Shown here piece after piece: positions 1 through 64,000 of a DNA stretch of 64,000 nt; positions within the stretch are counted from its first letter, which is position 1; every line of letters begins with the position of its first letter. Source of the DNA: Fibrobacter sp. Lineage in GTDB: Bacteria > Fibrobacterota > Fibrobacteria > Fibrobacterales > Fibrobacteraceae. The translations under genes were made by a program, and so were the position numbers. The notes beneath the pieces were generated by a model. It was given only the letters and a program-made list of their open reading frames with translations, searched no databases and was not told where the DNA came from. The stretch covers positions 1 to 64,000 of the forward strand of contig JAKSIH010000010.1 of assembly GCA_024398935.1 (NCBI GenBank), read 5' to 3'.

Positions 1-283
1 TCGACGACTTTGTAGAAGTCGAACTCGGCTTTGTCTGGTCGTAGGACTTGAACCACGCATCACCATCACACTCATACAGAAGGTCTTCGCTCTCCACGAA
101 AACCTTTTCGCCGATGACGCTCATATCGCACTTGTGCTCTTCAAGTTCCTTCAGGTCCTTGACCTCGGTCGGCAACTTTGCCGCCGGGCTAGATGTGGAA
201 CTATCATCGCCACAGGCGTTGAGCACAACAGCGAACGGAACAACGCTTACCAGCGCAAAAACTTTCAACAAACCGAACTTCAT
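1..283 (-). CDS. Lipoprotein, N-terminal part (runs off window)
   Basis: Reading the minus strand from an ATG at 283, with GAGG about 8 nt upstream, gives an open frame to the window edge (94 codons). It starts with a short basic segment, a hydrophobic core and the lipobox VVLNAC, so it should be lipidated at Cys24 and exported. After the Cys come DDSSTSS, a Lys/Glu-rich stretch and a YECDGDAWFKS segment, then a Ser/Thr/Lys linker at the edge. Short Cys-containing segments of this kind joined by Ser-rich linkers are common in Fibrobacter surface lipoproteins. The functional domain lies outside the window, so no function can be given. It is divergent from the ATPase gene at 583. Confidence 0.7.
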   Translation of the reverse strand, partial: MKFGLLKVFALVSVVPFAVVLNACGDDSSTSSPAAKLPTEVKDLKELEEHKCDMSVIGEKVFVESEDLLYECDGDAWFKSYDQTKPSSTSTKSS

Positions 284-405
284 AAAGTTTTCCTCGTTCT
301 TTTACAACCAAATAGTAGAAAAGAACCAAGCAACTCCCGACCGCACGCAACAACAATTTTCCCTCAAACACCCCACATTTCCCACGCATTTTTAGCCGAA
401 TTTTC

Positions 406-430
406 TATATGTAACACCCTGTTACATATA
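406..430. promoter_or_regulatory. Perfect 11-3-11 palindrome between divergent genes
   Basis: TATATGTAACA, a CCC spacer and TGTTACATATA form a perfect inverted repeat in the roughly 300-nt gap between the lipoprotein (start 283) and the ATPase (start 583). It has no T-tract on either side, so a dimer-binding operator is more likely than a terminator. The rest of the gap is AT-rich and carries three AAAAGTGT-like stretches near 450, 513 and 548. Confidence 0.4.
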
Positions 431-582
431 GGCTGTTTTCAACGCACTCATAGAAAAAGTGTCAACATTTTTAGGGAAGGTCATAATGCAGATCCGTTTT
501 CAAAACTCCCTTAAAAAAGTGTGTTTCAATCACAAATTCTCGCTCTAAAAAGTGTATATTTGTAAAAAAAAACAGGAAAATC

Positions 583-1881
583 ATGTTCAAGCGGAAAATT
601 ATCAAGTCATTTGAAAGCTGGAAAAATTCCACCGGCAAAAAGAAGGCACTGGTGGTCAAGGGCATGCGCCAGATCGGCAAGACCAGCAGCGTCCTGCAAT
701 TCGCCAAGGACAATTACGCGAATGTAGTCTATGTAAACTTCAAGGAAAGGGATTCCGCCAAGAAGGTCTTTGACGGCGACCTGAATGTTGACAGGATGAT
801 CATGGACCTTTCCGCCATGCTCCCCGGCACAAGAATGGAACCTTACAAGACGGTGCTCGTTTTTGACGAGGTCCAGGAGTGCGCAAACGCAAGGGCAAGC
901 GTGAAGCCTTTTTGCGAAGACGGGCGGTTCGATGTCATTTGCACGGGCTCGCTCCTTGGTATCAAGGGCTACAACAAAAAAAAGGGCAAGGGAGTCCCTA
1001 CAGGCTTTGAACATATCATCTACATGAAGCCCATGGACTTCGAGGAATTCCTGTGGGCGAAAGGCGTAGGCGAGAATGTAGTCGACTACCTGAGAGGCTG
1101 TTACGAGAGTCGCACCCCGGTAAGCGAGGCGACCCACGCGGCCATGCTCCGCTATTTCAAGGAATACATTTGCGTAGGTGGCCTGCCCTACGTTGTGGAC
1201 CGCTTCGTTGCCACAGGCGACATGAATGTGGTATATCAGGAACAGCGTGACATTCTTGAGGAATACCGAGATGACTTTGGAAAACATCAGCCCCGCATTA
1301 ACCGCGTGTTTGATTCAATTCCTAGGCAACTGGCGAAGGAAAACAAGAAGTTCGTCTATTCGGCGCTAGAAAAGAAAGGGCGCTCCGAGCATTACCAGGC
1401 GGCAATCCAGTGGCTTTTGGATTGTGGAATCGTGAACCAGTGCAAGAACCTCTCGGCCATAAGCGCTCCCCTGGAAGGAAACTCCGTAGAGAATGTATTC
1501 AAGCTTTACATGCAGGATTCCGGCTTGTTCGTCGCCATGCTTGACGAAGGGGCTGCATTCAAAATTCTGTCTGGCGAACTGGGCTTTTACAAAGGGGCCA
1601 TTTTCGAGAACATTGTCGCAGACTGCTTTTCAAAACAGGACCGACGCCTGTTCTACTTCCACAAGGATTCCGGGCTAGAAATTGACTTTGTCACCATGGT
1701 CGGTGGCGAAACGGCTCTTATCGAGGTAAAGGCAACCACCGGCAATACCAAGTCCTCGGACACGGTCCTCAAAAACCCACAATACGAAGTGGATGTCTGC
1801 TATAAGCTCTCCGAAAACAATGTGGGAGTTGCCGGGAAAAAGGTCACCCTACCTTACTACATGACCATGTTCCTGAAATAA
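583..1881 (+). CDS. AAA+ ATPase with DUF4143-type C-terminus
   Basis: The 432-residue protein has an N-terminal P-loop (GMRQIGKT, residues 27-34) and Walker B (VLVFDEVQ, about 89-96), followed by the conserved ATPase segment ending in CTGSLLG. The C-terminal half fits the DUF4143 arrangement. Its last third has a PD-(D/E)XK-like signature: an IDF Asp near residue 368 followed by IEVKA near 380. This family of cytosolic ATPases is abundant and often multicopy in Fibrobacter and Bacteroidota genomes; its role is unproven, with conflict or defence functions suspected. Length and domain order are typical of the family. The start is the first ATG of the frame, after CAGGAAAATC. A second, different AAA/nuclease-like ATPase follows at 2056 under its own AT-rich leader. 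Confidence 0.9.
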   Translation: MFKRKIIKSFESWKNSTGKKKALVVKGMRQIGKTSSVLQFAKDNYANVVYVNFKERDSAKKVFDGDLNVDRMIMDLSAMLPGTRMEPYKTVLVFDEVQECANARASVKPFCEDGRFDVICTGSLLGIKGYNKKKGKGVPTGFEHIIYMKPMDFEEFLWAKGVGENVVDYLRGCYESRTPVSEATHAAMLRYFKEYICVGGLPYVVDRFVATGDMNVVYQEQRDILEEYRDDFGKHQPRINRVFDSIPRQLAKENKKFVYSALEKKGRSEHYQAAIQWLLDCGIVNQCKNLSAISAPLEGNSVENVFKLYMQDSGLFVAMLDEGAAFKILSGELGFYKGAIFENIVADCFSKQDRRLFYFHKDSGLEIDFVTMVGGETALIEVKATTGNTKSSDTVLKNPQYEVDVCYKLSENNVGVAGKKVTLPYYMTMFLK

Positions 1882-2055
1882 CAGCGCCAACGCAGGAAGG
1901 CCGTTGAAGGTCATGTCAATACCACTTTTTCAAGATTTTCTATCTAAAAGTGTGTTTTTTTTCAAAAATTTTGCACCGAACGAAAGATTTTTTATCTAAA
2001 TCTTGATTTATTTTATACATTTAGACAAGAAATAATCAAAATAGAGTCTAAATCT

Positions 2056-3492
2056 ATGAAAATTATCGGAAGAAAAAGGGAAATTCGGGAACTTGACCAT
2101 TATGTGGAAACCGACAAGTCGGAGTTCATCGTCGTCTATGGCAGGCGTCGCGTAGGCAAGACTTTTTTAATCCGCGAATATTTCAACAACGAATTCGCCT
2201 TTCAGGTGACGGGCATCCACGACGGTTCCAAGGAAATGCAGCTGGCGAATTTTGGCATGGCCCTAGGCAAGTATTTCGGAACCCGAAACCTCCCCAGAAC
2301 ATGGCTGGACGCCTTCTCCATGTTGCAAAAGGGGCTTGACGAGCTGAAGACCGAAGGCAAAAAAATTGTTTTTATCGACGAAATGCCTTGGATGGAAACC
2401 CAGAAATCTGATTTCCTGCGGGCATTCGAAGTTTTCTGGAACGGTTACGCCGCGTGGACTCACGACATTTTGCTTATCGTGTGTGGATCCGCCACCACAT
2501 GGCTTACAGACAACATCCTGAATAACATCGGCGGGCTCTACAACCGCTGCACAGGCCGCCTATTCCTAAAGCCGTTCTCGCTGGGCGAAACGGAGGAATA
2601 CCTGAAAGACCGGAACATTCTCTGGAGCCGTTACGACATCATTGAACTTTACATGGTCATGGGCGGCATTCCCTTTTACCTGAGCCAGCTGGATCAATCC
2701 ATGACCCTTGCTAAAAATATCGATGATATATTTTTCAAGGAAAGGGGAAAACTTTGGAATGAGTTTAACAATTTATATGTAACACTGTTTAAGAATGCTG
2801 ACGCGCACATAAAAGTCGCAGAGGCACTTGCCTCAAAAAAAATGGGCCTTACGAAATCCGAAATTTCAGAACTTACGGGACTGCCCTGCAACGGAACGCT
2901 TACCAAAATTTTGGACAACCTGGAAGGTTCCGGCTTCGTCCGTTCCTATGTGTATTTCGGCAACAAGAAAAAGGAGACCACCTATCAGCTTGCCGATTTC
3001 TACACCCTATTCTATTATCGTTTTCTGAAGGACTCCAAGCGCGATGAAAATTACTGGGAAAATTCCCTGGACAACCCGTCAAGGCTTGCATGGGCAGGGT
3101 ATTCCTTTGAGCAGGTTTGCAAGGACCACCTTTCCGCCATTCGGAAAAAACTGGGAATTTCGGGAGTGCTTTGCGAGCATTCGTCGTGGTTCAGCAAGGG
3201 GGATGCCGATTCCGGCGAAGTCCGGCGAGGTTGCCAGATAGACCTCGTCATCGACAGGCGCGACAGGGTCATCAACATCTGCGAAATGAAGTTCAGCCGC
3301 AATGAATACGTCATCGACAAGGATTACGACATGAATCTTCGCCATAAGATTGGGCAGTTTCAGCGAGAAACAAAGACCAGGAAGGCCATCCAGCTGACTT
3401 TTGTAAGCCCGTACGGGCTGAAGCGCGGAATGTATTCCAGCACGGCCCAGTCTGAAGTCACTGCAGAAGACCTTTTTTCGAGCGATTCGTAA
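2056..3492 (+). CDS. AAA+ ATPase (ATPase_2/DUF234 family)
   Basis: The 478-residue protein opens with the characteristic MKIIGRKREIREL start and a P-loop GRRRVGKT (residues 29-36). Walker B is IVFIDEMPWM (about 104-113), followed by a sensor-like segment IVCGSATTW. A winged-helix-like region lies near residues 255-310. The C-terminal domain carries QIDLVID and ICEMKFS, the D...ExK signature of a PD-(D/E)XK nuclease fold, as in DUF234 proteins. The family resembles archaeal ATPases; its biological role is not established. It belongs to a different subfamily from the upstream gene, so the pair is not a recent duplication. The leader repeats the CTAAAAGTGT motif found before the upstream ATPase, which hints at shared control. 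Confidence 0.9.
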   Translation: MKIIGRKREIRELDHYVETDKSEFIVVYGRRRVGKTFLIREYFNNEFAFQVTGIHDGSKEMQLANFGMALGKYFGTRNLPRTWLDAFSMLQKGLDELKTEGKKIVFIDEMPWMETQKSDFLRAFEVFWNGYAAWTHDILLIVCGSATTWLTDNILNNIGGLYNRCTGRLFLKPFSLGETEEYLKDRNILWSRYDIIELYMVMGGIPFYLSQLDQSMTLAKNIDDIFFKERGKLWNEFNNLYVTLFKNADAHIKVAEALASKKMGLTKSEISELTGLPCNGTLTKILDNLEGSGFVRSYVYFGNKKKETTYQLADFYTLFYYRFLKDSKRDENYWENSLDNPSRLAWAGYSFEQVCKDHLSAIRKKLGISGVLCEHSSWFSKGDADSGEVRRGCQIDLVIDRRDRVINICEMKFSRNEYVIDKDYDMNLRHKIGQFQRETKTRKAIQLTFVSPYGLKRGMYSSTAQSEVTAEDLFSSDS

Positions 3493-3566
3493 CTCGTTAT
3501 CTCGCATAATGTTACACGAACCCGCATTTTATTTTTACTATCTTTCACCCGTATATTTTTCAACTA

Positions 3567-3617
3567 GCGGACCCGTGTAGAAAACTGCGCCGTTTTGCGT
3601 AAGGATCTTGCGTCCGC
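3567..3617 (+). promoter_or_regulatory. Possible structured leader of the AGCS symporter gene
   Basis: GCGGAC at 3567-3572 can pair with GTCCGC at 3612-3617, enclosing a region with an internal AAAAC/GTTTT helix. GGATC occurs inside this element (3603) and again in the ribosome-binding region (3628) just before the start codon. Symporter genes of this family sometimes carry riboswitches, but the conserved core of a glycine riboswitch was not recognised here. This is a fold candidate only. Confidence 0.25.
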
Positions 3618-3635
3618 ACAGCCAGAAGGATCATT

Positions 3636-5078
3636 ATGGAAGCTTTAACCGCTTTTCTTGATACCATCGATGGCTATGTCTGGGGCATTCCCCTCATTGT
3701 CGTCATTCTTTTTGTAGGCCTCCTCCTCACAGTCCGTTTGGGCTGCCTCCAGGTGGTGAACCTCCCCAACGCCCTGCGTTACATGCTCCACAACGAAAAG
3801 GGCGGCCAGGGCGAAGTCTCCAGCTTTGGCGCACTTTGCACGGCCCTTGCCGCTACCATCGGTACCGGTAACATCGTGGGTGTGGCCACCGCCATCGGCA
3901 CCGGCGGACCCGGCGCTCTCTTCTGGATGGAAGTGGCAGCATTCTTCGGAATGGCCACCAAGTACGCCGAAGGCGTTCTGGCCGTAAAGTACCGCAAGAT
4001 GGATTCCGATGGCAAGGTTCTGGGTGGCCCCTTCTTCTACATCGAAACAGGCCTTAAGGAACGCTTCGGCTGGAACATGAAGTGGCTTGCAGTGCTCTTC
4101 GCTATTTTTGGCGTCTGCGCAGGCGTCATGGGCATCGGCACCATCACCCAGGTGAACGGCATTACCAGCGCCATGGCCCGCCTTACCCCTAACGCAGCTG
4201 AATTCGTGAACATCGGCGGCAACTCCGTGAGCGTCACCACCGCCATCGCAGGCGTGCTGGTCACCGCATTCTCCGCCTTCGTGATTATCGGCGGCCTGAA
4301 GCGTATCGCCAAGGTTTCCACCTACATCGTGCCCGTCATGGCAATTCTCTACATTCTCGCCTGCATGCTGCTTCTCATGATGAACTTCGCCGCAATCCCC
4401 GAAGCAGTCCAGACCATCGTCCGTGCAGCATTCAACCCAAACGCCGTGACCGGCGGTGTGGTAGGCACCATCTTTATCGCCATGCAGAAGGGTATCGCCC
4501 GCGGTATCTTCAGTAACGAAGCAGGCCTCGGTTCCGCTCCCATTGCAGCCGCTGCCGCAAAGACCAACGAACCGGTCCGTCAGGGTCTGGTCTGCATGAC
4601 CGGTACCTTCTTCGACACCATCATCATTTGTACCATGACCGGCCTTGCCATCGTGGTTTCTGGCGCTTGGGATCCGAAGCTGGGTCTCGAAGGCGTGAAC
4701 ATCACCATGGAAGCCTTCTCCCGCGGCCTCGCCTTCTTCCCCGGTGGCGCAACCATCGCTCCTTACTTCCTGGCAGTCGCCCTGGTGTTCTTTGCATTCA
4801 CCACCATTCTCGGCTGGGCCTACTATTCTGAAAAGTGCCTGCAGTACCTGATTGGCGGCAAGAAGAAGGGCGCCATCCTCGCCTACCGCTGGATTTACGT
4901 GGCTGCAATCTTCGTCGGTCCCTACCTGACCGTAAGCGCCGTGTGGACCTGCGCCGACATCTTCAACGGCCTCATGGCATTCCCCAACCTGGTTGCCCTG
5001 ATTCTTTTGAGCGGCATTGTGGCTCTCGAAACCAAGAGCTTCCTGGACCGCCTGCGCAACGGCCAGGTGGGCGAATAA
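3636..5078 (+). CDS. Alanine/glycine:cation symporter family protein (AGCS)
   Basis: The 480-residue inner-membrane protein has about ten or more hydrophobic helices. It carries the family hallmarks GALCTALAATIGTGNIVGVATAI near residues 65-87 and GIARGIFSNEAGLGSAPIAAAAA near 287-309. AGCS proteins import alanine or glycine with sodium ions. Length, start and C-terminus are all standard for the family. An AAGGATC ribosome-binding site sits 3 nt before the ATG. The gene stands alone with a terminator at 5135. Substrate preference cannot be decided from sequence. Confidence 0.95.
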   Translation: MEALTAFLDTIDGYVWGIPLIVVILFVGLLLTVRLGCLQVVNLPNALRYMLHNEKGGQGEVSSFGALCTALAATIGTGNIVGVATAIGTGGPGALFWMEVAAFFGMATKYAEGVLAVKYRKMDSDGKVLGGPFFYIETGLKERFGWNMKWLAVLFAIFGVCAGVMGIGTITQVNGITSAMARLTPNAAEFVNIGGNSVSVTTAIAGVLVTAFSAFVIIGGLKRIAKVSTYIVPVMAILYILACMLLLMMNFAAIPEAVQTIVRAAFNPNAVTGGVVGTIFIAMQKGIARGIFSNEAGLGSAPIAAAAAKTNEPVRQGLVCMTGTFFDTIIICTMTGLAIVVSGAWDPKLGLEGVNITMEAFSRGLAFFPGGATIAPYFLAVALVFFAFTTILGWAYYSEKCLQYLIGGKKKGAILAYRWIYVAAIFVGPYLTVSAVWTCADIFNGLMAFPNLVALILLSGIVALETKSFLDRLRNGQVGE

Positions 5079-5134
5079 TTTTTTGAAATCCGCGGGAATT
5101 CTATTCCACCGAATAGCCGGACTTTTTTTGCAAG

Positions 5135-5164
5135 AAACAGATGGTCACAAGCCATCTGTTTTTT
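5135..5164 (+). terminator. Rho-independent terminator after the AGCS gene
   Basis: AAACAGATGG (5135-5144) pairs with CCATCTGTTT (5152-5161) around a 7-nt loop and runs into a T tract. It separates the symporter from the operon that starts near 5276. Confidence 0.85.
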
Positions 5165-5275
5165 ATGCGCATAGAGGATTATATGTACCTATTATCCATA
5201 GACACAGGTTGTAAAAAATAATATACTTTTACTCTTATAAAGTACACTTCTATTAGGTAATGTTTGAAGCCGTCT

Positions 5276-6580
5276 ATGCGAAAAAATTTTACATCTTTTC
5301 TGCTTCTATTTTTTGCGCTTTGTGCATCACTTTATGCATCCAGTCAAAGTTACAGCCAGAATGTTAGGCATCATGTCATCCTGTCCGTCGACAATGCCGG
5401 CTGCAACAGCTGGAACACCAGTTCCGAAGTTGTCGAGGCTCTAGGCAAGGCCATTCTGAAAGAAAAACTTGTTGATGGGGAATATCCCCTTTTTTCAGAT
5501 AACGACTACCTTTCCTTTGTAGGATTCGCCCTTGACGCGTTTTCGGAAATAGACCAGTTCGTCAGGCACAAGCGCCCCATTTACGACAGCTCCTTTAGCA
5601 GGATAATGCTCAACAAATATCTACGACAGGATTATCCAGACTCAGCAAACAATGTCAATATCGGGAAATATCCATTCTCCCTGGTATCCATCGCCAAGCC
5701 CTACACTCTAAAGGCTTTAAAAAATTCTAACGTCAAGGTCAACCGCACCTTCATTGTCCAGGTAACGGACCATCATTACAACGGTGGCGATTTTTACGAC
5801 GAGCTGAATTCCCTCAATGAAAAAAGGCGCAATGCCGAAAAACCGGACGGGGAAAAAATTGACATTCAGAGTCTGAATCTTGAGAAAATCCTCAAGGACA
5901 GCTACAATGTCGAGCAGAACTACTTTTTCCGCTGGATAAAGACCTACAGCATCATGCACAACAACAAGAGAACCCCCAAGGGCTATGTCGAAGTCTACGA
6001 AGCGGTTCCTCTCCAAAAGAATTTCACACTTCCCGCAGCCGTGGACTACCCGGAACGGGTAACTGCCCAGAGGCTCCGGTCGGGGGACTATGTCGTAAAA
6101 ATTCCCGTGCGTCCCCGTGAAAATAATGGCTACGAAGTCCAGAAGATTGAATTCACTCTTGGTGACGAGGTCAAGACCATCCAGGGAAACCATAGCGACA
6201 CTGTCGTATTCAACCTGGCAAAAAACAACTCCGCCAGGTCTATTTCTGTCCGGGCGTGGATACGGCTGGTCGACGGCTTTTACAACGCAACCGTCATGTC
6301 TCCCGAGCCGGAAGCTCCTCTAGAACTGGGGCGGGACGGCCTTAACCGCACCATTCAAATTGAACGGGAAGGAAATGCGCAAATTCTATTTTTCAGCCTT
6401 CCCACCTGGCTATGGCCTAAGTTTATCGAAAGCCAGTACGAGGCAGCCGCGGTCATGACCGCCCTGCTGATCGTCGCCCTAGTAATCCTTGTCATCCTGT
6501 TCCTCATCTGGTTCGTGCGGCATAAAGTTTTCTTCACCCCGGATGTTGACCGTTTTAAAATAGTGAGAAAGAAGAAATGA
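5276..6580 (+). CDS. Signal-peptide, C-anchored protein with VWA-like start (operon gene 1)
   Basis: The 434-residue protein has a clear signal peptide (MRKNFTSFLLLFFALCASLYAS) and one C-terminal membrane helix (about residues 390-412) followed by a short basic tail. Most of it should therefore be periplasmic. The mature part begins with HHVILSVDNAGCNSW and later has FIVQVTDHHYNGGDF. Spacing and hydrophobicity recall the first and fourth strands of a von Willebrand A domain, but the MIDAS serines are not conserved. A beta-rich segment follows (about 250-360). The frame could also open at TTG 5264; ATG 5276 is preferred because it starts the signal peptide directly. Its stop overlaps the next gene as ATGA, so the two are probably co-translated. 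I do not recognise a named family. Confidence 0.75.
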   Translation: MRKNFTSFLLLFFALCASLYASSQSYSQNVRHHVILSVDNAGCNSWNTSSEVVEALGKAILKEKLVDGEYPLFSDNDYLSFVGFALDAFSEIDQFVRHKRPIYDSSFSRIMLNKYLRQDYPDSANNVNIGKYPFSLVSIAKPYTLKALKNSNVKVNRTFIVQVTDHHYNGGDFYDELNSLNEKRRNAEKPDGEKIDIQSLNLEKILKDSYNVEQNYFFRWIKTYSIMHNNKRTPKGYVEVYEAVPLQKNFTLPAAVDYPERVTAQRLRSGDYVVKIPVRPRENNGYEVQKIEFTLGDEVKTIQGNHSDTVVFNLAKNNSARSISVRAWIRLVDGFYNATVMSPEPEAPLELGRDGLNRTIQIEREGNAQILFFSLPTWLWPKFIESQYEAAAVMTALLIVALVILVILFLIWFVRHKVFFTPDVDRFKIVRKKK

Positions 6581-9500
6581 GTACCGTTAACTTGAACAAG
6601 AAAAATCGCCTAGAGAAGCAAGACATCCAGGTGATCAATGAAAGACTTTCTCTTGAAGTGCCTCAGGAAAAGGCTGGATTATTTGGAGCCCTTTTCGGCA
6701 AGTTAAAAGCCATTGCCGGTCACTACGAAATTTCAGTAAGGGTCAATGAGCACAGCCAGCTTGTATTCAAGAAATCCCCCATCGTTTTCAGTGACAACGG
6801 AGAATACAAGTCCACCTTGGAACTGGATCTAAGCGGGAATGACACCACCATCCCCGTGTCCCTGTATTTTGACCCCAACATCATCGAAGACTGTCGCGAA
6901 AAACTGGATACAAATCGCCAGTACACCCTGAACTACAGCATCGTACTGAGCAACGCCGATGATAAAACCGAAAAGGTGATTTCTGAAATCGACGGAAAGC
7001 CTCTGTCCCTGGATGTTGAGCTGGAAAAGTTCAATTCCGAACCTGTGTTTGAAATTGCATGGAAAGGCAACGCAAATACAAAAAAAATCAAGTACACGGC
7101 ATCCACGGAAAATGAAGTCGTGGGAGAACTTTACGTAAGGCACAATTCCTCGATGTTGTGCGCACCGGCAATTACCAATTTCACTTTCGACGTGGAAACT
7201 GCAAAAAAGGGTTCTGGCAACGCCTTTGAGACCATCAGCGAAAAAATCTACAACATCGACAAGCCCAGTTCCTTCACCTTGAATCCCGGTGAAGACGGAA
7301 GATTGTTCGAACTTCGATGGGATCACCAGCCAACCAGGAATCCCTTCACCGAAGGGAAAACCGAATGCGAATATTTCATCGAGGTGCAGTACAAGAAGGG
7401 ATTGGGCCAGAAGCAGCACCAAATTCTCCAGGATAAGGGCATTACCCTTCTAGGAAACAAAACCCTGACAGAAAGTGACTGCTATGTCGAATTGGGAAAC
7501 AAGCGCCTTAGCATCAACCATTCGAGATTGAAGTTCTCTCCTATTGAACGCCTCGGAGACAACGCCTTTGGCGAAGAGTCCAGACAGGCCCTCAGGTGGG
7601 TTTTCGAAAATCTTGCCCAGGTCGAAGATCCCGAGCACCCTGATGCGTCGGTTCTTCTGTGGAATCTCGGTGCGTCCATTTCCATCCGTGAGGAAGACCG
7701 GAAACGTATCAAGCTGAGAGATTCCGGGAAGTCCATTGAAGACATCCTGAAGTTTACCGATGAAAACGGGAACGACCTTGACCTGGGTTCCATAACCCGG
7801 AGGCTTGATTACCGGGATCCAAAATTTGTCATGCAGATTGCAGTCCGGCCCAAGGACTTTGAAGACATTGAGATTGCGGAAAAGACCTCCGAAGTCAAGG
7901 TTAAAATCGAATTGCGCTACAACCTGCTTGTGGACAAGGACGGCGATTACAGCAGCAGTCTACCCGAGGGGCAAAAGCAGCAGGTGTCCACCGTGGAATT
8001 TTCCCTAATGATGAAGCCCTGCGCTCAGTGGCTCAGCATCGACTTTGGAACATCCGCAGTTGTTGCCAACTACGAACAGAGGACATCCAGCCAGAGCGGC
8101 CTCATCGACCTGAAATCCATAAAGGACGACATCCTAAAGAAATCCTTCAAAGGCGACCGTACTGGCAAAAAGAGCAAGAATGACGATGAAGAGAAATATT
8201 TCATCAATTCCATGGTATGTTTCAACAAAGTGGGTGATCGCAGCCGGAGCTTCGATGACATAGATGACGACCAGTCTATTGACAAGCAGTCCTACGACAA
8301 ATATGAGAAACTATCCCTATGGTTTTCGCCTTCTGCCGGTGAACTCTACGAGACCCAGGATTGCGCCCAGTTACCCTGTCTGAAGATGCTCATGGGCTAC
8401 GAAAAACTGCCCAAGCTGTTCAACGATACAGAAGCAGCCAACATCAGCTACGGCATCCACGCCGAAAACAACAAAATCAAGGAAGTTTCTTTATTGGAAC
8501 GAGACCCCAGTAAGAATCCCCTGATCCTGATTTCCAATATCTTTGACCAGGTATACCGTCAGCTATTCCACTACTATATCCGTAGAGGCAAAAGCACCGG
8601 CGATATCAACAAGCTGGTCCTGTCCGTTCCCAACACTTATACACCAGTCCAGATCGAGTCTCTCAAGAAGACCGCCAAGGACGCCATTCCCACGGTGTAT
8701 CCTGAATATCTCAGCATCGTTAGCGAATCAGACGCCGTGGCCTACTACTACATCGCAAACAGAAGATTCTTCTCGAAGACCGATGGCATCGTTTCCAAGG
8801 AAGTTGAAAACATCCTAATCTACGATATGGGTGCAGGAACTTTGGACCTGACCTACCTGAGCAACAAGTCCAGCAGAAACAACCAGGAAATCAATATCAT
8901 CGGGAAGGTAGGCATCCCCAAGGCCGGCAACTACCTGGACTATGTGCTGGCAAGAATCTTCATCGAAAGCGAAATGAACCGTCGCGATGAAAACGGGATT
9001 GAAATTTACACAGCCACCGACAAGGCAAAAATGTGGAAGCTGGTGGATCTCGACAAGAATGCGTCCTCCCCTCTCCAGGAAGATAGGGATAACTTGAGGA
9101 ACTATATCCGCAACGAGCTAAAGCCCGTCATTGCAGCAGGTGACGAATCCAGGCCCTGTCCCGAATTCACACAGGAGTTCAGCATCGGCCTGTCCATACA
9201 TCATCCCAAGGGAACGATGACCGTAGCAGATTACGCCGACAACGACAGTTTCCGCAATTACATCCAGGACATTTCCAACAGGATTATCGACAACCTGTTC
9301 GCGACCATCGCTGCAGAGAGTGGCAAAATCGCCATTGACACTGTTCTTTTCTCCGGCCGAAGTTCCTCCATGAAGCAAGTCCAGAGGGCTGTCGAAAGCA
9401 AGGTCAGGACAATCTCCGAAGCACCCGACTCCATCGCCTTTGCAGACATCATCAACAACAAGCTGGTAAAGAGTGTCGATCAAATCGAAAACGGAGATAC

Positions 9501-10014
9501 GTCCATCCTGAAAAAAATCGTTACCGAAGGATCCCTTGCCTTTGCCAAGCGTTCCAACAACGAAGGCTACACGCTAAAGCAGAAGCCCTTCTACGCGATT
9601 TACGGCGTTATTGTCCGGGATACCGAAGACCAGATTGAGTGGATCCCGCTTTTAACACCCACTGATGAAATTAAAAGCACCTATTCCAACGAATACGAAT
9701 TTTCTGCAGATGTGGTCTCCAGGCTCCATACCCTGTACTTTGTACAGACCTACAGTTCTCACCCGAAAAAGGATTTTGAAGACTGGCTTTTAAACGGCAA
9801 CGAGGACCACATGGATTCCACGACCATTCTGAAGGAACACGCCTGTGATGCCGAAGATGGCGATTTAACGGTATCCGCAAGTTTCACCCCCAATAGCCCC
9901 CGTCAGCTTCGCCTGACCATCGGTGCCAACGAGATTAACCTGAATACCCGTCAGGACTTTGACAGCGTCATTCTCCGCCGCAGCCTCTGGCCGGTCATTT
10001 TCAGCAACAACTAA
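6577..10014 (+). CDS. Divergent Hsp70/actin-fold ATPase with large N-terminal extension (operon gene 2)
   Basis: The 1145-residue cytosolic protein has no signal or membrane helix. Residues 1 to about 480 are beta-rich and unrecognised. An Hsp70-type ATPase follows with phosphate-1 IDFGTSAVVANY (Asp489), VLSVPNTYTPVQ, and VSESDAVAYYY in place of the usual NEPTAAALAY. Phosphate-2 is IYDMGAGTLDLTYL (Asp750) and the adenosine motif is VLFSGRSSSM (about 923-932). About 160 residues follow, but the standard DnaK substrate-binding domain is not evident. It is much longer than DnaK (about 640). It sits between a periplasmic-facing and a coiled-coil membrane protein. A regulatory or scaffolding role in an envelope complex, as FtsA and MreB have, is an inference. 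Confidence 0.85.
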   Translation: MSTVNLNKKNRLEKQDIQVINERLSLEVPQEKAGLFGALFGKLKAIAGHYEISVRVNEHSQLVFKKSPIVFSDNGEYKSTLELDLSGNDTTIPVSLYFDPNIIEDCREKLDTNRQYTLNYSIVLSNADDKTEKVISEIDGKPLSLDVELEKFNSEPVFEIAWKGNANTKKIKYTASTENEVVGELYVRHNSSMLCAPAITNFTFDVETAKKGSGNAFETISEKIYNIDKPSSFTLNPGEDGRLFELRWDHQPTRNPFTEGKTECEYFIEVQYKKGLGQKQHQILQDKGITLLGNKTLTESDCYVELGNKRLSINHSRLKFSPIERLGDNAFGEESRQALRWVFENLAQVEDPEHPDASVLLWNLGASISIREEDRKRIKLRDSGKSIEDILKFTDENGNDLDLGSITRRLDYRDPKFVMQIAVRPKDFEDIEIAEKTSEVKVKIELRYNLLVDKDGDYSSSLPEGQKQQVSTVEFSLMMKPCAQWLSIDFGTSAVVANYEQRTSSQSGLIDLKSIKDDILKKSFKGDRTGKKSKNDDEEKYFINSMVCFNKVGDRSRSFDDIDDDQSIDKQSYDKYEKLSLWFSPSAGELYETQDCAQLPCLKMLMGYEKLPKLFNDTEAANISYGIHAENNKIKEVSLLERDPSKNPLILISNIFDQVYRQLFHYYIRRGKSTGDINKLVLSVPNTYTPVQIESLKKTAKDAIPTVYPEYLSIVSESDAVAYYYIANRRFFSKTDGIVSKEVENILIYDMGAGTLDLTYLSNKSSRNNQEINIIGKVGIPKAGNYLDYVLARIFIESEMNRRDENGIEIYTATDKAKMWKLVDLDKNASSPLQEDRDNLRNYIRNELKPVIAAGDESRPCPEFTQEFSIGLSIHHPKGTMTVADYADNDSFRNYIQDISNRIIDNLFATIAAESGKIAIDTVLFSGRSSSMKQVQRAVESKVRTISEAPDSIAFADIINNKLVKSVDQIENGDTSILKKIVTEGSLAFAKRSNNEGYTLKQKPFYAIYGVIVRDTEDQIEWIPLLTPTDEIKSTYSNEYEFSADVVSRLHTLYFVQTYSSHPKKDFEDWLLNGNEDHMDSTTILKEHACDAEDGDLTVSASFTPNSPRQLRLTIGANEINLNTRQDFDSVILRRSLWPVIFSNN

Positions 10015-10042
10015 AAAAGTTTAAAATAAAAGCGAGTAAAAC

Positions 10043-11893
10043 ATGAAAAAGATTCTACTGATTTCCGCCCTGCTTATGAGCCAGATGGCATTCGCAGCAA
10101 AAGACAGCGCAACCGTCCCTTCTCCGGAAAACAATCAGACGGTCGCCGCTGCGGAAAATGCACCCGCCGACACCACGAAACCCATTTTCGAATCCGGCGA
10201 TACGGTCTATATCAAGAAGGCCATGGAAGCCACCGACAAGATGATTACCGCTGGCCAAAACCTTGTGGAGTACGCAAACAAGGCCGCAACTGCAGCCGAT
10301 TCCGCCGCAGCAAAACAGGATCAGAAAAAGGCAAAGCAAACAGCAAGTGCAGCAAGTGCCGCCGCAGATTCCGTGAAAAAAATTCTTAGCGATGTAGACT
10401 CCGCCATTGCAAATACGGAGCAGTACGCAGAATTCAAGACCGTAGTAGACGAAATCAAGAAGGCTAAAGAAAAGGCAAATAAAGTCGTTGAAAAGGCTAA
10501 AGAAACCTCCACAAAGAAAAACGGAAAACCTGAAGCAAAAGATGCAGCTAAGGCGACTAGAGACGCTGCAGAATCTGTAGCAAAGGCCGTGAACGAAGCA
10601 AAGGGCAAGGCCGAGGAAATCAAAAAAACGGCCAATGCAGCGCTGGAAAACGCAAGTGCCGCCGCTCGCAAAATGAATAAAGAACAGAACAGCGAGGCCC
10701 CCTCTGCAGCAGCAGCAACAGAAGACCCTTCAAAATTAGACAAGACCATTTTGCTGATTGCTCTCGGCTCCTCCTTAGTGGTAATCATCGTTCTCGTCCT
10801 GTTACTCATCCGATCTTCAAACAAATCTTCCGCAAGACGGCCTGTGGCATCTCAAGTCAAAAACCCGCAGGTTCCCGCCAACGGCAATGCAAAACCTCAA
10901 GTCCCTGCGGAAGATTCCGCAAACCGCAAACTTCTCAACGAACTCAGCGAGGAAAAGAAAAAGTTCCAGAAACTTCTGGAAGAAAAGAGCGCTACCGAAA
11001 ACGAACTGATTGAAACCAGAAACCGCTGCAATTCTACGGCCAACAAATGCAGGGAAGCGGAAAACCGTAGCGAGCAACTCCTGCAGGAAGTGAACAAGGC
11101 ACAAAAACAGTACGAGGATCTGCAATCATCCTTCAAGGAAACCCTTGAAAATGAAAGAAAGCAGGTCACCCAGGAATACCAGGGGCAAATCACGGAATAC
11201 AAGACCCAGCTTTCCAAGGCAGCCTCTATATTAAATAGCTACAAGCAGTCCTTTGTAAATCAGCTCCGCAAGGAATTCGACGCTTTGGCACCCCTCATCG
11301 AAAGCACCTACAACCAGACCAACAATTACGACGAAAACAGCGGCGCCGCACAGATGTCCTATTACCTTTTCAACGGATTTAAGAAAGCCAGGGAATATTT
11401 TGAAAGCCTCTGCAACCAGAGCAACCTTCATCTCCCCAACATGAAAGCGCTACTCGTGGAAGACGCCACTACCAATTGGCTTTCCCTGCACGGCTGGGTC
11501 AACTATTCCTCCATGCTGAGCGCCTATTGCCACATTCCTAACATCAGCAACTTCACCAAGAACCGTTTTGAGGAAAATCCCTCCAGTCCTCTTCCGGACA
11601 TTAGCGCCGCCCTGGAAGATTCCTGCATCGACAGTACCACCATCGCATTGATCCAGGCCCATGTCAACAACATCCTTGGAGCCCTGGACATCACCCTGCT
11701 TGTTCCCAATGTACTGGTAGATAAATTTGAGGAAAGCCATCACGAGCCAGCCGAAAAGCCCACGTCCCGCCTTAAGCAGATTTCCAAGGACACTATCAGC
11801 CCCCGCGATTGCGTAAATGTCATCGAAGACTTTAGGCAGGTCGGATATATCATGGGGAGCAGCGAACAGAAAATCACCGTGGTAGGCGGCTAA
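10043..11893 (+). CDS. Signal-peptide, single-pass coiled-coil protein (operon gene 3)
   Basis: The 616-residue protein begins with a signal peptide (MKKILLISALLMSQMAFAA). An Ala/Lys/Glu-rich segment (about 60-225) with strong heptad character follows and should lie in the periplasm. One membrane helix spans about 235-258, ending in RSSNKSSARR, which suggests the C-terminal part is cytoplasmic. The cytoplasmic part has a second coiled coil (about 290-400, rich in EEKKKFQKLLEEK-type heptads) and a globular end (400-616). This topology would let it connect a periplasmic partner with the cytosolic Hsp70-like proteins encoded on both sides. No named family was recognised. The next gene starts 1 nt after its stop. 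Confidence 0.8.
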   Translation: MKKILLISALLMSQMAFAAKDSATVPSPENNQTVAAAENAPADTTKPIFESGDTVYIKKAMEATDKMITAGQNLVEYANKAATAADSAAAKQDQKKAKQTASAASAAADSVKKILSDVDSAIANTEQYAEFKTVVDEIKKAKEKANKVVEKAKETSTKKNGKPEAKDAAKATRDAAESVAKAVNEAKGKAEEIKKTANAALENASAAARKMNKEQNSEAPSAAAATEDPSKLDKTILLIALGSSLVVIIVLVLLLIRSSNKSSARRPVASQVKNPQVPANGNAKPQVPAEDSANRKLLNELSEEKKKFQKLLEEKSATENELIETRNRCNSTANKCREAENRSEQLLQEVNKAQKQYEDLQSSFKETLENERKQVTQEYQGQITEYKTQLSKAASILNSYKQSFVNQLRKEFDALAPLIESTYNQTNNYDENSGAAQMSYYLFNGFKKAREYFESLCNQSNLHLPNMKALLVEDATTNWLSLHGWVNYSSMLSAYCHIPNISNFTKNRFEENPSSPLPDISAALEDSCIDSTTIALIQAHVNNILGALDITLLVPNVLVDKFEESHHEPAEKPTSRLKQISKDTISPRDCVNVIEDFRQVGYIMGSSEQKITVVGG

Positions 11894-11894
11894 T

Positions 11895-14519
11895 ATGAAA
11901 CAGACGGTCATATATATCGACAACCGTGTAGACCATGTTGTGGATTTTGAGAACAATAGAACTGAAACCCACACCTATGTAATAAAATCCAACAACGAAG
12001 ATTCCCAGGAAATTTTCCGTTTCTATTCCTGCGAAAACGACAACCACCTTATCCTGCAGGAGAATTTACCGCAGGCAACAGAAGTGATCGTCAAGGAAAT
12101 TCAGAAAGAACGAGAAAATTCCTATGTCATCACCCTGGAGCAGGCCGATAAAAACGACAAGTTCGACAAGGAAATCTGTTGCGATTCCATCAAGTATCTT
12201 TCCAAGAAAGACAACAGAGGAAAGCGATATTGGCTTGTCCAGATAAACCGTGAAAACCGCAACCAGGAAGACGATCTAGAAATCACCTTCAAGTACAGCA
12301 GCAACCGTACCGACAGTCATACCGTACGGTTCTACATCGTTCCCGCCGAACAGATCTGCGATACCGTCCTGGACTTCGGTTCCGAGGCGTCCCAAATGGC
12401 GCAGAGCCGTCGATCCGACACCTGGACCATCAACTCGCTGACCGAAATCTTTGAAAACATGTTCCAGATTATCAAGGGTCGCGAACTGAACGATGACGAA
12501 GATGTCGACAATTACGACCAGTGCGACGCGGGAAACCGTCGGCTTTTCAGGTCCATATTCTACGCCAAGAAAAAAATTTCTCCCGATGAAGAAAGTACGA
12601 ATTCTGTCGTTCCTACCTACGAAAGCCAGAATTCTGTTCTCAACATTTTAACAACTGCGGAAGAAGCCCAAGCCATCTTGCGTCCGGAGAATGAAACCCA
12701 GAAATTCATTCTTTTGCCAAACATCAAGCTAGCCCATTTCGGGGGCATCGCCCAACCTAAGATCAACAGGCAGCGCATTGCGGACTATAGGGATAATTAT
12801 TTCTACAGGGCAAGCCTTAACAATTTCATATTGAGCGCCTTTAGCTCGGCAAATGTTTCGTACAGCAACATTTCTGCACTGACCATCCATGTACTGATGC
12901 CCAATGTATACGATCAGTACGCCATCTTCAAGAACCTTAACAATCTCCGCAAGGATATCCGGGAAATCATAGCAAGCAACCCCAGGATCAATGCAAGAAT
13001 CAGGCATTTCGAAGTAGCCACCATTTCGGAAAGTGACGCCTCCCTGCTCGGGGCTCTCGGCACTCTCGAAAGCGAGCGAAGGCTGCAGAATGGCAAATAC
13101 CTAATTCTTGACGCCGGTAAAGGAACCCTGGACTATTCCGTCATTGATGTCAACTCCAACCGTCAGGACCGTTACCACAGCATTTACCGGGGAGGTATCA
13201 TTGGAGCAGGCAACGTCCTTACGACAGCCTATACCATGGCTTTACTCCATGACTTTGCCGAAGATTGCAAACTGCCCCGTCTGTCCGAACGAGAACTGGT
13301 TCTTCTCATGATGAAGAACATTCTTGGTATTAACAACAATTCCGCCGAAGCCGGCGACATCTCGCTACTGAGTAAACTGACCAAGGCAACGGAATCTTAC
13401 AAGGCGGCAATTTCATCTACGGAATACACGGGCAATCTCGCCATTTCTGAGCCAAGCCACCTTGAATCCGAAAAAGACCTTAGCCTAAGCCAGTTCGTTG
13501 AATATGTAAAGAAGCATGTCGACGAAAGCAAGCTTTCCTACAAGGCTCTTTCACAAGCAGCAGAACGATATATCCAGAGCGCAGTCAACCTCATATGCGA
13601 CAAAGTGCTGGAAAATCTCCAGGAGGTTCTTCCCCATCTTTCGGATAATCAACACCACAGGGAAAACACTCCACCTGTTGACGGAGTTCTCTTTTCAGGA
13701 CGCGGCTTCAAGCTAAAGCAGTTTAAGGACACCATGCTTAAGCAACTTCTCCAGAAGAACTTGATCAGAAGCGAAGACTGCAACATTTCCTATCTGGGCA
13801 CGCACACCGCCGCAAACGAAAAGAATATCTGTCTCTATGTGAGCCCCATCCTCAACAAGGGGCAGTATGACAGTTTCCGAGCATCCATGTTCCACAAGAC
13901 ACGGAAACAGGGAACCATCGCAAGCCAGAACGAAAGTCTTCTGACAGGCATTTCGAAAAAAATCAGCGGGTGGTTCAGCAAGACTCCAAAAGAATCGGGC
14001 ACATCGTTCTTTGACACCCTAAGCATCCTGCAGTCAAAAGGCGACTTTAACGATGATTACCTGTCCATGTCCCGGTATATGGCCTATGGCGTTGAAGTAA
14101 ACATCCAAAGCCTGGATGACCGAGTTATTATCGGAGGAACCAAGTACAAGCCCGATGTCTTAAGCCAGCAGACCATTTTCTTTACATCCGACAAAATTGT
14201 CATGCGAAGCGAAAGAGGTGACGTCAAGAACATTCTGCCTGACGAGATAAACCTGACCACATCCTCCCTGGTCATCCCCACGCTATTTCCCATTATCGAC
14301 AGGAATGTAGATCGTGAAAACCTCATCAGCAGTTTCTGCGAAATGCTGACCTACGACAGAAGGGAGAATCACGAAACCTGTTCCACGGAAACAAGGCCCG
14401 GACCAGACACAAGCGAGCCTATCGAAGTAGAAAAACCTTCTTCTACGGTAGCTCTTCCCGGCAATGAATCCTACAACGACATTGACGAATTGCTAAAAGA
14501 CCTAGACAGTCAAAAGTAG
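11895..14519 (+). CDS. Second divergent Hsp70/actin-fold ATPase (operon gene 4)
   Basis: The 874-residue cytosolic protein has a beta-rich N-terminus of about 150 residues. The ATPase core follows, with phosphate-1 VLDFGSEASQMA (Asp160), ATISESDASLLGAL near 375-388 at the NEPTAA position, phosphate-2 LILDAGKGTLDYS (Asp406) and the adenosine motif VLFSGRGFKLKQ (about 598-609). The C-terminal tail is acidic with DIDELLKDL. It shares only motif-level similarity with the 1145-residue protein two genes upstream, so two separate Hsp70-like subunits are kept in one operon. A chaperone role is not implied, because no DnaK-type peptide-binding domain is visible. Nucleotide-dependent regulation of the membrane subunits is the working inference. 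Confidence 0.85.
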   Translation: MKQTVIYIDNRVDHVVDFENNRTETHTYVIKSNNEDSQEIFRFYSCENDNHLILQENLPQATEVIVKEIQKERENSYVITLEQADKNDKFDKEICCDSIKYLSKKDNRGKRYWLVQINRENRNQEDDLEITFKYSSNRTDSHTVRFYIVPAEQICDTVLDFGSEASQMAQSRRSDTWTINSLTEIFENMFQIIKGRELNDDEDVDNYDQCDAGNRRLFRSIFYAKKKISPDEESTNSVVPTYESQNSVLNILTTAEEAQAILRPENETQKFILLPNIKLAHFGGIAQPKINRQRIADYRDNYFYRASLNNFILSAFSSANVSYSNISALTIHVLMPNVYDQYAIFKNLNNLRKDIREIIASNPRINARIRHFEVATISESDASLLGALGTLESERRLQNGKYLILDAGKGTLDYSVIDVNSNRQDRYHSIYRGGIIGAGNVLTTAYTMALLHDFAEDCKLPRLSERELVLLMMKNILGINNNSAEAGDISLLSKLTKATESYKAAISSTEYTGNLAISEPSHLESEKDLSLSQFVEYVKKHVDESKLSYKALSQAAERYIQSAVNLICDKVLENLQEVLPHLSDNQHHRENTPPVDGVLFSGRGFKLKQFKDTMLKQLLQKNLIRSEDCNISYLGTHTAANEKNICLYVSPILNKGQYDSFRASMFHKTRKQGTIASQNESLLTGISKKISGWFSKTPKESGTSFFDTLSILQSKGDFNDDYLSMSRYMAYGVEVNIQSLDDRVIIGGTKYKPDVLSQQTIFFTSDKIVMRSERGDVKNILPDEINLTTSSLVIPTLFPIIDRNVDRENLISSFCEMLTYDRRENHETCSTETRPGPDTSEPIEVEKPSSTVALPGNESYNDIDELLKDLDSQK

Positions 14520-14539
14520 TCGCAGGGAGGTCTCGACAC

Positions 14540-15334
14540 ATGCAAACATTCTTAATCCAGCATTCCACCTGGGCCCTGGCAGCCATTGTTCTATTGGCGC
14601 TAGGCCTCGGCATTTTAGCCTTTCTATACTACAGGACGCGAAAGGAACTCACTGAGAATGAGAAAAAAGCAGCCAAAATCGTGGAGCTTGAAAAGCAGCT
14701 ACAAAAGTACAACATCCTGCTCACCCAAATGAGGCCTTTCTACGAACGGGAGAAGAACAACGAGGCGTTTTCCCGCAACATTCTGGAAGCCCTTGAAAAA
14801 AGTGCGGATAAGGTCATACAACCCGACTGCGAAGACATTCCCTGCCTGAAAAGCATCCAGGAAATCCTTCAAAGTATTTCTGGGCTGATCTATTCCACAC
14901 AGAAAGTCGGGCTTATCAACGAGGGCTGTCGCAAAATGAACGAAGTTCTTGCGAAAGCCCAGAAAAGGGCGGAAATCGTTCAGCTACTCCGCAGGGAAGT
15001 AATCAACCCGACTCATGACAAGCTCAAGAGCAACAGGAGTGTCCAATGGCGTCAGGAGACGCTTGCAGATATTATCGACGCCTATTTCAAGGTGGAAGAC
15101 GGCATCTGTTCGCTCTACGAAGCCTATCCGGATCCGTTCGACATCCAGCTGGATATCCTGCGCGGAAAACTGAAATTGGCAGAAGCCGAAAGCATGGCTA
15201 CCGAAGTTACGGGCCTGCTCAAGGATAACGAGGAATGGTCCATAAAGCTTAACGCCATCCTGCAGGATTTAAACTTGTCCAAGGAACGCGTATTCCTCCT
15301 GCGCGGAAAGAAATTCATTGTCGAAAGCAAATAA
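14540..15334 (+). CDS. N-anchored coiled-coil membrane protein (operon gene 5)
   Basis: The 264-residue protein has one N-terminal membrane helix (about residues 10-32), then a charged YYRTRKELTENEKKAAK segment and long helical heptads. The topology is probably N-out with the bulk in the cytosol, judged from the positive charges after the helix. A good GGGAGG ribosome-binding site lies about 8 nt before the ATG. It follows the second Hsp70-like gene by 20 nt and precedes the giant transpeptidase gene by 2 nt. It could be an adaptor between the Hsp70-like ATPases and the membrane enzyme. No family was recognised. Confidence 0.75.
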   Translation: MQTFLIQHSTWALAAIVLLALGLGILAFLYYRTRKELTENEKKAAKIVELEKQLQKYNILLTQMRPFYEREKNNEAFSRNILEALEKSADKVIQPDCEDIPCLKSIQEILQSISGLIYSTQKVGLINEGCRKMNEVLAKAQKRAEIVQLLRREVINPTHDKLKSNRSVQWRQETLADIIDAYFKVEDGICSLYEAYPDPFDIQLDILRGKLKLAEAESMATEVTGLLKDNEEWSIKLNAILQDLNLSKERVFLLRGKKFIVESK

Positions 15335-15336
15335 AC

Positions 15337-18300
15337 ATGAAAAATAGAAAGTCCCTCCTGAAAGTTATTTTCCTTACACTTTTTGTTGGATTACTGTGGT
15401 TTATCATCCAGCAAGTGTCATTTAGCTTTGGCCTTTTGAGCGGTTTAATGCTGCTCTTAAGTTTTCCAGTTGTCTATGGATTCATAAAGGCATCAAGAAA
15501 CAAAGCAAATAACATTACCATCATAAGCAGGGACTACGCGTTCGGGGGCGCGCTTCTCATTCTCGTTTTCGGCGGTTTGTCCATATACACCCTGAACAAC
15601 TATTTTTCGCCTAAGGAAAAAATCTACACCAACGCAGACCACCATGTCATCCGCATTGACGGAATTGATTTGGCCTCTCCCGAAGGTTTCGTCATTTCCG
15701 GCAACAACAACAAGGCCCTTTTCGATGGGGACGCAACCGTTGGAGAACTAAAGATTGTCAAGGCAACTGAAGATTCAGTCTATCTCGAATCTCAGGGCGG
15801 CTTCCAGCAGGCAATCTATAAGGAATTCTACGGCCAGGACAAACTAGATTCCCTAAAGCTTTTGAATGCAAGTCAGCTGATATCCTTCAAGGACACGCTG
15901 TACATGAAAACAAGAAAGGGTGTCTATACCTTCGAAGCCCATTACGACGACCAGGACACCATGCGGTATAAGCTGAACGGCAAGGAATCCAGCATCAAGG
16001 AATTTATTTCCTACGGCAGTTCCATGTCTTCCCTCCTGTCTGGCCTAGACATCGATTCCCTGAATGTTAACGTGGATGGCCTAGTTCTTGTCCGGCCGAA
16101 AGTCATTCCCGGCACAGCAAAGGATGACCGCCGAAAAAACTATCCCGCAGACTCCTTCGCCGTAGAAATCCTGAGCAATCATCCGGGGGTACATTCCTCC
16201 GCAGACAACGTTGTTCTTGAACTTTCCAACGACGGAAACACATGGCTTCCCGTTACAGGTCGAAACGAAGTCATCGCTGTTAAAAGAGGTGATTTTTTCA
16301 GCATCGGTCTAGGCAATCACAAGACGCGCTCCATCAAGTTCGACGCTACCGACAACAAGATTCTTTTCAGAATGCCCATGATGCGCTATCTGTCCCCTTC
16401 CGCCGAGAGGGCAGACAACGTCGTTCTTTTAACCCAGTCCCTAAATCTTGACTCAAGCAAGGTGGACTCCGCCTACAACCAGCTGTCGGAAAACATCATC
16501 CTGTTCGACATATTCAACCATTCCGACAACATCAACAGGATTCGCCCCAAGCAGCTAGCGTATACGACAGGCGCCACAGATACAAAATTTTCCGTCGATG
16601 TCTACGATTACCGTAGCGGCAAGCGTGAAGGAAATGTAAATGGCAACGCCGTCATCCAGAACAAGGCAACGCCTAGCCCTATACCCAACACTCTTTCACT
16701 TGAAAATCCAAAGATATCCTCGTGGATAGTCTCCCTCTACGACTTAAAGGCAAACAGTCCTTACCAGGTTTCTAGCATCAAGCTGAAAATCATGCTGTTC
16801 GCCATTGCCCTCGCCTTGCTTCTGCTGTTCGGCTCCCTAGGGTTTAATAGCTACAACAAGGCAAGACGCCCCATGTTCTCTGCCGCGGAATTTTTCCTCT
16901 ACATGGTCACCATCTACTTTGTCACCCTGAGATGGTTCCTTCTATGGCGGGCATCCGTATTCCCTCCCGTCACAGGCGTTTCATGGTTTGAATTCAACGG
17001 GCTTTTCCAAAAGACATCGAACCTTACCTATTTCAACTTCATTCTCATCGTATTCGTAGCAGTCATTTTTGCGATAAAAGCCTGGCTGATCTCTAGCGAC
17101 ATAAGGAACAACAAGCTTACATTTTTTAAAGGGTTAAACTTCGACAACACTGACGAAAGAAGATACAGGGACAGGACTTTCTTCAAATGCAAGGAAGGGA
17201 AAAGTTTAGCACTTGCCCTGGTGGCTACAATCGCAGGAACAATATACAGTTTCTTTTGCGGCATGACCTGGATAAAAATCCTAATGCCGATCCTGCTTTA
17301 CTTTGTGGGAGTGATTACCGTTCACACCTTCCTGAGCAAGCCCTACAACACAGACTATATCAACGACAGCGAACACGACAAGGAAAAATCCAACAAGGCC
17401 TTTTGGGGGGACATTTTCATCGCCCTAGGCGTTTCCGGAATACTGCTAAAACAAGATGCCGGCTACGGCATTCTATTCTTCACATTCAGCATGCTGTGGC
17501 TCGCCTGGGAATTTGTGGATTACCTGCGGTGCGGCGGAAACGGGGTAAACTGGGAAAAGAACAAGCTGGGAAAAGTGATTCTCCTTGCCCTAATCGCCGG
17601 TCTAGGAATCCTTATCATTTTCTACAAGGAAGCCATAGCCTTTGTGGCTAACGGTAAGGATGTCTCCGAAAATATTTCTGTATTAATTACCCTGGGTGCA
17701 ATCGGCGCAGCCCTCTCATTAGCCATTTTCATTGCCAAATACGGTTTCAGTTACTTAAAAAAGCCCCGAAAGCTAGTCTTCATCGTCATAGGGGTTTCGA
17801 TTGCCGTTATGGTTGTCGGTGGCGTATGGTTTAATCACCACATAAAAACAGACGCGGTCCATACGGCCCAGCGAATCAATGTTCATGTCAAGGACGCTAG
17901 CCAGGGCCTCGAAGAAATCGACAACATAAAGACCCAGCGGCTCTATATGCAGACCGCCCTGAATCACATGATTATGGGCGAATACCGCGACCGCGGCAAG
18001 AATATCAATCTTGTGGGAGAAGACGGAGTAGGCTATTTCAAGATGCAGCCCCACTCCAAGATTGGCGCCATGTGGGGAGCACAGCTTTCCGACATTTCCC
18101 TGGTGCGCTATCTGATTGCAGAGCACTCACACTACCTTGGTCCTATTTTAATTGCGATCTTCGCCCTGCTCACCTTTGTTGGAGCCGCAGTACCGAAGCA
18201 CCATCGTTTTGCCAGATACCTGCTGATACAGATTCCGCTCCTACTGACCATTCAGTCCCTGCTGATATGGATGGCCAATACCCAGCGGTTCATTTTCCTG

Positions 18301-20973
18301 GGGCAGGACTTTCCCATGGTGAGCATCAATTCCACCCTGGCAATCGCCTTCTACTTCAGTCTAGTTACCATCTGGCTGTTCGCATTATTTTATGAAATGC
18401 GAACCCAGAATTCCATTCAGAATAACAAGTTCTTCTCCAAGCCGAGCGAACACAAGTTCGGCCTTGCAGACCAGGGACTCGCAGAAGCCTACTCCTTCAT
18501 TATTATCCTGATGGGCCTTATATTCGCCGCATACTTCCTCGAAAAACCCAAGGGCGACTACAACACCTTCGATGCAACCAGGGCCATGGAATCTGTTGAA
18601 AGGCAGATTAACCAGGATGACGAAAATTTGGGTTGCGCAGAGACAAAAATCATACAAACCGAAGAACTTGAGGATGAGGAGCACGAAAAACAGGAAGCCG
18701 ACGGAATCGCCCTAAACGCTCTCCTGGCAGCCTATCAGAAAGGCACCCTGGATGACGACACCACCAGGCACCTATTAACTTCCATGGATTCAAAAGCCCT
18801 AGAAACATTCATCCTGCAATTCAATGACGCCATTAAAGACAGGCACCCCTTCTATTACGACAGTACCCAAAAGGTTTCAAGTACCGATAGTCACAAGTTG
18901 GGCAAGCTCCTCTGGAAGCGTTTCGTCACGAAGGACGTAAAGCAGAACAATTCCAAGAATGTCATCTACGCTCGACTCAAGCAAGACCCTTGTAGCGAAA
19001 ACAAGCTTGTTGAAATTCACATCAACAATAGGTACTACAACCAGCAGCTTCCTAAAATGAACAAGGATCTCTGGAAAGGTTCAATCCTTTCGCAGAATCA
19101 CCTTCCCAAAAATCGCGACCGTAATTTCTCAATCGGCGAAGCCAACATAAAGATGCTTCCCGGTTCCTGGATGCGTTCCGGAAGGGAAACCCCCTTAGTC
19201 TCCGGAAAGGCAACCCTCCATGGCGAAGGCCAGGTTTTACAGCTTGCAAGGAATACCTTAAACGAAACCGCTCAGCTGTTGCCCAACATGAGCATCAGCG
19301 GAGTAGACAATTCCAGGCTTGCGCCGGTCAGCTTTGCCGCCCGCAACGTCACCATAAACGGTGTGCAGACCTTTATCTACCCCATGGGTTCCAGTTTCTA
19401 CTGGATGCGAAACCTGGCCGAGGAAGCCAGCGCAAGAATAAATGTCCCTAGCGACAACAGCAAGGACTCTGTTATCCATGACCTGGAAACAACCATATCC
19501 ACGACTTTAACTAAAGATATCTATAACATTCTCTCAAAGAAAAAGGACGATATCGATAGGGCCGTGGTTATTGCCAATGGCAATGGCCAGATTGTCGCCA
19601 TGGTGGATTACAAGAAAAATTACCAGATAAACCCCAATGACATTTCCCGCATCGAAAAAATTCTGGATAGCATACAGATCAACGGTCTCAACGGTTCCTC
19701 TACAGAGCGCAAGTTCTTCGGCAATTCAAACCTGATGGCCATTCCTAACGGACCGGGTTCCTCCCAGAAGCCCCTCGTCTGGACGGCTGTCGCCTCGGGA
19801 ATCAACTACGACTGGGAAAAACTCCAAGTGGATAGTTTCATGGACAATTCACAGGACAAGCCTAAGTCCAAGTTTGAAACGAGGGGCGGCAAATTTGTCA
19901 TCCGTCAGTTCAACGGTTCCAAGTTCCTTAAGAAACACCCCCTGAGCACCTTGCAGGGTGATGAAAACAAAGGCAACACCTTTGGTCTCCGGGAGTACAT
20001 GAAAAATTCCTCCAACGTCTACAATGCATTGATGGCATATCTCGGTTCCTGGCCCAAGGCCCACTACAACGGGAACTTCATGAGTGTCGCCGATACAGTT
20101 GACAGGAATACCGCATTTGCAAGAATTAGCGGTTCCATAGCAAAGGATTCCCTATTCCGGGAAAACTTCCCCATCCTGAAAAAGAACGGCGAAAGATTCC
20201 GCCTCAACGCCCAACCCGTCGGAAGCGGAAGGGAATGGCTGGACAACAGCCTTCTCCAGGAAAGAATGAGCGAACTCTTTGGCATTCATCCCAAAGCAAA
20301 ACCCCAGGACGCCACATCATTTATCGAGAAAATAGGCGGAAAGACCCATCGGGGATATTCATACCTGGAACCGTCCACGCTTGCTTCCTTCGAACGTTCC
20401 CAGAAGTCTAGCAGCCCCCTGTTCGTAGAACGCGCCGTACGCTCTACAGCCATTGGAGCGGGTAATGTCTGGAACATCACTCCGGTAAAAATGGCGGAAT
20501 CCTATGGGCGAATGGCGACACTAAACAAGAACTACACCCTGTCCCTTCTGAAGGGTGAAAATAAGTACGAAAAATTCGACGAGCTGTCCAGCGGATACCT
20601 GGACGCCCGCAAGGAACTGTTCGGTGGCATGAATGACATATTCACTTCTGGAACAGCAGCGAAACTGAAGAATGTGAAAAAAATGCTAGAGTCAAAGGGG
20701 CTCTATATCTACGGAAAGACCGGCACCATAGCACCCCCGAAAGGCAAGGACCAGCACCGCCTGGGAGTCCTCATCACCAACAGGAACCTGGAGACAACCC
20801 GTGGAGAAAGCCTCGCCGATATCCGTTTCTATGTACTTTACTTCTCCTTCTCAAGAGCCCCCGGAAAATACGAAAAATGGGATGATTACGAAAACGTTTT
20901 AAATAAGGTCATCGAGTCTCCGGAATTCAACGAATATATGTTCCCGAAAACCACAGGAGCACAACATGAATAG
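15337..20973 (+). CDS. Giant polytopic protein with SEDS-like region and PBP transpeptidase domain (operon gene 6)
   Basis: The 1878-residue protein has three N-terminal membrane helices, a periplasmic domain (about 90-483) and about 14 further helices (484-1068). It ends in a class-B penicillin-binding-protein transpeptidase domain. The transpeptidase motifs are complete and in order: AVVIANGNGQIVAMVDY; PGSSQKP with SxxK at Ser1475-Lys1478; SSN at 1558-1560; ITPVKMAESYGRMA; and KTGT at 1794-1797. The ten helices before the last one, with a roughly 100-residue outer loop (831-930), follow the layout of SEDS glycosyltransferases, and GQDFPMVSINSTLA near 988 resembles their PLPFISYGGSS segment. 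The usual HTDF aspartate reads as HSHY (930-933), so polymerase activity is doubtful. The transpeptidase call is firm and the SEDS call is inference. Confidence 0.85.
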   Translation: MKNRKSLLKVIFLTLFVGLLWFIIQQVSFSFGLLSGLMLLLSFPVVYGFIKASRNKANNITIISRDYAFGGALLILVFGGLSIYTLNNYFSPKEKIYTNADHHVIRIDGIDLASPEGFVISGNNNKALFDGDATVGELKIVKATEDSVYLESQGGFQQAIYKEFYGQDKLDSLKLLNASQLISFKDTLYMKTRKGVYTFEAHYDDQDTMRYKLNGKESSIKEFISYGSSMSSLLSGLDIDSLNVNVDGLVLVRPKVIPGTAKDDRRKNYPADSFAVEILSNHPGVHSSADNVVLELSNDGNTWLPVTGRNEVIAVKRGDFFSIGLGNHKTRSIKFDATDNKILFRMPMMRYLSPSAERADNVVLLTQSLNLDSSKVDSAYNQLSENIILFDIFNHSDNINRIRPKQLAYTTGATDTKFSVDVYDYRSGKREGNVNGNAVIQNKATPSPIPNTLSLENPKISSWIVSLYDLKANSPYQVSSIKLKIMLFAIALALLLLFGSLGFNSYNKARRPMFSAAEFFLYMVTIYFVTLRWFLLWRASVFPPVTGVSWFEFNGLFQKTSNLTYFNFILIVFVAVIFAIKAWLISSDIRNNKLTFFKGLNFDNTDERRYRDRTFFKCKEGKSLALALVATIAGTIYSFFCGMTWIKILMPILLYFVGVITVHTFLSKPYNTDYINDSEHDKEKSNKAFWGDIFIALGVSGILLKQDAGYGILFFTFSMLWLAWEFVDYLRCGGNGVNWEKNKLGKVILLALIAGLGILIIFYKEAIAFVANGKDVSENISVLITLGAIGAALSLAIFIAKYGFSYLKKPRKLVFIVIGVSIAVMVVGGVWFNHHIKTDAVHTAQRINVHVKDASQGLEEIDNIKTQRLYMQTALNHMIMGEYRDRGKNINLVGEDGVGYFKMQPHSKIGAMWGAQLSDISLVRYLIAEHSHYLGPILIAIFALLTFVGAAVPKHHRFARYLLIQIPLLLTIQSLLIWMANTQRFIFLGQDFPMVSINSTLAIAFYFSLVTIWLFALFYEMRTQNSIQNNKFFSKPSEHKFGLADQGLAEAYSFIIILMGLIFAAYFLEKPKGDYNTFDATRAMESVERQINQDDENLGCAETKIIQTEELEDEEHEKQEADGIALNALLAAYQKGTLDDDTTRHLLTSMDSKALETFILQFNDAIKDRHPFYYDSTQKVSSTDSHKLGKLLWKRFVTKDVKQNNSKNVIYARLKQDPCSENKLVEIHINNRYYNQQLPKMNKDLWKGSILSQNHLPKNRDRNFSIGEANIKMLPGSWMRSGRETPLVSGKATLHGEGQVLQLARNTLNETAQLLPNMSISGVDNSRLAPVSFAARNVTINGVQTFIYPMGSSFYWMRNLAEEASARINVPSDNSKDSVIHDLETTISTTLTKDIYNILSKKKDDIDRAVVIANGNGQIVAMVDYKKNYQINPNDISRIEKILDSIQINGLNGSSTERKFFGNSNLMAIPNGPGSSQKPLVWTAVASGINYDWEKLQVDSFMDNSQDKPKSKFETRGGKFVIRQFNGSKFLKKHPLSTLQGDENKGNTFGLREYMKNSSNVYNALMAYLGSWPKAHYNGNFMSVADTVDRNTAFARISGSIAKDSLFRENFPILKKNGERFRLNAQPVGSGREWLDNSLLQERMSELFGIHPKAKPQDATSFIEKIGGKTHRGYSYLEPSTLASFERSQKSSSPLFVERAVRSTAIGAGNVWNITPVKMAESYGRMATLNKNYTLSLLKGENKYEKFDELSSGYLDARKELFGGMNDIFTSGTAAKLKNVKKMLESKGLYIYGKTGTIAPPKGKDQHRLGVLITNRNLETTRGESLADIRFYVLYFSFSRAPGKYEKWDDYENVLNKVIESPEFNEYMFPKTTGAQHE

Positions 20974-21448
20974 ATTCAAGGAAATTCCCCAACGGCATAC
21001 AAGAGTCATTAGAGTCCTCTTCCTTATACTTGCAGGACTCATTTGCACTTTCACCTATTTTTTCATTGCAAAGGAAGCCCCGCTGCGTGACCGGGAAAAC
21101 GAAAAAAATCCCCCCAGGGAAATGCCCCTGGTTACTATCGAAATGAATTACGACACCCTGCAGTATGCATTAACCCACAACGCAAAAGAATGGTGCGAAA
21201 TAAAGGAACCTGGTTTATTATCCAGCGACATGGTCCTTAAACCGACAAATGAAAAATCCTTCGACGACATTGTCATTCCTAAAATAGCCAAAGAAACAGC
21301 CAGCGCCTATCCAAAGCTTTTCGGCTATGATTCCACCAGCCATTCCTTCACCATGAAGGAAGCTCAAAAGGGAAAATATGTCGTTACGCCGGCCTGGCTT
21401 GTGGAGAACCTGATTCAAAAAGGCGCCTTAGTGCTTCCCTCAAGATAA
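20966..21448 (+). CDS. Small single-pass membrane protein (operon gene 7)
   Basis: The 160-residue protein has a basic N-terminus, one membrane helix (about 18-36) and a periplasmic remainder of about 120 residues. It overlaps the giant transpeptidase gene by 8 nt, which indicates translational coupling and a shared function. The outer part contains ITPxWL-like and Tyr/Lys-rich segments but no recognised domain. By position it could be an FtsL/FtsB- or MreD-like accessory subunit of the transpeptidase; this is a guess from context. No clear terminator follows before ispD. Confidence 0.7.
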   Translation: MNRFKEIPQRHTRVIRVLFLILAGLICTFTYFFIAKEAPLRDRENEKNPPREMPLVTIEMNYDTLQYALTHNAKEWCEIKEPGLLSSDMVLKPTNEKSFDDIVIPKIAKETASAYPKLFGYDSTSHSFTMKEAQKGKYVVTPAWLVENLIQKGALVLPSR

Positions 21449-21507
21449 GAGCAGTTTTTTATTTTTTCCTGCTTTAGAAAAATCGCAAACATAAGAAAGG
21501 TTAACCT

Positions 21508-22239
21508 ATGAACAAGAAATTTGCTGTTGTGCTTCCCGCAGGTGGTTTAGGCAAGCGTATGGGCGGGAACATTCCCAAGCAGCTGATGCTTTTGGGAGGC
21601 AAGCCCGTTTACCGTTACTGCCTAGAAACTTTCTTATCCATGGATGAAATTGCGGAAGTGGTGATGGCGGTTCCTGCCGACTGGAAGAGCCATTTTGAAG
21701 AAGATCTTTTCGCCGATGCCGCTGAACGCGACGCAGGCAAGAACTGCGCCAACCTCTCTGCAGAAATGCGCGCCAAGTTGAAAATCGTCGTAGGCGGAGC
21801 CGAGCGCTGGCAGTCCGTAGAGAACGGCGTCAACGCCCTGACGAGTTCTGCAGAGTACGTTCTCGTACACGACGTAGCCCGCCCCTTCATCAGCAGGGAA
21901 ATCATTCTGGATGTCTGCAACACGCTGGTAACGAAAGGCGCCTGCCTTGTGGCAAAGCCCGCCGTGGACACCATCAAGATTGCAGCCGACGGCCGCGTCG
22001 AAAAGACCATCGATAGAAACACCGTGTGGATGGCACAGACTCCTCAGGCAGCCCGCATCGATGTTCTTAAAAAGTTGTACGCAAGAATCGCCGCGGAACC
22101 GTTAAGCTTTGTTCCCACCGACGAAGCCAGCATTCTGGAATTCTTCGGCGAGCCTGTCTTTATCGTAAAGGGTGCCGCCGCAAACGACAAGCTGACCACC
22201 CCCGAAGACTTCGAAATTTTCGTCAACCGAGCCAAGTAA
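21508..22239 (+). CDS. ispD: 2-C-methyl-D-erythritol 4-phosphate cytidylyltransferase
   Basis: The 243-residue cytosolic enzyme activates methylerythritol 4-phosphate with CTP, the third step of the non-mevalonate isoprenoid pathway. The nucleotide-binding N-terminus AVVLPAGGLGKRMGGNIPKQ-type motif is complete. VLVHDVARPFIS and the late TDEASILEFFG segment are also present. Length is normal for the family, with a small insertion near residues 65-85. It follows the envelope operon after 59 nt; whether they share a transcript is unclear. Isoprenoids supply the lipid carrier for peptidoglycan precursors, so co-location with a cell-wall operon is plausible but not proof of a link. Confidence 0.95.
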   Translation: MNKKFAVVLPAGGLGKRMGGNIPKQLMLLGGKPVYRYCLETFLSMDEIAEVVMAVPADWKSHFEEDLFADAAERDAGKNCANLSAEMRAKLKIVVGGAERWQSVENGVNALTSSAEYVLVHDVARPFISREIILDVCNTLVTKGACLVAKPAVDTIKIAADGRVEKTIDRNTVWMAQTPQAARIDVLKKLYARIAAEPLSFVPTDEASILEFFGEPVFIVKGAAANDKLTTPEDFEIFVNRAK

Positions 22240-22276
22240 AAGATCCTTTACCTCTGTACGTGTAAAACGTCACAGA

Positions 22277-22311
22277 GTGCGGTTTTTCACACCGCATGTT
22301 CTTTTATTTTT
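22277..22311 (+). terminator. Probable terminator after ispD
   Basis: GTGCGGT (22277-22283) pairs with ACCGCAT (22291-22297), followed by a T-rich stretch to 22311. A second helix, CTCTGT at 22251 with ACAGAG near 22272, lies just before it. Confidence 0.5.
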
Positions 22312-22375
22312 ATTACATTCTCACCCTGATTTGTATAATTGGATACATACAAGTTTCCATGGTAAGTTTTGGATT

Positions 22376-23758
22376 ATGAACACTCTTAAAGTCGCAAAAA
22401 TAGTCGGAGTCATGGCCGCAGCAGCGCTCGCCAACCCCACTGTTTCCATTTTCGTGAAAGACCCTTCCGAAATGGAAAATTTTCAAAAGAACTTGGAAGT
22501 CCTCAGGACCGATTTAGGCGAAGGCAATCCGCAAATCGACGAGATGCTGAATCGAGCAAGCAAGATTGCCCAGATGAACGACCGGTGCGCCTCCATTTCC
22601 CTTAACGATGTCCTGGACGAGGATTGCGGGCGATTCTATTCCGTGGAGTTACCCGAATTTGAAATGCAGTACATGGAACTGACCGGTGAACTCCGCCTGA
22701 ACACGGTGAAAATGGGAAATTCCCTGGCAGAACGAACCGAACAGATACAGGTTTGCGCGAACACCCTTGGCGCGATTCTCGTTTCCAAGGACAAGCTTCT
22801 GAAATTAAACGGCAATGTTGACCTGGAGCCACTGGATCTGGCAGGCGCATTTGACGCCACCTACGATTTCACTTTATACTTTGACTCCATGCGAATGGAG
22901 CAGCAGAAAAAGTTAATGGACCGCTGGGTTGAAAAATGTAGTGACGTGGTCCTCCGCAAGGCTCACGACGAATTCGCCCCGCTGTTCGTAGACCGGATCA
23001 GCTTCATTAACGACTCCCTGACCAAGAACAACGCCAATATCAAAATCGTTCTTGAACCGGAATACCTGGATTTCTATCTGGACCTGAACAAGCCTGTAAC
23101 CGGCTCTTATTTTCTGAACGGAGTCCAGTTGTTCAATGTGGAATCCCTTCCCATGGGAAGAAATTATGCCCACATCATCGTGAACCTTCTTGAAAGAAAA
23201 GTCAATGTTCCCCTCGGCATTGACGGCAAGATGCAGAACTTTAGAGGCCGCGTGGAATTTACCGCCGCCTACCAGGAAAAGGATTTGATGGGACGCTGGA
23301 TCTGGGGAACCCAGAAGGATATCCGACGCGCCAAGGTAAAGGGAGAAATTTCTTCTGAAGTGGTGGTAGGCGATTCCACGAAGCCGGCCCCCATCGTCAG
23401 GAAGCTTGCCTCCATCGATACAACCGCAATCATTACATCTGTCGCAGATACCGCCATGCAGGAAACCGCCAAGGACGCTGCAGCAACCGAAGCCGCCAAG
23501 GATGTTGCCGATAAGAACGATGGAAGCAAGAAATCCTGGATTCCGCCCGTTATCGCCGGCGCAGTAATGATCGGCGGAGGCATAACCGCCGCAGTATTCA
23601 ATAGCAAGGCAAAATCCCAACGCGACAAGAAACCCGCAAATAAAGATGAGTACGACAGCATTTGCGACAAGATCGACAACGCACAAACAGGCAGAGCCAT
23701 AGGCATTGGCATCGCAGCCGTTGGGCTCGTCGGACTTGGCATTACATTGATGTTCTAA
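22376..23758 (+). CDS. Unknown exported or membrane-associated protein
   Basis: The start chosen is ATG 22376 (460 residues), giving a short basic N-terminus and a hydrophobic KIVGVMAAAALANPT segment that looks like a signal sequence. The frame stays open upstream to 22277, but that extension overlaps the terminator region. The middle is mixed and Met/Glu-rich, with two short Cys pairs. Residues near 400-460 hold two hydrophobic stretches (IAGAVMIGGGITAAVF and AIGIGIAAVGLVGLGITLMF). An Ala/Asp/Lys-rich linker lies just before them. The arrangement suggests a periplasmic protein tethered by a C-terminal hairpin. No family was recognised. It precedes the lipoprotein gene at 23773 by 14 nt, so the two probably form an operon. 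Confidence 0.7.
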   Translation: MNTLKVAKIVGVMAAAALANPTVSIFVKDPSEMENFQKNLEVLRTDLGEGNPQIDEMLNRASKIAQMNDRCASISLNDVLDEDCGRFYSVELPEFEMQYMELTGELRLNTVKMGNSLAERTEQIQVCANTLGAILVSKDKLLKLNGNVDLEPLDLAGAFDATYDFTLYFDSMRMEQQKKLMDRWVEKCSDVVLRKAHDEFAPLFVDRISFINDSLTKNNANIKIVLEPEYLDFYLDLNKPVTGSYFLNGVQLFNVESLPMGRNYAHIIVNLLERKVNVPLGIDGKMQNFRGRVEFTAAYQEKDLMGRWIWGTQKDIRRAKVKGEISSEVVVGDSTKPAPIVRKLASIDTTAIITSVADTAMQETAKDAAATEAAKDVADKNDGSKKSWIPPVIAGAVMIGGGITAAVFNSKAKSQRDKKPANKDEYDSICDKIDNAQTGRAIGIGIAAVGLVGLGITLMF

Positions 23759-23772
23759 AAGGAGTGTAGAAA

Positions 23773-25074
23773 ATGAAAAAGTCTTTTGCTTATCTTGCTC
23801 TTTTGACAGCAACAATGTTTGCCGGCTGCACGGACTATCTTGGCGAATTCCAGGACGAATACGAAGATACCTTTGCAGAGGAAATGTCCAGCGATTCCAA
23901 GGACGATGTCAATTCATCCGACAGTAAAGATATTGACAAATCTAGCGATTCTAAAGACGACGAAAGCTCATCCGACAGTAAAGATGTTGGCGGGAAATCA
24001 AGCGACTCCAAGAATTCAAGTTCCAGCAGTACAACTTCCAGTTCATCCAGCTCCACTGCTGATGATGGACAAGCGCATTGTACCGGCACCGTAATTTACG
24101 ACGCATCTGACGATCCTCACAAAACAGCCTTCGGAACGAAATTTTCATATCAAAAAAATGGTACCACTACAGATGTTGAAGCCGATGAAAACGGCTTCAA
24201 CATAACACTTGATGGATTCTCATTTGCATCCCTCAACTTTGGCGAAACCAAGGACATTTCTTCATGGGAGGGAGTCTGTTTTGAATACACAGCAACGAGT
24301 GCTGCTACATTGTATCTTACAAACTCCAATTCCACGAATGCAAATTCCGCGGCAACATTCACCATGCCACAATCTTCAGAATTACAGACTTTTGAAGCCA
24401 ATTGGAGCAGCGCAAGAATATATTACGGATTCGGCTTTGATGCAGTAACAACGCTTAGTTTTGGAGAAAACGAAAATAAGCTTGTCATCAAGAGAATCAC
24501 CACCATTGCTAAAGACGTGAACCTAAATGCGGGCGCATCTTCTGAAGATCCCTCGACAGGTTACATATTATCCACAAACGAGTGTCCCGGAACAGAAATC
24601 TATAATGAAAATAAAGGTAATATCTTCAAATTTCCCGTTGAAAGCTGGAATGAAGACAATACAACAACAACCTTAACTAATATGAGCCTGAGTGGAGACA
24701 CTGGCGAAGACGGAGTATATTTTTTCATTGCAGATTATCTATCAGAAAAAACAATCAGCATTGAACAGTGGGGAGGCCTATGCCTAGAATACTCATCCAC
24801 AAACGATATGTATGTTGAAATAGCGAATGTTCAGAATTCACAGACAAGCTCTTTAGCAAGTTCCACCCTTCCTGCACAAAAAACGAAAATCGCTTACGCA
24901 ATTCCCCTAAAAGCTTTTTATGATGTTTACGTAAGCGACGATCTTTTTTTTGTAAATGGGCCTTTCAATCCCACAGAAGTCAACAGAATCTCATTTACTA
25001 ACATCGATGTCGGAACAACACAAGCTTCTATTTCAAGGATAACAACCCTTTATCCAGGCGTTACATCCGAATAA
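23773..25074 (+). CDS. Lipoprotein with Ser/Asp/Lys linker and two related C-terminal domains
   Basis: The 433-residue protein has a signal peptide with lipobox MFAGC (Cys17). An acidic segment follows, then repeated SSDSKD units (about 38-95), a linker typical of Fibrobacter surface proteins. Two related domains come next, each opening with a Cys-x-Gly-Thr-x-Ile-Tyr segment (near residues 98 and 271). Each has a W-G-x-C-hydrophobic-Glu-Tyr segment and ends in an I-x-R-I-T-T strand. They look like tandem beta-sandwich domains, possibly carbohydrate-binding, but the fold is inferred. The ribosome-binding site AAAGGAG is strong. A terminator follows at 25123. Confidence 0.85.
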   Translation: MKKSFAYLALLTATMFAGCTDYLGEFQDEYEDTFAEEMSSDSKDDVNSSDSKDIDKSSDSKDDESSSDSKDVGGKSSDSKNSSSSSTTSSSSSSTADDGQAHCTGTVIYDASDDPHKTAFGTKFSYQKNGTTTDVEADENGFNITLDGFSFASLNFGETKDISSWEGVCFEYTATSAATLYLTNSNSTNANSAATFTMPQSSELQTFEANWSSARIYYGFGFDAVTTLSFGENENKLVIKRITTIAKDVNLNAGASSEDPSTGYILSTNECPGTEIYNENKGNIFKFPVESWNEDNTTTTLTNMSLSGDTGEDGVYFFIADYLSEKTISIEQWGGLCLEYSSTNDMYVEIANVQNSQTSSLASSTLPAQKTKIAYAIPLKAFYDVYVSDDLFFVNGPFNPTEVNRISFTNIDVGTTQASISRITTLYPGVTSE

Positions 25075-25122
25075 ATTCCACAATAAACTGATTGACGGCA
25101 AGCAACTGCCAAAAAGAATCAA

Positions 25123-25157
25123 AAGTAGGCACAGACATTTCCGTGCCTACTTTTTTT
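25123..25157 (+). terminator. Strong Rho-independent terminator
   Basis: AAGTAGGCAC (25123-25132) pairs perfectly with GTGCCTACTT (25143-25152) around a 10-nt loop and continues into T7. It ends the lipoprotein transcript. Confidence 0.9.
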
Positions 25158-25367
25158 AATGGTTCTAGTCATGCTCTTAGCACAAATAGCCATGGTTGAA
25201 GCATTATGCAAAAATGCAGATGTAGTGGGAGAAAGAAGAGCAGTTCACTAATTTTGACTTCCCAAAGAACCATGTGTTAGAACTCAGTGCCCCCAAAAAC
25301 GACACAACAAATATATTAATCAGTCGAATGACTCTAATCAAATAAAAAACAAGACAAGTCTGTATAC
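25158..25367. other. Gene-free AT-rich spacer between convergent genes
   Basis: This stretch lies between two terminators that face each other. It holds only a 30-codon frame (25159-25251) without a ribosome-binding site and no recognisable motif. Nothing functional is visible in it. Confidence 0.5.
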
Positions 25368-25399
25368 AAAAAAGGGGACTGATGAAGAAATCATCAGTC
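25368..25399 (-). terminator. Terminator of the Ni/Co transporter operon
   Basis: GACTGATGA (25377-25385) pairs with TCATCAGTC (25391-25399) around AGAAA. Read on the minus strand the hairpin is followed by CCCC and T6 (25368-25373). It sits 17 nt after the stop of the minus-strand gene ending at 25416. Confidence 0.85.
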
Positions 25400-25415
25400 T
25401 AGATGCTAAAGAGCA

Positions 25416-26417
25416 TTAACACAGCATAAATAATCCAGCAAGGAACACCACAAGGCCTCCTGCAAAGGAAGCCACAATGTGGATGTAGGCCGCCAGCCAT
25501 CCGGTTTTGGCGGCTCCTTTGTCTATGCCCTTTTTCAAGGCAACGGCAGCAATTCCAAACAACATATTGGTGACGGTCATGCCCACACAAACTGCTCCTG
25601 CAGAAGCAAGCGCCAAAGCCACCATGGAATTCAAGAGACAGAACAGAACAATCAAGGCCACAGCTGGGCACGGCACAATTCCCGTTACGGCAGCCACCCC
25701 AATCAGTTCCTTCCAGGAAGTATTTTTTGAAACAGCAACTTCGCCGGCTTTATTTTCGCCGATGTGACGGCTTCTCAAAAGTTTCACTAAATCATGGACG
25801 GCGATTCCTATGAGCAAAAGTCCAGTGAAGCAAACCAGTCCATAGCTCACCTTTTCTATTCCCTGACGTCCCAATTCAAAGGAAGGGAACACGGCAGCCT
25901 TCAAAATCCCGTACAAAACAAAAAGTAAAATCACGGCGCTCAAGGTGTGAGTAAAAGTAATTCCCGCGCCAAGGGCAATACCATGTTTCCACTTTCCCTT
26001 TCGCGCAAGGAAATACCCCACCACAATGGATTTTCCGTGGCCAGGCCCTAGAGCGTGAAGCATTCCGTACAAAAAGCAAATCAGAAGAAAGGTCCAGATA
26101 ATGCCGGATTCACCATTCTTCATGGCAGTGATTTTCGCGGCAATATTTTCACGAAGTTTCTTCTGCTGGTCTGCAAAATTTTCCGTTAGGCAAAAAATAT
26201 GAGAGTCATGAATACTTACAACAGATTGATTGTCTTGAACAACAGAATCCGAAGGTGCCTTTGATTTAACCCTTTCTGAAGACGCAATCGATTCAACGGT
26301 TTCGGCAGATGCCGTAGAGCCATCCATCGAAAACTTTTTCTTTGTAACTGCAGAAAAAGAGAACTGCGCACAAAGCAGCAACAAGGCAACAAACAATGTG
26401 GCTACAGACGATCTCAT
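25416..26417 (-). CDS. NicO-family nickel/cobalt transporter (RcnA-like)
   Basis: The 333-residue protein has an N-terminal signal-like helix, a variable periplasmic stretch to about residue 105, and then about six membrane helices. The helix near residue 118 carries YGMLHALGPGHGKSIVVGYFLARKG-type sequence, the hallmark metal-binding motif of NicO/RcnA and NiCoT-like transporters. GITFTHTLSA and VTGIVPCPAVALIVLF follow as in the family. Direction of transport is uncertain: RcnA exports, while related proteins paired with DUF1007 may import. Its start overlaps the stop of the DUF1007 gene (ATGA), so the two are translationally coupled. The usual His-rich cytoplasmic loop of E. coli RcnA is absent. 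Confidence 0.88.
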   Translation of the reverse strand: MRSSVATLFVALLLLCAQFSFSAVTKKKFSMDGSTASAETVESIASSERVKSKAPSDSVVQDNQSVVSIHDSHIFCLTENFADQQKKLRENIAAKITAMKNGESGIIWTFLLICFLYGMLHALGPGHGKSIVVGYFLARKGKWKHGIALGAGITFTHTLSAVILLFVLYGILKAAVFPSFELGRQGIEKVSYGLVCFTGLLLIGIAVHDLVKLLRSRHIGENKAGEVAVSKNTSWKELIGVAAVTGIVPCPAVALIVLFCLLNSMVALALASAGAVCVGMTVTNMLFGIAAVALKKGIDKGAAKTGWLAAYIHIVASFAGGLVVFLAGLFMLC

Positions 26418-26992
26418 TTCTTGAACCTCACGTAAAGGCCTTCTACTTCAGATCTAAAGGACTTCATCATAGTGAGGCCATCAAGACTATCATCATAGTA
26501 CTCCACTTCTAACGCATCAGGGGCTTTTGCGTCAGAATTACCCATGTCAGAGGTAATCTGAATATAATTCGACGGATCAGCAACAACTATAACCAGGAAC
26601 TTATATTCATTTGAAACAGGAACGAAAAAACGAATCAAGTAATCCAAAACCAGTTTTCCATTTTTCTTCGTCGCCTGAAAATTTTCAACATTCAATGCAG
26701 GCAAAAATTTAGTTCCACTCAAAACATAGTTGTAATAATTCTGCTTGGCAAGAGGATCCAAAGTGGCTTCCTTCAACGATTCCAATTCTTTTTTAGACAG
26801 CAAGCCATCACCATTAGCGTCGGCAGCGGCGAACATGGAAGTGCCGTAAATTTCGTCATATTCCCAATGGTTTTGAACACCGATAAACCCTGTCTCGTCA
26901 AACACCGCCTGGACAGTCACATCCGCAAACACATGCGGGTGCGCCCAGGACATGGTGGCCATCATAAGCAGGGATACGAAAAAAAGTCTCAT
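26414..26992 (-). CDS. DUF1007 family periplasmic protein, EF-hand-like insert
   Basis: The 192-residue protein has a signal peptide ending at SWA, followed by HPHVFADV, the hallmark start of DUF1007 proteins and a likely metal ligand. These are commonly encoded next to NicO transporters, as here, and are thought to deliver or bind Ni/Co. Residues near 57-69 read DANGDGLLSKKELE, a good match to an EF-hand calcium loop (D-x-N-x-D-G-x-L-x-x-x-E). The C-terminal DSLDGL and KSFRSEVEGLYVRF strands fit the family. It is the first gene of a two-gene operon. Confidence 0.88.
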   Translation of the reverse strand: MRLFFVSLLMMATMSWAHPHVFADVTVQAVFDETGFIGVQNHWEYDEIYGTSMFAAADANGDGLLSKKELESLKEATLDPLAKQNYYNYVLSGTKFLPALNVENFQATKKNGKLVLDYLIRFFVPVSNEYKFLVIVVADPSNYIQITSDMGNSDAKAPDALEVEYYDDSLDGLTMMKSFRSEVEGLYVRFKK

Positions 26993-27007
26993 CGCAAGTC
27001 AATATAT

Positions 27008-27042
27008 AAAAAGTCCCGTCCACGGAAAAATCCGGGGCGGGA
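27008..27042 (-). terminator. Terminator of the porin gene
   Basis: TCCCG at 27014 pairs with CGGGA at 27038-27042. The helix extends through TCC/GGG and, past a bulged A, CGG/CCG. On the minus strand it runs into CTTTTTATAT. It lies between the porin stop (27102) and the DUF1007 start (26992). Confidence 0.75.
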
Positions 27043-27101
27043 AACCCATCCAGCTTTATGAGGTAACGTTTATAAGCTGGCGGAGGTTTTATGGCATATT
27101 T

Positions 27102-28235
27102 TTAGAAGGCGAAAACGGTTTCCAGTCCAAGGTTCAGGCCCACGTCATCGTTATCGCCGTAATCGTCACCCAGCGGCACATTGACCATGGCAAAACCGGT
27201 AATTTCCAGACCTTCCACCGGAGCGAAGTACAGGCGGGCACCAGCGGCAAAAGATTCCAGTTCATCATCGCTGTCCAAAGTATTAGTATGGTACTCCAGA
27301 GGGATGCCAAGAGTCAGTGATCCAGTGAGATTCATGCTGGGTTCCACATAGGCAAACATGTATTCCGGAATTTCCTCGCCATGATCGATGGGAGCGTCAT
27401 CATCCATGATTGCATAGAACGCGGACGCCTTGATATTGAAGCCACCCACCTCGAAAGAGGGTTCCACCAGGAAGGCATGAGTTGCGCCCGGTTCATCTTC
27501 TCCGAGGGCATCGGCATGGAGACCATAAACCGCATGGAAACCGAAACCACCAAACTTCAGGTTTGCATCCAAGCCCGCGTGAAGTTCATTATGCTTTGGT
27601 TCCTGATAGGACTTGTAATCCACATAGGGGCGAACCGTGTGTTCGCCTAAGCCCAATTCATAGGCCAAGTGAGCGTTGTATGCAATGCCTACACACGTTT
27701 GTTCACCATCTTCTTCAACGCATACTTGATTGTCGTTGTCGCCGCGACCAAAGCCAAGGCCAAAAACAAAGCCATTATAGTCAACTTCAACTCCTCGGAT
27801 GTCGTGTTCAGCCATACCTGCAGCATTATCCGCAGGATCATCATAGCCATAATAGTTCTGGAATGCGCCTTCGGAGAAGGTCAAGTCGCCAGCCTTAACC
27901 ACAAAGTTTTCGCTCTTGGTATACTGAACGAAAGCGCCGTTATAGATTGCCGCAGGATCAGTGGTTTCGCCATCGGCTTCCAGCTGGACTTCTGCAGACC
28001 ATTGATCATTGAACTTTACTGCGAAATTCAAATCAAAGGTGGAGGCGTAGCTATGGGTAACTTCATCGTCGTTGATAAGGTCTCCAGTGTAAGCGTCAAA
28101 TTCCACTTCACCAGAAATTGCGACTTCAGGACCCTTGGATTCTGCAGCGGATTCAGCGGAAGCGGCTTCTTCCGCAAAAGCATTTGCAGCAAGGAGGGAG
28201 GCGGTCATTAAACCGAATGCAATATTGTATTTCAT
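27102..28235 (-). CDS. Outer-membrane porin-like beta-barrel protein
   Basis: The start is ATG 28235, preceded by AAAGGAAAAA, giving a 377-residue precursor with signal peptide MKYNIAFGLMTASLLAANAFA. The mature protein alternates short amphipathic strands with acidic loops and ends in ETVFAF, a terminal aromatic residue typical of barrel assembly signals. Loops are rich in Asp/Glu (for example DNDNQ and DDDAP), which would favour cations. It is likely a channel for small solutes. Its upstream region carries palindromes like those before the dtxR-feo operon, and it lies directly downstream of feoB. A metal-related role is therefore reasonable but unproven. Confidence 0.8.
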   Translation of the reverse strand: MKYNIAFGLMTASLLAANAFAEEAASAESAAESKGPEVAISGEVEFDAYTGDLINDDEVTHSYASTFDLNFAVKFNDQWSAEVQLEADGETTDPAAIYNGAFVQYTKSENFVVKAGDLTFSEGAFQNYYGYDDPADNAAGMAEHDIRGVEVDYNGFVFGLGFGRGDNDNQVCVEEDGEQTCVGIAYNAHLAYELGLGEHTVRPYVDYKSYQEPKHNELHAGLDANLKFGGFGFHAVYGLHADALGEDEPGATHAFLVEPSFEVGGFNIKASAFYAIMDDDAPIDHGEEIPEYMFAYVEPSMNLTGSLTLGIPLEYHTNTLDSDDELESFAAGARLYFAPVEGLEITGFAMVNVPLGDDYGDNDDVGLNLGLETVFAF

Positions 28236-28326
28236 TGTTTTTCCTTTTTTTCTTTTGTTATAAACTTTAGAGGCTGTGCCGGGCATTGCCATCATCTAAT
28301 GGATAATCGCCGCGCAGCTATTTTTT

Positions 28327-28357
28327 AGTTTAGGTAAACTTTATTAGACTAGACTAA
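28327..28357. promoter_or_regulatory. Two DtxR-like operator palindromes upstream of the porin
   Basis: AGTTTAGGTAAACT (28327-28340) is a 6-2-6 palindrome. TTAGACTAGACTAA (28344-28357) is near-palindromic around CTAG. Both share the TTAG/CTAA and AGTT/AACT core of the repeats before the dtxR gene near 32189-32246. They lie about 95-120 nt upstream of the porin start. Binding of the local DtxR-family repressor is inferred. Confidence 0.5.
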
Positions 28358-28375
28358 CTACGAGTTTGTAAATTA

Positions 28376-28407
28376 GGGCCGTTGGAGGAGACACGTTCCA
28401 ACGGCCC
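28376..28407 (-). terminator. Hairpin downstream of feoB
   Basis: GGGCCGTTGGA (28376-28386) pairs perfectly with TCCAACGGCCC (28397-28407) over 11 bp. No long T tract follows on either strand, so it may be a terminator or an mRNA-stabilising 3' end for the feo transcript. Confidence 0.55.
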
Positions 28408-28436
28408 CGATTTACGTTTTTGAATTAAGAAATCTG

Positions 28437-28478
28437 CTAGATTCTTCGACTCCGCTTGCGCTGCGCTCAGAATGACAC
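28437..28478. repeat. Dispersed intergenic repeat of the TCATTCTGAGCGCAGCG type
   Basis: On the minus strand this reads GTGTCATTCTGAGCGCAGCG, then continues to GAAGAATCTAG. It resembles the repeat units clustered at 36718-37302 (GTCATCCTGGAGGGAGCGCAG...GGATCC). It sits just behind the feoB stop. Confidence 0.55.
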
Positions 28479-28485
28479 GCGGGTA

Positions 28486-31425
28486 TTAATCCTCAAATCT
28501 TTTCTCCTTATTGGCCTTCATGCCGAAGAGCTTCAGGAAAATTCCAGTACCGATAAGAACGATTACCGCAGTCACAATCCAGCCGGTGCTACCGCCCACA
28601 GGAATCTGGTAGAGAAGTACGGCAATGGCCCAAGCAAGGATTGTCTGAACAGTCGCCATCAGCACGCCAAGACCCAGGCCGATTTCGCGAACCACAACGC
28701 CCATGGCAGCCAAGCAAGGCACGTACAGCAAGATAAATACCAGGAAGGCAAACACCTGCCAGTTGAACCCGTCGTGACCGCCGTTATGGAAGTAGGAGCG
28801 AAGGTTGGCGTAGATATCGGCAGTTTCGCTGAGGTCGCCTTCTTCAAGAGCGCCCATAGCATCTTCATCAAGTTCAATGCCGGCAGCAGCAAGCTTTGCA
28901 AAGACTTCTTCACGGGTCTTTTCGTCACCTTCTTCTTCGCCGAAGGTTTCGATAGCGGCGTATTCCTCGCAAGTCAAAACCTTTGCTTCCTGAATTTTAT
29001 CCAAGGTTTCCTTCTTCAGTTCTGCAGCGCTTTGGGCTTCAAGTTCGCCAGAGGTTCCCAGGATGTCCGTAAGAGAGCCAAAGACTTCGCTGAGGTTTGC
29101 AGGGATAGAAGAGACTGCTTCAATGAATGCAGCCTTGAGATCAGGAGCACCATCTTCCTCTTCTTCTGCAGGGCATTCGTCAACACCTGCGATGAGAGGC
29201 TTTTCTTCAGCAGCGGGTTCTGCAACGGGTTCGGCGGCGGCGGTTTCAACAGCAGCTTCAGCAGTAGCACTATCAGCGACAGGTGCAACAGCGGAGTCAG
29301 TAGCAGCGATGGTTTCAGCAGCAGTTTCTGCAACCGGTGCTGCGCTATCAGCAGCGGCAACGGGGACACTTTCCGGAGCCGGAGCTTCAGCGGCAGGAAC
29401 TTCAGCCTTGACTTCTTCTGCAGCAGGTGCTGCGGCAGCTTCAGCCTTAGAAGCTTCCACCGCTTCACTCTTCGGAGCCATGGAGTACAGAGAGTTCATA
29501 GTGCCGATGACAGCTTCCTTAGCCAGCAATCCGGTAAAGAGGGAAACGGAGGCCGGCCAGTTATCTTCTTCGACACCAAAGGGTTCAAACACAGGGGTAA
29601 TGGCCTTGCCGATTACTGAAAGGAGACTATTTTCGGAGTCACCATTACCGGTTGTAAATTCGCTTTCAGTCACAATCTTGGATTCGTCCACAACGAAGCC
29701 TTCAGGAAGGGCAACTTCTTCAGTCTTTCCTTCTTCAGTTTCCTTCACCATGGAGTAGCCTTCTTCGGTCTTAACGATTTCAGTCTTTTTGCCGTCAATG
29801 TCTGTATAGAGCTTATCAACGATACCAAAGGCATTGAGGAAGCCGAGAATAGCCACGGCAACAGTAATCACCTTACCAGCGCGAATCACATAGTCCTTCA
29901 GCTTGAGCCAGGAGTGGATCAGAAGGGACTTGATTTTCGGGAAATGGTAATTGGGAAGTTCCATCACAAAGTTGCTGGATTGACCCATGAAGAGAGACTT
30001 CTTCAGGAACAAGCCGTAAGCGATTGCGAAGACAACGCCTGCCAAATAGAGGGCGAACACAACAGTACCAGCCTGAGTGCCAAAGAATGCAGCAGCGAAC
30101 AATGCATACACCGGAAGGCGAGCGCCGCAGCTCATGAAGGGAACCAGGAAGATAGTGAGGAAGCGTTCACGCTTGCTTTCAAGAACGCGAGAACCCATAA
30201 TACCCGGAACGCCGCAACCGAAGCCCACCATCATGGGAACAAAGGCACGACCCGGCAAGCCCAGGAATCGCATAAAGCGGTCTGCCACGAAGGCGGCGCG
30301 AGCCATGTAACCAGAGTCTTCCAAGAAGGTAAGGCAGAGGAACATGAAGAAGATCACCGGAATAAAGGTAGACACAGTCTGAATACCAGCGCCAACACCA
30401 TCGGCAAGAACTGCAGAAATCCAAGCGGGTGCTCCGATTACATCAGTGAGCAAGTAGCCGAGGCCGTCTACAAAAACAGCACCAAAGAGAATATCAAAGA
30501 AGTCGATGAATGCGCTACCGATAGTCACTGCAACCCAGAACACCAGGTACATGATTAGCAAGAAAATCGGCAAGGCGAGCCAACGATTCAAAAGGATGGA
30601 ATCAAGCTTGTCGGAGAATGTCTTTTTGCTGCGATCACCAACAAGAACTTCGCCAGCAATTTCGTGAGCCATGCTGTAGCGGGCATCGGCCATGACGAAT
30701 TCAGATTCCTCACCCAGCTTTGCAGTAATTTCCTCGCGATTCAACTTGACGCCGGCTGCTGCAAACTTGTCGGCGTAGCTGCTGCTATTGCCAAGGTACA
30801 TGAGGGAAACCCAACGGGAATCCGCATCCAGCATCTTGGCTACAGGAGCCACCACAGGTTCCAATTCCTTCACCACAGATTCAACCTTTTCGCTGTAGGT
30901 CAATTCCACAGGCACCTGAATCTGGCTGGAGATGACGTGAGCCATCTGGCTAATGAAATTGGTAATGCTCTTTTCGCTTACTGCAGAAAGAGGAACTGCA
31001 GGGACACCAAAGCGTTTTGAAAGAGCTTCAAGATCAATATGAAGGCCACGTTTTTCCGCAATATCCATCATGTTCACCGCAATGACCATGGGCTGGCGCA
31101 AGTCCACCAGCTGGGTGGTCAAGAACATATTGCGTTCGATGTTGGTGGCATCCACGATATTAATAATCAGGTTGGCTTCGCGAGTGAGGAGGAAGTCAAC
31201 AGCCGCACGCTCATCTTCGGAGTTGGCGAAGATGGCGTAAGTACCGGGAAGGTCCACCACGCGAATGTGGCGAGCGCCCAGATCAAAATAACCTTCCTTC
31301 TTTTCGACAGTGACGCCAGGCCAGTTACCTACACTCTGGCGGGAGCCCGTAAGGGCATTAAATAAAGCAGTCTTACCGCAGTTTGGGTTACCTGCTATAG
31401 CAATAGTAAACGGTTTCGGGGACAT
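28486..31425 (-). CDS. feoB: Ferrous iron transport protein B with long low-complexity insert
   Basis: The 979-residue inner-membrane protein imports Fe(II). The N-terminal G domain has G1 GNPNCGKT (12-19), DLPGTYA as G3 and NMMD as G4, followed by the helical GDI-like region. Core membrane segments carry FGCGVPGIMGSR and FMSCGARLPVYALF, as in FeoB. It is over 200 residues longer than the usual 700-770. Extra sequence lies near residues 530-600 (acidic and Lys-rich) and, after LLAKEAVIGTMNSLY, near 655-745 (almost only Ala, Glu, Pro, Val, Ser). A further acidic region follows to about 880, before the last helices. It is transcribed with feoA and a DtxR-family regulator upstream. Confidence 0.95.
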   Translation of the reverse strand: MSPKPFTIAIAGNPNCGKTALFNALTGSRQSVGNWPGVTVEKKEGYFDLGARHIRVVDLPGTYAIFANSEDERAAVDFLLTREANLIINIVDATNIERNMFLTTQLVDLRQPMVIAVNMMDIAEKRGLHIDLEALSKRFGVPAVPLSAVSEKSITNFISQMAHVISSQIQVPVELTYSEKVESVVKELEPVVAPVAKMLDADSRWVSLMYLGNSSSYADKFAAAGVKLNREEITAKLGEESEFVMADARYSMAHEIAGEVLVGDRSKKTFSDKLDSILLNRWLALPIFLLIMYLVFWVAVTIGSAFIDFFDILFGAVFVDGLGYLLTDVIGAPAWISAVLADGVGAGIQTVSTFIPVIFFMFLCLTFLEDSGYMARAAFVADRFMRFLGLPGRAFVPMMVGFGCGVPGIMGSRVLESKRERFLTIFLVPFMSCGARLPVYALFAAAFFGTQAGTVVFALYLAGVVFAIAYGLFLKKSLFMGQSSNFVMELPNYHFPKIKSLLIHSWLKLKDYVIRAGKVITVAVAILGFLNAFGIVDKLYTDIDGKKTEIVKTEEGYSMVKETEEGKTEEVALPEGFVVDESKIVTESEFTTGNGDSENSLLSVIGKAITPVFEPFGVEEDNWPASVSLFTGLLAKEAVIGTMNSLYSMAPKSEAVEASKAEAAAAPAAEEVKAEVPAAEAPAPESVPVAAADSAAPVAETAAETIAATDSAVAPVADSATAEAAVETAAAEPVAEPAAEEKPLIAGVDECPAEEEEDGAPDLKAAFIEAVSSIPANLSEVFGSLTDILGTSGELEAQSAAELKKETLDKIQEAKVLTCEEYAAIETFGEEEGDEKTREEVFAKLAAAGIELDEDAMGALEEGDLSETADIYANLRSYFHNGGHDGFNWQVFAFLVFILLYVPCLAAMGVVVREIGLGLGVLMATVQTILAWAIAVLLYQIPVGGSTGWIVTAVIVLIGTGIFLKLFGMKANKEKRFED

Positions 31426-31449
31426 TTCAAATTCTCTTCTAAATTTCCA

Positions 31450-31734
31450 CTAGATTCTCTTCAGATTCAGTACATTTCCCTCTTCACGACGGAGGGACAG
31501 ACGATAACTCAAGACACTCACTTCGATGGGATCACCAAGGGGAGCCACCTGCATCACTTCCATGGTGACGCCTCGGACAAGGCCCATGGACAAGAGCTTG
31601 GACTTGTATCGGGCATCGCCATCGTTGTAGCCAACGATTTCCACCTTGTCGCCCTTCTTCAGTTCAGAAAATTTCGGTTCGGCATTCCACTTCTTGGCTT
31701 TACCGGAGCCGCCACATCCACAATTACAGCTCAT
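31450..31734 (-). CDS. feoA: FeoA family protein with Cys-rich N-terminus
   Basis: The start at 31734 gives a 94-residue protein, preceded by AAGGGGAAGAAGA. The frame is open for 17 further codons, but that extension lies inside the upstream gene. The SH3-like FeoA core is clear: KKGDKVEIVGYND, SKLLSMGLVRGVTMEVMQ and DPIEVSVLSYRLSLRREEG. FeoA binds FeoB and supports Fe(II) uptake. The N-terminus MSCNCGCGGSGKAKK is unusual: three Cys in five residues could bind metal, or a Fe-S centre as in FeoC-like proteins. It overlaps the dtxR-like gene by 11 nt. Confidence 0.92.
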   Translation of the reverse strand: MSCNCGCGGSGKAKKWNAEPKFSELKKGDKVEIVGYNDGDARYKSKLLSMGLVRGVTMEVMQVAPLGDPIEVSVLSYRLSLRREEGNVLNLKRI

Positions 31735-32164
31735 TCTTCTTCCCCTTCGCCACCTTAAGTTTCTTGACCGTGGTGATTTCAGCATCAGCGGGTTTCATGA
31801 AGTCCTCGATCTTGGAGAGGGTTTCTGCAGAAAGGATGTGTTCCATGCTGCAGGCGTCCTTGTCGGCCACCGCTTCGGAAACCCCCAAGCGAATGAGAAA
31901 GCCCTTCAGCAAAATGTGGCGGTTCAGCACTTCGTTGGCAGCCATGCGTCCTGCTTCGGTGAGTTCCACGCCACTGTACGGTTCTTGAGTGACCAAACCC
32001 AGCTTTTTCAGCTCCAGGATGGCCTTTGCCACAGAAGGCATTTTCACCTGCAGGGCGGCGGCAATATCCTTGACGCGGGCGATCCCGTGGGCCAGGCGAA
32101 GCATGTGAACCATTTCCAGGTAATCTTCAAGGCTCTGGCTCAATTTTACGTGTTCGTTTTCCAT
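31724..32164 (-). CDS. DtxR/MntR-family metal-dependent regulator
   Basis: The 146-residue cytosolic DNA-binding protein begins with a winged helix (SLEDYLEMVHML, RVKDIAAALQVKMPSVAKAILELKKLGLV). The dimerisation and metal-binding part follows (NRHILLKGFLIRLGV, DACSMEHILSAETL). Cys and His/Glu of CSMEH match the primary metal-site region of DtxR-family repressors. The C-terminal SH3-like domain of DtxR/IdeR is missing, as in MntR. It heads the feoA-feoB operon, so it most likely represses Fe(II) uptake when metal is ample. Mn(II) response cannot be excluded. Its own promoter carries a palindrome, which suggests autoregulation. Confidence 0.92.
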   Translation of the reverse strand: MENEHVKLSQSLEDYLEMVHMLRLAHGIARVKDIAAALQVKMPSVAKAILELKKLGLVTQEPYSGVELTEAGRMAANEVLNRHILLKGFLIRLGVSEAVADKDACSMEHILSAETLSKIEDFMKPADAEITTVKKLKVAKGKKNEL

Positions 32165-32188
32165 TGTATTTACCTTTTTCAGCTTTTT

Positions 32189-32250
32189 GTTAGTTTTACC
32201 TAACTATTTTAGACGCGGCAAATTATACTAATCTAACTTTAGTTAGTCAA
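32189..32250 (-). promoter_or_regulatory. Promoter and operators of the dtxR-feoA-feoB operon
   Basis: On the minus strand a -35 TTGACT (32245-32250) and a -10 TATAAT (32222-32227) are separated by exactly 17 nt. The palindrome CTAACTTTAGTTAG (32233-32246) overlaps the spacer and the -35. A second inverted repeat, GTTAG-N6-CTAAC (32189-32204), lies downstream of the expected transcription start. A repressor bound there would block RNA polymerase. Confidence 0.8.
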
Positions 32251-32423
32251 GGGTAAGTTTCAAAAAAAGTTTACTTTGGCTAATTATTTTTCAGCAATTC
32301 TCCCCATGCTATGAGAAAAAGGACTTTTTCTTCCGGAAATCGAGCACCTTCTCCCCATCCTTTACTATTTTATGCTTACATCAACTGATATTTTCCTATT
32401 CAGGCACTAGCCTAGGTAAAATC

Positions 32424-33293
32424 ATGAAAAAACTTTTTGCAACAGTCGCATCCCTTATTTTAGTGACCACCATCTCCTTCGCACAAGACGATAACTGGGA
32501 CGCCACCCAATACGCCGAAGACGTATCCGACAATCCCGAGGCAACTGCCGAAATTCAGGAAAGTGCTCCTGCAGAATCCCAGGAAACAACGGAAGTTTCC
32601 CAATCAACCGAAGAAAAAGCCCCTGCAAAGGAAATTGCCGATGTACCGGCCAGTGTCCAGAGCGAGGAATCCGTTCAGGAAGACTACACCGCTCCCGCAA
32701 AAAAGGAATCCCGTCTTGGCGTAGGCATCAAGGTCGCCTTCGATTACGGCAGCATCTACGGTTTTGAAGAAGATGACGACGACGTGGATGGAAATCCTTC
32801 CGGCTTCGGTTTTGACGCAGGTCTCATGTTCAAGCTACAACTGGTCCAAAACTTCGCCTTCGCACCGGAAATCAATTTTGCCTACATGAAGACCACCCAC
32901 GAATATCTTAAGGCAGAGCGTTCCTACACCCGCATGGACCTGGAAATTCCCCTGCTGGTTCGTGGAAGCATGGATCGTTTCTATGTAACATTCGGCCCTC
33001 AGTTCAACCTGAACCTGGGCGACAAAACAAAGATCAGCGGTAGCAAGTACGAACTGGTGGAACAGATCGAACAGAGTTTCATTGATTTCGGCATTGCCGC
33101 TGGCGCCGGCGTAAACATTGTAGACAAACTCTATTTTGACATTCGTTGCTACATGGGTCTTACGGAGCTTTTCCCGGACGTCACCTACATTGGCGACCCG
33201 GATGTAGACATGACCAAGAACTGGTCCATGATCGACATGGCTGGCGCCAAGATGCTTAAGTTCAAGGCCGGTATCAGCTACTGGTTCATCTAA
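32424..33293 (+). CDS. Outer-membrane beta-barrel family protein
   Basis: The 289-residue precursor has signal peptide MKKLFATVASLILVTTISFAQ. A Glu/Ser/Thr/Pro-rich linker follows (about 22-95). The C-terminal domain of about 190 residues has the alternating strand pattern of an 8-stranded barrel: GVGIKVAFDYGSIYG, FAPEINFAYMKT, FYVTFGPQFNLNLG and a final FKAGISYWFI. This matches OmpA-like or porin-family barrels, and the aromatic last residues fit barrel insertion. The acidic linker would project into the periplasm. Ligand and function are unknown. nnr follows 19 nt downstream. Confidence 0.8.
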   Translation: MKKLFATVASLILVTTISFAQDDNWDATQYAEDVSDNPEATAEIQESAPAESQETTEVSQSTEEKAPAKEIADVPASVQSEESVQEDYTAPAKKESRLGVGIKVAFDYGSIYGFEEDDDDVDGNPSGFGFDAGLMFKLQLVQNFAFAPEINFAYMKTTHEYLKAERSYTRMDLEIPLLVRGSMDRFYVTFGPQFNLNLGDKTKISGSKYELVEQIEQSFIDFGIAAGAGVNIVDKLYFDIRCYMGLTELFPDVTYIGDPDVDMTKNWSMIDMAGAKMLKFKAGISYWFI

Positions 33294-33312
33294 AAAAATT
33301 GCGGGGGCAATT

Positions 33313-34929
33313 ATGGGAGTTTTTGAAAGAGATCCACTCAACCAATGCACGCCCATTCTTTCGACAGAAGGAATGCGCAGCCTTGACAACGAGACAAAAT
33401 CCTACAACACCCGAAACAACGGTTTTGGCGCCCAGGCCTATTCCCTGAGCACTCCCGTCGACGCAGGTTATGTCCTCATGAAGGAAGCAGGCGAAGCTCT
33501 CTTCAACCGTGTCAAGGAAATTCTCGCCGGTGATATTTACGGTGCAACGGTCGCCATCTTTGTAGGAGGCGGCAACAACGGTGGCGACGGCCTTGTGTTG
33601 GCAAGGCGCCTTCTGGAATCGGGCACCCACTGCGTGGTCTATTCCATGGCCAAGCCGGAGACTTTCAAGAACGAGGCCAAGCTCGCTTACGAAGACCTTC
33701 TGCAAAACGGAGGCAATCTAGTCAGCGTATCCGGAGGGCTTCCGGCCCTTCCCCAGTTCAAGCTGGTGGTAGACTGCATGCTTGGAAACGGTGCATCCGG
33801 CGAACTCCGTCCGGCATTTGCCCAGGTAGTGGAAACCATCAACAGCTGGAACATTCCGGTCCTTGCGGCAGATGCCCCCACCGGTTACGATTCCTCACAA
33901 CACCGAAAGGGCGAGCCCTGCATTCACGCCACGGAAACCATGCTCTTTGGCCTCCCCCGTCTGGACGCCTACAGTCATGAGGGAGCCAGCGTTTTCGGAA
34001 AAGTGACCGTCGCCCCCCTCCACTATCCGGACGATCTCGTCTACCGCTACAGCCAGGACATCTACCTGGTTGACGAAGGCATGATTCCCCTGCTCCTGCC
34101 GAAGCGGGACGAAGCAGGAGAAAAGCGCCAGCAGGGATGCGCCATGATTGTAGCCGGTTCTGGCAACATGACCGGTGCTGCGGCCCTCTGCACCGAGGCT
34201 GCACTCCGTAGTGGCGTGGGACTTGCCACACTTGCAACCCCGAAGGCAATCCTACCCGTACTGCAGGCAAAACTTTCGGAACCCGTTTTTTGCGGTTTAG
34301 GGACTGCAGACAGCCAGCAGCTTTCCATGACCCACATCATGCAGCTGCAGGATACTGTTCGCCACCAGAACGCCATAGCTATTGGACCAGGCCTCGGAAC
34401 CGACCCCGAAACCCAGGACGCCATCCGTATTTTCCTTTCCGGAGTGACGCTACCTACGGTCATTGACGCAGACGCCATCAATGCCTGCGGGTCCTCCTTC
34501 TTCTGCATGGAAGGCAGTCACAGAAACACCATCATCACGCCTCACAAACGGGAATGGGAACGGAACTTTGGTCCCCTTCCCTCCAACGAGAACTACTATC
34601 CGGAATACTTAAAGCAGGTGGCCGACCAGTTCGGCATCGTCATCCTGCTAAAAGGCTCCCCCACCTACATCGCCACGCCAGATGGTCGCGTATTCGTAAT
34701 ACCCGCCCGCAATTCTGGACTTGCCAAGGGCGGTTCCGGGGACGTACTGACAGGAATTATCGTGGCACTCCTTGCCCAGGGATTAGGCACTGCGGAAGCC
34801 GCCGTTCTCGGCGCCCTTCTCCACCAGAAGGCTGGCCGCATCACCCGCGAACAAATGGGGGCGTTCAGCATGCTCCCCAGCGATGTCATACACAACCTGA
34901 GCAAGGCCTTCAAAAAATTTGAACCCTAG
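33313..34929 (+). CDS. nnr: Bifunctional NAD(P)H-hydrate epimerase/dehydratase
   Basis: The 538-residue cytosolic repair enzyme restores damaged hydrated NADH and NADPH. The N-terminal YjeF_N epimerase domain (about 20-230) has FVGGGNNGGDGLVLARRL and VVDCMLGNGASG. The C-terminal ADP-dependent dehydratase domain (about 260-530) has the ribokinase-like AIGPGLGT, TVIDADAIN and GLAKGGSGDVLTGIIVALL motifs. Domain order and length match the fused Nnr of E. coli type. A GCGGGGGC ribosome-binding region precedes the ATG. Its stop codon lies inside a CTAG that also provides the stop of the convergent gene. Confidence 0.95.
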   Translation: MGVFERDPLNQCTPILSTEGMRSLDNETKSYNTRNNGFGAQAYSLSTPVDAGYVLMKEAGEALFNRVKEILAGDIYGATVAIFVGGGNNGGDGLVLARRLLESGTHCVVYSMAKPETFKNEAKLAYEDLLQNGGNLVSVSGGLPALPQFKLVVDCMLGNGASGELRPAFAQVVETINSWNIPVLAADAPTGYDSSQHRKGEPCIHATETMLFGLPRLDAYSHEGASVFGKVTVAPLHYPDDLVYRYSQDIYLVDEGMIPLLLPKRDEAGEKRQQGCAMIVAGSGNMTGAAALCTEAALRSGVGLATLATPKAILPVLQAKLSEPVFCGLGTADSQQLSMTHIMQLQDTVRHQNAIAIGPGLGTDPETQDAIRIFLSGVTLPTVIDADAINACGSSFFCMEGSHRNTIITPHKREWERNFGPLPSNENYYPEYLKQVADQFGIVILLKGSPTYIATPDGRVFVIPARNSGLAKGGSGDVLTGIIVALLAQGLGTAEAAVLGALLHQKAGRITREQMGAFSMLPSDVIHNLSKAFKKFEP

Positions 34930-36632
34930 CGCGCCACAACTTTGGGCCACGCCTCTCCAGGGCGCTGGTTCAGATAAGTGGCCATGGTCCAGGCATCCGG
35001 TCTCAGGCTACCCGAAATGACCAACTCGTCCAGAGCCCCGTTCAGATAGCCGACCGGCCCTTCGGATCCATCCGTACGGCCGATTTCAAGATTCCTGTCT
35101 TCACTGCGGGTTCCGGACCAGGGGACCTTTTCATACTTTACCGCAAGCTTCTGACCATTCACAAACATGGTAAAGGCACCCGTACCGTTAAAGGCAACAA
35201 AGGTCCATTCTCCCGCCTTGACCACATCCATCCCGGAAGCCACCACCATCCGGTAGCTGGCCGTATCACTGGTGGAATCCTTGTAAGGTTCCGCTTCGTG
35301 GAAAACCTCCGCCACAAAGCCAGAATCGGGAGCAAAGTGCAGGTTATACTGAGATTCCCCCTTTGCAAGAATGGTCTGGGTAGTCTTTATGTCTGCCAAC
35401 TTTACCCACATAGAGAAATTAGTATTGTGGGAATAGGCAAAGTTCAGGTCCGTCTTCCTGGCGGTATCGCTGGCAGCAGATCCATCCACCACCATATAGC
35501 CCTTGCCATCGAAAAGAGCCGCAGATCCCAAAACGCCTTCAGTTTCCTTCAGGCCATTTCCTATTCCTTCGTAGCCCTGCTTTTCCGCCGCTTCAGACAC
35601 AGTCTTCAGTCCATCGTCAAAATGATAGACCGCCGCATAGGAGCGGCTCGTCGGGAACACATCCGTTGCGTAGAGAGTTTCCTTACTGGTGTTGAAAATC
35701 AATTCCAGGGAATCCGTCACATTGAGGGAATCCACCCGAGTCCAGAAGAGAGCCTTCCGATTTTCAATATCGAAATAGCTGGGAACAATGGGCAGGGATC
35801 GACTGCGGGAGCCATCCGTAGATACGCGGTACACTTCCCAGCGGCCTTCCAGATTTTCAAAATCCCCGAAATCACAGTTCGAACTGTCGAGACGCAGCGC
35901 AATAGGGATATCACTGGAATAGGTTCCAAAAGCAGTATCCCCATCGGCGGGCCAGGCAAGTGAAGCCATATAGCGCAGGACAAGTGTATCCGGAAGTTCC
36001 GGTTCCGCAGGTTCCTCCCGCAAAAACACCTTGACCGTATCGCCCGCCGGAACCTCCACATTTTGGAAGTCGATTACATCCATGCCTTCATTCAGGTAAA
36101 GCCGCAAGTCCAAGGTATCCGCAGGCAGGGAATCCACCAGCACCCGATTTCCGTCTACCCTAACGGGGCGCATGAGGGTAGTCCCCGTGACCAGGGCATA
36201 GCCAGCGGAGCCATCCAGGGAATCCTTTTCCATATCCAGAAGCATATAGCCGGAAGAACGCAAAGTATCGCTTACGGCAACCAGACCACTGTCGGAAACC
36301 TCAATATTCTGTACCAGAAGCATCTTGCCCGACCTGGGATCAAAAGCTTCGAGGGAGTATTTACCAGCGGCAAGGCCCTCCAGCAGGTATGCGCCGGAAT
36401 CGTCGGTCCTGGACTGGTAATTGCCGGGCAACGTATCGCTTAAGACATCAAATTGAAAGGGAACACACTGCACCCGCGCCAAGGCAGCGGGCTTACCGCT
36501 ATCCAAGAACAAAACACCGGCCAGTTCCGGGGAACCAGTCTCGGCGCTATTTCCCGCCACATTGGAGCTTTCAGAACAACCAAACAGGGCGAACAAAGCC
36601 GACGAAGCAGCAAAATATTTCCAAATTTTCAT
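34926..36632 (-). CDS. Lipoprotein with DUF2341-like and LamG-like domains
   Basis: The start is ATG 36632, giving 568 residues. The signal peptide ends in lipobox LFGC (Cys19), followed by a Ser/Asn-rich tether. Residues about 30-110 look like a carboxypeptidase-regulatory beta-sandwich (SGAYLLEGLAAGKYSLEAFD). Residues about 205-310 match the pattern of DUF2341 (an IPIALRLD strand and an ALFWTRVD strand). The C-terminal 230 residues form a LamG/concanavalin-like domain (AVYHFDDGL, NFSMWVKL, WTFVAFNGTGAFTMFVNGQ, GYLNGALDELVIS). It is probably a surface glycan-binding or adhesion protein. It converges on nnr with a 4-nt overlap. Confidence 0.85.
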   Translation of the reverse strand: MKIWKYFAASSALFALFGCSESSNVAGNSAETGSPELAGVLFLDSGKPAALARVQCVPFQFDVLSDTLPGNYQSRTDDSGAYLLEGLAAGKYSLEAFDPRSGKMLLVQNIEVSDSGLVAVSDTLRSSGYMLLDMEKDSLDGSAGYALVTGTTLMRPVRVDGNRVLVDSLPADTLDLRLYLNEGMDVIDFQNVEVPAGDTVKVFLREEPAEPELPDTLVLRYMASLAWPADGDTAFGTYSSDIPIALRLDSSNCDFGDFENLEGRWEVYRVSTDGSRSRSLPIVPSYFDIENRKALFWTRVDSLNVTDSLELIFNTSKETLYATDVFPTSRSYAAVYHFDDGLKTVSEAAEKQGYEGIGNGLKETEGVLGSAALFDGKGYMVVDGSAASDTARKTDLNFAYSHNTNFSMWVKLADIKTTQTILAKGESQYNLHFAPDSGFVAEVFHEAEPYKDSTSDTASYRMVVASGMDVVKAGEWTFVAFNGTGAFTMFVNGQKLAVKYEKVPWSGTRSEDRNLEIGRTDGSEGPVGYLNGALDELVISGSLRPDAWTMATYLNQRPGEAWPKVVAR

Positions 36633-36717
36633 CAACACCAATATAAATATAATTTCGCCCGCCAATTTCTAGACAACGCTAAAATAAAAAGCCGTTGCCC
36701 ATAGACAACACCCAGCC

Positions 36718-37302
36718 GTCATCCTGAACGCCCACCCTCTAGGCGTCATCCTGAAGGGAACGCCTCACAATAACGTCATCCTGGAGGGAGCGCAGCGACC
36801 GATAGGATCCATGGCATCTTTTCTAACCAAACTGTTTTAAAATTCCTTTTTGAATGAATAGGTCATTTCGTTCTGGATTCTATCGCGGCGATGCCGCTCC
36901 AGAATGACTTCAGCAACGTTCCACCCCGCCGTCATCCTGATCGCCCACCCTCTAGGCGTCATCCTGAGGGGAACGCCTCACAATAATGTCATCCTGGAGG
37001 GAGCACCATACACAATAATGTCATCCTGGAGGGAGCGCAGCGACCGATAGGATCCATGGCATCTTTTCTAACCAAACTGTTTTAAAATTCCTTTTTGAAT
37101 GAATAGGTCATTTCGTTCTGGATTCTATCGCGGCGATGCCGCTCCAGAATGACTTCAGCAACATTCCACCCCGCTGTCATCCTGAATGCCCCCCCCCCTC
37201 TAGGCGTCATCCTGGAGGGAACGCCATACAATAACGTCATCCTGGAGGGAACGCCATACAATAACGTCATCCTGGAGGGAGCGCAGCGACCGATAGGATC
37301 CA
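36718..37302. repeat. Array of long direct repeats with embedded palindromes
   Basis: About 2.5 tandem copies of a 213-245 bp unit occupy the gap between two minus-strand genes (copy 1 36718-36930, copy 2 36931-37175, partial copy 3 from 37176). Each unit carries GTCATCCTGGAGGGAGCGCAG, then CGACCGATAGGATCC. Copies 1 and 2 also carry a long hairpin (36870-36908 and 37107-37152) whose outer arms are GTCATT/AATGAC. Copy 3 has a 30-bp subunit, GTCATCCTGGAGGGAACGCC with ACAATAAC, repeated at 37206 and 37236. A run of eight or more C lies near 37190. The rest of the 36633-37309 gap shows no gene. Confidence 0.85.
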
Positions 37303-37309
37303 GGACGCC

Positions 37310-39103
37310 CTATCCGTGACTTCCTTCAATAATCCAGCGGCAAAGTTCCTCAATGGAAGCGTAATCCGGCAAAGTCTTGATGAAATTGGCAGACTTGCTC
37401 CGTTCGATGAATTTACTCCAGGCAGACTCGCTCTTGGCTTCCAGCCCAAGATGCTCCTCGATGGCACCCTTGGTCCATACCCAGATCCCCTGACTGCGGA
37501 GCTTTGCATGGATGCTACGGATAGGACGTTCCGCTTCGGGCATGGCAGCCATCATGGCATAGGCCTGGGCCGCGGTCGTATTGCTGTGCTTACTTACCGG
37601 AAGCCCATTCACCAGACGCAGATGATGCTGGAACGCCAGTTCACGGAACAGTTTCTGGCAATACCTGATATCCGGATCGTCGTAGTCCAGGAATCCGTCG
37701 TGAGTGGCCGTGGTAAAGGCATAGTCCAAATCTACAATGGCACGGACCGGCATATCCATGGCGCCCAGGACCTGCATGGACTTGCGGGTGTTGCTGACCC
37801 CACCCTGACGCACCAGGGCGCACTTAATCAAGGCGAAACTCTGGCCGGTAATCCGCTCGAAAAGAGCCGGAAGAACACGAAGCTCTGTTTTTCCTTCCGT
37901 CAGGAGGACATAGTCTGCAAACAGAAGTTCGTTACTATTGCTCAGGCTAAAGAGCATCTGAAGCTGGCTTGGTGCATCCTGAACCACCTGGTGGACCGCA
38001 TCTTCCATACGCTTGCGCATGAAGGTACCCCGCTCCTTGTTCTTACGGATCAGAAGGGAGGTGCACACATCTTCGCTAGTCACCATCTGGGCGCTGTGGG
38101 TGGCAAACACCACCTGGTAACCCTCGTTACTCAAGTTTTTCAGAGCTACTCGTACCAGCTCTACCGCCTGGGGATGCAAATACAATTCCGGAGAATCGAT
38201 GAGCAGCATGGTGCGGCTCAGGTAGTGATTGTTGTGATGCTTCTTGATATCCGCCAGGTAGCGGATAAGAGCCATCTGGATGGCCCGCTGGGAGCCCGCC
38301 CCCATGCGGTTAATATCCCGCTCGAAACCGTCATCCTCGTCAATGACCTTCAGGTTCGCCTTCTTCAGGAAGGTCTCCATGGTGGGAACAGGAATATCCA
38401 GTTCCACCTTCACGCTAGGGAACAGCGGGCGGAGCTTTTCATTCACGTCCTTATCGAAACAACTGATTTCCTCGGCGCGGTTTTCGCTATCCGGCGAAAG
38501 CAGGTCGCTGAACTTGGCCAGCAGCATGTTGATTTCACCGCCGAAACGCCGTTCCAGAGGTTTAAAAATCTCGTGAAGCAGCTTTACAAAAGCCTGGTTT
38601 CCCTCAAAGTCCCAAATGGCGATGGACTCCGGGAACATCCTGCTGAAAGCGGCCCTAAAGCCGTCACTCGCCCGAACCCATTCCTTCTTGTTGGCGCCAT
38701 TGCGCTTGTTGGAAGGAACAAAAACAAAAAATTCCACAGTTTCCGGATTTTCCCCCGGAATGCGCTGCACCTTTTTTATACGGACCTGACCCGCACTGGG
38801 ACCAGCATCCACCAGGAACGGCTTCACTTCCAGAGCCGATTCCTCCCCAAGGCGAGCGAGCACCTGCTCCGTTATGCCATCAAATACACCCTCCACCTCC
38901 ACGGGGCGGTTCGGGTCGTCAAAGTAGGAGATATCCAGGGAAAAATGGGCTAGCAGCCAGCGGATACCCATCAAAATGTTGGTCTTACCCGCATTATTAT
39001 AGCCAATCAATGCCGTAAAACTACTCAGCGGGAAAGTCTGCCGCTGAATAGAACGGAGATTCGAAATGGTAATCTCGGAAAGTCTTAAAGCTTGGGGCTG
39101 CAT
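37310..39103 (-). CDS. OLD-family ATP-dependent endonuclease (AAA-TOPRIM)
   Basis: The start at 39103 gives MQPQALRLSEITISNLRS and 597 residues; the frame's earlier ATG adds a hydrophobic stretch not seen in the family. The ABC-type ATPase has Walker A GYNNAGKTN (about 35-43), signature-like NRMGAGSQRAIQMAL and Walker B MLLIDSPELYLHPQ. The TOPRIM nuclease domain follows with YVLLTEGKTELRVLP and AIVDLDYA, carrying the conserved Glu and DxD metal ligands. OLD proteins cleave DNA and some act in phage interference; this one is the stand-alone type, with no GajB-like helicase beside it. It is divergent from an Rpn-family nuclease gene. Confidence 0.88.
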   Translation of the reverse strand: MQPQALRLSEITISNLRSIQRQTFPLSSFTALIGYNNAGKTNILMGIRWLLAHFSLDISYFDDPNRPVEVEGVFDGITEQVLARLGEESALEVKPFLVDAGPSAGQVRIKKVQRIPGENPETVEFFVFVPSNKRNGANKKEWVRASDGFRAAFSRMFPESIAIWDFEGNQAFVKLLHEIFKPLERRFGGEINMLLAKFSDLLSPDSENRAEEISCFDKDVNEKLRPLFPSVKVELDIPVPTMETFLKKANLKVIDEDDGFERDINRMGAGSQRAIQMALIRYLADIKKHHNNHYLSRTMLLIDSPELYLHPQAVELVRVALKNLSNEGYQVVFATHSAQMVTSEDVCTSLLIRKNKERGTFMRKRMEDAVHQVVQDAPSQLQMLFSLSNSNELLFADYVLLTEGKTELRVLPALFERITGQSFALIKCALVRQGGVSNTRKSMQVLGAMDMPVRAIVDLDYAFTTATHDGFLDYDDPDIRYCQKLFRELAFQHHLRLVNGLPVSKHSNTTAAQAYAMMAAMPEAERPIRSIHAKLRSQGIWVWTKGAIEEHLGLEAKSESAWSKFIERSKSANFIKTLPDYASIEELCRWIIEGSHG

Positions 39104-39252
39104 GACAAGAATGTATATAAAAAATGCCAACGGAAACAAATTTTTACAAAATTTTCCCGAGCAAATGGGACGAAAATTTCGTTTTTATAGTGGAAGTCCT
39201 GCAAGGAGTCTTCCCGGGCGGTCAAGTGACCGGCTGCACTACAGCACCTTTC

Positions 39253-40272
39253 ATGAACAGAAAGAAGAAACCGAAGACTTTGCCGCAGGCTTCTGCGTCG
39301 GCGAACTCTGTCGCCGCAAAGCTTTTCAAGACGTTCAGCAAGAGGAAGTACCTGGATCCCAAACTGGACCCGGGCTTCAAGCGGCTGCTGAAAAACAGGG
39401 CCGCCATGATCAGCTTTTTGAACGCCATCCTCCGGCTGGGCAAGGACAAAATCAGCAAGGTGGAATTCATGGATACCCAGCTGAACATCCATGCGGCGGA
39501 CCTGCTGACGCTCCAGATGGACATTCACGCGAAGACCGAAAGCGGCCTGCACATCAACGTGGAAATGCAGGGCTGGCCCAACACATTCTTCAAGGAACGG
39601 GTCATTCTGCAGGAAAGTGCCTTCCTCTGCCACGAGAAGACCCTCTTCAATGCCGCCGTACGAGAAAAAATCCCCACCGACAGCGAAAATGACAAGGCGG
39701 AGCGGGAGAAACATCGCTACGAAATTCCCCACGTCTATGCCGTATGGATCTGCAATTTTGACATCAATGGGACCGCCGGCTACTACGACTGCTGGAACCT
39801 CTACAGCGAACATGCTGTCGCAAAATCCGCGAAGGGAGAGGCCCCCTTGCCAATCAGTCCGAAAGTAAAGTATATTATCATAGACCTGAAGAAATTCAGA
39901 AAAAAGGAATCGGAACTGAAGTGCGATGAACACCGCTGGCTGTACCTCATCAAGAACGCTGCGGCCTCAACGCAACTACCCAAGTTCCACGATTTCGCTC
40001 TCGACAACGCCGTAAAGCGCATCACGGTAAACACGAAACGCGACAAGAAAATCCTGGAGGATCAAGTGGCCTGTACAATGAGTTTGGACGAACAAATGGG
40101 ACGCCTGGCCCTCGCCCGCGTGGAAGCGCGTGAGGAGGTTACTCGCAGGTATGTTGAAAACGCCTTGCACGGCAATGTGCTTACCGTTCAGCAGATTGCC
40201 GAGTACAACGAAGTTTCCGTGAGCTATGTCCGCAAGGTCAAGGCGGAAATGCTAGCTGGTAGCAAGAAGTAA
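39253..40272 (+). CDS. Rpn-family PD-(D/E)XK recombination-promoting nuclease
   Basis: The start is ATG 39253 (339 residues), which gives the usual FKRLLKN start of the family shortly after a basic N-terminus. The frame is open from 39124, but that extension has no typical sequence, and no clear ribosome-binding site decides between them. Nuclease motifs: a DLLTLQMDIHAK segment and INVEMQGWPN (ExQ), then FKERVILQESAFL and a VYAVWICNFD strand, as in PDDEXK_2/Rpn proteins. These small mobile nucleases spread between genomes and promote RecA-independent recombination in E. coli. The C-terminus has an HTH-like VQQIAEYNEVSVSYVRKVKAEM. Confidence 0.82.
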   Translation: MNRKKKPKTLPQASASANSVAAKLFKTFSKRKYLDPKLDPGFKRLLKNRAAMISFLNAILRLGKDKISKVEFMDTQLNIHAADLLTLQMDIHAKTESGLHINVEMQGWPNTFFKERVILQESAFLCHEKTLFNAAVREKIPTDSENDKAEREKHRYEIPHVYAVWICNFDINGTAGYYDCWNLYSEHAVAKSAKGEAPLPISPKVKYIIIDLKKFRKKESELKCDEHRWLYLIKNAAASTQLPKFHDFALDNAVKRITVNTKRDKKILEDQVACTMSLDEQMGRLALARVEAREEVTRRYVENALHGNVLTVQQIAEYNEVSVSYVRKVKAEMLAGSKK

Positions 40273-40359
40273 ATTCTTTTTTTGAGAAACCCACAACATT
40301 TATATACCAAAAAATAAAGTATATTTGTTTTTAAAATATAATTTTAGATAGGTTAATAA

Positions 40360-40680
40360 ATGTCCAAAGCAACAAAAGGAACCATACTTCCTCGCAAGGT
40401 GGCGCAAAACATGGCTATTGTCGGTGAACAAATCCGCCTAGCTCGCTTACGAAGGAACCTAAGCATCGCAGACATTGCGGCGAGAGCTACTTGCTCTGAA
40501 CTTTCCGTGATGCGCGTAGAAAAAGGATCCCCGAGTGTCGCTATGGGCATTTACCTAAGGGTGCTTTTTGCGCTTCAACTGGATGATGACATTTTGCACA
40601 TTGCACAAAAAGATGAAATCGGAAGAAACCTACAGGACCTCGACCTGAAACAGCGCAAGCGTAGTTCAAAGAAGGGGTAA
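40360..40680 (+). CDS. XRE-type DNA-binding protein, HipB-like antitoxin
   Basis: The 106-residue protein has one Cro/C1-type helix-turn-helix (IRLARLRRNLSIADIAARATCSEL-type, residues about 25-62), placed as in HipB antitoxins. A basic C-terminal tail (KQRKRSSKKG) follows. It sits directly upstream of hipA remnants, as in hipBA operons, where the antitoxin represses the operon and neutralises the HipA kinase. The leader is very AT-rich, with TATAAT at 40337-40342 and an ATATAC-N11-GTATAT inverted repeat at 40302-40324, a possible autoregulatory site. Because the kinase is broken, it may now be an orphan regulator. Confidence 0.8.
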   Translation: MSKATKGTILPRKVAQNMAIVGEQIRLARLRRNLSIADIAARATCSELSVMRVEKGSPSVAMGIYLRVLFALQLDDDILHIAQKDEIGRNLQDLDLKQRKRSSKKG

Positions 40681-40685
40681 AAAGC

Positions 40686-41485
40686 CCGGTCAAAGTACTT
40701 AATGACTTTGATTATATGATTTCGCTAGATGACTACTCAAGAATGGGTGCACTTCGTTTCAAAAAAGAAAATTCCATTGTGGGGACATCATCCGAGTGTC
40801 CTGTACCACCTTTAGCAAACTTAAGGGAATTTGTAGACATCGCCCACGAATACGAAAAAAGCGAAATGACCGGCAAATCTCCAAAAGACGAATGGATTAG
40901 AAATGCGGAATAGACGTTGCGGAAACCAGGCTTGTTAAATTGAGCGGGATAAAACATCACGTATTGCTTTCAAAACGATTTGATCGTCATGGAGGCAAGA
41001 GAGTTCACTTCGCTTCGGCAATGACTCTGGCAAACTTGCATGACGGTTGCGATGCGCTTACCAACAACGGCTACCTTGATATTGTTGATTGCATTGTCGG
41101 AAACGCTGGCTTTGCCGATGTCAATAAGACTTTAGGCGAACTATACAGAAGAGTCGCATTCAACATCGCTATCGGTAATCACGACGACCATTTTAAGAAT
41201 CACGGATTCCTGCTAGGCATAGACGGCTGGCGGCTTTCCCCTGCATACGACTTAAACCCGACAAACTACAGAACGCAAAGTTTGCTGATTTCTTCTTACA
41301 CGAACGAATCGTCGCTAGAAGTATTGGAAGATTCTTGTGATGAATACATGCTCAGCCACACGGAAGCATCCACAATCATTGAAAATATTCAAGACTGCAT
41401 GAGTACATGGCGGGATGTTGCCGTAAAATGTGGAATTTCTAAAACAGAACAGAAACGTTTCGAGCAAAGATTTGAAAAGTCGTGA
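40686..41485 (+). pseudogene. Decayed hipA kinase toxin gene
   Basis: Two frames carry pieces of one HipA-like protein. Frame 1 (to the TAG at 40911) has VLNDFDYMISLDDYSRMGALRF-type sequence, which belongs about a quarter of the way into HipA. Frame 2 reads on from 40904 with CGIDVAETRLVKLSG and LLSKRFDRHGGKRVHFASAM, then AFNIAIGNHDDHFKNHGF and LSPAYDLNPT, the catalytic and metal-binding segments. The N-terminus (roughly the first 100 residues) and the central ATP-binding SSxGGxRPK segment are missing, and the frames shift near 40900. Toxin activity should be lost. Confidence 0.85.
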
Positions 41486-41545
41486 CAAGCTGTATTATCC
41501 AAAAAGGATAATCCTAAATGGATAATGCTTGAATGTACGGAATTC

Positions 41546-41586
41546 AAAAAAGAAAACCTCGCCCGCAAATGAATGCTGACGAGGTT
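41546..41586 (-). terminator. Terminator of the left pilin cassette
   Basis: AACCTCG (41555-41561) pairs with CGAGGTT (41580-41586). On the minus strand the hairpin is followed by a TTTTCTTTTTT run (41546-41556). It lies 33 nt past the stop of the giant adhesin gene. Confidence 0.8.
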
Positions 41587-41618
41587 GTTTTGTGTGAGGT
41601 TAATTGGTTAGGGAGGGA

Positions 41619-44600
41619 TTACCAAGCGTTAAAGTTCATTTCAACATCTCCATCAGGAACGATGAACACATTACATGTGCCTCCCCAGATGTTGACACCA
41701 AAATCATTCCAAGTACCTTGTTCGCTTGATATAGTGATGCTTCCCAAAGAACCGTCACATTTTTTTATACTAAAGGTGACGGGCTTACTTCCAGATAAGC
41801 GTTCTAACCTAAGTTTTACTCCATTATATTTATATGGTATGTTGACGTAGTAACCGGTATTCTTTGTCATGTAAATATGCTGCGATGGGGCGTTATCTCT
41901 ATTTTCAACAGTACCTATATTTGTTGAATTTCCTGTGTTACAACTAGAAGCGTCTGTAATGCCAGCACTTACAGTCAACGTTCCGCAGTTTTCTTCGGTT
42001 CCAAGAACATCAATCGTCACTGGGTAATCGCTAGCGGTGTTGGGAGCGGCAATGCCACTAAGTGAAGCTGTTCCGTTGTTTACGGCGCAATTATAAGGGC
42101 TGCCATTGATTGTAACAGAACAGGCACTGCCGTTGGGGGCATTTGTCATTGCAGAAACATCAAACGAACCCAGGGGATTCACAGTTGAAGGAGATAAGCC
42201 ACATCCCGACACGGTCACGTTTTCCACCACATTCACCTGCTTAGAGCAGATTTCCTGAGTGTAAGGTTTTGCATGACCATAGCAGAGATAGTAGTTGCCA
42301 GAGCCACTTGTAGGTTCAAACGACTGACTAATGTCACCCATAAGTGTAGCCTCTGTACCTTCAATCAACATGCCGCTATTGCCACAACCGCCAGCATAGA
42401 TTGCGTACTTCAAGTTAGCATCATATTCGCTGAGGCTAGCTTCAATCTTCGGCAAGGTGCCGTTCTTCACGTATGTGGTCGGGGTTTCATCACAAGAGAA
42501 ACCATCCTTAATAGTAGCCTTTTTCTTTACAGTTACATACTGCACGCAGGACTTTGTTGTTCCGTTCTTTGAAGATGTAGCGGTAAAGGTCAACGGTTCA
42601 TTTTGCATTTCGCTGTTGAATGTAATCGAGTAACTGTTCTTACCAGAGAGTGTACATGCAACCTTATCGCTAGTATTGCTGGAACTGTGTCCAGCTCCGT
42701 CAAAGTAGCAGTCACTTGTGTTATCCAAGTTTGCAGAGAAGGTTACACGGTCACCCTGATACACAACCAGAGGATCTGTGGGAACATTTCTGTTTACACC
42801 ATTCAACTGGCAGTTGCTTAAGTTAAATGCCGACGGACAGCTGGACTGAATGTTACCTATGTGGAAGAAGGTGCCGAGATTATTGTCATCCACTTTTTCA
42901 GTGCTTCCTCTCCAATCACCTATTTGATAGGTTGTTTTTGTAGAAATAATAGCCTCGTTTTCGTCTGTAATCTTTTTATACACATAAGTAGGATTCTCCT
43001 CCTTATATGAAGGTTTATTTTCCAACCGGTAATAAATCCTGGATACACGATCCGGCTTAAACATTACGGAATCCAAGGACATATCCACCTTAACGGAAAT
43101 ATGCCTGTTCACCGGAGTGTCACCACCCTTGGCGTCTCTCCACCAGATTAGGCCTCGCTGACAGCAATCGTAAGCCTTATATTCCATGCTTGCATCTGGT
43201 TTACCCCCATAAGGAATTTTATGATAAGATGCCGCACCAGATTTTTCAAAATAATCAATGTAGAACCCAGCATCATTCTTGTCATTTGGCTTTCTATTTA
43301 CGCTATTAACAGAACCATTTGCATTGTAATTTAAGGTCAGATGCTCATCACAGTTATCAACTCGATAGTATTTATTATCTTTCAAGCAATATCCAGAAAT
43401 ACCATACTTTCCGTTGGTTTCTGGACCAGGAGTACGCCCGTCCACTTCCATTCCGGCAATGTAATTTACAGAATCCAAAGGTATATGGCGAGATTCACCG
43501 CCATCTGAATCCACAAACCAATATTCAATTGCAGTTGCATTATTGGGCTGCAGAATGTCGAAACTGAAGGTAGCCCCATTCAAGTTCAAACGATGGGATC
43601 CGGTTACGGAATCGCGAAGCTGGATGTACTTGGTCGTTTCGCCCCAAGTCCACTTACCCGTATTGTCAATGGAAACCTTAATCAAGTCAGGATTTTTCAC
43701 CGTACCTAATTCGCCTGACTTGTAAGGATGAATCAAAGTTCCAGAAGGATTATTAGTCCACCCAGAACATTCTCCATCGGCTTTTCGTGCTGAACACTGA
43801 GAATTATCGCCAATCCAATATTTGCAAGTACCGTCTATTTTTTTTTCTCCACACGTGGTATTTGCACCTTGGCTTTGATTATAGTGGAATCCACCACTCA
43901 AATAAACATTTGTGTACAACCCCTTTTCACTTACACCACCATTATTTACGCCTTGATAAGAGTAAGTAGAATCAAAGCCAGAAATTTCACTACCATAGAG
44001 GTAAATATACGGGTAACCACGTCTCTGCTCATACTGGTTATCAACAAAGATGTGATATGAATCCGTACACATATTCTCATCGGAACCACGATCGTAGGTA
44101 CTGAAGGCAGCACAAGGGGCTCGGCCAACCCAGTTTTCCTTATAGTGCCTAATACCATTGGCATCTTCATAGCCCAACAAGTCCTTACATTCCATCTTTA
44201 CCTGCAAGGCTCCCTTACCATAGGTTGCTACACTGCGGAATGTCCCATCCCACTTAGAACCATTAAGGTAGAAAGTGGGGGTGCATTCACATTCACCCCC
44301 ATCAGGGCAGTAGTCTGTTACATAAGCCTTGGGGCGATCCTTTGTGTTGATTGCCACATAGGGATTATCGTACCCACAGTAAATCGATGGTTCAGTGGTG
44401 GTTCCTTCTTCACAGTTACCACCGCTGCGCCAGCTGACGTTATAGAACTTTACCACTGCAGAATGAACATTGAAACCCACATAACGGTGGCTTGCAGTAT
44501 CATTCCTCATTGCAGTAATCGGATTATCAGCCCTAGAATAGTGGAATACTTCCGGATCTTCCAAATTAACATGATAATCACTATAAACCATGTTAGTACC

Positions 44601-47600
44601 ATCGTCACTTTCATAGGCAAGCTCTATATCTGCATAGGGTCCATCTAAGTCGATAGTCACGTTAACAACTTTACCAACCAGCTGATTGAACGGAATATTC
44701 GTTTTTACCTTTTCCCAGGTGCAATGGCCAAGGTTATCGACGCCACCCTCGTTGCGGTAATATCCGTTCTCTTCACGAGCATACTTTTCACCATATTTAG
44801 CAGTGGAATCTGGGTTGCCAGCCGTTTCCCAACCAGGAGACCAGGAGGTTAATCCAAGTTCATAGTAAGGATGCTTTGAATAGCAGAAACCTTCTGTACA
44901 GTGGCACAACTGAAGATGGGCCGTATTGGTTGTCGTAGATGACACAATACCGGAATACACAAGATTATCTCCCTCAGGATCGTATTTCACATTAGTATAC
45001 TTATTTTGCGTATCACCAGCAGGGTCGATAGCCAAAGTAAAGAAGGATGAAAGGTCTGATTTTGCCCTGAAAATGAGGGAGGTCTTTGAACCCCATGATT
45101 CAATACCTTCGGAACCAGTGATTTTAATGGTTTCACGCAAGGTTCCGTTATAACCAGCCTGGTGCTTGCGAAGTATCATTTGCTGTACTTTCTTTTCGTT
45201 GTTATAGGCATGGGTGGCATACCCCATGTTACGATTGATAAAGGGTTTTTCGTTCCATTGCGTAGTTTGAGAAGGACGCATGGGACCTCCCTTGGGCTGC
45301 TGAACGCCTTGAGTCATAATCACCTTAAGCCAAGGAGAAAGAGTATCGTCTTGTGCATAATAGCCGCCTTTAACACGAGGTGCATCAAGAATTGGCGGAT
45401 GACTATCCACGTTTTCCTCGCAGCAACGAGGGGTAGAACAGGTGTCAGGCAAACAGACGGCAGCCTTTACACCTCGATAGTGACGATCGCTAGCATTATA
45501 TTTTCCAAGTTCTCTTTCACCGGGATCAAAGTAACTCCAAACGCCGGTGTTCAAATCTTCCTTATCCGCCACGGAATACTTATCCATGTATGTGTAGGAA
45601 TCCAGTTCACTTAAGGTTTCTCCTTCCACATCACAGTAAATACCATAGTAATGGGTATAGTTTGTCCCAGAAGTTGATGGAGCCCCATTCTTCATTATAT
45701 TATTTATCGCATCATTGAAATTTTGACCTGGAGTAAAACGATAAATTCGATTCGACACACACTGGTCAATGCAGTACTTGGCCTGATAATCATTTTCCGC
45801 AGAGGCAGGTTCGCGACCAAAATCCCTCATAGCAACCCTAACAGGATTATGTTGGGCTCTATCAAGTGTTACAAATTTGCCTTCAGCCACAGAATATACA
45901 GAACCTTCTACCGCAAACTGGTTGTAATCATTAGCGATATTGGCAAAATACCCGCCCTTTTGACCGTCAGTTCCTGTTGAATTATCTCTATAAGCAGTTG
46001 TACTAGTTTTCACACCACCTAGATACGCTCCAGACACTTCTCTATCACAGTAAGAATAGAGGTTCTTGAAGTCTTCCACAAAGCAATAACCCGCATTGGT
46101 GAAGTAGGCGATAATCGTCATGTTGCCTTCGGGGCGAACCGTAATTCTACGGTTGTTAATGTCAGTCAGGCTGTTATCGCTACTGGACCAATGATTGAAA
46201 TTTCTACCAGTTGCACGGGCATAGTACGTTTCGTCATAATAAACGGTAAACGAGCACTTACCGGAATTACCTGTTTTACAAGTACCCATGTAGTTATTGT
46301 TGCTATCATAAATGGAAACATCAAAGTCTTCGTCATCGCCCTTGCCATCATCAGAAGGATCGCCCTTCAAAACATGGGCACTACCCTTTAAACCAGAAAT
46401 CTTTACCGTAAGGGTATAATGGCGTTTCTTGAGGGAGGCATAAGCCATCGTTACAGATCCATTGACAATCACCGGGAAATTTTCCTGCCGGACAATACAC
46501 TTTTCCTCATCATAGCCGCTAGCCTTCATATAGGCACGAGGATTGGCCTTTCCCTCGATATCGCATTCCCAAGGACCAGTAGACTTATCAAAGCCACTGC
46601 CTTCGTTACACCCCTCATTTCCGTCAATGTAGGCGCCCCAACTCACACCATTTTCGCCAAAAGCGCTTTCATCACAGTCGGGTATCTGAGACAAGGTATC
46701 CGATACAGCAGGGAGTATATTAGGATCAGCAGAGAGTTCACCATGCCTTACGATACCCTTGGCTGCGCCAAACATCACCAGTTCATTACTGGGATTACCG
46801 GTGGTGAATTCATCTGAATAATCTTCATCTTCAAGCTTAAACTGAATTGAACCGGTCGCGGAACCACAATCATTTACAATAATGCTAAACGGCGTAATTT
46901 GTGAGACGCCATCGGCAACAGTAAGCTCATACACAACGGCATCCTCGGTAACCGCCTTTTGTGTCATAGTATAACCTGTTCCAGACAGAGTTGTCGTAAG
47001 ATTAATTGCAGACTCGTTACTCTGGTTATAAACCGTCAGTTTCAGTTTACCACCCTTCTGTTTTGGAATGTTGATGCTAACTTGTTTTGTATTGTCAGCC
47101 TGGCAACGTTCACTATCCAACATATAATACAGCATATCGAAGGATGCCAACGACGTAGATCCTTCATCTACAACATATACCCAGAATTTGGATTTTTTTG
47201 AGTCTTCTTCGTAAACACAAGTATGAAGGCCCTTTACGCTAAACGGGGTTGTTTCGGAAATGGAGGTTCCTGAGCTTTCGCTAGTGCCAACATGACATGT
47301 TGCAGAACCACTTTGTGGAACAAGGCCTCCGAGGTACATTACAGTATATACTTTTTTTCCATTTTTACTCAGGGCACTGTCAATATTTGTGTAAATCACA
47401 CGAGGTATAACGACTAAAGACTGATCTAACATTTCTGAATTGTCTAAATCAATTTCTTCGTTGTTAGCATATTGTGTCGCTAGGTCAATCTTTAGTTGAG
47501 GAGCAAACGGAATCCATGGTTCTGTACTGATTTCCAGTTCCGTTCCAGAGTCTGACGAAGAGGAAGATGGAGTTGAATCATCGCGAATTTCTTGACATGC

Positions 47601-49469
47601 CGAGCCACCGTTAAAGTCACAAATGGCACCAGCATCACTAAGTGCATCAACAATATTCTGATCAAATTCCAAATTCAATGTACTAGGGAGATTACCCAGC
47701 TTAGCACAACTTGCCGCCTCGGCGTAAACAGACCCCTTAAGAGTGCCGTTATTCTTGATATTATCGATATCACCCTTCGTATAAATAAAGTAGCCATATT
47801 TACCGGCATCGCCTTTTTCAAGTTCAATAGCGCCCGCGCCCTTCTTAAGGAAGATCAAGACCGACTTTCCCTCAGTTGTCTGCGGAAGCTTCATCACACT
47901 CGGACGTTCCTCAAAAATGAAAATGAAATTTCCATTAAGAGTCTTACTTCCTGTATTTTCAAAGGCTTCGGCAGAACTGGGTTTTATCACCATAAAGCCG
48001 CCGTTTCCATACAGTTCAGTGCTCCTCTTATCTGTAGCAGCGTAAATAGCATTCAATTTACCAATAGCGTCATTGTCCCGCCATTGCGTACTCCCCCAAT
48101 TTACAATATCAGAAACAGAAACTCCTGCAGAGACCGTCGTAACAGAATTAGCCTTGGATTCAAAATTACCAAGGGAAACCATATCTTGAATGGTAAATTT
48201 GGATCCATCACATGTTTTTGCAGCTTTGTTATTAAAGAACGTCATACAGTAATCTTTAGCATCCTGCTGACAAGTATGTTCAAGCGGCTTTCCTATATGC
48301 TTATCATTACTTTTGGATGTAAAGCAGAGAGGGTAAGCGCCTGCACCCATACCACCATACACCTTACAAATATTCAATCCATATCCACCCTTATAGTCAT
48401 AAAAATTTTCACCTAGATGCAAGGACGAAGACGGTCGAGAAGTCAATTCAGCAGAAACACCCCACCCAATTGACCCGTCTATATTCGCACCATTAGGCAT
48501 CCATACATCACCGATAGCTTTAAATGGTTTGGGTCTATTGAAATGGAATTTACCTGTATTAGTGAGACAAAGTTCTTCTTGGAAAGTTACGGCGTGTTCA
48601 CCAAGAGCATCATTGACCCTGCCATTAAACGTCGCATTTCCGCCAAATGAAATATCTGAGTTTCCTGTCAGATTTACATTTCCTTCAAAAAAGGAGGTCC
48701 CTCCAATTTCACCCCTTATGGAAGATTCCGTCGTCGCATCACTTTTACCAGCAACATAAACATCCTTAAGTTCAACTCCATCGTTCTGCATAACGAGGTG
48801 TCCACCAACGCAAGTTGTTCCTCCTACAGATATAGCCCCACCACTAACAACATTCAAGTTACCTGTAACGACAACATCTTCCTCAACAGAGGCAGCTTCA
48901 CCAGAGGCGTTGTAATCGCCATTAATCAGCATGGAGGTCTTTTTATGACCACCACCATTGATACTCAGAGTTCCTCCAAAATATGAATACTTGTACTTGG
49001 ATTTTCTAACCGAGGACGGTGGGTTGATTTGATACAAGCCCGTAATCTTAAGAATTGCAACTTGACTATACTTTGAGCCGTGTCTGCCATTACCCGTAGA
49101 AACCAACTTTAATTTTACGGAGCCACCTTCGGGTACAGCCTCAGTAGCCACCACGGAGTAGCTCTGATTAAGGTCACTAGACATGGCTGTCAACTTGTTG
49201 CCCAAATCAACAACAACACCATTCGAACGACCATTCATAAGTTGAGTTACAAGGCCGGCAGTCTCTTCACCATTATAAGCAAGCCATGCACGAGCGGCAT
49301 TAAGACCTGCCTGAGAAGCTAAATATGCTTCAGATTGTTTCAATCGAGAAGCGCTAGCTCGCTCTGCAGAATTCAACCATTTGTAGACTGCAGTAGCAGC
49401 AATTGTTGCAATGGTCATGAACAACAAGACTGTTACAAGGGCTACACCTTTCTTGCTTTTTAAAAACAT
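41619..49469 (-). CDS. Giant PilX-like minor pilin/adhesin, left copy
   Basis: The start at 49469 follows the PilW-like stop by 1 nt and gives 2616 residues. The N-terminus KSKKGVALVTVLLFMTIATI is a prepilin-type leader and helix without Glu5, as in PilX/GspK. It is followed by an SQAGLNAARAW segment. Residues about 190-300 form a beta-solenoid-like stretch (short repeats such as VVTGNLNVV and VYVAGKSD). Later come divergent InlB-type repeat segments (YARATGRNFNHW), Cys-rich segments (DYCPDGGECEC) and Ig-like C-terminal repeats. Ordinary PilX has about 170 residues, so this should be a pilus-tip adhesin. A paralogue lies at 55479. Confidence 0.9.
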   Translation of the reverse strand: MFLKSKKGVALVTVLLFMTIATIAATAVYKWLNSAERASASRLKQSEAYLASQAGLNAARAWLAYNGEETAGLVTQLMNGRSNGVVVDLGNKLTAMSSDLNQSYSVVATEAVPEGGSVKLKLVSTGNGRHGSKYSQVAILKITGLYQINPPSSVRKSKYKYSYFGGTLSINGGGHKKTSMLINGDYNASGEAASVEEDVVVTGNLNVVSGGAISVGGTTCVGGHLVMQNDGVELKDVYVAGKSDATTESSIRGEIGGTSFFEGNVNLTGNSDISFGGNATFNGRVNDALGEHAVTFQEELCLTNTGKFHFNRPKPFKAIGDVWMPNGANIDGSIGWGVSAELTSRPSSSLHLGENFYDYKGGYGLNICKVYGGMGAGAYPLCFTSKSNDKHIGKPLEHTCQQDAKDYCMTFFNNKAAKTCDGSKFTIQDMVSLGNFESKANSVTTVSAGVSVSDIVNWGSTQWRDNDAIGKLNAIYAATDKRSTELYGNGGFMVIKPSSAEAFENTGSKTLNGNFIFIFEERPSVMKLPQTTEGKSVLIFLKKGAGAIELEKGDAGKYGYFIYTKGDIDNIKNNGTLKGSVYAEAASCAKLGNLPSTLNLEFDQNIVDALSDAGAICDFNGGSACQEIRDDSTPSSSSSDSGTELEISTEPWIPFAPQLKIDLATQYANNEEIDLDNSEMLDQSLVVIPRVIYTNIDSALSKNGKKVYTVMYLGGLVPQSGSATCHVGTSESSGTSISETTPFSVKGLHTCVYEEDSKKSKFWVYVVDEGSTSLASFDMLYYMLDSERCQADNTKQVSINIPKQKGGKLKLTVYNQSNESAINLTTTLSGTGYTMTQKAVTEDAVVYELTVADGVSQITPFSIIVNDCGSATGSIQFKLEDEDYSDEFTTGNPSNELVMFGAAKGIVRHGELSADPNILPAVSDTLSQIPDCDESAFGENGVSWGAYIDGNEGCNEGSGFDKSTGPWECDIEGKANPRAYMKASGYDEEKCIVRQENFPVIVNGSVTMAYASLKKRHYTLTVKISGLKGSAHVLKGDPSDDGKGDDEDFDVSIYDSNNNYMGTCKTGNSGKCSFTVYYDETYYARATGRNFNHWSSSDNSLTDINNRRITVRPEGNMTIIAYFTNAGYCFVEDFKNLYSYCDREVSGAYLGGVKTSTTAYRDNSTGTDGQKGGYFANIANDYNQFAVEGSVYSVAEGKFVTLDRAQHNPVRVAMRDFGREPASAENDYQAKYCIDQCVSNRIYRFTPGQNFNDAINNIMKNGAPSTSGTNYTHYYGIYCDVEGETLSELDSYTYMDKYSVADKEDLNTGVWSYFDPGERELGKYNASDRHYRGVKAAVCLPDTCSTPRCCEENVDSHPPILDAPRVKGGYYAQDDTLSPWLKVIMTQGVQQPKGGPMRPSQTTQWNEKPFINRNMGYATHAYNNEKKVQQMILRKHQAGYNGTLRETIKITGSEGIESWGSKTSLIFRAKSDLSSFFTLAIDPAGDTQNKYTNVKYDPEGDNLVYSGIVSSTTTNTAHLQLCHCTEGFCYSKHPYYELGLTSWSPGWETAGNPDSTAKYGEKYAREENGYYRNEGGVDNLGHCTWEKVKTNIPFNQLVGKVVNVTIDLDGPYADIELAYESDDGTNMVYSDYHVNLEDPEVFHYSRADNPITAMRNDTASHRYVGFNVHSAVVKFYNVSWRSGGNCEEGTTTEPSIYCGYDNPYVAINTKDRPKAYVTDYCPDGGECECTPTFYLNGSKWDGTFRSVATYGKGALQVKMECKDLLGYEDANGIRHYKENWVGRAPCAAFSTYDRGSDENMCTDSYHIFVDNQYEQRRGYPYIYLYGSEISGFDSTYSYQGVNNGGVSEKGLYTNVYLSGGFHYNQSQGANTTCGEKKIDGTCKYWIGDNSQCSARKADGECSGWTNNPSGTLIHPYKSGELGTVKNPDLIKVSIDNTGKWTWGETTKYIQLRDSVTGSHRLNLNGATFSFDILQPNNATAIEYWFVDSDGGESRHIPLDSVNYIAGMEVDGRTPGPETNGKYGISGYCLKDNKYYRVDNCDEHLTLNYNANGSVNSVNRKPNDKNDAGFYIDYFEKSGAASYHKIPYGGKPDASMEYKAYDCCQRGLIWWRDAKGGDTPVNRHISVKVDMSLDSVMFKPDRVSRIYYRLENKPSYKEENPTYVYKKITDENEAIISTKTTYQIGDWRGSTEKVDDNNLGTFFHIGNIQSSCPSAFNLSNCQLNGVNRNVPTDPLVVYQGDRVTFSANLDNTSDCYFDGAGHSSSNTSDKVACTLSGKNSYSITFNSEMQNEPLTFTATSSKNGTTKSCVQYVTVKKKATIKDGFSCDETPTTYVKNGTLPKIEASLSEYDANLKYAIYAGGCGNSGMLIEGTEATLMGDISQSFEPTSGSGNYYLCYGHAKPYTQEICSKQVNVVENVTVSGCGLSPSTVNPLGSFDVSAMTNAPNGSACSVTINGSPYNCAVNNGTASLSGIAAPNTASDYPVTIDVLGTEENCGTLTVSAGITDASSCNTGNSTNIGTVENRDNAPSQHIYMTKNTGYYVNIPYKYNGVKLRLERLSGSKPVTFSIKKCDGSLGSITISSEQGTWNDFGVNIWGGTCNVFIVPDGDVEMNFNAW

Positions 49470-49470
49470 A

Positions 49471-50739
49471 TTACATCTCCGTTCCATTATCCGGTGTCGG
49501 AATCATCTTTTCAATACGAGAAACTTCCTTGCCATATTTAAGAGCTAAGTTCAGTTTAAACGCCTTAACCTTTTTCTTTTCTTCTTTGTCATCTAGGTTA
49601 AACGCAGCAAAAGAATATTCAGCTTCATCCCTAAGAGTAACTGCAAAATTTGAAACAGTCATAGTCCCCTTCCAAACTAAGGGAGAAAACAGAGCTACCG
49701 TAAATGCAAGACAAACATCATCAGTTTGCTGAGGAACACTAAATTCCACATAGCGATTGTAGTCATCATTAGATTCTGACGGATACACCATAAAGTCTGA
49801 AACATACGGGATGACATTTCCATCAGGTTTGCGCAAACCTATACTTATGTGATCAGTACCCGGCAAAAAATCACGCATAAAATTGGGGTTTGCTTTTGTT
49901 GCGAAAGCAATCATTTGAAATGCGATCGCATAGGTCTTATAGGGTTGGAAATTAAACCTAGCGCATTTCTTCCAATCAAGATCACCTCCTGTTGGATTAC
50001 CTTCAAGAAGATACAACTGCGTCGCTAATTTTTCGGAACCCGTATTGGATGGAAACTGGGATAGTTCAACATTGCTACCGCTGGCAAGGGTTTCAACACG
50101 CAAAAAACCAGATCCTGTTCTCGATGCAAGAGCAAAACTTCGTCCCGCAGCAAAATGACCATTAGCCGGGAAATAGGTTGAAGCATCCATTCTAAAATCG
50201 GCATCCTGTATACGGCGGCCCGGAGTTAACTGAAATTGAGAAACTTTATCGCTAATCAAAACTTCAAAGGTTTCTCCTTCATCTTCATGAGGACAATCAG
50301 CTGGAAAACTAGACAAAGAAGATGATTTTTTTTCTATGGACCGGCAAGAACGATAAAGATTAGTACCCTCAAGTCTCCATGTTATTAACTGGGAATACTC
50401 CGCAACGCCCTTATTATCGTAGACCAATTTTTTAAAACTTATTTGATCTTTTGATGCGTTTAGAGAAAATGAAGAGTGATCGGAATTGTCATCATCATAA
50501 TAGATATCAGTCTCTAGCTTATCCGAGCCATCACTAAGAACAAATTTTGCCCCCATTTGGCTAAGATCTTCCGCTATCATCTGCGAAAGATTATCAGCTT
50601 CGGCTGTTCCCTGAAGCATATTTTCCGTACGAACACGGAACCTTGTGCTATCACTGAATGCTTGACCAGCAATGACTACTATAATGCCAACAAGACCCAT
50701 GTACACAATCAATTCAACGAGTGTAAAACCGCGCTTCAT
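49471..50739 (-). CDS. PilW-like minor pilin, left copy
   Basis: The 422-residue protein has leader MKRG, cleaved before FTLVELIVYMGLVGIIVVIAG, the class-III prepilin signal with Glu5. The rest is a long globular domain, much larger than usual minor pilins. RVRTENMLQGTAEADNLSQMIAEDLSQMGAKF matches the opposite cassette closely. It should sit near the pilus tip with the PilV- and PilX-like partners and start fibre assembly. Its start overlaps the PilV-like stop (ATGA), and its stop touches the giant gene's start. Confidence 0.9.
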   Translation of the reverse strand: MKRGFTLVELIVYMGLVGIIVVIAGQAFSDSTRFRVRTENMLQGTAEADNLSQMIAEDLSQMGAKFVLSDGSDKLETDIYYDDDNSDHSSFSLNASKDQISFKKLVYDNKGVAEYSQLITWRLEGTNLYRSCRSIEKKSSSLSSFPADCPHEDEGETFEVLISDKVSQFQLTPGRRIQDADFRMDASTYFPANGHFAAGRSFALASRTGSGFLRVETLASGSNVELSQFPSNTGSEKLATQLYLLEGNPTGGDLDWKKCARFNFQPYKTYAIAFQMIAFATKANPNFMRDFLPGTDHISIGLRKPDGNVIPYVSDFMVYPSESNDDYNRYVEFSVPQQTDDVCLAFTVALFSPLVWKGTMTVSNFAVTLRDEAEYSFAAFNLDDKEEKKKVKAFKLNLALKYGKEVSRIEKMIPTPDNGTEM

Positions 50740-51206
50740 CGAACAACCCCCGATACTGAGATGGAGTGAGTTTTCCCCTTAAGTTTCCAAGCCACGTTTA
50801 CAGTTGCATTTTTTGCATAGACATGCTTTATCGGGGAGTCCAAGTAGTTCGACGTATTTTCGCTTTGGAACATTGCATCGTCTGAAAGCGAAACGGTTAC
50901 ATCGTAATCCACATGAATCGTATAGTTTAGAAGACCTGGTTGACTTTCCCATTCCCTAGAGCGGACCAGCTTTATGATCCTAGCTGTATTGTTATTACTC
51001 AACGCAGCAATACCAACTGCATTGAGAGAGTCCAGAACATCCTGAGCAACCATATTGGCTCCATCACGAGCACGGATTCGCCACAGCGACTCATAATTAC
51101 TTTTCTGCAACTGGTTTAACGCTGTGAGCAAGAAACCAAGAACTGCAGCAGCCACCAGAATTTCGGCAATTCCAATGCCTCGTTTATTTCCAAAAAAGCA
51201 TCTCAT
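50736..51206 (-). CDS. PilV-like minor pilin, left copy
   Basis: The 156-residue protein has leader MRCFFGNKRG followed by IGIAEILVAAAVLGFLLTAL, a prepilin helix with Glu5. The next segment ESLWRIRARDGANMVAQDVLDSL is shared with the copy at 53704. The remainder is short and beta-rich, ending in KLKGKTHSISVSGVVR. It starts on the last base of the FimT-like stop and overlaps the PilW-like start by 4 nt, so all four left-hand genes are one translational unit. Confidence 0.9.
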   Translation of the reverse strand: MRCFFGNKRGIGIAEILVAAAVLGFLLTALNQLQKSNYESLWRIRARDGANMVAQDVLDSLNAVGIAALSNNNTARIIKLVRSREWESQPGLLNYTIHVDYDVTVSLSDDAMFQSENTSNYLDSPIKHVYAKNATVNVAWKLKGKTHSISVSGVVR

Positions 51207-51790
51207 TATAATTCACTCCAGTCAACATCCCCATCTTCTTCGAAACCAACAAAAGAGGCTATCTTACGTTCAACAGGCGACTTCGCAATCGCTGCATAAG
51301 AATCCGTTGTTCCATACTGGATAACGTAAACCCCTTCCCCAGAACATTCCGAAGCAGAAGTACACAGACCACGGAATGGGCTATACCCAATCCGATGGTA
51401 CAAGATCGCCTCTTTCGAAGATGTCGAAAGTACTGTAGTGGCATCATTGGGCAGATTATTCGACGAGACAAACCTTAGGGCAGCTTCCAAAGTGATTTTA
51501 TCCACAACACCACCCTGAATATCACAGCCAGTACCAGCAGCATTAGCATTGTAAGCGGATAGAGTCTGCTCGCCGTCAATTTTCAAGCAAAGTTTTTTAG
51601 CCTGACGAGTAGCCAATGCGCCCATGTTATCTACAAATGCGGCTACATTGATTGCTGCATCTTTTGTTCGAGCATTGATTGCGGCTCTGTTCATACTGGA
51701 ATATCCCAAAGTCGACAAAATCCCCATGATCGCAATAACGACCATGAGTTCAATCAGCGTAAAGCCTTTCTTTTGAACAACACCAAACAT
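51206..51790 (-). CDS. FimT/GspH-like pseudopilin, left copy
   Basis: The start is ATG 51790, after GGAGG with a 3-nt gap; a GTG at 51805 in frame would add five residues. The 194-residue protein has leader MFGVVQKKG and FTLIELMVVIAIMGILSTLG, a canonical prepilin start. A FimT/GspH-like domain follows, with Cys residues near KLCLKIDG and GTGCDIQG. The first 13 or so codons match the opposite copy almost base for base, and then the two diverge sharply. This marks the inner limit of the long inverted repeat that surrounds the recombinase. Confidence 0.88.
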   Translation of the reverse strand: MFGVVQKKGFTLIELMVVIAIMGILSTLGYSSMNRAAINARTKDAAINVAAFVDNMGALATRQAKKLCLKIDGEQTLSAYNANAAGTGCDIQGGVVDKITLEAALRFVSSNNLPNDATTVLSTSSKEAILYHRIGYSPFRGLCTSASECSGEGVYVIQYGTTDSYAAIAKSPVERKIASFVGFEEDGDVDWSEL

Positions 51791-51890
51791 AAGCCTCCAC
51801 ACCACCCGGGCAAACGCCCGAATGGTGAGATTTAATTCCTAGGAAGGGAAAGAAATTTTTTCAAAAAAATTCTTTCCTATTTTGCCATAA
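51759..51890. repeat. Left arm of 132-bp inverted repeat
   Basis: The reverse complement of 51759-51890 matches 53059-53190 at 122 of 132 positions; the outer 69 bp (51822-51890) are identical. It contains a near-perfect 31-bp palindrome (51847-51877, arms GGAAAGAA/TTCTTTCC), the 28-nt hairpin and the first codons of the FimT-like gene. It is a probable recombination arm of the 51891-53058 segment. Confidence 0.92.
51800..51827 (-). promoter_or_regulatory. Leader hairpin before left FimT-like gene
   Basis: On the minus strand a 12-bp stem (outer arms CACCA/TGGTG, inner CGGGC/GCCCG) closes a GTTT tetraloop. It ends just before the GGAGG ribosome-binding site. The other copy (53122) has the same fold with compensating base changes, which supports an RNA role such as control of translation or mRNA stability. 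Confidence 0.8.
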
Positions 51891-51972
51891 AATAAGCCGC
51901 GGTTCATCCGTGCCAGAAAGCATCCTGCCCGGCACCAAAATCACCTTGCAAATTTCAGGAAAAAAGGATTGC

Positions 51973-52824
51973 CTAAAGCATCCTGAGAGTATCTTCCATG
52001 TCGGAATCGGAGATATGAAGGTAGTGAGAACAAGTTACATTGATGTTGGAATGCCGCAGCAACTTGGAAATCACGGCAATGTTTGCCCCGGCCCGCAAGG
52101 CGTTGCTTGCAAAGCTGTGACGGAATCTATGACAGTGGGCCACTCCGTCAAATTTCATATCAAGACCCTTGCACAGTTTTTTAAGAGCCTTGTTTTCGAG
52201 GGATTCGTGAAATTTTCTTGAGAAAATATATCCTGTAGAAGGGAATGCCGAGAAACCGGTAAAACGGCTTAGCTCATCCCTCAATTTTGGGCAAAGGGGA
52301 ATGCGCCCCTTGATATTCCCCTTCCCGTTAAAGGTCAGCCACCCGTCGCGAATGTAGTCCCACTTAAAACGGGCCGCCTCCGAGAAACGGAGCCCGTTGA
52401 ATGCCATCATGGCATAGAAAAGCCTATGTTCGGCATCCATGGCGTGGTCCAGGATAAGATTTACCTGGTCAGGCGTCCAGAAGAACCGCTCGATAGGCCG
52501 CTTCTTGGGCAGCAGTTTCATTTTCTTGAATGGATTCGCCATGTCCAGTTCGTAAATGTCGATGGCCCACTCAAAAAATGTATGCCAGACGATTCTCTTT
52601 GCCCGGACAGAGTTCGGGTTAAGGCTCGTCGGTAAACTTTCGAGCATGTCCAGGGCGTCTTTTCGCGTGAATTCGGCCAAGTTCCTGAAAAGGTAGGGGG
52701 TAAAATGCCTAACAGACGATTTGTATCCCGAATAGGTGCAGCTACTTCGGCTCCTTTTTACTGCGGTTAGCCAGGAATCAATAGCCTCCTCAACGAGGAT
52801 GATTGCTTGCTTTTTAGTGTTCAT
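51973..52824 (-). CDS. Tyrosine recombinase (probable DNA invertase)
   Basis: The start ATG 52824 (MNTKKQ) follows AAGGATAAC and gives 283 residues; the frame is open 23 codons further upstream, but that part overlaps a hairpin and lacks a ribosome-binding site. The N-terminal SAM-like core-binding domain is followed by the catalytic domain with GLRFSEA (Arg), KGNIKGR (Lys), HRFR (232-235), His258 in LLRHSN and Tyr268 in SHYLHIS. The full R-K-HxxR-H-Y set is therefore present. It is the only gene between the inverted repeats and reads toward the left cassette. It is most likely the enzyme that inverts this segment, and could also serve other sites. Confidence 0.93.
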   Translation of the reverse strand: MNTKKQAIILVEEAIDSWLTAVKRSRSSCTYSGYKSSVRHFTPYLFRNLAEFTRKDALDMLESLPTSLNPNSVRAKRIVWHTFFEWAIDIYELDMANPFKKMKLLPKKRPIERFFWTPDQVNLILDHAMDAEHRLFYAMMAFNGLRFSEAARFKWDYIRDGWLTFNGKGNIKGRIPLCPKLRDELSRFTGFSAFPSTGYIFSRKFHESLENKALKKLCKGLDMKFDGVAHCHRFRHSFASNALRAGANIAVISKLLRHSNINVTCSHYLHISDSDMEDTLRML

Positions 52825-52845
52825 GTTATCCTTTTTTGTTGATTC

Positions 52846-52863
52846 TTCTGGCAACAGCCAGAA
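52846..52863 (-). promoter_or_regulatory. Hairpin in the recombinase leader
   Basis: TTCTGGC (52846-52852) pairs with GCCAGAA (52857-52863) around AACA. It lies about 20 nt before the recombinase start in its own transcript, where it could reduce expression. TTCTGCCAGAAAAG near 52953 is a related sequence. Confidence 0.4.
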
Positions 52864-52907
52864 AAACGGAACAAATAGTTCCAAACATGACACTCCGCAA
52901 GGTTCTT

Positions 52908-52924
52908 TTTACAAAATTTGTAAA
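52908..52924. promoter_or_regulatory. Perfect 17-bp palindrome upstream of recombinase
   Basis: TTTACAAAATTTGTAAA is an 8-1-8 inverted repeat about 85 nt upstream of the recombinase start. It overlaps an AT-rich stretch that could contain the recombinase promoter. Size and symmetry fit an operator for a dimeric regulator, perhaps one that limits switching. Confidence 0.5.
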
Positions 52925-52987
52925 TTATTGTTGTAACTCTTTTATGACCTCCTTCTGCCAGAAAAGAGCTGGGCGAAAATCCTTTGC

Positions 52988-53060
52988 TTACCGAAAAGCA
53001 CCTTATTGGGCTATAATAAGTAAACCACATTTTACACTTGCCCCCATATTTATATATATT
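52988..53060 (+). promoter_or_regulatory. Promoter candidates pointing at right pilin cassette
   Basis: A perfect -10 TATAAT lies at 53012-53017 with TTACCG 18 nt upstream. A second possibility is TTTACA (53031-53036), 18 nt, TATATT (53055-53060). Both lie inside the segment flanked by the repeats and read out toward 53159. No equivalent was seen at the left end of the segment (51891-51972). Confidence 0.5.
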
Positions 53061-53190
53061 ATGGCAAAATAGGAAAGAATTTTTTTGAAAAAATTTCTTT
53101 CCCTTCCTAGGAATTAAATCTCACCATCCAGACTCGCGTCTGGGTGGTGTGGAGGCTTATGTTTGGTGTTGTTCAAAAGAAGGGCTTTAC
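53059..53190. repeat. Right arm of 132-bp inverted repeat
   Basis: It mirrors 51759-51890. The first 69 bp (53059-53127) are identical to the left arm in opposite orientation, including the 31-bp palindrome (53072-53102). Nine differences fall in the hairpin and one near 53182. Identity stops at codon 11 or so of the FimT-like gene. Confidence 0.92.
53122..53149 (+). promoter_or_regulatory. Leader hairpin before right FimT-like gene
   Basis: A 12-bp stem (CACCA/TGGTG outside, CCAGAC/GTCTGG inside, one T-G wobble) closes a TCGC tetraloop directly upstream of GGAGG. Compared with the left copy, two base pairs change from G-C to A-T on both sides, one changes wobble to C-G, and the four loop bases differ. 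Confidence 0.8.
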
Positions 53191-53716
53191 TTTGATAGAA
53201 GTCCTGATCACTGTGGTCCTCATAGGGATTCTTTCCACTATGGGGGTTGCTAGTCTGATGGGTGCTGCGGAGAACGCCAAGATTGAGGGGGCCGGCAAGG
53301 ATACGGCTGCGTTTATGGAACGTATCGCCAAGGATTCCAAGCGGATGTCCAAGCCTCTTTGTTTGAAGAGGGCAAACGACCAGAGAATTGATGTGTACAA
53401 GTCGGACGATTGCACGGATCCTCTTGCGGACTCCCTGTACGACCATCTGGATATTGACGCTCCCATGAGATTTGTTGCGGAATGTCCCCAGGTCGGTGGA
53501 ATCGAAGGGTGCAATTCTTCGGGAAGTTGCGAGGCCAACCTGCTTGATGGTACGGCGGGTGTGTTCAAGCCAAAGATCGGCTTGTCCTCCCTGCCGGTTT
53601 TCGGTTATGTATGCATTCAGTTTGCCCTCAAGGATCATTACGCAATTGCCTTGAAGACTAGTTCAGAAAATTTCATGAAGCCTCTTACATACGAGGGTGG
53701 CGAATGGTCTTGGTAG
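53159..53716 (+). CDS. FimT/GspH-like pseudopilin, right copy
   Basis: The start is ATG 53159 after GGAGG (an in-frame GTG at 53144 is the alternative), giving 185 residues. Leader MFGVVQKKG is identical to the left copy, then FTLIEVLITVVLIGILSTMG begins to differ. The globular part shares RMSKPLCLK and the overall plan with the left copy but little exact sequence. It is the first gene of the right cassette and lies directly behind the promoter candidates of the switch segment. Its stop lies inside the next gene, so translation is coupled. Confidence 0.88.
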   Translation: MFGVVQKKGFTLIEVLITVVLIGILSTMGVASLMGAAENAKIEGAGKDTAAFMERIAKDSKRMSKPLCLKRANDQRIDVYKSDDCTDPLADSLYDHLDIDAPMRFVAECPQVGGIEGCNSSGSCEANLLDGTAGVFKPKIGLSSLPVFGYVCIQFALKDHYAIALKTSSENFMKPLTYEGGEWSW

Positions 53717-54195
53717 AATCTGTCCTAAAAAAGTTGATGCCTCGGAATCCGAAGGCGGGGATTGGCATTGCAGAAATCCTGGTGGCTTCTGTAGTGCTTG
53801 GTTTTTTGCTGGTTGCCTTGAGCAAGCTTCAACTGAGCAATCGTGAATCCGTGATTCGGACCCGGTCAAGAGATGCCGCCGTGGAAATAGCCCAGGAGGT
53901 TCTGGATTCCCTATCTGCAGTGGGGGTGGCCGCCTTGCATGGCGATGGCAACACCAACACGATCAATCTTGTCAAACAAAGGGAATGGAAACAAACGCCG
54001 GGAGATGTTGAAACCACGTCAAGAATGAACTATACGGTCAGGGTCGAGGTTTCTCCCGACGAGGACTTTCAGAATAGGGAAGTTTCCAAGTTCGATACGA
54101 CAAGGCATGTCTATGCAAGACGGCTGAACGTGAATGTGTCCTGGATTTTCAAGGGGACTCCCACATCCATCAACGTAACCGGGATGGTTCGATAG
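53704..54195 (+). CDS. PilV-like minor pilin, right copy
   Basis: The 163-residue protein starts at ATG 53704, which has GAGG 7 nt upstream and overlaps the FimT-like gene by 13 nt. ATG 53737 would give a shorter, more usual leader (MPRNPKAG), but has no ribosome-binding site. The helix IGIAEILVASVVLGFLLVAL has Glu5. SRDAAVEIAQEVLDSLSAVGVAAL and the C-terminal TSINVTGMVR match the left copy in plan. It should form part of a pilus-tip initiation complex with the PilW- and PilX-like proteins. Confidence 0.88.
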   Translation: MVLVESVLKKLMPRNPKAGIGIAEILVASVVLGFLLVALSKLQLSNRESVIRTRSRDAAVEIAQEVLDSLSAVGVAALHGDGNTNTINLVKQREWKQTPGDVETTSRMNYTVRVEVSPDEDFQNREVSKFDTTRHVYARRLNVNVSWIFKGTPTSINVTGMVR

Positions 54196-54208
54196 GTAGG
54201 GTACGACC

Positions 54209-55468
54209 ATGAAAGCAAGAAATTCCAAAGCGGGTTTTACCTTAATTGAACTGATCGTGTACAGCGGCCTGATCGGGATTATCGTGGTCATTGCCGGTCG
54301 TGCTTTTACAAACAGTACGAAAATGAGAATCCGTACCGAAAGCATGATACAGAGTACGTCGACTGGGAATGCGTTATCGGCACTCTTGTCGGAAGATTTG
54401 TCGCAGATGGGGGCGAAGACCGATCTTGGGGATGGCGAGTATCACTTCTTTAGCGAGGTGTACAACGATCCTACTAGCGACTCTGCTTCATACGTCCTAA
54501 AAAGTGGAACTCGGGATAGCATCTCCTTCAAGAAGGTGGTGAACGGTTCCGACGGAAAGGCTCTGTTCCTGCAGCAGGTGAGCTGGTTCTTGACAGGCTC
54601 CACCCTCAAGAGGTCCTGCAAAACGCTTGCGAAGTTTACCGATCAGGATGCCCCGGACGAGTGTCTTATGTTGGACAACAGTGAAGACGAGGCTGTACCG
54701 GTAGTCATGTCGGAAAATGTTTCCGAGTTCAGCCTGAGACCGGGTAAGCGCTTGCAGGATGCTTCGTCGTGCCCATCGACTGATTTCGGGGAGGGGTGCT
54801 TCAAGCTGGGTTCCGTGTATACCCTGGCATCCCGTAGTTCCAGCGGCATTACCCCGGTCGTATTGGAACCTATTACGGGAACGACCTCCATTGCCATCAG
54901 AGGGTTCTACAGCAACTTCGATGCGAACACCAACTATTCCTCCCAGGTGTATCTGCTGAATGGGTCGGTCAGTAACCCTGTCTGGGGGCAGTGCTCCGAA
55001 TTTACGTTTAAGCCAAATGTCACTTACGGCGTTTCCTTCTCGCTCATGGTGGAAAGCGACCTTTCCAATGTGAACTACATGCGCAACTTCATGGCTGAAT
55101 ACGACCACGTTAGCGTAGGCTTTAGGACCCGCGAGGGTGACCCGATCGAAGGAATCCAGGACCACATGGTCTATCCGGCTCAGGGTGAGATTGATACGGA
55201 CCGGTATTTTGAATTCAGTTTCCCGCGGGAGGTTACGGGTGCGTGCCTCGCCTTTACCTTTGCCTTCTATTCCAAGTATGCGGCAGACGGCTCGCTGGCC
55301 ATTTCCGGCATCAGCGTTTTCCCGAGGGACGAGGCAGGGTACGACTTTGATTCGCCAGGGACTAATACGCGTAATCACAAGGCCTTCCAGTACAGGCTAG
55401 TGACAAGGGTAAACGGGGAATCCACAGTCATCGAAAAATTTGTTCCTACGCCCAATAACGGTATTTAG
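54209..55468 (+). CDS. PilW-like minor pilin, right copy
   Basis: The 419-residue protein has leader MKARNSKAG before FTLIELIVYSGLIGIIVVIAG, with Glu5. The first 70 residues follow the left copy closely (RIRTESMIQST, SEDLSQMGAKTD). The remaining globular domain keeps shared landmarks such as VSEFSLRPGKRLQDA, YMRNFMAEYDHVSVGFR and VYPAQGE, with many substitutions. A GGTAGGG ribosome-binding site precedes the ATG. The giant adhesin gene follows after 10 nt. Confidence 0.9.
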   Translation: MKARNSKAGFTLIELIVYSGLIGIIVVIAGRAFTNSTKMRIRTESMIQSTSTGNALSALLSEDLSQMGAKTDLGDGEYHFFSEVYNDPTSDSASYVLKSGTRDSISFKKVVNGSDGKALFLQQVSWFLTGSTLKRSCKTLAKFTDQDAPDECLMLDNSEDEAVPVVMSENVSEFSLRPGKRLQDASSCPSTDFGEGCFKLGSVYTLASRSSSGITPVVLEPITGTTSIAIRGFYSNFDANTNYSSQVYLLNGSVSNPVWGQCSEFTFKPNVTYGVSFSLMVESDLSNVNYMRNFMAEYDHVSVGFRTREGDPIEGIQDHMVYPAQGEIDTDRYFEFSFPREVTGACLAFTFAFYSKYAADGSLAISGISVFPRDEAGYDFDSPGTNTRNHKAFQYRLVTRVNGESTVIEKFVPTPNNGI

Positions 55469-55478
55469 GAGTTTTTGT

Positions 55479-58400
55479 ATGAAGAGTTTGTCCAGAAAAT
55501 ACTTTGGCAGGAAGGGTGTCGCCCTCATTACCGTGCTGATCTTTATGACCATTGCAACGATTGCTGCAACGGCTGTTTATAAACTGCTCGCCTCCGAAAA
55601 TCTTTCAAGCGCAGCTCGCTTAAGGCAAAACGAGGCTTACCAGGCTAGCCAGGCGGGTCTTAACCTGGCTCGAGCATGGTTGTCTTATAATGGTAGCGAG
55701 ACAGCCTCCCTGATTACCCAGTTCGCCCGCGATGGTCAACACAGGCCTATTTCTCTAAACGAACGGATGAGACAGAGTGGTCTACAGATTCAACAGGATT
55801 TTTCCGTGCTATTGGCGAGCGTGGATACGGTCAGTTCCAATGGGGTGAAGGTAAAGCTGATTTCTACGGGCAAGGGCAGGGTAGGGTCCAGCTACAGTCA
55901 GGTGGCAATTCTGAATGTGGAAGGCCTGTACCGCGTTGATATTCCTTCTGCTTCCGGGGATGTGGATTACAATGCTGCTTATTTCGGCGGGTCCTTGTCT
56001 TATGCAGGTGCTCATGCTGCTACTGCCATGATGGTTAATGGTAACTGGGATGGAAACCCTTTGAAGGTGACAAAGGACTTTTATATCACAGGTAATGTGG
56101 ACTTGAGCGGTAACGAAGTTGATATCGGTGGTACAGGTTGTATTGGCGGTGATATGCTTGCCGGCAACGGACTTAAGGTTGGGTCTATTTACGTAGATGG
56201 GGACGCGTTAGGGAAATTAAGGGATGTTTCAGGGGATGCTTATTTTAATGGAAATGTGGATGCCACTAATGCGGATTTTACCGTTGTTGGAAATTTCTAT
56301 GCGGGTGGAAGTCTTAAAACGGACCCGAGTGCTCACGATGCCATTTTCCAGAATAACTTCTGTATGGGCGATTATGGACGCATTGTCTTTGGTAGTGGCA
56401 TTGGACATGAATTCCGTGTGCAAAATAATGTCTGGTTGCCCAATACTGGAGCGATGAGTGGCACCATGTCGGAAGCGAATGCCCTGGAAAAGAAGTTTGG
56501 TATGAGAAATGAATCCCAGGTGTATATAAGCGAAATGTACATGGACGTCATCAAAGATGGCTATGCCTATTTACATCAGGAAGGCGATTTTATTTCTGGC
56601 CTATGGGGTGCTATCACAGGTGAATACAACTGGCGCTATTTTGTATCGAAATCGGAAAATCGAGTGTCTTCCGTAGCAGGCGAGCCTCCCTTTGACTGTG
56701 CTGATTCCCTGCCGACATTTTGTCATAAGAAATGGCACCCCGCCGAAGGTTGTGACGGTACAAAGTATAAGATCGACGATTTGCTGACCACAGCTTACGA
56801 TTCTTTTGAACAGAAGGCGAATCAAGTGGATTGCGCCAAGGATATTAAGGAGTTTACGGGTGGTAGCTCTACCGTTGAATCCTTGAATGCTTGCTATGAA
56901 AAAGCTGCCAAAGAAGGTGATGCGAATCTTTACAATGGCTTCCTGGTTGTCAAGTTTACAGCAAATTCAAATGCGTATCCTACGGGTACTTTGAATGGAA
57001 AGTTTATCATCATCTATGAAAATGACGGCAGCAGCGGTGGTTATTTAAGATTGCCTCCTTCGACGGGAACGACCATGGTGTATTTGAAGGAAGGCGCAAG
57101 CGGAAATGTTGATCAGTCTGTTGTTGATCCTAACGCAACTTACAATTACTTTATCTATACAAAGGCTGATATTGGACAAATGTTAACAGGAAGTTCCCCT
57201 TGGAAGGGCTCTGTTTATGCAGAAGCAGAAAATTGCGCAAAGCTGGGGAAAGTGCAGGGTGGAATCAGCCTTGAATATGACCCCAAGGTGGTCAACGCAC
57301 TCGTTAACGCCAAGGTAATTTGCAAGGCCGGCACCAACTGTGGGGATAGTGGCGATGGTGAAGTGGATGAGTCTGGTAATGTAGTAAGTACCTCTGCAAA
57401 GGATAAAAACTGGATTGCCCTTGCCCCGACACTTAAAATCAGCCTCATGTCTCAGTATGCCAATAGCGAAAACGTCTCTGTAGAAAATCACGAGATGGAA
57501 AAGGGCGTCCTTGTAATGCCTCGCGTGATTTATCTGAATACGGGAGACCGATTGGTCAATGGTTCCGAAAGAGCCTATAATGTGATTTATCTTGGGGGCC
57601 TAGAACCTTCTGGAAGTGGTTCTGCATCGTGCTATTTTGGCGAAAAACTTGGCTCCGGAGTTATGGTCAGTGAAACTTCTACATTTGATAGCGAAGGACT
57701 TTATACCTGCCAGTATTCGGAGGGTGATTACACTTCGGATTTCTGGGTTTGGGTCATGGACGCCAGCTCTAGTGCTAAGGTTTCTTTGGATACGCTGAAC
57801 TACAATTTGTCCAAAGTTTGTGAAAGTGTTGGCATAAAGACAAAGAAAGTTGGAATCAAGTTGCTTACGGAGCACTCCATTTCGGGAGGCTACCTCAATA
57901 TTCTCGTATATGAAAAGTCCAATGGTGCAACAGTCACTCCTCTTACCTCTTCAAGCGGCTTGTTTACATTAACGGACCTTGGTCCTAGTAGCGGAGGTGA
58001 ACTTTATAAACTGGAATTGAAGGAAGGAATTTCCTCCATGACCGATCCCTTGTTCGATGTGAGCATTTTTGGGGGGTGCGCATCGGCTTCTGGTTATGTG
58101 CAGTTCCAATTGCTAGATCCTGTTTCTACAGATAATCTGGGACTGGCAAGCCCCGGCAACGAATTGGTGTTGTTAGGTGATGGCGCGGGCCCTGTGGCTC
58201 ATCACCCCATAAACGAAGATGAAACGGTCAGCGATAGTATCAAGAGCATTCCTGAATGTACTGCATACAATAAAGACGATGTGGTTTGGACTCCTAGCGT
58301 GGAAGGGTGCTACGTTGCAAGTGGCATTGAACCAGATGCGTTCTATGGACCTTGGCTTTGCCCCATGAGCTCGGTGGTGAGCCTGTCCGTGTCTAACAAC

Positions 58401-61400
58401 GTGGATGAAAGAATATGCAAACCCTACTTTGGATCTTCTGCCGTGGTGGAAAGTCCCAATGACACGGCATTTGTGTATGCTTCCCTTAAGAAGACTCCTT
58501 ACACGCTAAGCATTGAAATTGAAGGTTTGATGGGTACGGCAAATGTGTACGGTTCTCAAGGTGAAGTTTCCTTGGGTGGCAAGACCAAGGAAGAGCTAGA
58601 AAATGATGCCGAAGTCGAATTGCTTAATGAAAATGATGAGATTCTTGGAACCTGTAGGACCGGTGGCGTCCTGTACAAAGATGGCAAGAATATTGGCCCT
58701 TGCGATATTACTGTTTACTATGGTCAGCACTATTATGTACGAGCCAAGGGTAAATACTTTGATCACTGGAGTTATTACTGCGATAGCAAGAGCCCCACAT
58801 TTGCTTGTGGTACTGCAACGGGTGCGTCTACCAAATCCCGTCTTATTGCGGTGACCATTTCTGAAGATGTTACCGTGAAGGCGAACTACACGAAGACAGG
58901 TTATTGCTTTAACGAGGACTTTAAGCACTTACACCCGTATTGCGACTATGAAGTGACCCCGAAAGCCATTGGTGGACTATCCTTTGCTCGTTTGCCCTTG
59001 AATTCAAGCGGATATACGGATTTCTATAGGACGGATGTGCGAAACAGTGCTGAAAAAAGAACTATTTCAAAATCTCAGTACGAGGACTACGGACACGGAG
59101 ATGGAGAATACTGTATTGACCAGTGCGTAACCAACTGGAAGTACCGCTATAGTGAGTTGGCCTACCTTGCGGGAAAGGAACTTGAAGGTATAGGAACAAA
59201 GTATGATTACTATTTTGACTTCTATTGTTCCGTGGAAGGTAAGACTGCCGAGGGAACGGTAAGGGAAAAGGAATCTGAAGCGGCTGATGTCTGGAGTTAT
59301 TATGATCCGGGTATCTCCTGCGAAGACCAGGTGGACCGCGCCTTTGATGACTGGAAAATGCCTTGGACATATAATGTGTCGTTCAACCTTACGAAGGAAG
59401 GGGCTAAAAAAAATTGTCACGACACCTATCGCTGTGTAAGTGGCGCCAATAACAATAGTAGTGCAAATACATTGGATTGTAGAGGAAAACATCCGCCTAG
59501 CCTAGATAAGCCTCGCGTCTATGGAGGCTATTATCCGCAGAATGATCCGTATTCTCCGTGGTTAAAGGTTCTTTCTGTCAATATTTCTCAGATGACGAAA
59601 TATGGTGCAAGGCGTAGTCCTGATAAACACAATATCAAGTTGGATATTGATGATGCTGGCGAAACTGCGAAATCCGTCAATCAGAGTTATTGGAATATTA
59701 AGCCTTATATTGATCGAGAAGACGGTTTTGCCTCTCAGCATGGTACCAAGACTTCCTTTATTATCCTCCGTAAAGAAAAGGCGGGCTATAACGGAACTTA
59801 TACCAAGACATTTACATGGAATGGTACCGGCGAATCCAATGATGGCGGTAGTATTAGTGCAATTATCTTTAGATCCAATGCAGATGCCACCTCCTTCTTC
59901 TTGTTGGGCATAAATCCGTCAGCCTCTACGACGGATGCAACCCAGCGGCACTTTATTTTGTGCCATGGTACGGAACGTCAGATGTTCAATGAAACTGCTG
60001 TGATTTCTGGTTCTCAAATTCAAAATGACGCCCGTGAAATGCAGTACCCGCTGAATACAGGGCATTGCATTGCGGAAGAGGTTTTTGCAAACCTTCCTTG
60101 GGATTACATTAAGCAAAGAACGCTTCAGCTGAAGGTGGAACTGGATGGTCCCAATGCAAAGATTACCTTCTCCTATACTAACCAGACAACAGCTAATGTC
60201 GGAACTGGTTCTGAACTTTTTGATGGAACGAACTCCACGATTTATATCAGCAAGACCTTTAATCTAGAAGATCCTGCGTTGTTTGGATATCCTATTGATG
60301 ACGATCATTGGAGTGAACGTCTCCCGAAAGTTGATGCTGCGGGAAATTCAACTCATATTTACCAGAACCCCATTGAACACATGAAGAATAACAATGAAGA
60401 CTATGGGTATGTAGGTTTTGTGGTTCACAACCAAAATGAAAAGATTTATAACTTGAACTGGCGTTCTGGTGGATCCTGCGGTGGTGACTATCGAGAAGAA
60501 CCTGGTACCTATTGCGGCTTCGAATCTGCAGAAGTGACTGCAAATACCCATACCGTACCTATTCGCTACGTATACGACTACTGCCCAGACCAAGGTGAAT
60601 GTCGCTGTACCTATAAGTATTCCCTAAATGGTGGCAGCTGGATTGACGAAAAGAATTTCATTCTTCCTCCCGAGGGAAGAAAGTATCCTTATGGTTCCTT
60701 GAGAGTTCTTGCAGAATGTTATGATGAAAATAATCCTACCGGAAAGACCTATAAGGATAGCACAGCTTGTAACGGTTTTACAACTGTAGTGGAAGGGGGC
60801 GAAAATGTCTGCTACGACAACTATACCATTTTCAATTACTATAACACGGCGACAGTTCTGAACCAGTTTACGTTGTATAATAGTGAAATCGCGGGTATTA
60901 ACAACTATTATCGTACTAGGATTAAACAAAATGCAGGTGAGATTGGAGATGCTATCCGTGAAAAACTCTGTGTTGACACGGAAGACATGGTTAGAGAGGG
61001 CGGCATTAATGAAGGTGCAGCAAGTGTTGTTGGCGAATCTCATTACAGTGCAAGTAATTTCTGTTCTGCAACAAACTCTACATCGGGGACGAAGCACGGA
61101 TTAAACGCCAACATTACTGTTGATGGTGTTGCTGTTAGGGTTCATCCGAAAGAGAATAACATTAATAAGCAAGAAAGCAGCGATAAGCCGAACCAAAACC
61201 AGTTTGATACTGGCAATTTGATGATGGTTGGCCATGGACCAGATGCCGACCCCTACGATGGTGTAACGGCAAACTTCCTGCAGCTGATTGATACCATTGA
61301 TAACACCAACACCAAGCGATATCTGAATCTTAAGGGCTCTGATATAACCTTTAGACTTTATCAGAATAACTTGGTGGATGATATCCGCATTTATGTTGAA

Positions 61401-64000
61401 GATGACAATGGTGTTCAAAGTAAAAAGATTAGTCTAGACGAAGATAATTTGGCTGAAGATGAATCCAGTTACCTGAACAATCTTGGTTCCATTACTCAAA
61501 CTTTAAATCGCCAAGGTGATTACTGCAATATCTATGACCATCGTATTACGGCGGATGAGTACAATAATTTAGGCTCTGAAGAACGAGAAAAGTATTATCA
61601 GGAATTGTGCCAGCTGAATTTAGTTTGGGTTCGTGACTTGAAGCGTTTTGCTCGTGGCGCAAGTGAACAGGAAGGTCACACTTGGAGCGGAATGTTCCCC
61701 TTCCGTCAGTTTAGAGTTCCTATAAGCAAGCTGGTTGCTGGAACTACAGCGGATCCTACCCGTATTTCCAAGATTTACTTTGAAGTGGAAAATGACCGTG
61801 GCGGTGGTATCCATATTAGCCAATTGAAGACCGATTGCCCCACATCCTTGGATGTGTTGAATTGTAAGACATCTTGGAATGGCGTAGAAAATAATGCAAA
61901 TAAAACTGTTCGCGAAGGTCAGAACATCCTATTCTCAGCAAATGTTCCTGGAGCAACTTACTGTCAGTTGAGATTACATCAGAATGGATCGAATACAACC
62001 TACTCTGATATCAAGGGATGGCCTGAAGATGAGTGGTTTCCCTGCAATAATGCGGAACAGTATTTTAAGACAGATTCTCTTGGACTTACATGCGAAAATA
62101 CAGCAACGGACTGTGAAGCCCGCTTTACAGTTGTTGCAAAGAATTCTTCTGATGAGTTGGATTCCTGTATGGACAACAGTAAGAATGGTTTGTATGTCAA
62201 GGTACAGAATACCAAGTATACTTGTTATGGTTACAATACAAATTACACCACAGGTGTTGCCAAGACTCCTGATTACAAGAGCGAAGTAGTAAATTCCCTG
62301 TTTACTGCTGAACCCATTGAATACGATGGCTCGGGCAGTGTTAGTATGGGTCTTGATTTTAATGGTGGATCTTTCCCAAGACCAACAACTATAAAACTGA
62401 TTGGTCCGGATGGACAAGTGATTGAGGAGATTGAAGCAACTAGTTCAGGGTCAAATGCTGAAAAGTATGCTCGATGTGCTCAATGGAAGGAAGGAACAAC
62501 AACTCATGTAGATGGTACTACATCATATCCGAATCTGAAGAACGACTGTGCTTTCTTCCAGTTCAATCCTACCAAGTATGGAACAGGCGATTACAAGCTG
62601 GTTATGGGTAATAGCAATGTAGACGCCTGCAAGATCAACATTACCGTTCCGGCAAGAAAGTTAGAGAACTGTATTGTTTCGCAGACGACCGTAAACAAGG
62701 ACGGCTATGTTGATGTGGTTGCCGATGGCGAGTACCTGGATGGAACTGTCGGTTCGTTGAAGGTGGGGTCAGACACTCACGCCTGCCGTTATGAACCTGA
62801 AAGTGAGGGCGCTACACGCGGAATGGTCCTTTGTGACTTTAAGGCTCCATCTACAGGTGGTGATTACGGCGTGACCTTGAATTTCGCTGGATTGTCCTTG
62901 GATTGCGGTACACTTGCTGTTACCGACAAGCCAAAGCCGTCCGATTGTAAGGTGTCTGGTGATGGTCGTTTCAATGCCAAGGTGAATAACCCTAAAGCGC
63001 TTACCTATAAGTATCGCCTTATTCGCTGTGATGACCTGTTAGGTAACAACTGTACCTTTGAAACCGATGGGGCAAAGCAGGAAGGCACCAGCATGTCTGA
63101 ATCCATCTTGTTGAATGTGGGTAAGCCTGTTGGTGGTCGCCAGTATACGTACTTCTTCCAGGTGTCTACTTCTGGCGATTTTGAAAGGGATGTCGAAGCC
63201 TGTTATGCTAACTATAATTTTGAGGGTGTAAATGCCGAGTGTGATGTGGACAAGTCCGTTGTTGGAGTCGGCCAGTCGTTTAATTTCATCGCGAAGAATG
63301 CGGAAGGTCTTGCTGATGATACCGATATGTCCATTATGGAAGGAACTACAAAGGTGGGCGATGTTCTGCTGAAGGCTGACGGTACCGGAAATACTGCCTT
63401 TATGACCGCAACCAAGAAGGGTAGCCATGAATACACCTTGGTGGGTTCCGATGGCAAGAATGTTTGTAGAAGTCCTGCTACTGTAAATGTTGTTGGCGTG
63501 ACTGCAAATACCTGTAACTTCCAGTTGGCGGATTGGCCTAATACGACTGTGGATAAGGTTATGTCTAAGATAAAGGTTGCGTGGCAACCGGACAAGAGAA
63601 CAAAGGTAAAGTTTGCTGCCTCCGATTTCCAGAATCTAAGTGTTCCTATTAATGCAAAACTTCTCTGTAGCAAAGGCGGGCATAAACTTGAGCATGAAGG
63701 CCTTAATATGCCTCTTTCTAGTTACAGTTCTGTAGTGCTCAGTGAGGGCTTTGATGTTCCGGAAATTACCGATGATATGACCTGCGTTCTGTCTTATGAT
63801 GGAGACGAAGTCTGTCGTGCAACTATTAGTATTGCAAAGCCTATGGGTGATGCAGAATGTAAGGTAGGCAATGACAATAACGGTGGAATTGGTAGGGACG
63901 CCCCTGCAGATAACATTGGCATTCAAAATGAAATGAAGACGCCAAATACCCATTTTTACTTCTATTATAAGAAGGATAAAGGTGAAATATCTTCGTTTAA
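55479..64000 (+). CDS. Giant PilX-like minor pilin/adhesin, right copy (runs off window)
   Basis: ATG 55479 follows TTAGGAG, and the frame is open to the window edge (2840 codons, no stop seen at the points checked). The N-terminus RKGVALITVLIFMTIATI is a prepilin helix without Glu5, then SQAGLNLARAW. Next come a beta-solenoid-like stretch, InlB-type segments (YVRAKGKYFDHW), Cys-rich DYCPDQGECRC and Ig-like repeats at the end. Several blocks align with the left copy (GGYYPQNDPYSPWLKVL against GGYYAQDDTLSPWLKVI; NLNWRSGG against NVSWRSGG), but most of the exposed sequence differs. It is longer than the left copy and its true end is unknown. Confidence 0.9.
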   Translation, partial: MKSLSRKYFGRKGVALITVLIFMTIATIAATAVYKLLASENLSSAARLRQNEAYQASQAGLNLARAWLSYNGSETASLITQFARDGQHRPISLNERMRQSGLQIQQDFSVLLASVDTVSSNGVKVKLISTGKGRVGSSYSQVAILNVEGLYRVDIPSASGDVDYNAAYFGGSLSYAGAHAATAMMVNGNWDGNPLKVTKDFYITGNVDLSGNEVDIGGTGCIGGDMLAGNGLKVGSIYVDGDALGKLRDVSGDAYFNGNVDATNADFTVVGNFYAGGSLKTDPSAHDAIFQNNFCMGDYGRIVFGSGIGHEFRVQNNVWLPNTGAMSGTMSEANALEKKFGMRNESQVYISEMYMDVIKDGYAYLHQEGDFISGLWGAITGEYNWRYFVSKSENRVSSVAGEPPFDCADSLPTFCHKKWHPAEGCDGTKYKIDDLLTTAYDSFEQKANQVDCAKDIKEFTGGSSTVESLNACYEKAAKEGDANLYNGFLVVKFTANSNAYPTGTLNGKFIIIYENDGSSGGYLRLPPSTGTTMVYLKEGASGNVDQSVVDPNATYNYFIYTKADIGQMLTGSSPWKGSVYAEAENCAKLGKVQGGISLEYDPKVVNALVNAKVICKAGTNCGDSGDGEVDESGNVVSTSAKDKNWIALAPTLKISLMSQYANSENVSVENHEMEKGVLVMPRVIYLNTGDRLVNGSERAYNVIYLGGLEPSGSGSASCYFGEKLGSGVMVSETSTFDSEGLYTCQYSEGDYTSDFWVWVMDASSSAKVSLDTLNYNLSKVCESVGIKTKKVGIKLLTEHSISGGYLNILVYEKSNGATVTPLTSSSGLFTLTDLGPSSGGELYKLELKEGISSMTDPLFDVSIFGGCASASGYVQFQLLDPVSTDNLGLASPGNELVLLGDGAGPVAHHPINEDETVSDSIKSIPECTAYNKDDVVWTPSVEGCYVASGIEPDAFYGPWLCPMSSVVSLSVSNNVDERICKPYFGSSAVVESPNDTAFVYASLKKTPYTLSIEIEGLMGTANVYGSQGEVSLGGKTKEELENDAEVELLNENDEILGTCRTGGVLYKDGKNIGPCDITVYYGQHYYVRAKGKYFDHWSYYCDSKSPTFACGTATGASTKSRLIAVTISEDVTVKANYTKTGYCFNEDFKHLHPYCDYEVTPKAIGGLSFARLPLNSSGYTDFYRTDVRNSAEKRTISKSQYEDYGHGDGEYCIDQCVTNWKYRYSELAYLAGKELEGIGTKYDYYFDFYCSVEGKTAEGTVREKESEAADVWSYYDPGISCEDQVDRAFDDWKMPWTYNVSFNLTKEGAKKNCHDTYRCVSGANNNSSANTLDCRGKHPPSLDKPRVYGGYYPQNDPYSPWLKVLSVNISQMTKYGARRSPDKHNIKLDIDDAGETAKSVNQSYWNIKPYIDREDGFASQHGTKTSFIILRKEKAGYNGTYTKTFTWNGTGESNDGGSISAIIFRSNADATSFFLLGINPSASTTDATQRHFILCHGTERQMFNETAVISGSQIQNDAREMQYPLNTGHCIAEEVFANLPWDYIKQRTLQLKVELDGPNAKITFSYTNQTTANVGTGSELFDGTNSTIYISKTFNLEDPALFGYPIDDDHWSERLPKVDAAGNSTHIYQNPIEHMKNNNEDYGYVGFVVHNQNEKIYNLNWRSGGSCGGDYREEPGTYCGFESAEVTANTHTVPIRYVYDYCPDQGECRCTYKYSLNGGSWIDEKNFILPPEGRKYPYGSLRVLAECYDENNPTGKTYKDSTACNGFTTVVEGGENVCYDNYTIFNYYNTATVLNQFTLYNSEIAGINNYYRTRIKQNAGEIGDAIREKLCVDTEDMVREGGINEGAASVVGESHYSASNFCSATNSTSGTKHGLNANITVDGVAVRVHPKENNINKQESSDKPNQNQFDTGNLMMVGHGPDADPYDGVTANFLQLIDTIDNTNTKRYLNLKGSDITFRLYQNNLVDDIRIYVEDDNGVQSKKISLDEDNLAEDESSYLNNLGSITQTLNRQGDYCNIYDHRITADEYNNLGSEEREKYYQELCQLNLVWVRDLKRFARGASEQEGHTWSGMFPFRQFRVPISKLVAGTTADPTRISKIYFEVENDRGGGIHISQLKTDCPTSLDVLNCKTSWNGVENNANKTVREGQNILFSANVPGATYCQLRLHQNGSNTTYSDIKGWPEDEWFPCNNAEQYFKTDSLGLTCENTATDCEARFTVVAKNSSDELDSCMDNSKNGLYVKVQNTKYTCYGYNTNYTTGVAKTPDYKSEVVNSLFTAEPIEYDGSGSVSMGLDFNGGSFPRPTTIKLIGPDGQVIEEIEATSSGSNAEKYARCAQWKEGTTTHVDGTTSYPNLKNDCAFFQFNPTKYGTGDYKLVMGNSNVDACKINITVPARKLENCIVSQTTVNKDGYVDVVADGEYLDGTVGSLKVGSDTHACRYEPESEGATRGMVLCDFKAPSTGGDYGVTLNFAGLSLDCGTLAVTDKPKPSDCKVSGDGRFNAKVNNPKALTYKYRLIRCDDLLGNNCTFETDGAKQEGTSMSESILLNVGKPVGGRQYTYFFQVSTSGDFERDVEACYANYNFEGVNAECDVDKSVVGVGQSFNFIAKNAEGLADDTDMSIMEGTTKVGDVLLKADGTGNTAFMTATKKGSHEYTLVGSDGKNVCRSPATVNVVGVTANTCNFQLADWPNTTVDKVMSKIKVAWQPDKRTKVKFAASDFQNLSVPINAKLLCSKGGHKLEHEGLNMPLSSYSSVVLSEGFDVPEITDDMTCVLSYDGDEVCRATISIAKPMGDAECKVGNDNNGGIGRDAPADNIGIQNEMKTPNTHFYFYYKKDKGEISSF

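Follow-up and report, generated by a model that had tools for sequence, protein, structure and literature searches.

Why does a lone recombinase gene lie between two divergent, homologous sets of pilin genes in Fibrobacter, a genus known for plant-fibre digestion? The window analysed here, i.e., the whole stretch of 64,000 nucleotides, comprises positions 1–64000 of contig C2 (79,272 bp) of genome G000, a 2.92-Mb assembly of 76 contigs that is 82.6% complete. The best explanation of the locus, to which we give a probability of about 0.84, is the inversion of a promoter between two alternative pilin/giant cassettes. The segment at 51870–53079, which houses the recombinase gene and the sole predicted promoter, likely flips between inverted repeats through the action of the resident recombinase, and a flip would turn the promoter away from the right cassette, its present target, and towards the left. 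In the assembled orientation, we expect the right set to be ON and the left set OFF, and cells would choose, reversibly and heritably, between two pilus-tip adhesins that probably suit different plant-fibre surfaces.

Organization of the Locus

The preliminary description had placed a single tyrosine recombinase gene between 132-bp inverted repeats, with homologous four-gene pilin cassettes pointing outward on either side, and this anatomy is borne out: the arms are identical at 122 of 132 positions, and the left and right cassettes are homologous gene by gene. By profile matches, each cassette comprises, in order, a GspH-like gene (p1), a PilV/GspI-like gene (p2), a PilW-like gene (p3), and a gene for a giant PilX/GspK-like protein. 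The coding features are as follows:

41619–49487, minus strand: left giant, 2622 aa, with a PilX/GspK-like N-terminus followed by a predicted tapirin-like beta-solenoid
49471–50739, minus strand: left p3, PilW/GspJ-like minor pilin (N_methyl, 3.9e-5)
50736–51206, minus strand: left p2, PilV/GspI-like minor pilin (weak PilV match, E 0.011)
51206–51805, minus strand: left p1, GspH/FimU-like minor pilin (N_methyl, 2.5e-9; GspH model, 1.1e-9)
51973–52824, minus strand: tyrosine recombinase, 283 aa (PF00589, 5.9e-21), in a frame open to 52893
53144–53716, plus strand: right p1, GspH/FimU-like minor pilin (N_methyl, 2.8e-7)
53704–54195, plus strand: right p2, PilV/GspI-like, with no N_methyl match of its own
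54209–55468, plus strand: right p3, PilW/GspJ-like (N_methyl, 3.2e-5)
55440–64000, plus strand: right giant, an open frame of 2964 codons from the first TTG

The likely start codons of the left and right p1 genes are ATG 51788–51790 and ATG 53159, respectively, and the right giant extends to contig position 64334, 334 bases beyond the window. Identity between the left and right proteins is 34% for p1, 51% for p2, 40% for p3, and 31% for the giants (over 2434 columns). A prepilin operon with GspH-, I-, J-, and K-like members, accompanied by assembly genes elsewhere in the genome, identifies these as minor (pseudo)pilins of a type IV pilus or type II secretion system (T2SS), with several of the matches falling below the curated cut-offs of specific models. 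The assembly genes include pilus ATPases (PF00437, six of seven matches over the cut-off) and platform proteins (PF00482, two of two). Relatives of the p3 gene are widespread, occurring in 76 of 80 genus genomes and in all 40 of the best assemblies.

A fifth, major-pilin-like gene lies directly after the right giant (G000:C2:64347–64850; L036:4347–4850). Since a relative of this gene (63%, L084:746–1282) likewise trails a right-type giant in G074, it could be a pilin dedicated to the right set. Adjacent to where the left giant ends, positions 39124–41485 hold a gene of the PD-(D/E)XK transposase family, a helix-turn-helix (HTH) gene, and an ORF with a HipA C-terminal domain, the match to which spans profile positions 63–213 only. 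Next to these, an OLD-like AAA ATPase with a TOPRIM domain, possibly a defence gene, occupies 37310–39139. An Rfam search returned no match at gathering scores.

The Giant Proteins

The most apt description of the cassettes is that of predicted pilus-tip complexes, in which the giants are predicted adhesins. Each giant is predicted to sit at the end of the pilus as a cap, with a stalk in the form of a tapirin-like beta-solenoid and a C-terminal part that varies; binding to fibre ligands is likewise predicted. The stalk model of the left giant (mean pLDDT 64.4) resembles tapirins at a Foldseek E value of 1.5, which is not significant, and no tapirin is found among the left giant's sequence matches in the PDB, there being no sequence similarity. 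Ig-like Foldseek matches at its C-terminus were set aside, as the model there has a pLDDT of only 38.5. Compared with the tapirins of Caldicellulosiruptor, a family marked by a C-terminal solenoid fold and by cellulose binding, the locus has the tapirin-like part joined to a pilin N-terminus, in one protein exceeding 2,600 aa. Thermus ComZ, a proposed DNA receptor represented by a PDB chain of 507 residues, has no phase variation described in the excerpted account of it.

The Resident Recombinase

The recombinase matches PF00589 at 75.4 bits against a cut-off of 27.1, which identifies it as a tyrosine recombinase. The preliminary description had credited it with a full motif, and the conserved residues agree: in the numbering of the 306-aa frame, R169 is invariant in a 12-row alignment (A1), and K191, H255, R258, H281, and Y291 are conserved in at least 90% of the rows, matching the catalytic series R-K-H-R-H-Y of tyrosine recombinases. 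The equivalent of ATG 52824 is used as the start in five of eight close relatives.

Recombinases 71–96% identical to that of the window exist. A scan of the genome contig collection with the single recombinase protein as query gave 29 pattern matches and no relative, and the 199 phage records that match the recombinase are all less than 60% identical. Among weaker homologues, 17 surrounding stretches (L037–L053, some of them ending at contig ends) were examined, and a pilin/giant cassette was present in L049 alone; the others were therefore not counted as this system. A candidate terminator at the recombinase stop codon folded at only −7.4 kcal/mol and is not claimed.

A Predicted Promoter at the Edge of the Segment

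The element that would be redirected lies just inside the right end of the segment and faces the right cassette:

53020–53060, plus strand: predicted cassette promoter, GTAAA-N6-TTTAC ... TATATATT, unique in the genome and conserved before cassettes in other species

Its sequence runs GTAAACCACATTTTAC...TATATATT, and a search of the 2.92-Mb assembly for the pattern GTAAA-N6-TTTAC-N10-20-TATATATT gave this single copy and none of the reversed control. Across 80 genus genomes there are 23 occurrences in 21 genomes (control, 0), 15 of which precede a PilW-like gene of the same strand by 0.55–1.31 kb and so stand before a cassette; the remaining eight have no adjoining p3 gene. The palindrome is also carried by the single-cassette relatives in G024, G009, and G074, with G024 missing from the 23 occurrences because its −10 differs slightly. 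Near-identical sites away from pilin cassettes are found at G072:C34:30839, G073:C4:40025, and G074:C69:2001, which suggests that one further gene is under the same type of promoter.

A generic sigma-70 scan of the region returned three sites against 2.8 expected in shuffled sequence, one of the three being 53031–53060, and a simple terminator scan returned two against 2.6. Because the simple promoter scan performs no better than on shuffles, the case for a promoter is made on conservation; transcription from the promoter-like motif at 53020–53060 is predicted. No promoter motif was found for the left cassette in the present orientation, and this cassette, being unfaced, would be silent. The segment may thus be viewed as the putative carrier of the only cassette promoter, serving whichever cassette it faces.

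Inverted-Repeat Arms and the Predicted Crossover Site

The inverted repeats that flank the segment, a hallmark of invertible promoters, are associated with hairpins and putative crossover cores:

51759–51890: left inverted-repeat arm, covering the left p1 leader and first codons
53059–53190: right inverted-repeat arm
51796–51830, minus strand: left hairpin, abutting the left RBS (fold −23.9 kcal/mol)
53119–53153, plus strand: right hairpin, abutting the right RBS (fold −23.0 kcal/mol)
51870–51889: predicted left crossover core, TATGGCAAAATAGGAAAGAA when read towards the left cassette, at the inner limit of the arms' identity
53060–53079: predicted right crossover core, likewise at the inner limit of the arms' identity; both cores are placed by analogy with a sister system described below

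When extended without gaps, the arms reach 51691–51894 and 53055–53258 at 83% identity over 204 nt, and the next longest inverted pair within 40–64 kb is 80 nt at 70%. In ten shuffled controls (dinucleotide blocks, 50–56 kb), identity did not exceed 67/132, as compared with 122/132 in the real sequence. Nine of the ten mismatches between the arms fall inside one hairpin stem (51808–51821), and the two hairpins, differing in stem sequence, adopt the same fold. Outside the stem, 67 of 68 positions are identical in the non-coding leader and 45 of 46 across the RBS and first codons, and the count falls to 47 of 71 further into the first pilin gene. These figures uphold the preliminary description, which held that identity runs through non-coding DNA and ends a few codons into the cassettes.

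Arm identity begins near TATGGCAAAATAGG (53060–53073; left copy, 51876–51889), equivalent in position to the core of the sister system. As that core sits at the end of its segment, the crossover is placed, by analogy, at the inner edge of the arms, at about 51870–51889 and 53060–53079. The outer leaders and hairpins would therefore stay with their own cassettes, which agrees with an earlier guess about the hairpins.

A Sister System in the Genus

A second recombinase, about 31% identical to that of the window, is present in 6 of the 80 genus genomes (88–93% identical to the G016 member) and adjoins pilin/giant cassettes in all six. It has divergent cassettes on both sides within a single contig in G016, G065, G085, and G098; in G083 the locus extends over two contigs with ends overlapping by 55 bp, and in G060 (UBA4223) over contigs C8 and C1. 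The window-type and sister-type clades are each supported at 100/100 in the recombinase tree, which includes one row with a doubtful frame (INT_L002) and does not settle whether the two clades are sisters of one another.

The ends of the sister segment are distinguishable, alpha lying after the recombinase stop and beta before the recombinase start. Both terminate in AAGCTATTTTA, where leader types switch, and the end types likewise switch at an 11-bp core. In G060, contig C8 carries the junctions beta|X and alpha|Y, and contig C1 opens with the last 13 bases of alpha, followed by the core and then X, with X plus core identical over 228 bases between the two contigs. The evidence for the alpha|X junction is thus 13 bases at the start of a contig in a metagenome assembly. 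No assembler word of more than 12 bases could have avoided spanning it, so the sample probably contained the two arrangements, which may have come from different strains. Between species, alpha is joined to leader type B in G016 and to type A in G098. This contrast agrees with inversion and is no proof by itself, because the pilin coding sequences have diverged too far for cassettes to be matched across species, the one exception being a pair at 95–99% in G098 and G065.

As to the comparison of orientation among related strains that the preliminary description had put forward as a check on inversion, both junction types occur in the sister system, in UBA4223, and the window's own assembly has one orientation only, with no third copy of the arm that might represent an inverted junction.

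No promoter was identified in the sister system, and the only conserved sequences at the beta end are a palindrome, ACGCA-N5-TGCGT, and A/T tracts. The palindrome is found in L049 near 10789, about 120 bases from the core, and at the beta ends of L091, L092, L093, L122, and L125, and it is perhaps an operator of the sister-segment promoter. The promoter motif of the window is absent from all six sister-system genomes.

Cassette Relatives and Alternative Explanations

That inversion redirects a promoter between the two giants, as proposed at the outset, is the best-supported reading, with the segment edges now refined to 51870–53079. It draws on the single promoter-like motif inside the segment, which faces one cassette, on the sister system with both of its junctions, and on the structural match of the left stalk to tapirins. 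Relatives of the cassettes allow other readings to be weighed against it.

It is unlikely, if conceivable, that the chief role of the recombinase is to exchange or capture cassettes, with inversion as a side effect. In G098 and G065 (L091 and L092), one cassette is shared at 95–99% DNA identity over p1–p3 and the others are only 65–76% alike, which suggests cassette replacement at the switch. Orthologues of the left and right cassettes also occur singly, namely a left-type cassette in G024 (giant, 84%) and a right-type cassette in G074 (60–76%). However, the sites are inverted rather than direct, with two per locus in the stretches read, no free cassette was noticed, and a promoter inside the segment makes sense under inversion, not under capture.

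A reading in which the arms are merely a leader duplicated, or gene-converted, from right onto left, with an inert recombinase and nothing inverting, is less probable still. The left leader is indeed of the right type, 51759–51798 matching at 92.5% identity the leader that precedes the right-cassette orthologue in G074, and the p1 coding sequence beyond the start is like that of G009, with 66–71% identity over left p1 residues 61–180. G009 holds left-type p1 and p2, next to the same isocitrate dehydrogenase gene as recognized from its N-terminus. It thus looks as if the left cassette acquired the right leader and, along with it, the recombination site. The single orientation in the assembly would also fit a duplicated leader, yet the recombinase is intact with its catalytic residues conserved, and a recombinase of the other clade holds the same position in the sister system, where both junctions are seen. 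Moreover, the four divergent p3 pairs examined that have no recombinase (G004, G020, G072, and G082) also lack any long repeat, and a copied leader leaves the left cassette with no promoter motif, whereas an inverting segment would supply one. Decay of the recombinase is seen in G077, in which the promoter and a cassette without p1 are preceded by a degraded piece of the window's recombinase (67% over 30 residues and 84% over 19).

Very improbable is inversion by general homologous recombination between the arms, with the recombinase serving another site: arms of 132 bp are long enough for some RecA-dependent exchange and long arms recur in the sister system (G065, 263 nt at 83%; G085, 352 nt at 87%), but the sister end types switch at the 11-bp core, and G016 has no flanking inverted repeat of at least 20 bp, yet the recombinase is kept in six of six genomes.

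Relationship to Known Inversion Systems

DNA inversion as proposed here has known counterparts. The Hin H-segment of Salmonella combines a recombinase and a promoter in one invertible segment of roughly 1 kb, as is predicted for the present locus, and is abutted by one operon, whereas the segment of the window abuts two. Hin is a serine recombinase, and the PF00589 enzyme of the window, a tyrosine recombinase, sets the locus apart from the Hin-type invertases. In Moraxella, inversion by Piv, a recombinase of another class, selects between type IV pilins by swapping major-pilin coding sequence.

In the Rci/PilV shufflon of IncI plasmids, as summarized in PMC9045228, a tyrosine recombinase varies the minor-pilin adhesin of a type IV pilus via DNA inversion. 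The shufflon, however, swaps the 3′ ends of one gene by means of several sfx-flanked segments, whereas the window has one segment upstream of two complete operons, with repeats covering the leader and first codons, and is thus not a shufflon. In Ureaplasma, inversion at inverted repeats in the UU172/UU171 and mba elements alternates two neighbouring genes, including those for surface proteins, and the abstract-level account names neither a recombinase gene inside the segment nor pilins (PMC3047005). Switches by inversion are thus already known, among them some in which a tyrosine recombinase acts on a pilus adhesin (PMC9045228, PMC3047005). The present locus differs in that one predicted promoter would select either of two complete tip operons, together with a tapirin-like stalk, a fibre-degrading host, and two recombinase clades. 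No paper on invertible promoters or invertons in Fibrobacter was found in a search that left subscription journals mostly outside its reach.

Biological Implications

We lean, by a little, towards a broader view in which two different phage-type tyrosine recombinases were independently recruited to the same spot between paired cassettes of minor pilins and tapirin-like giants, where they flip one promoter between two complete pilus tips and make fibre adhesion a heritable bet-hedging switch. Pilins have been implicated in cellulose attachment by Fibrobacter, with no tip adhesin named in the portions of the reports consulted (PMC3079729, PMC6851124). As the mechanism of fibre attachment is not settled, the locus is of interest in naming candidate tip adhesins for it. 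It also predicts phase-variable adhesion in a fibre-degrading bacterium, and not in pathogens alone. If this is true, the whole tip complex would be exchanged, and sister cells would thereby hold on to different plant polymers.
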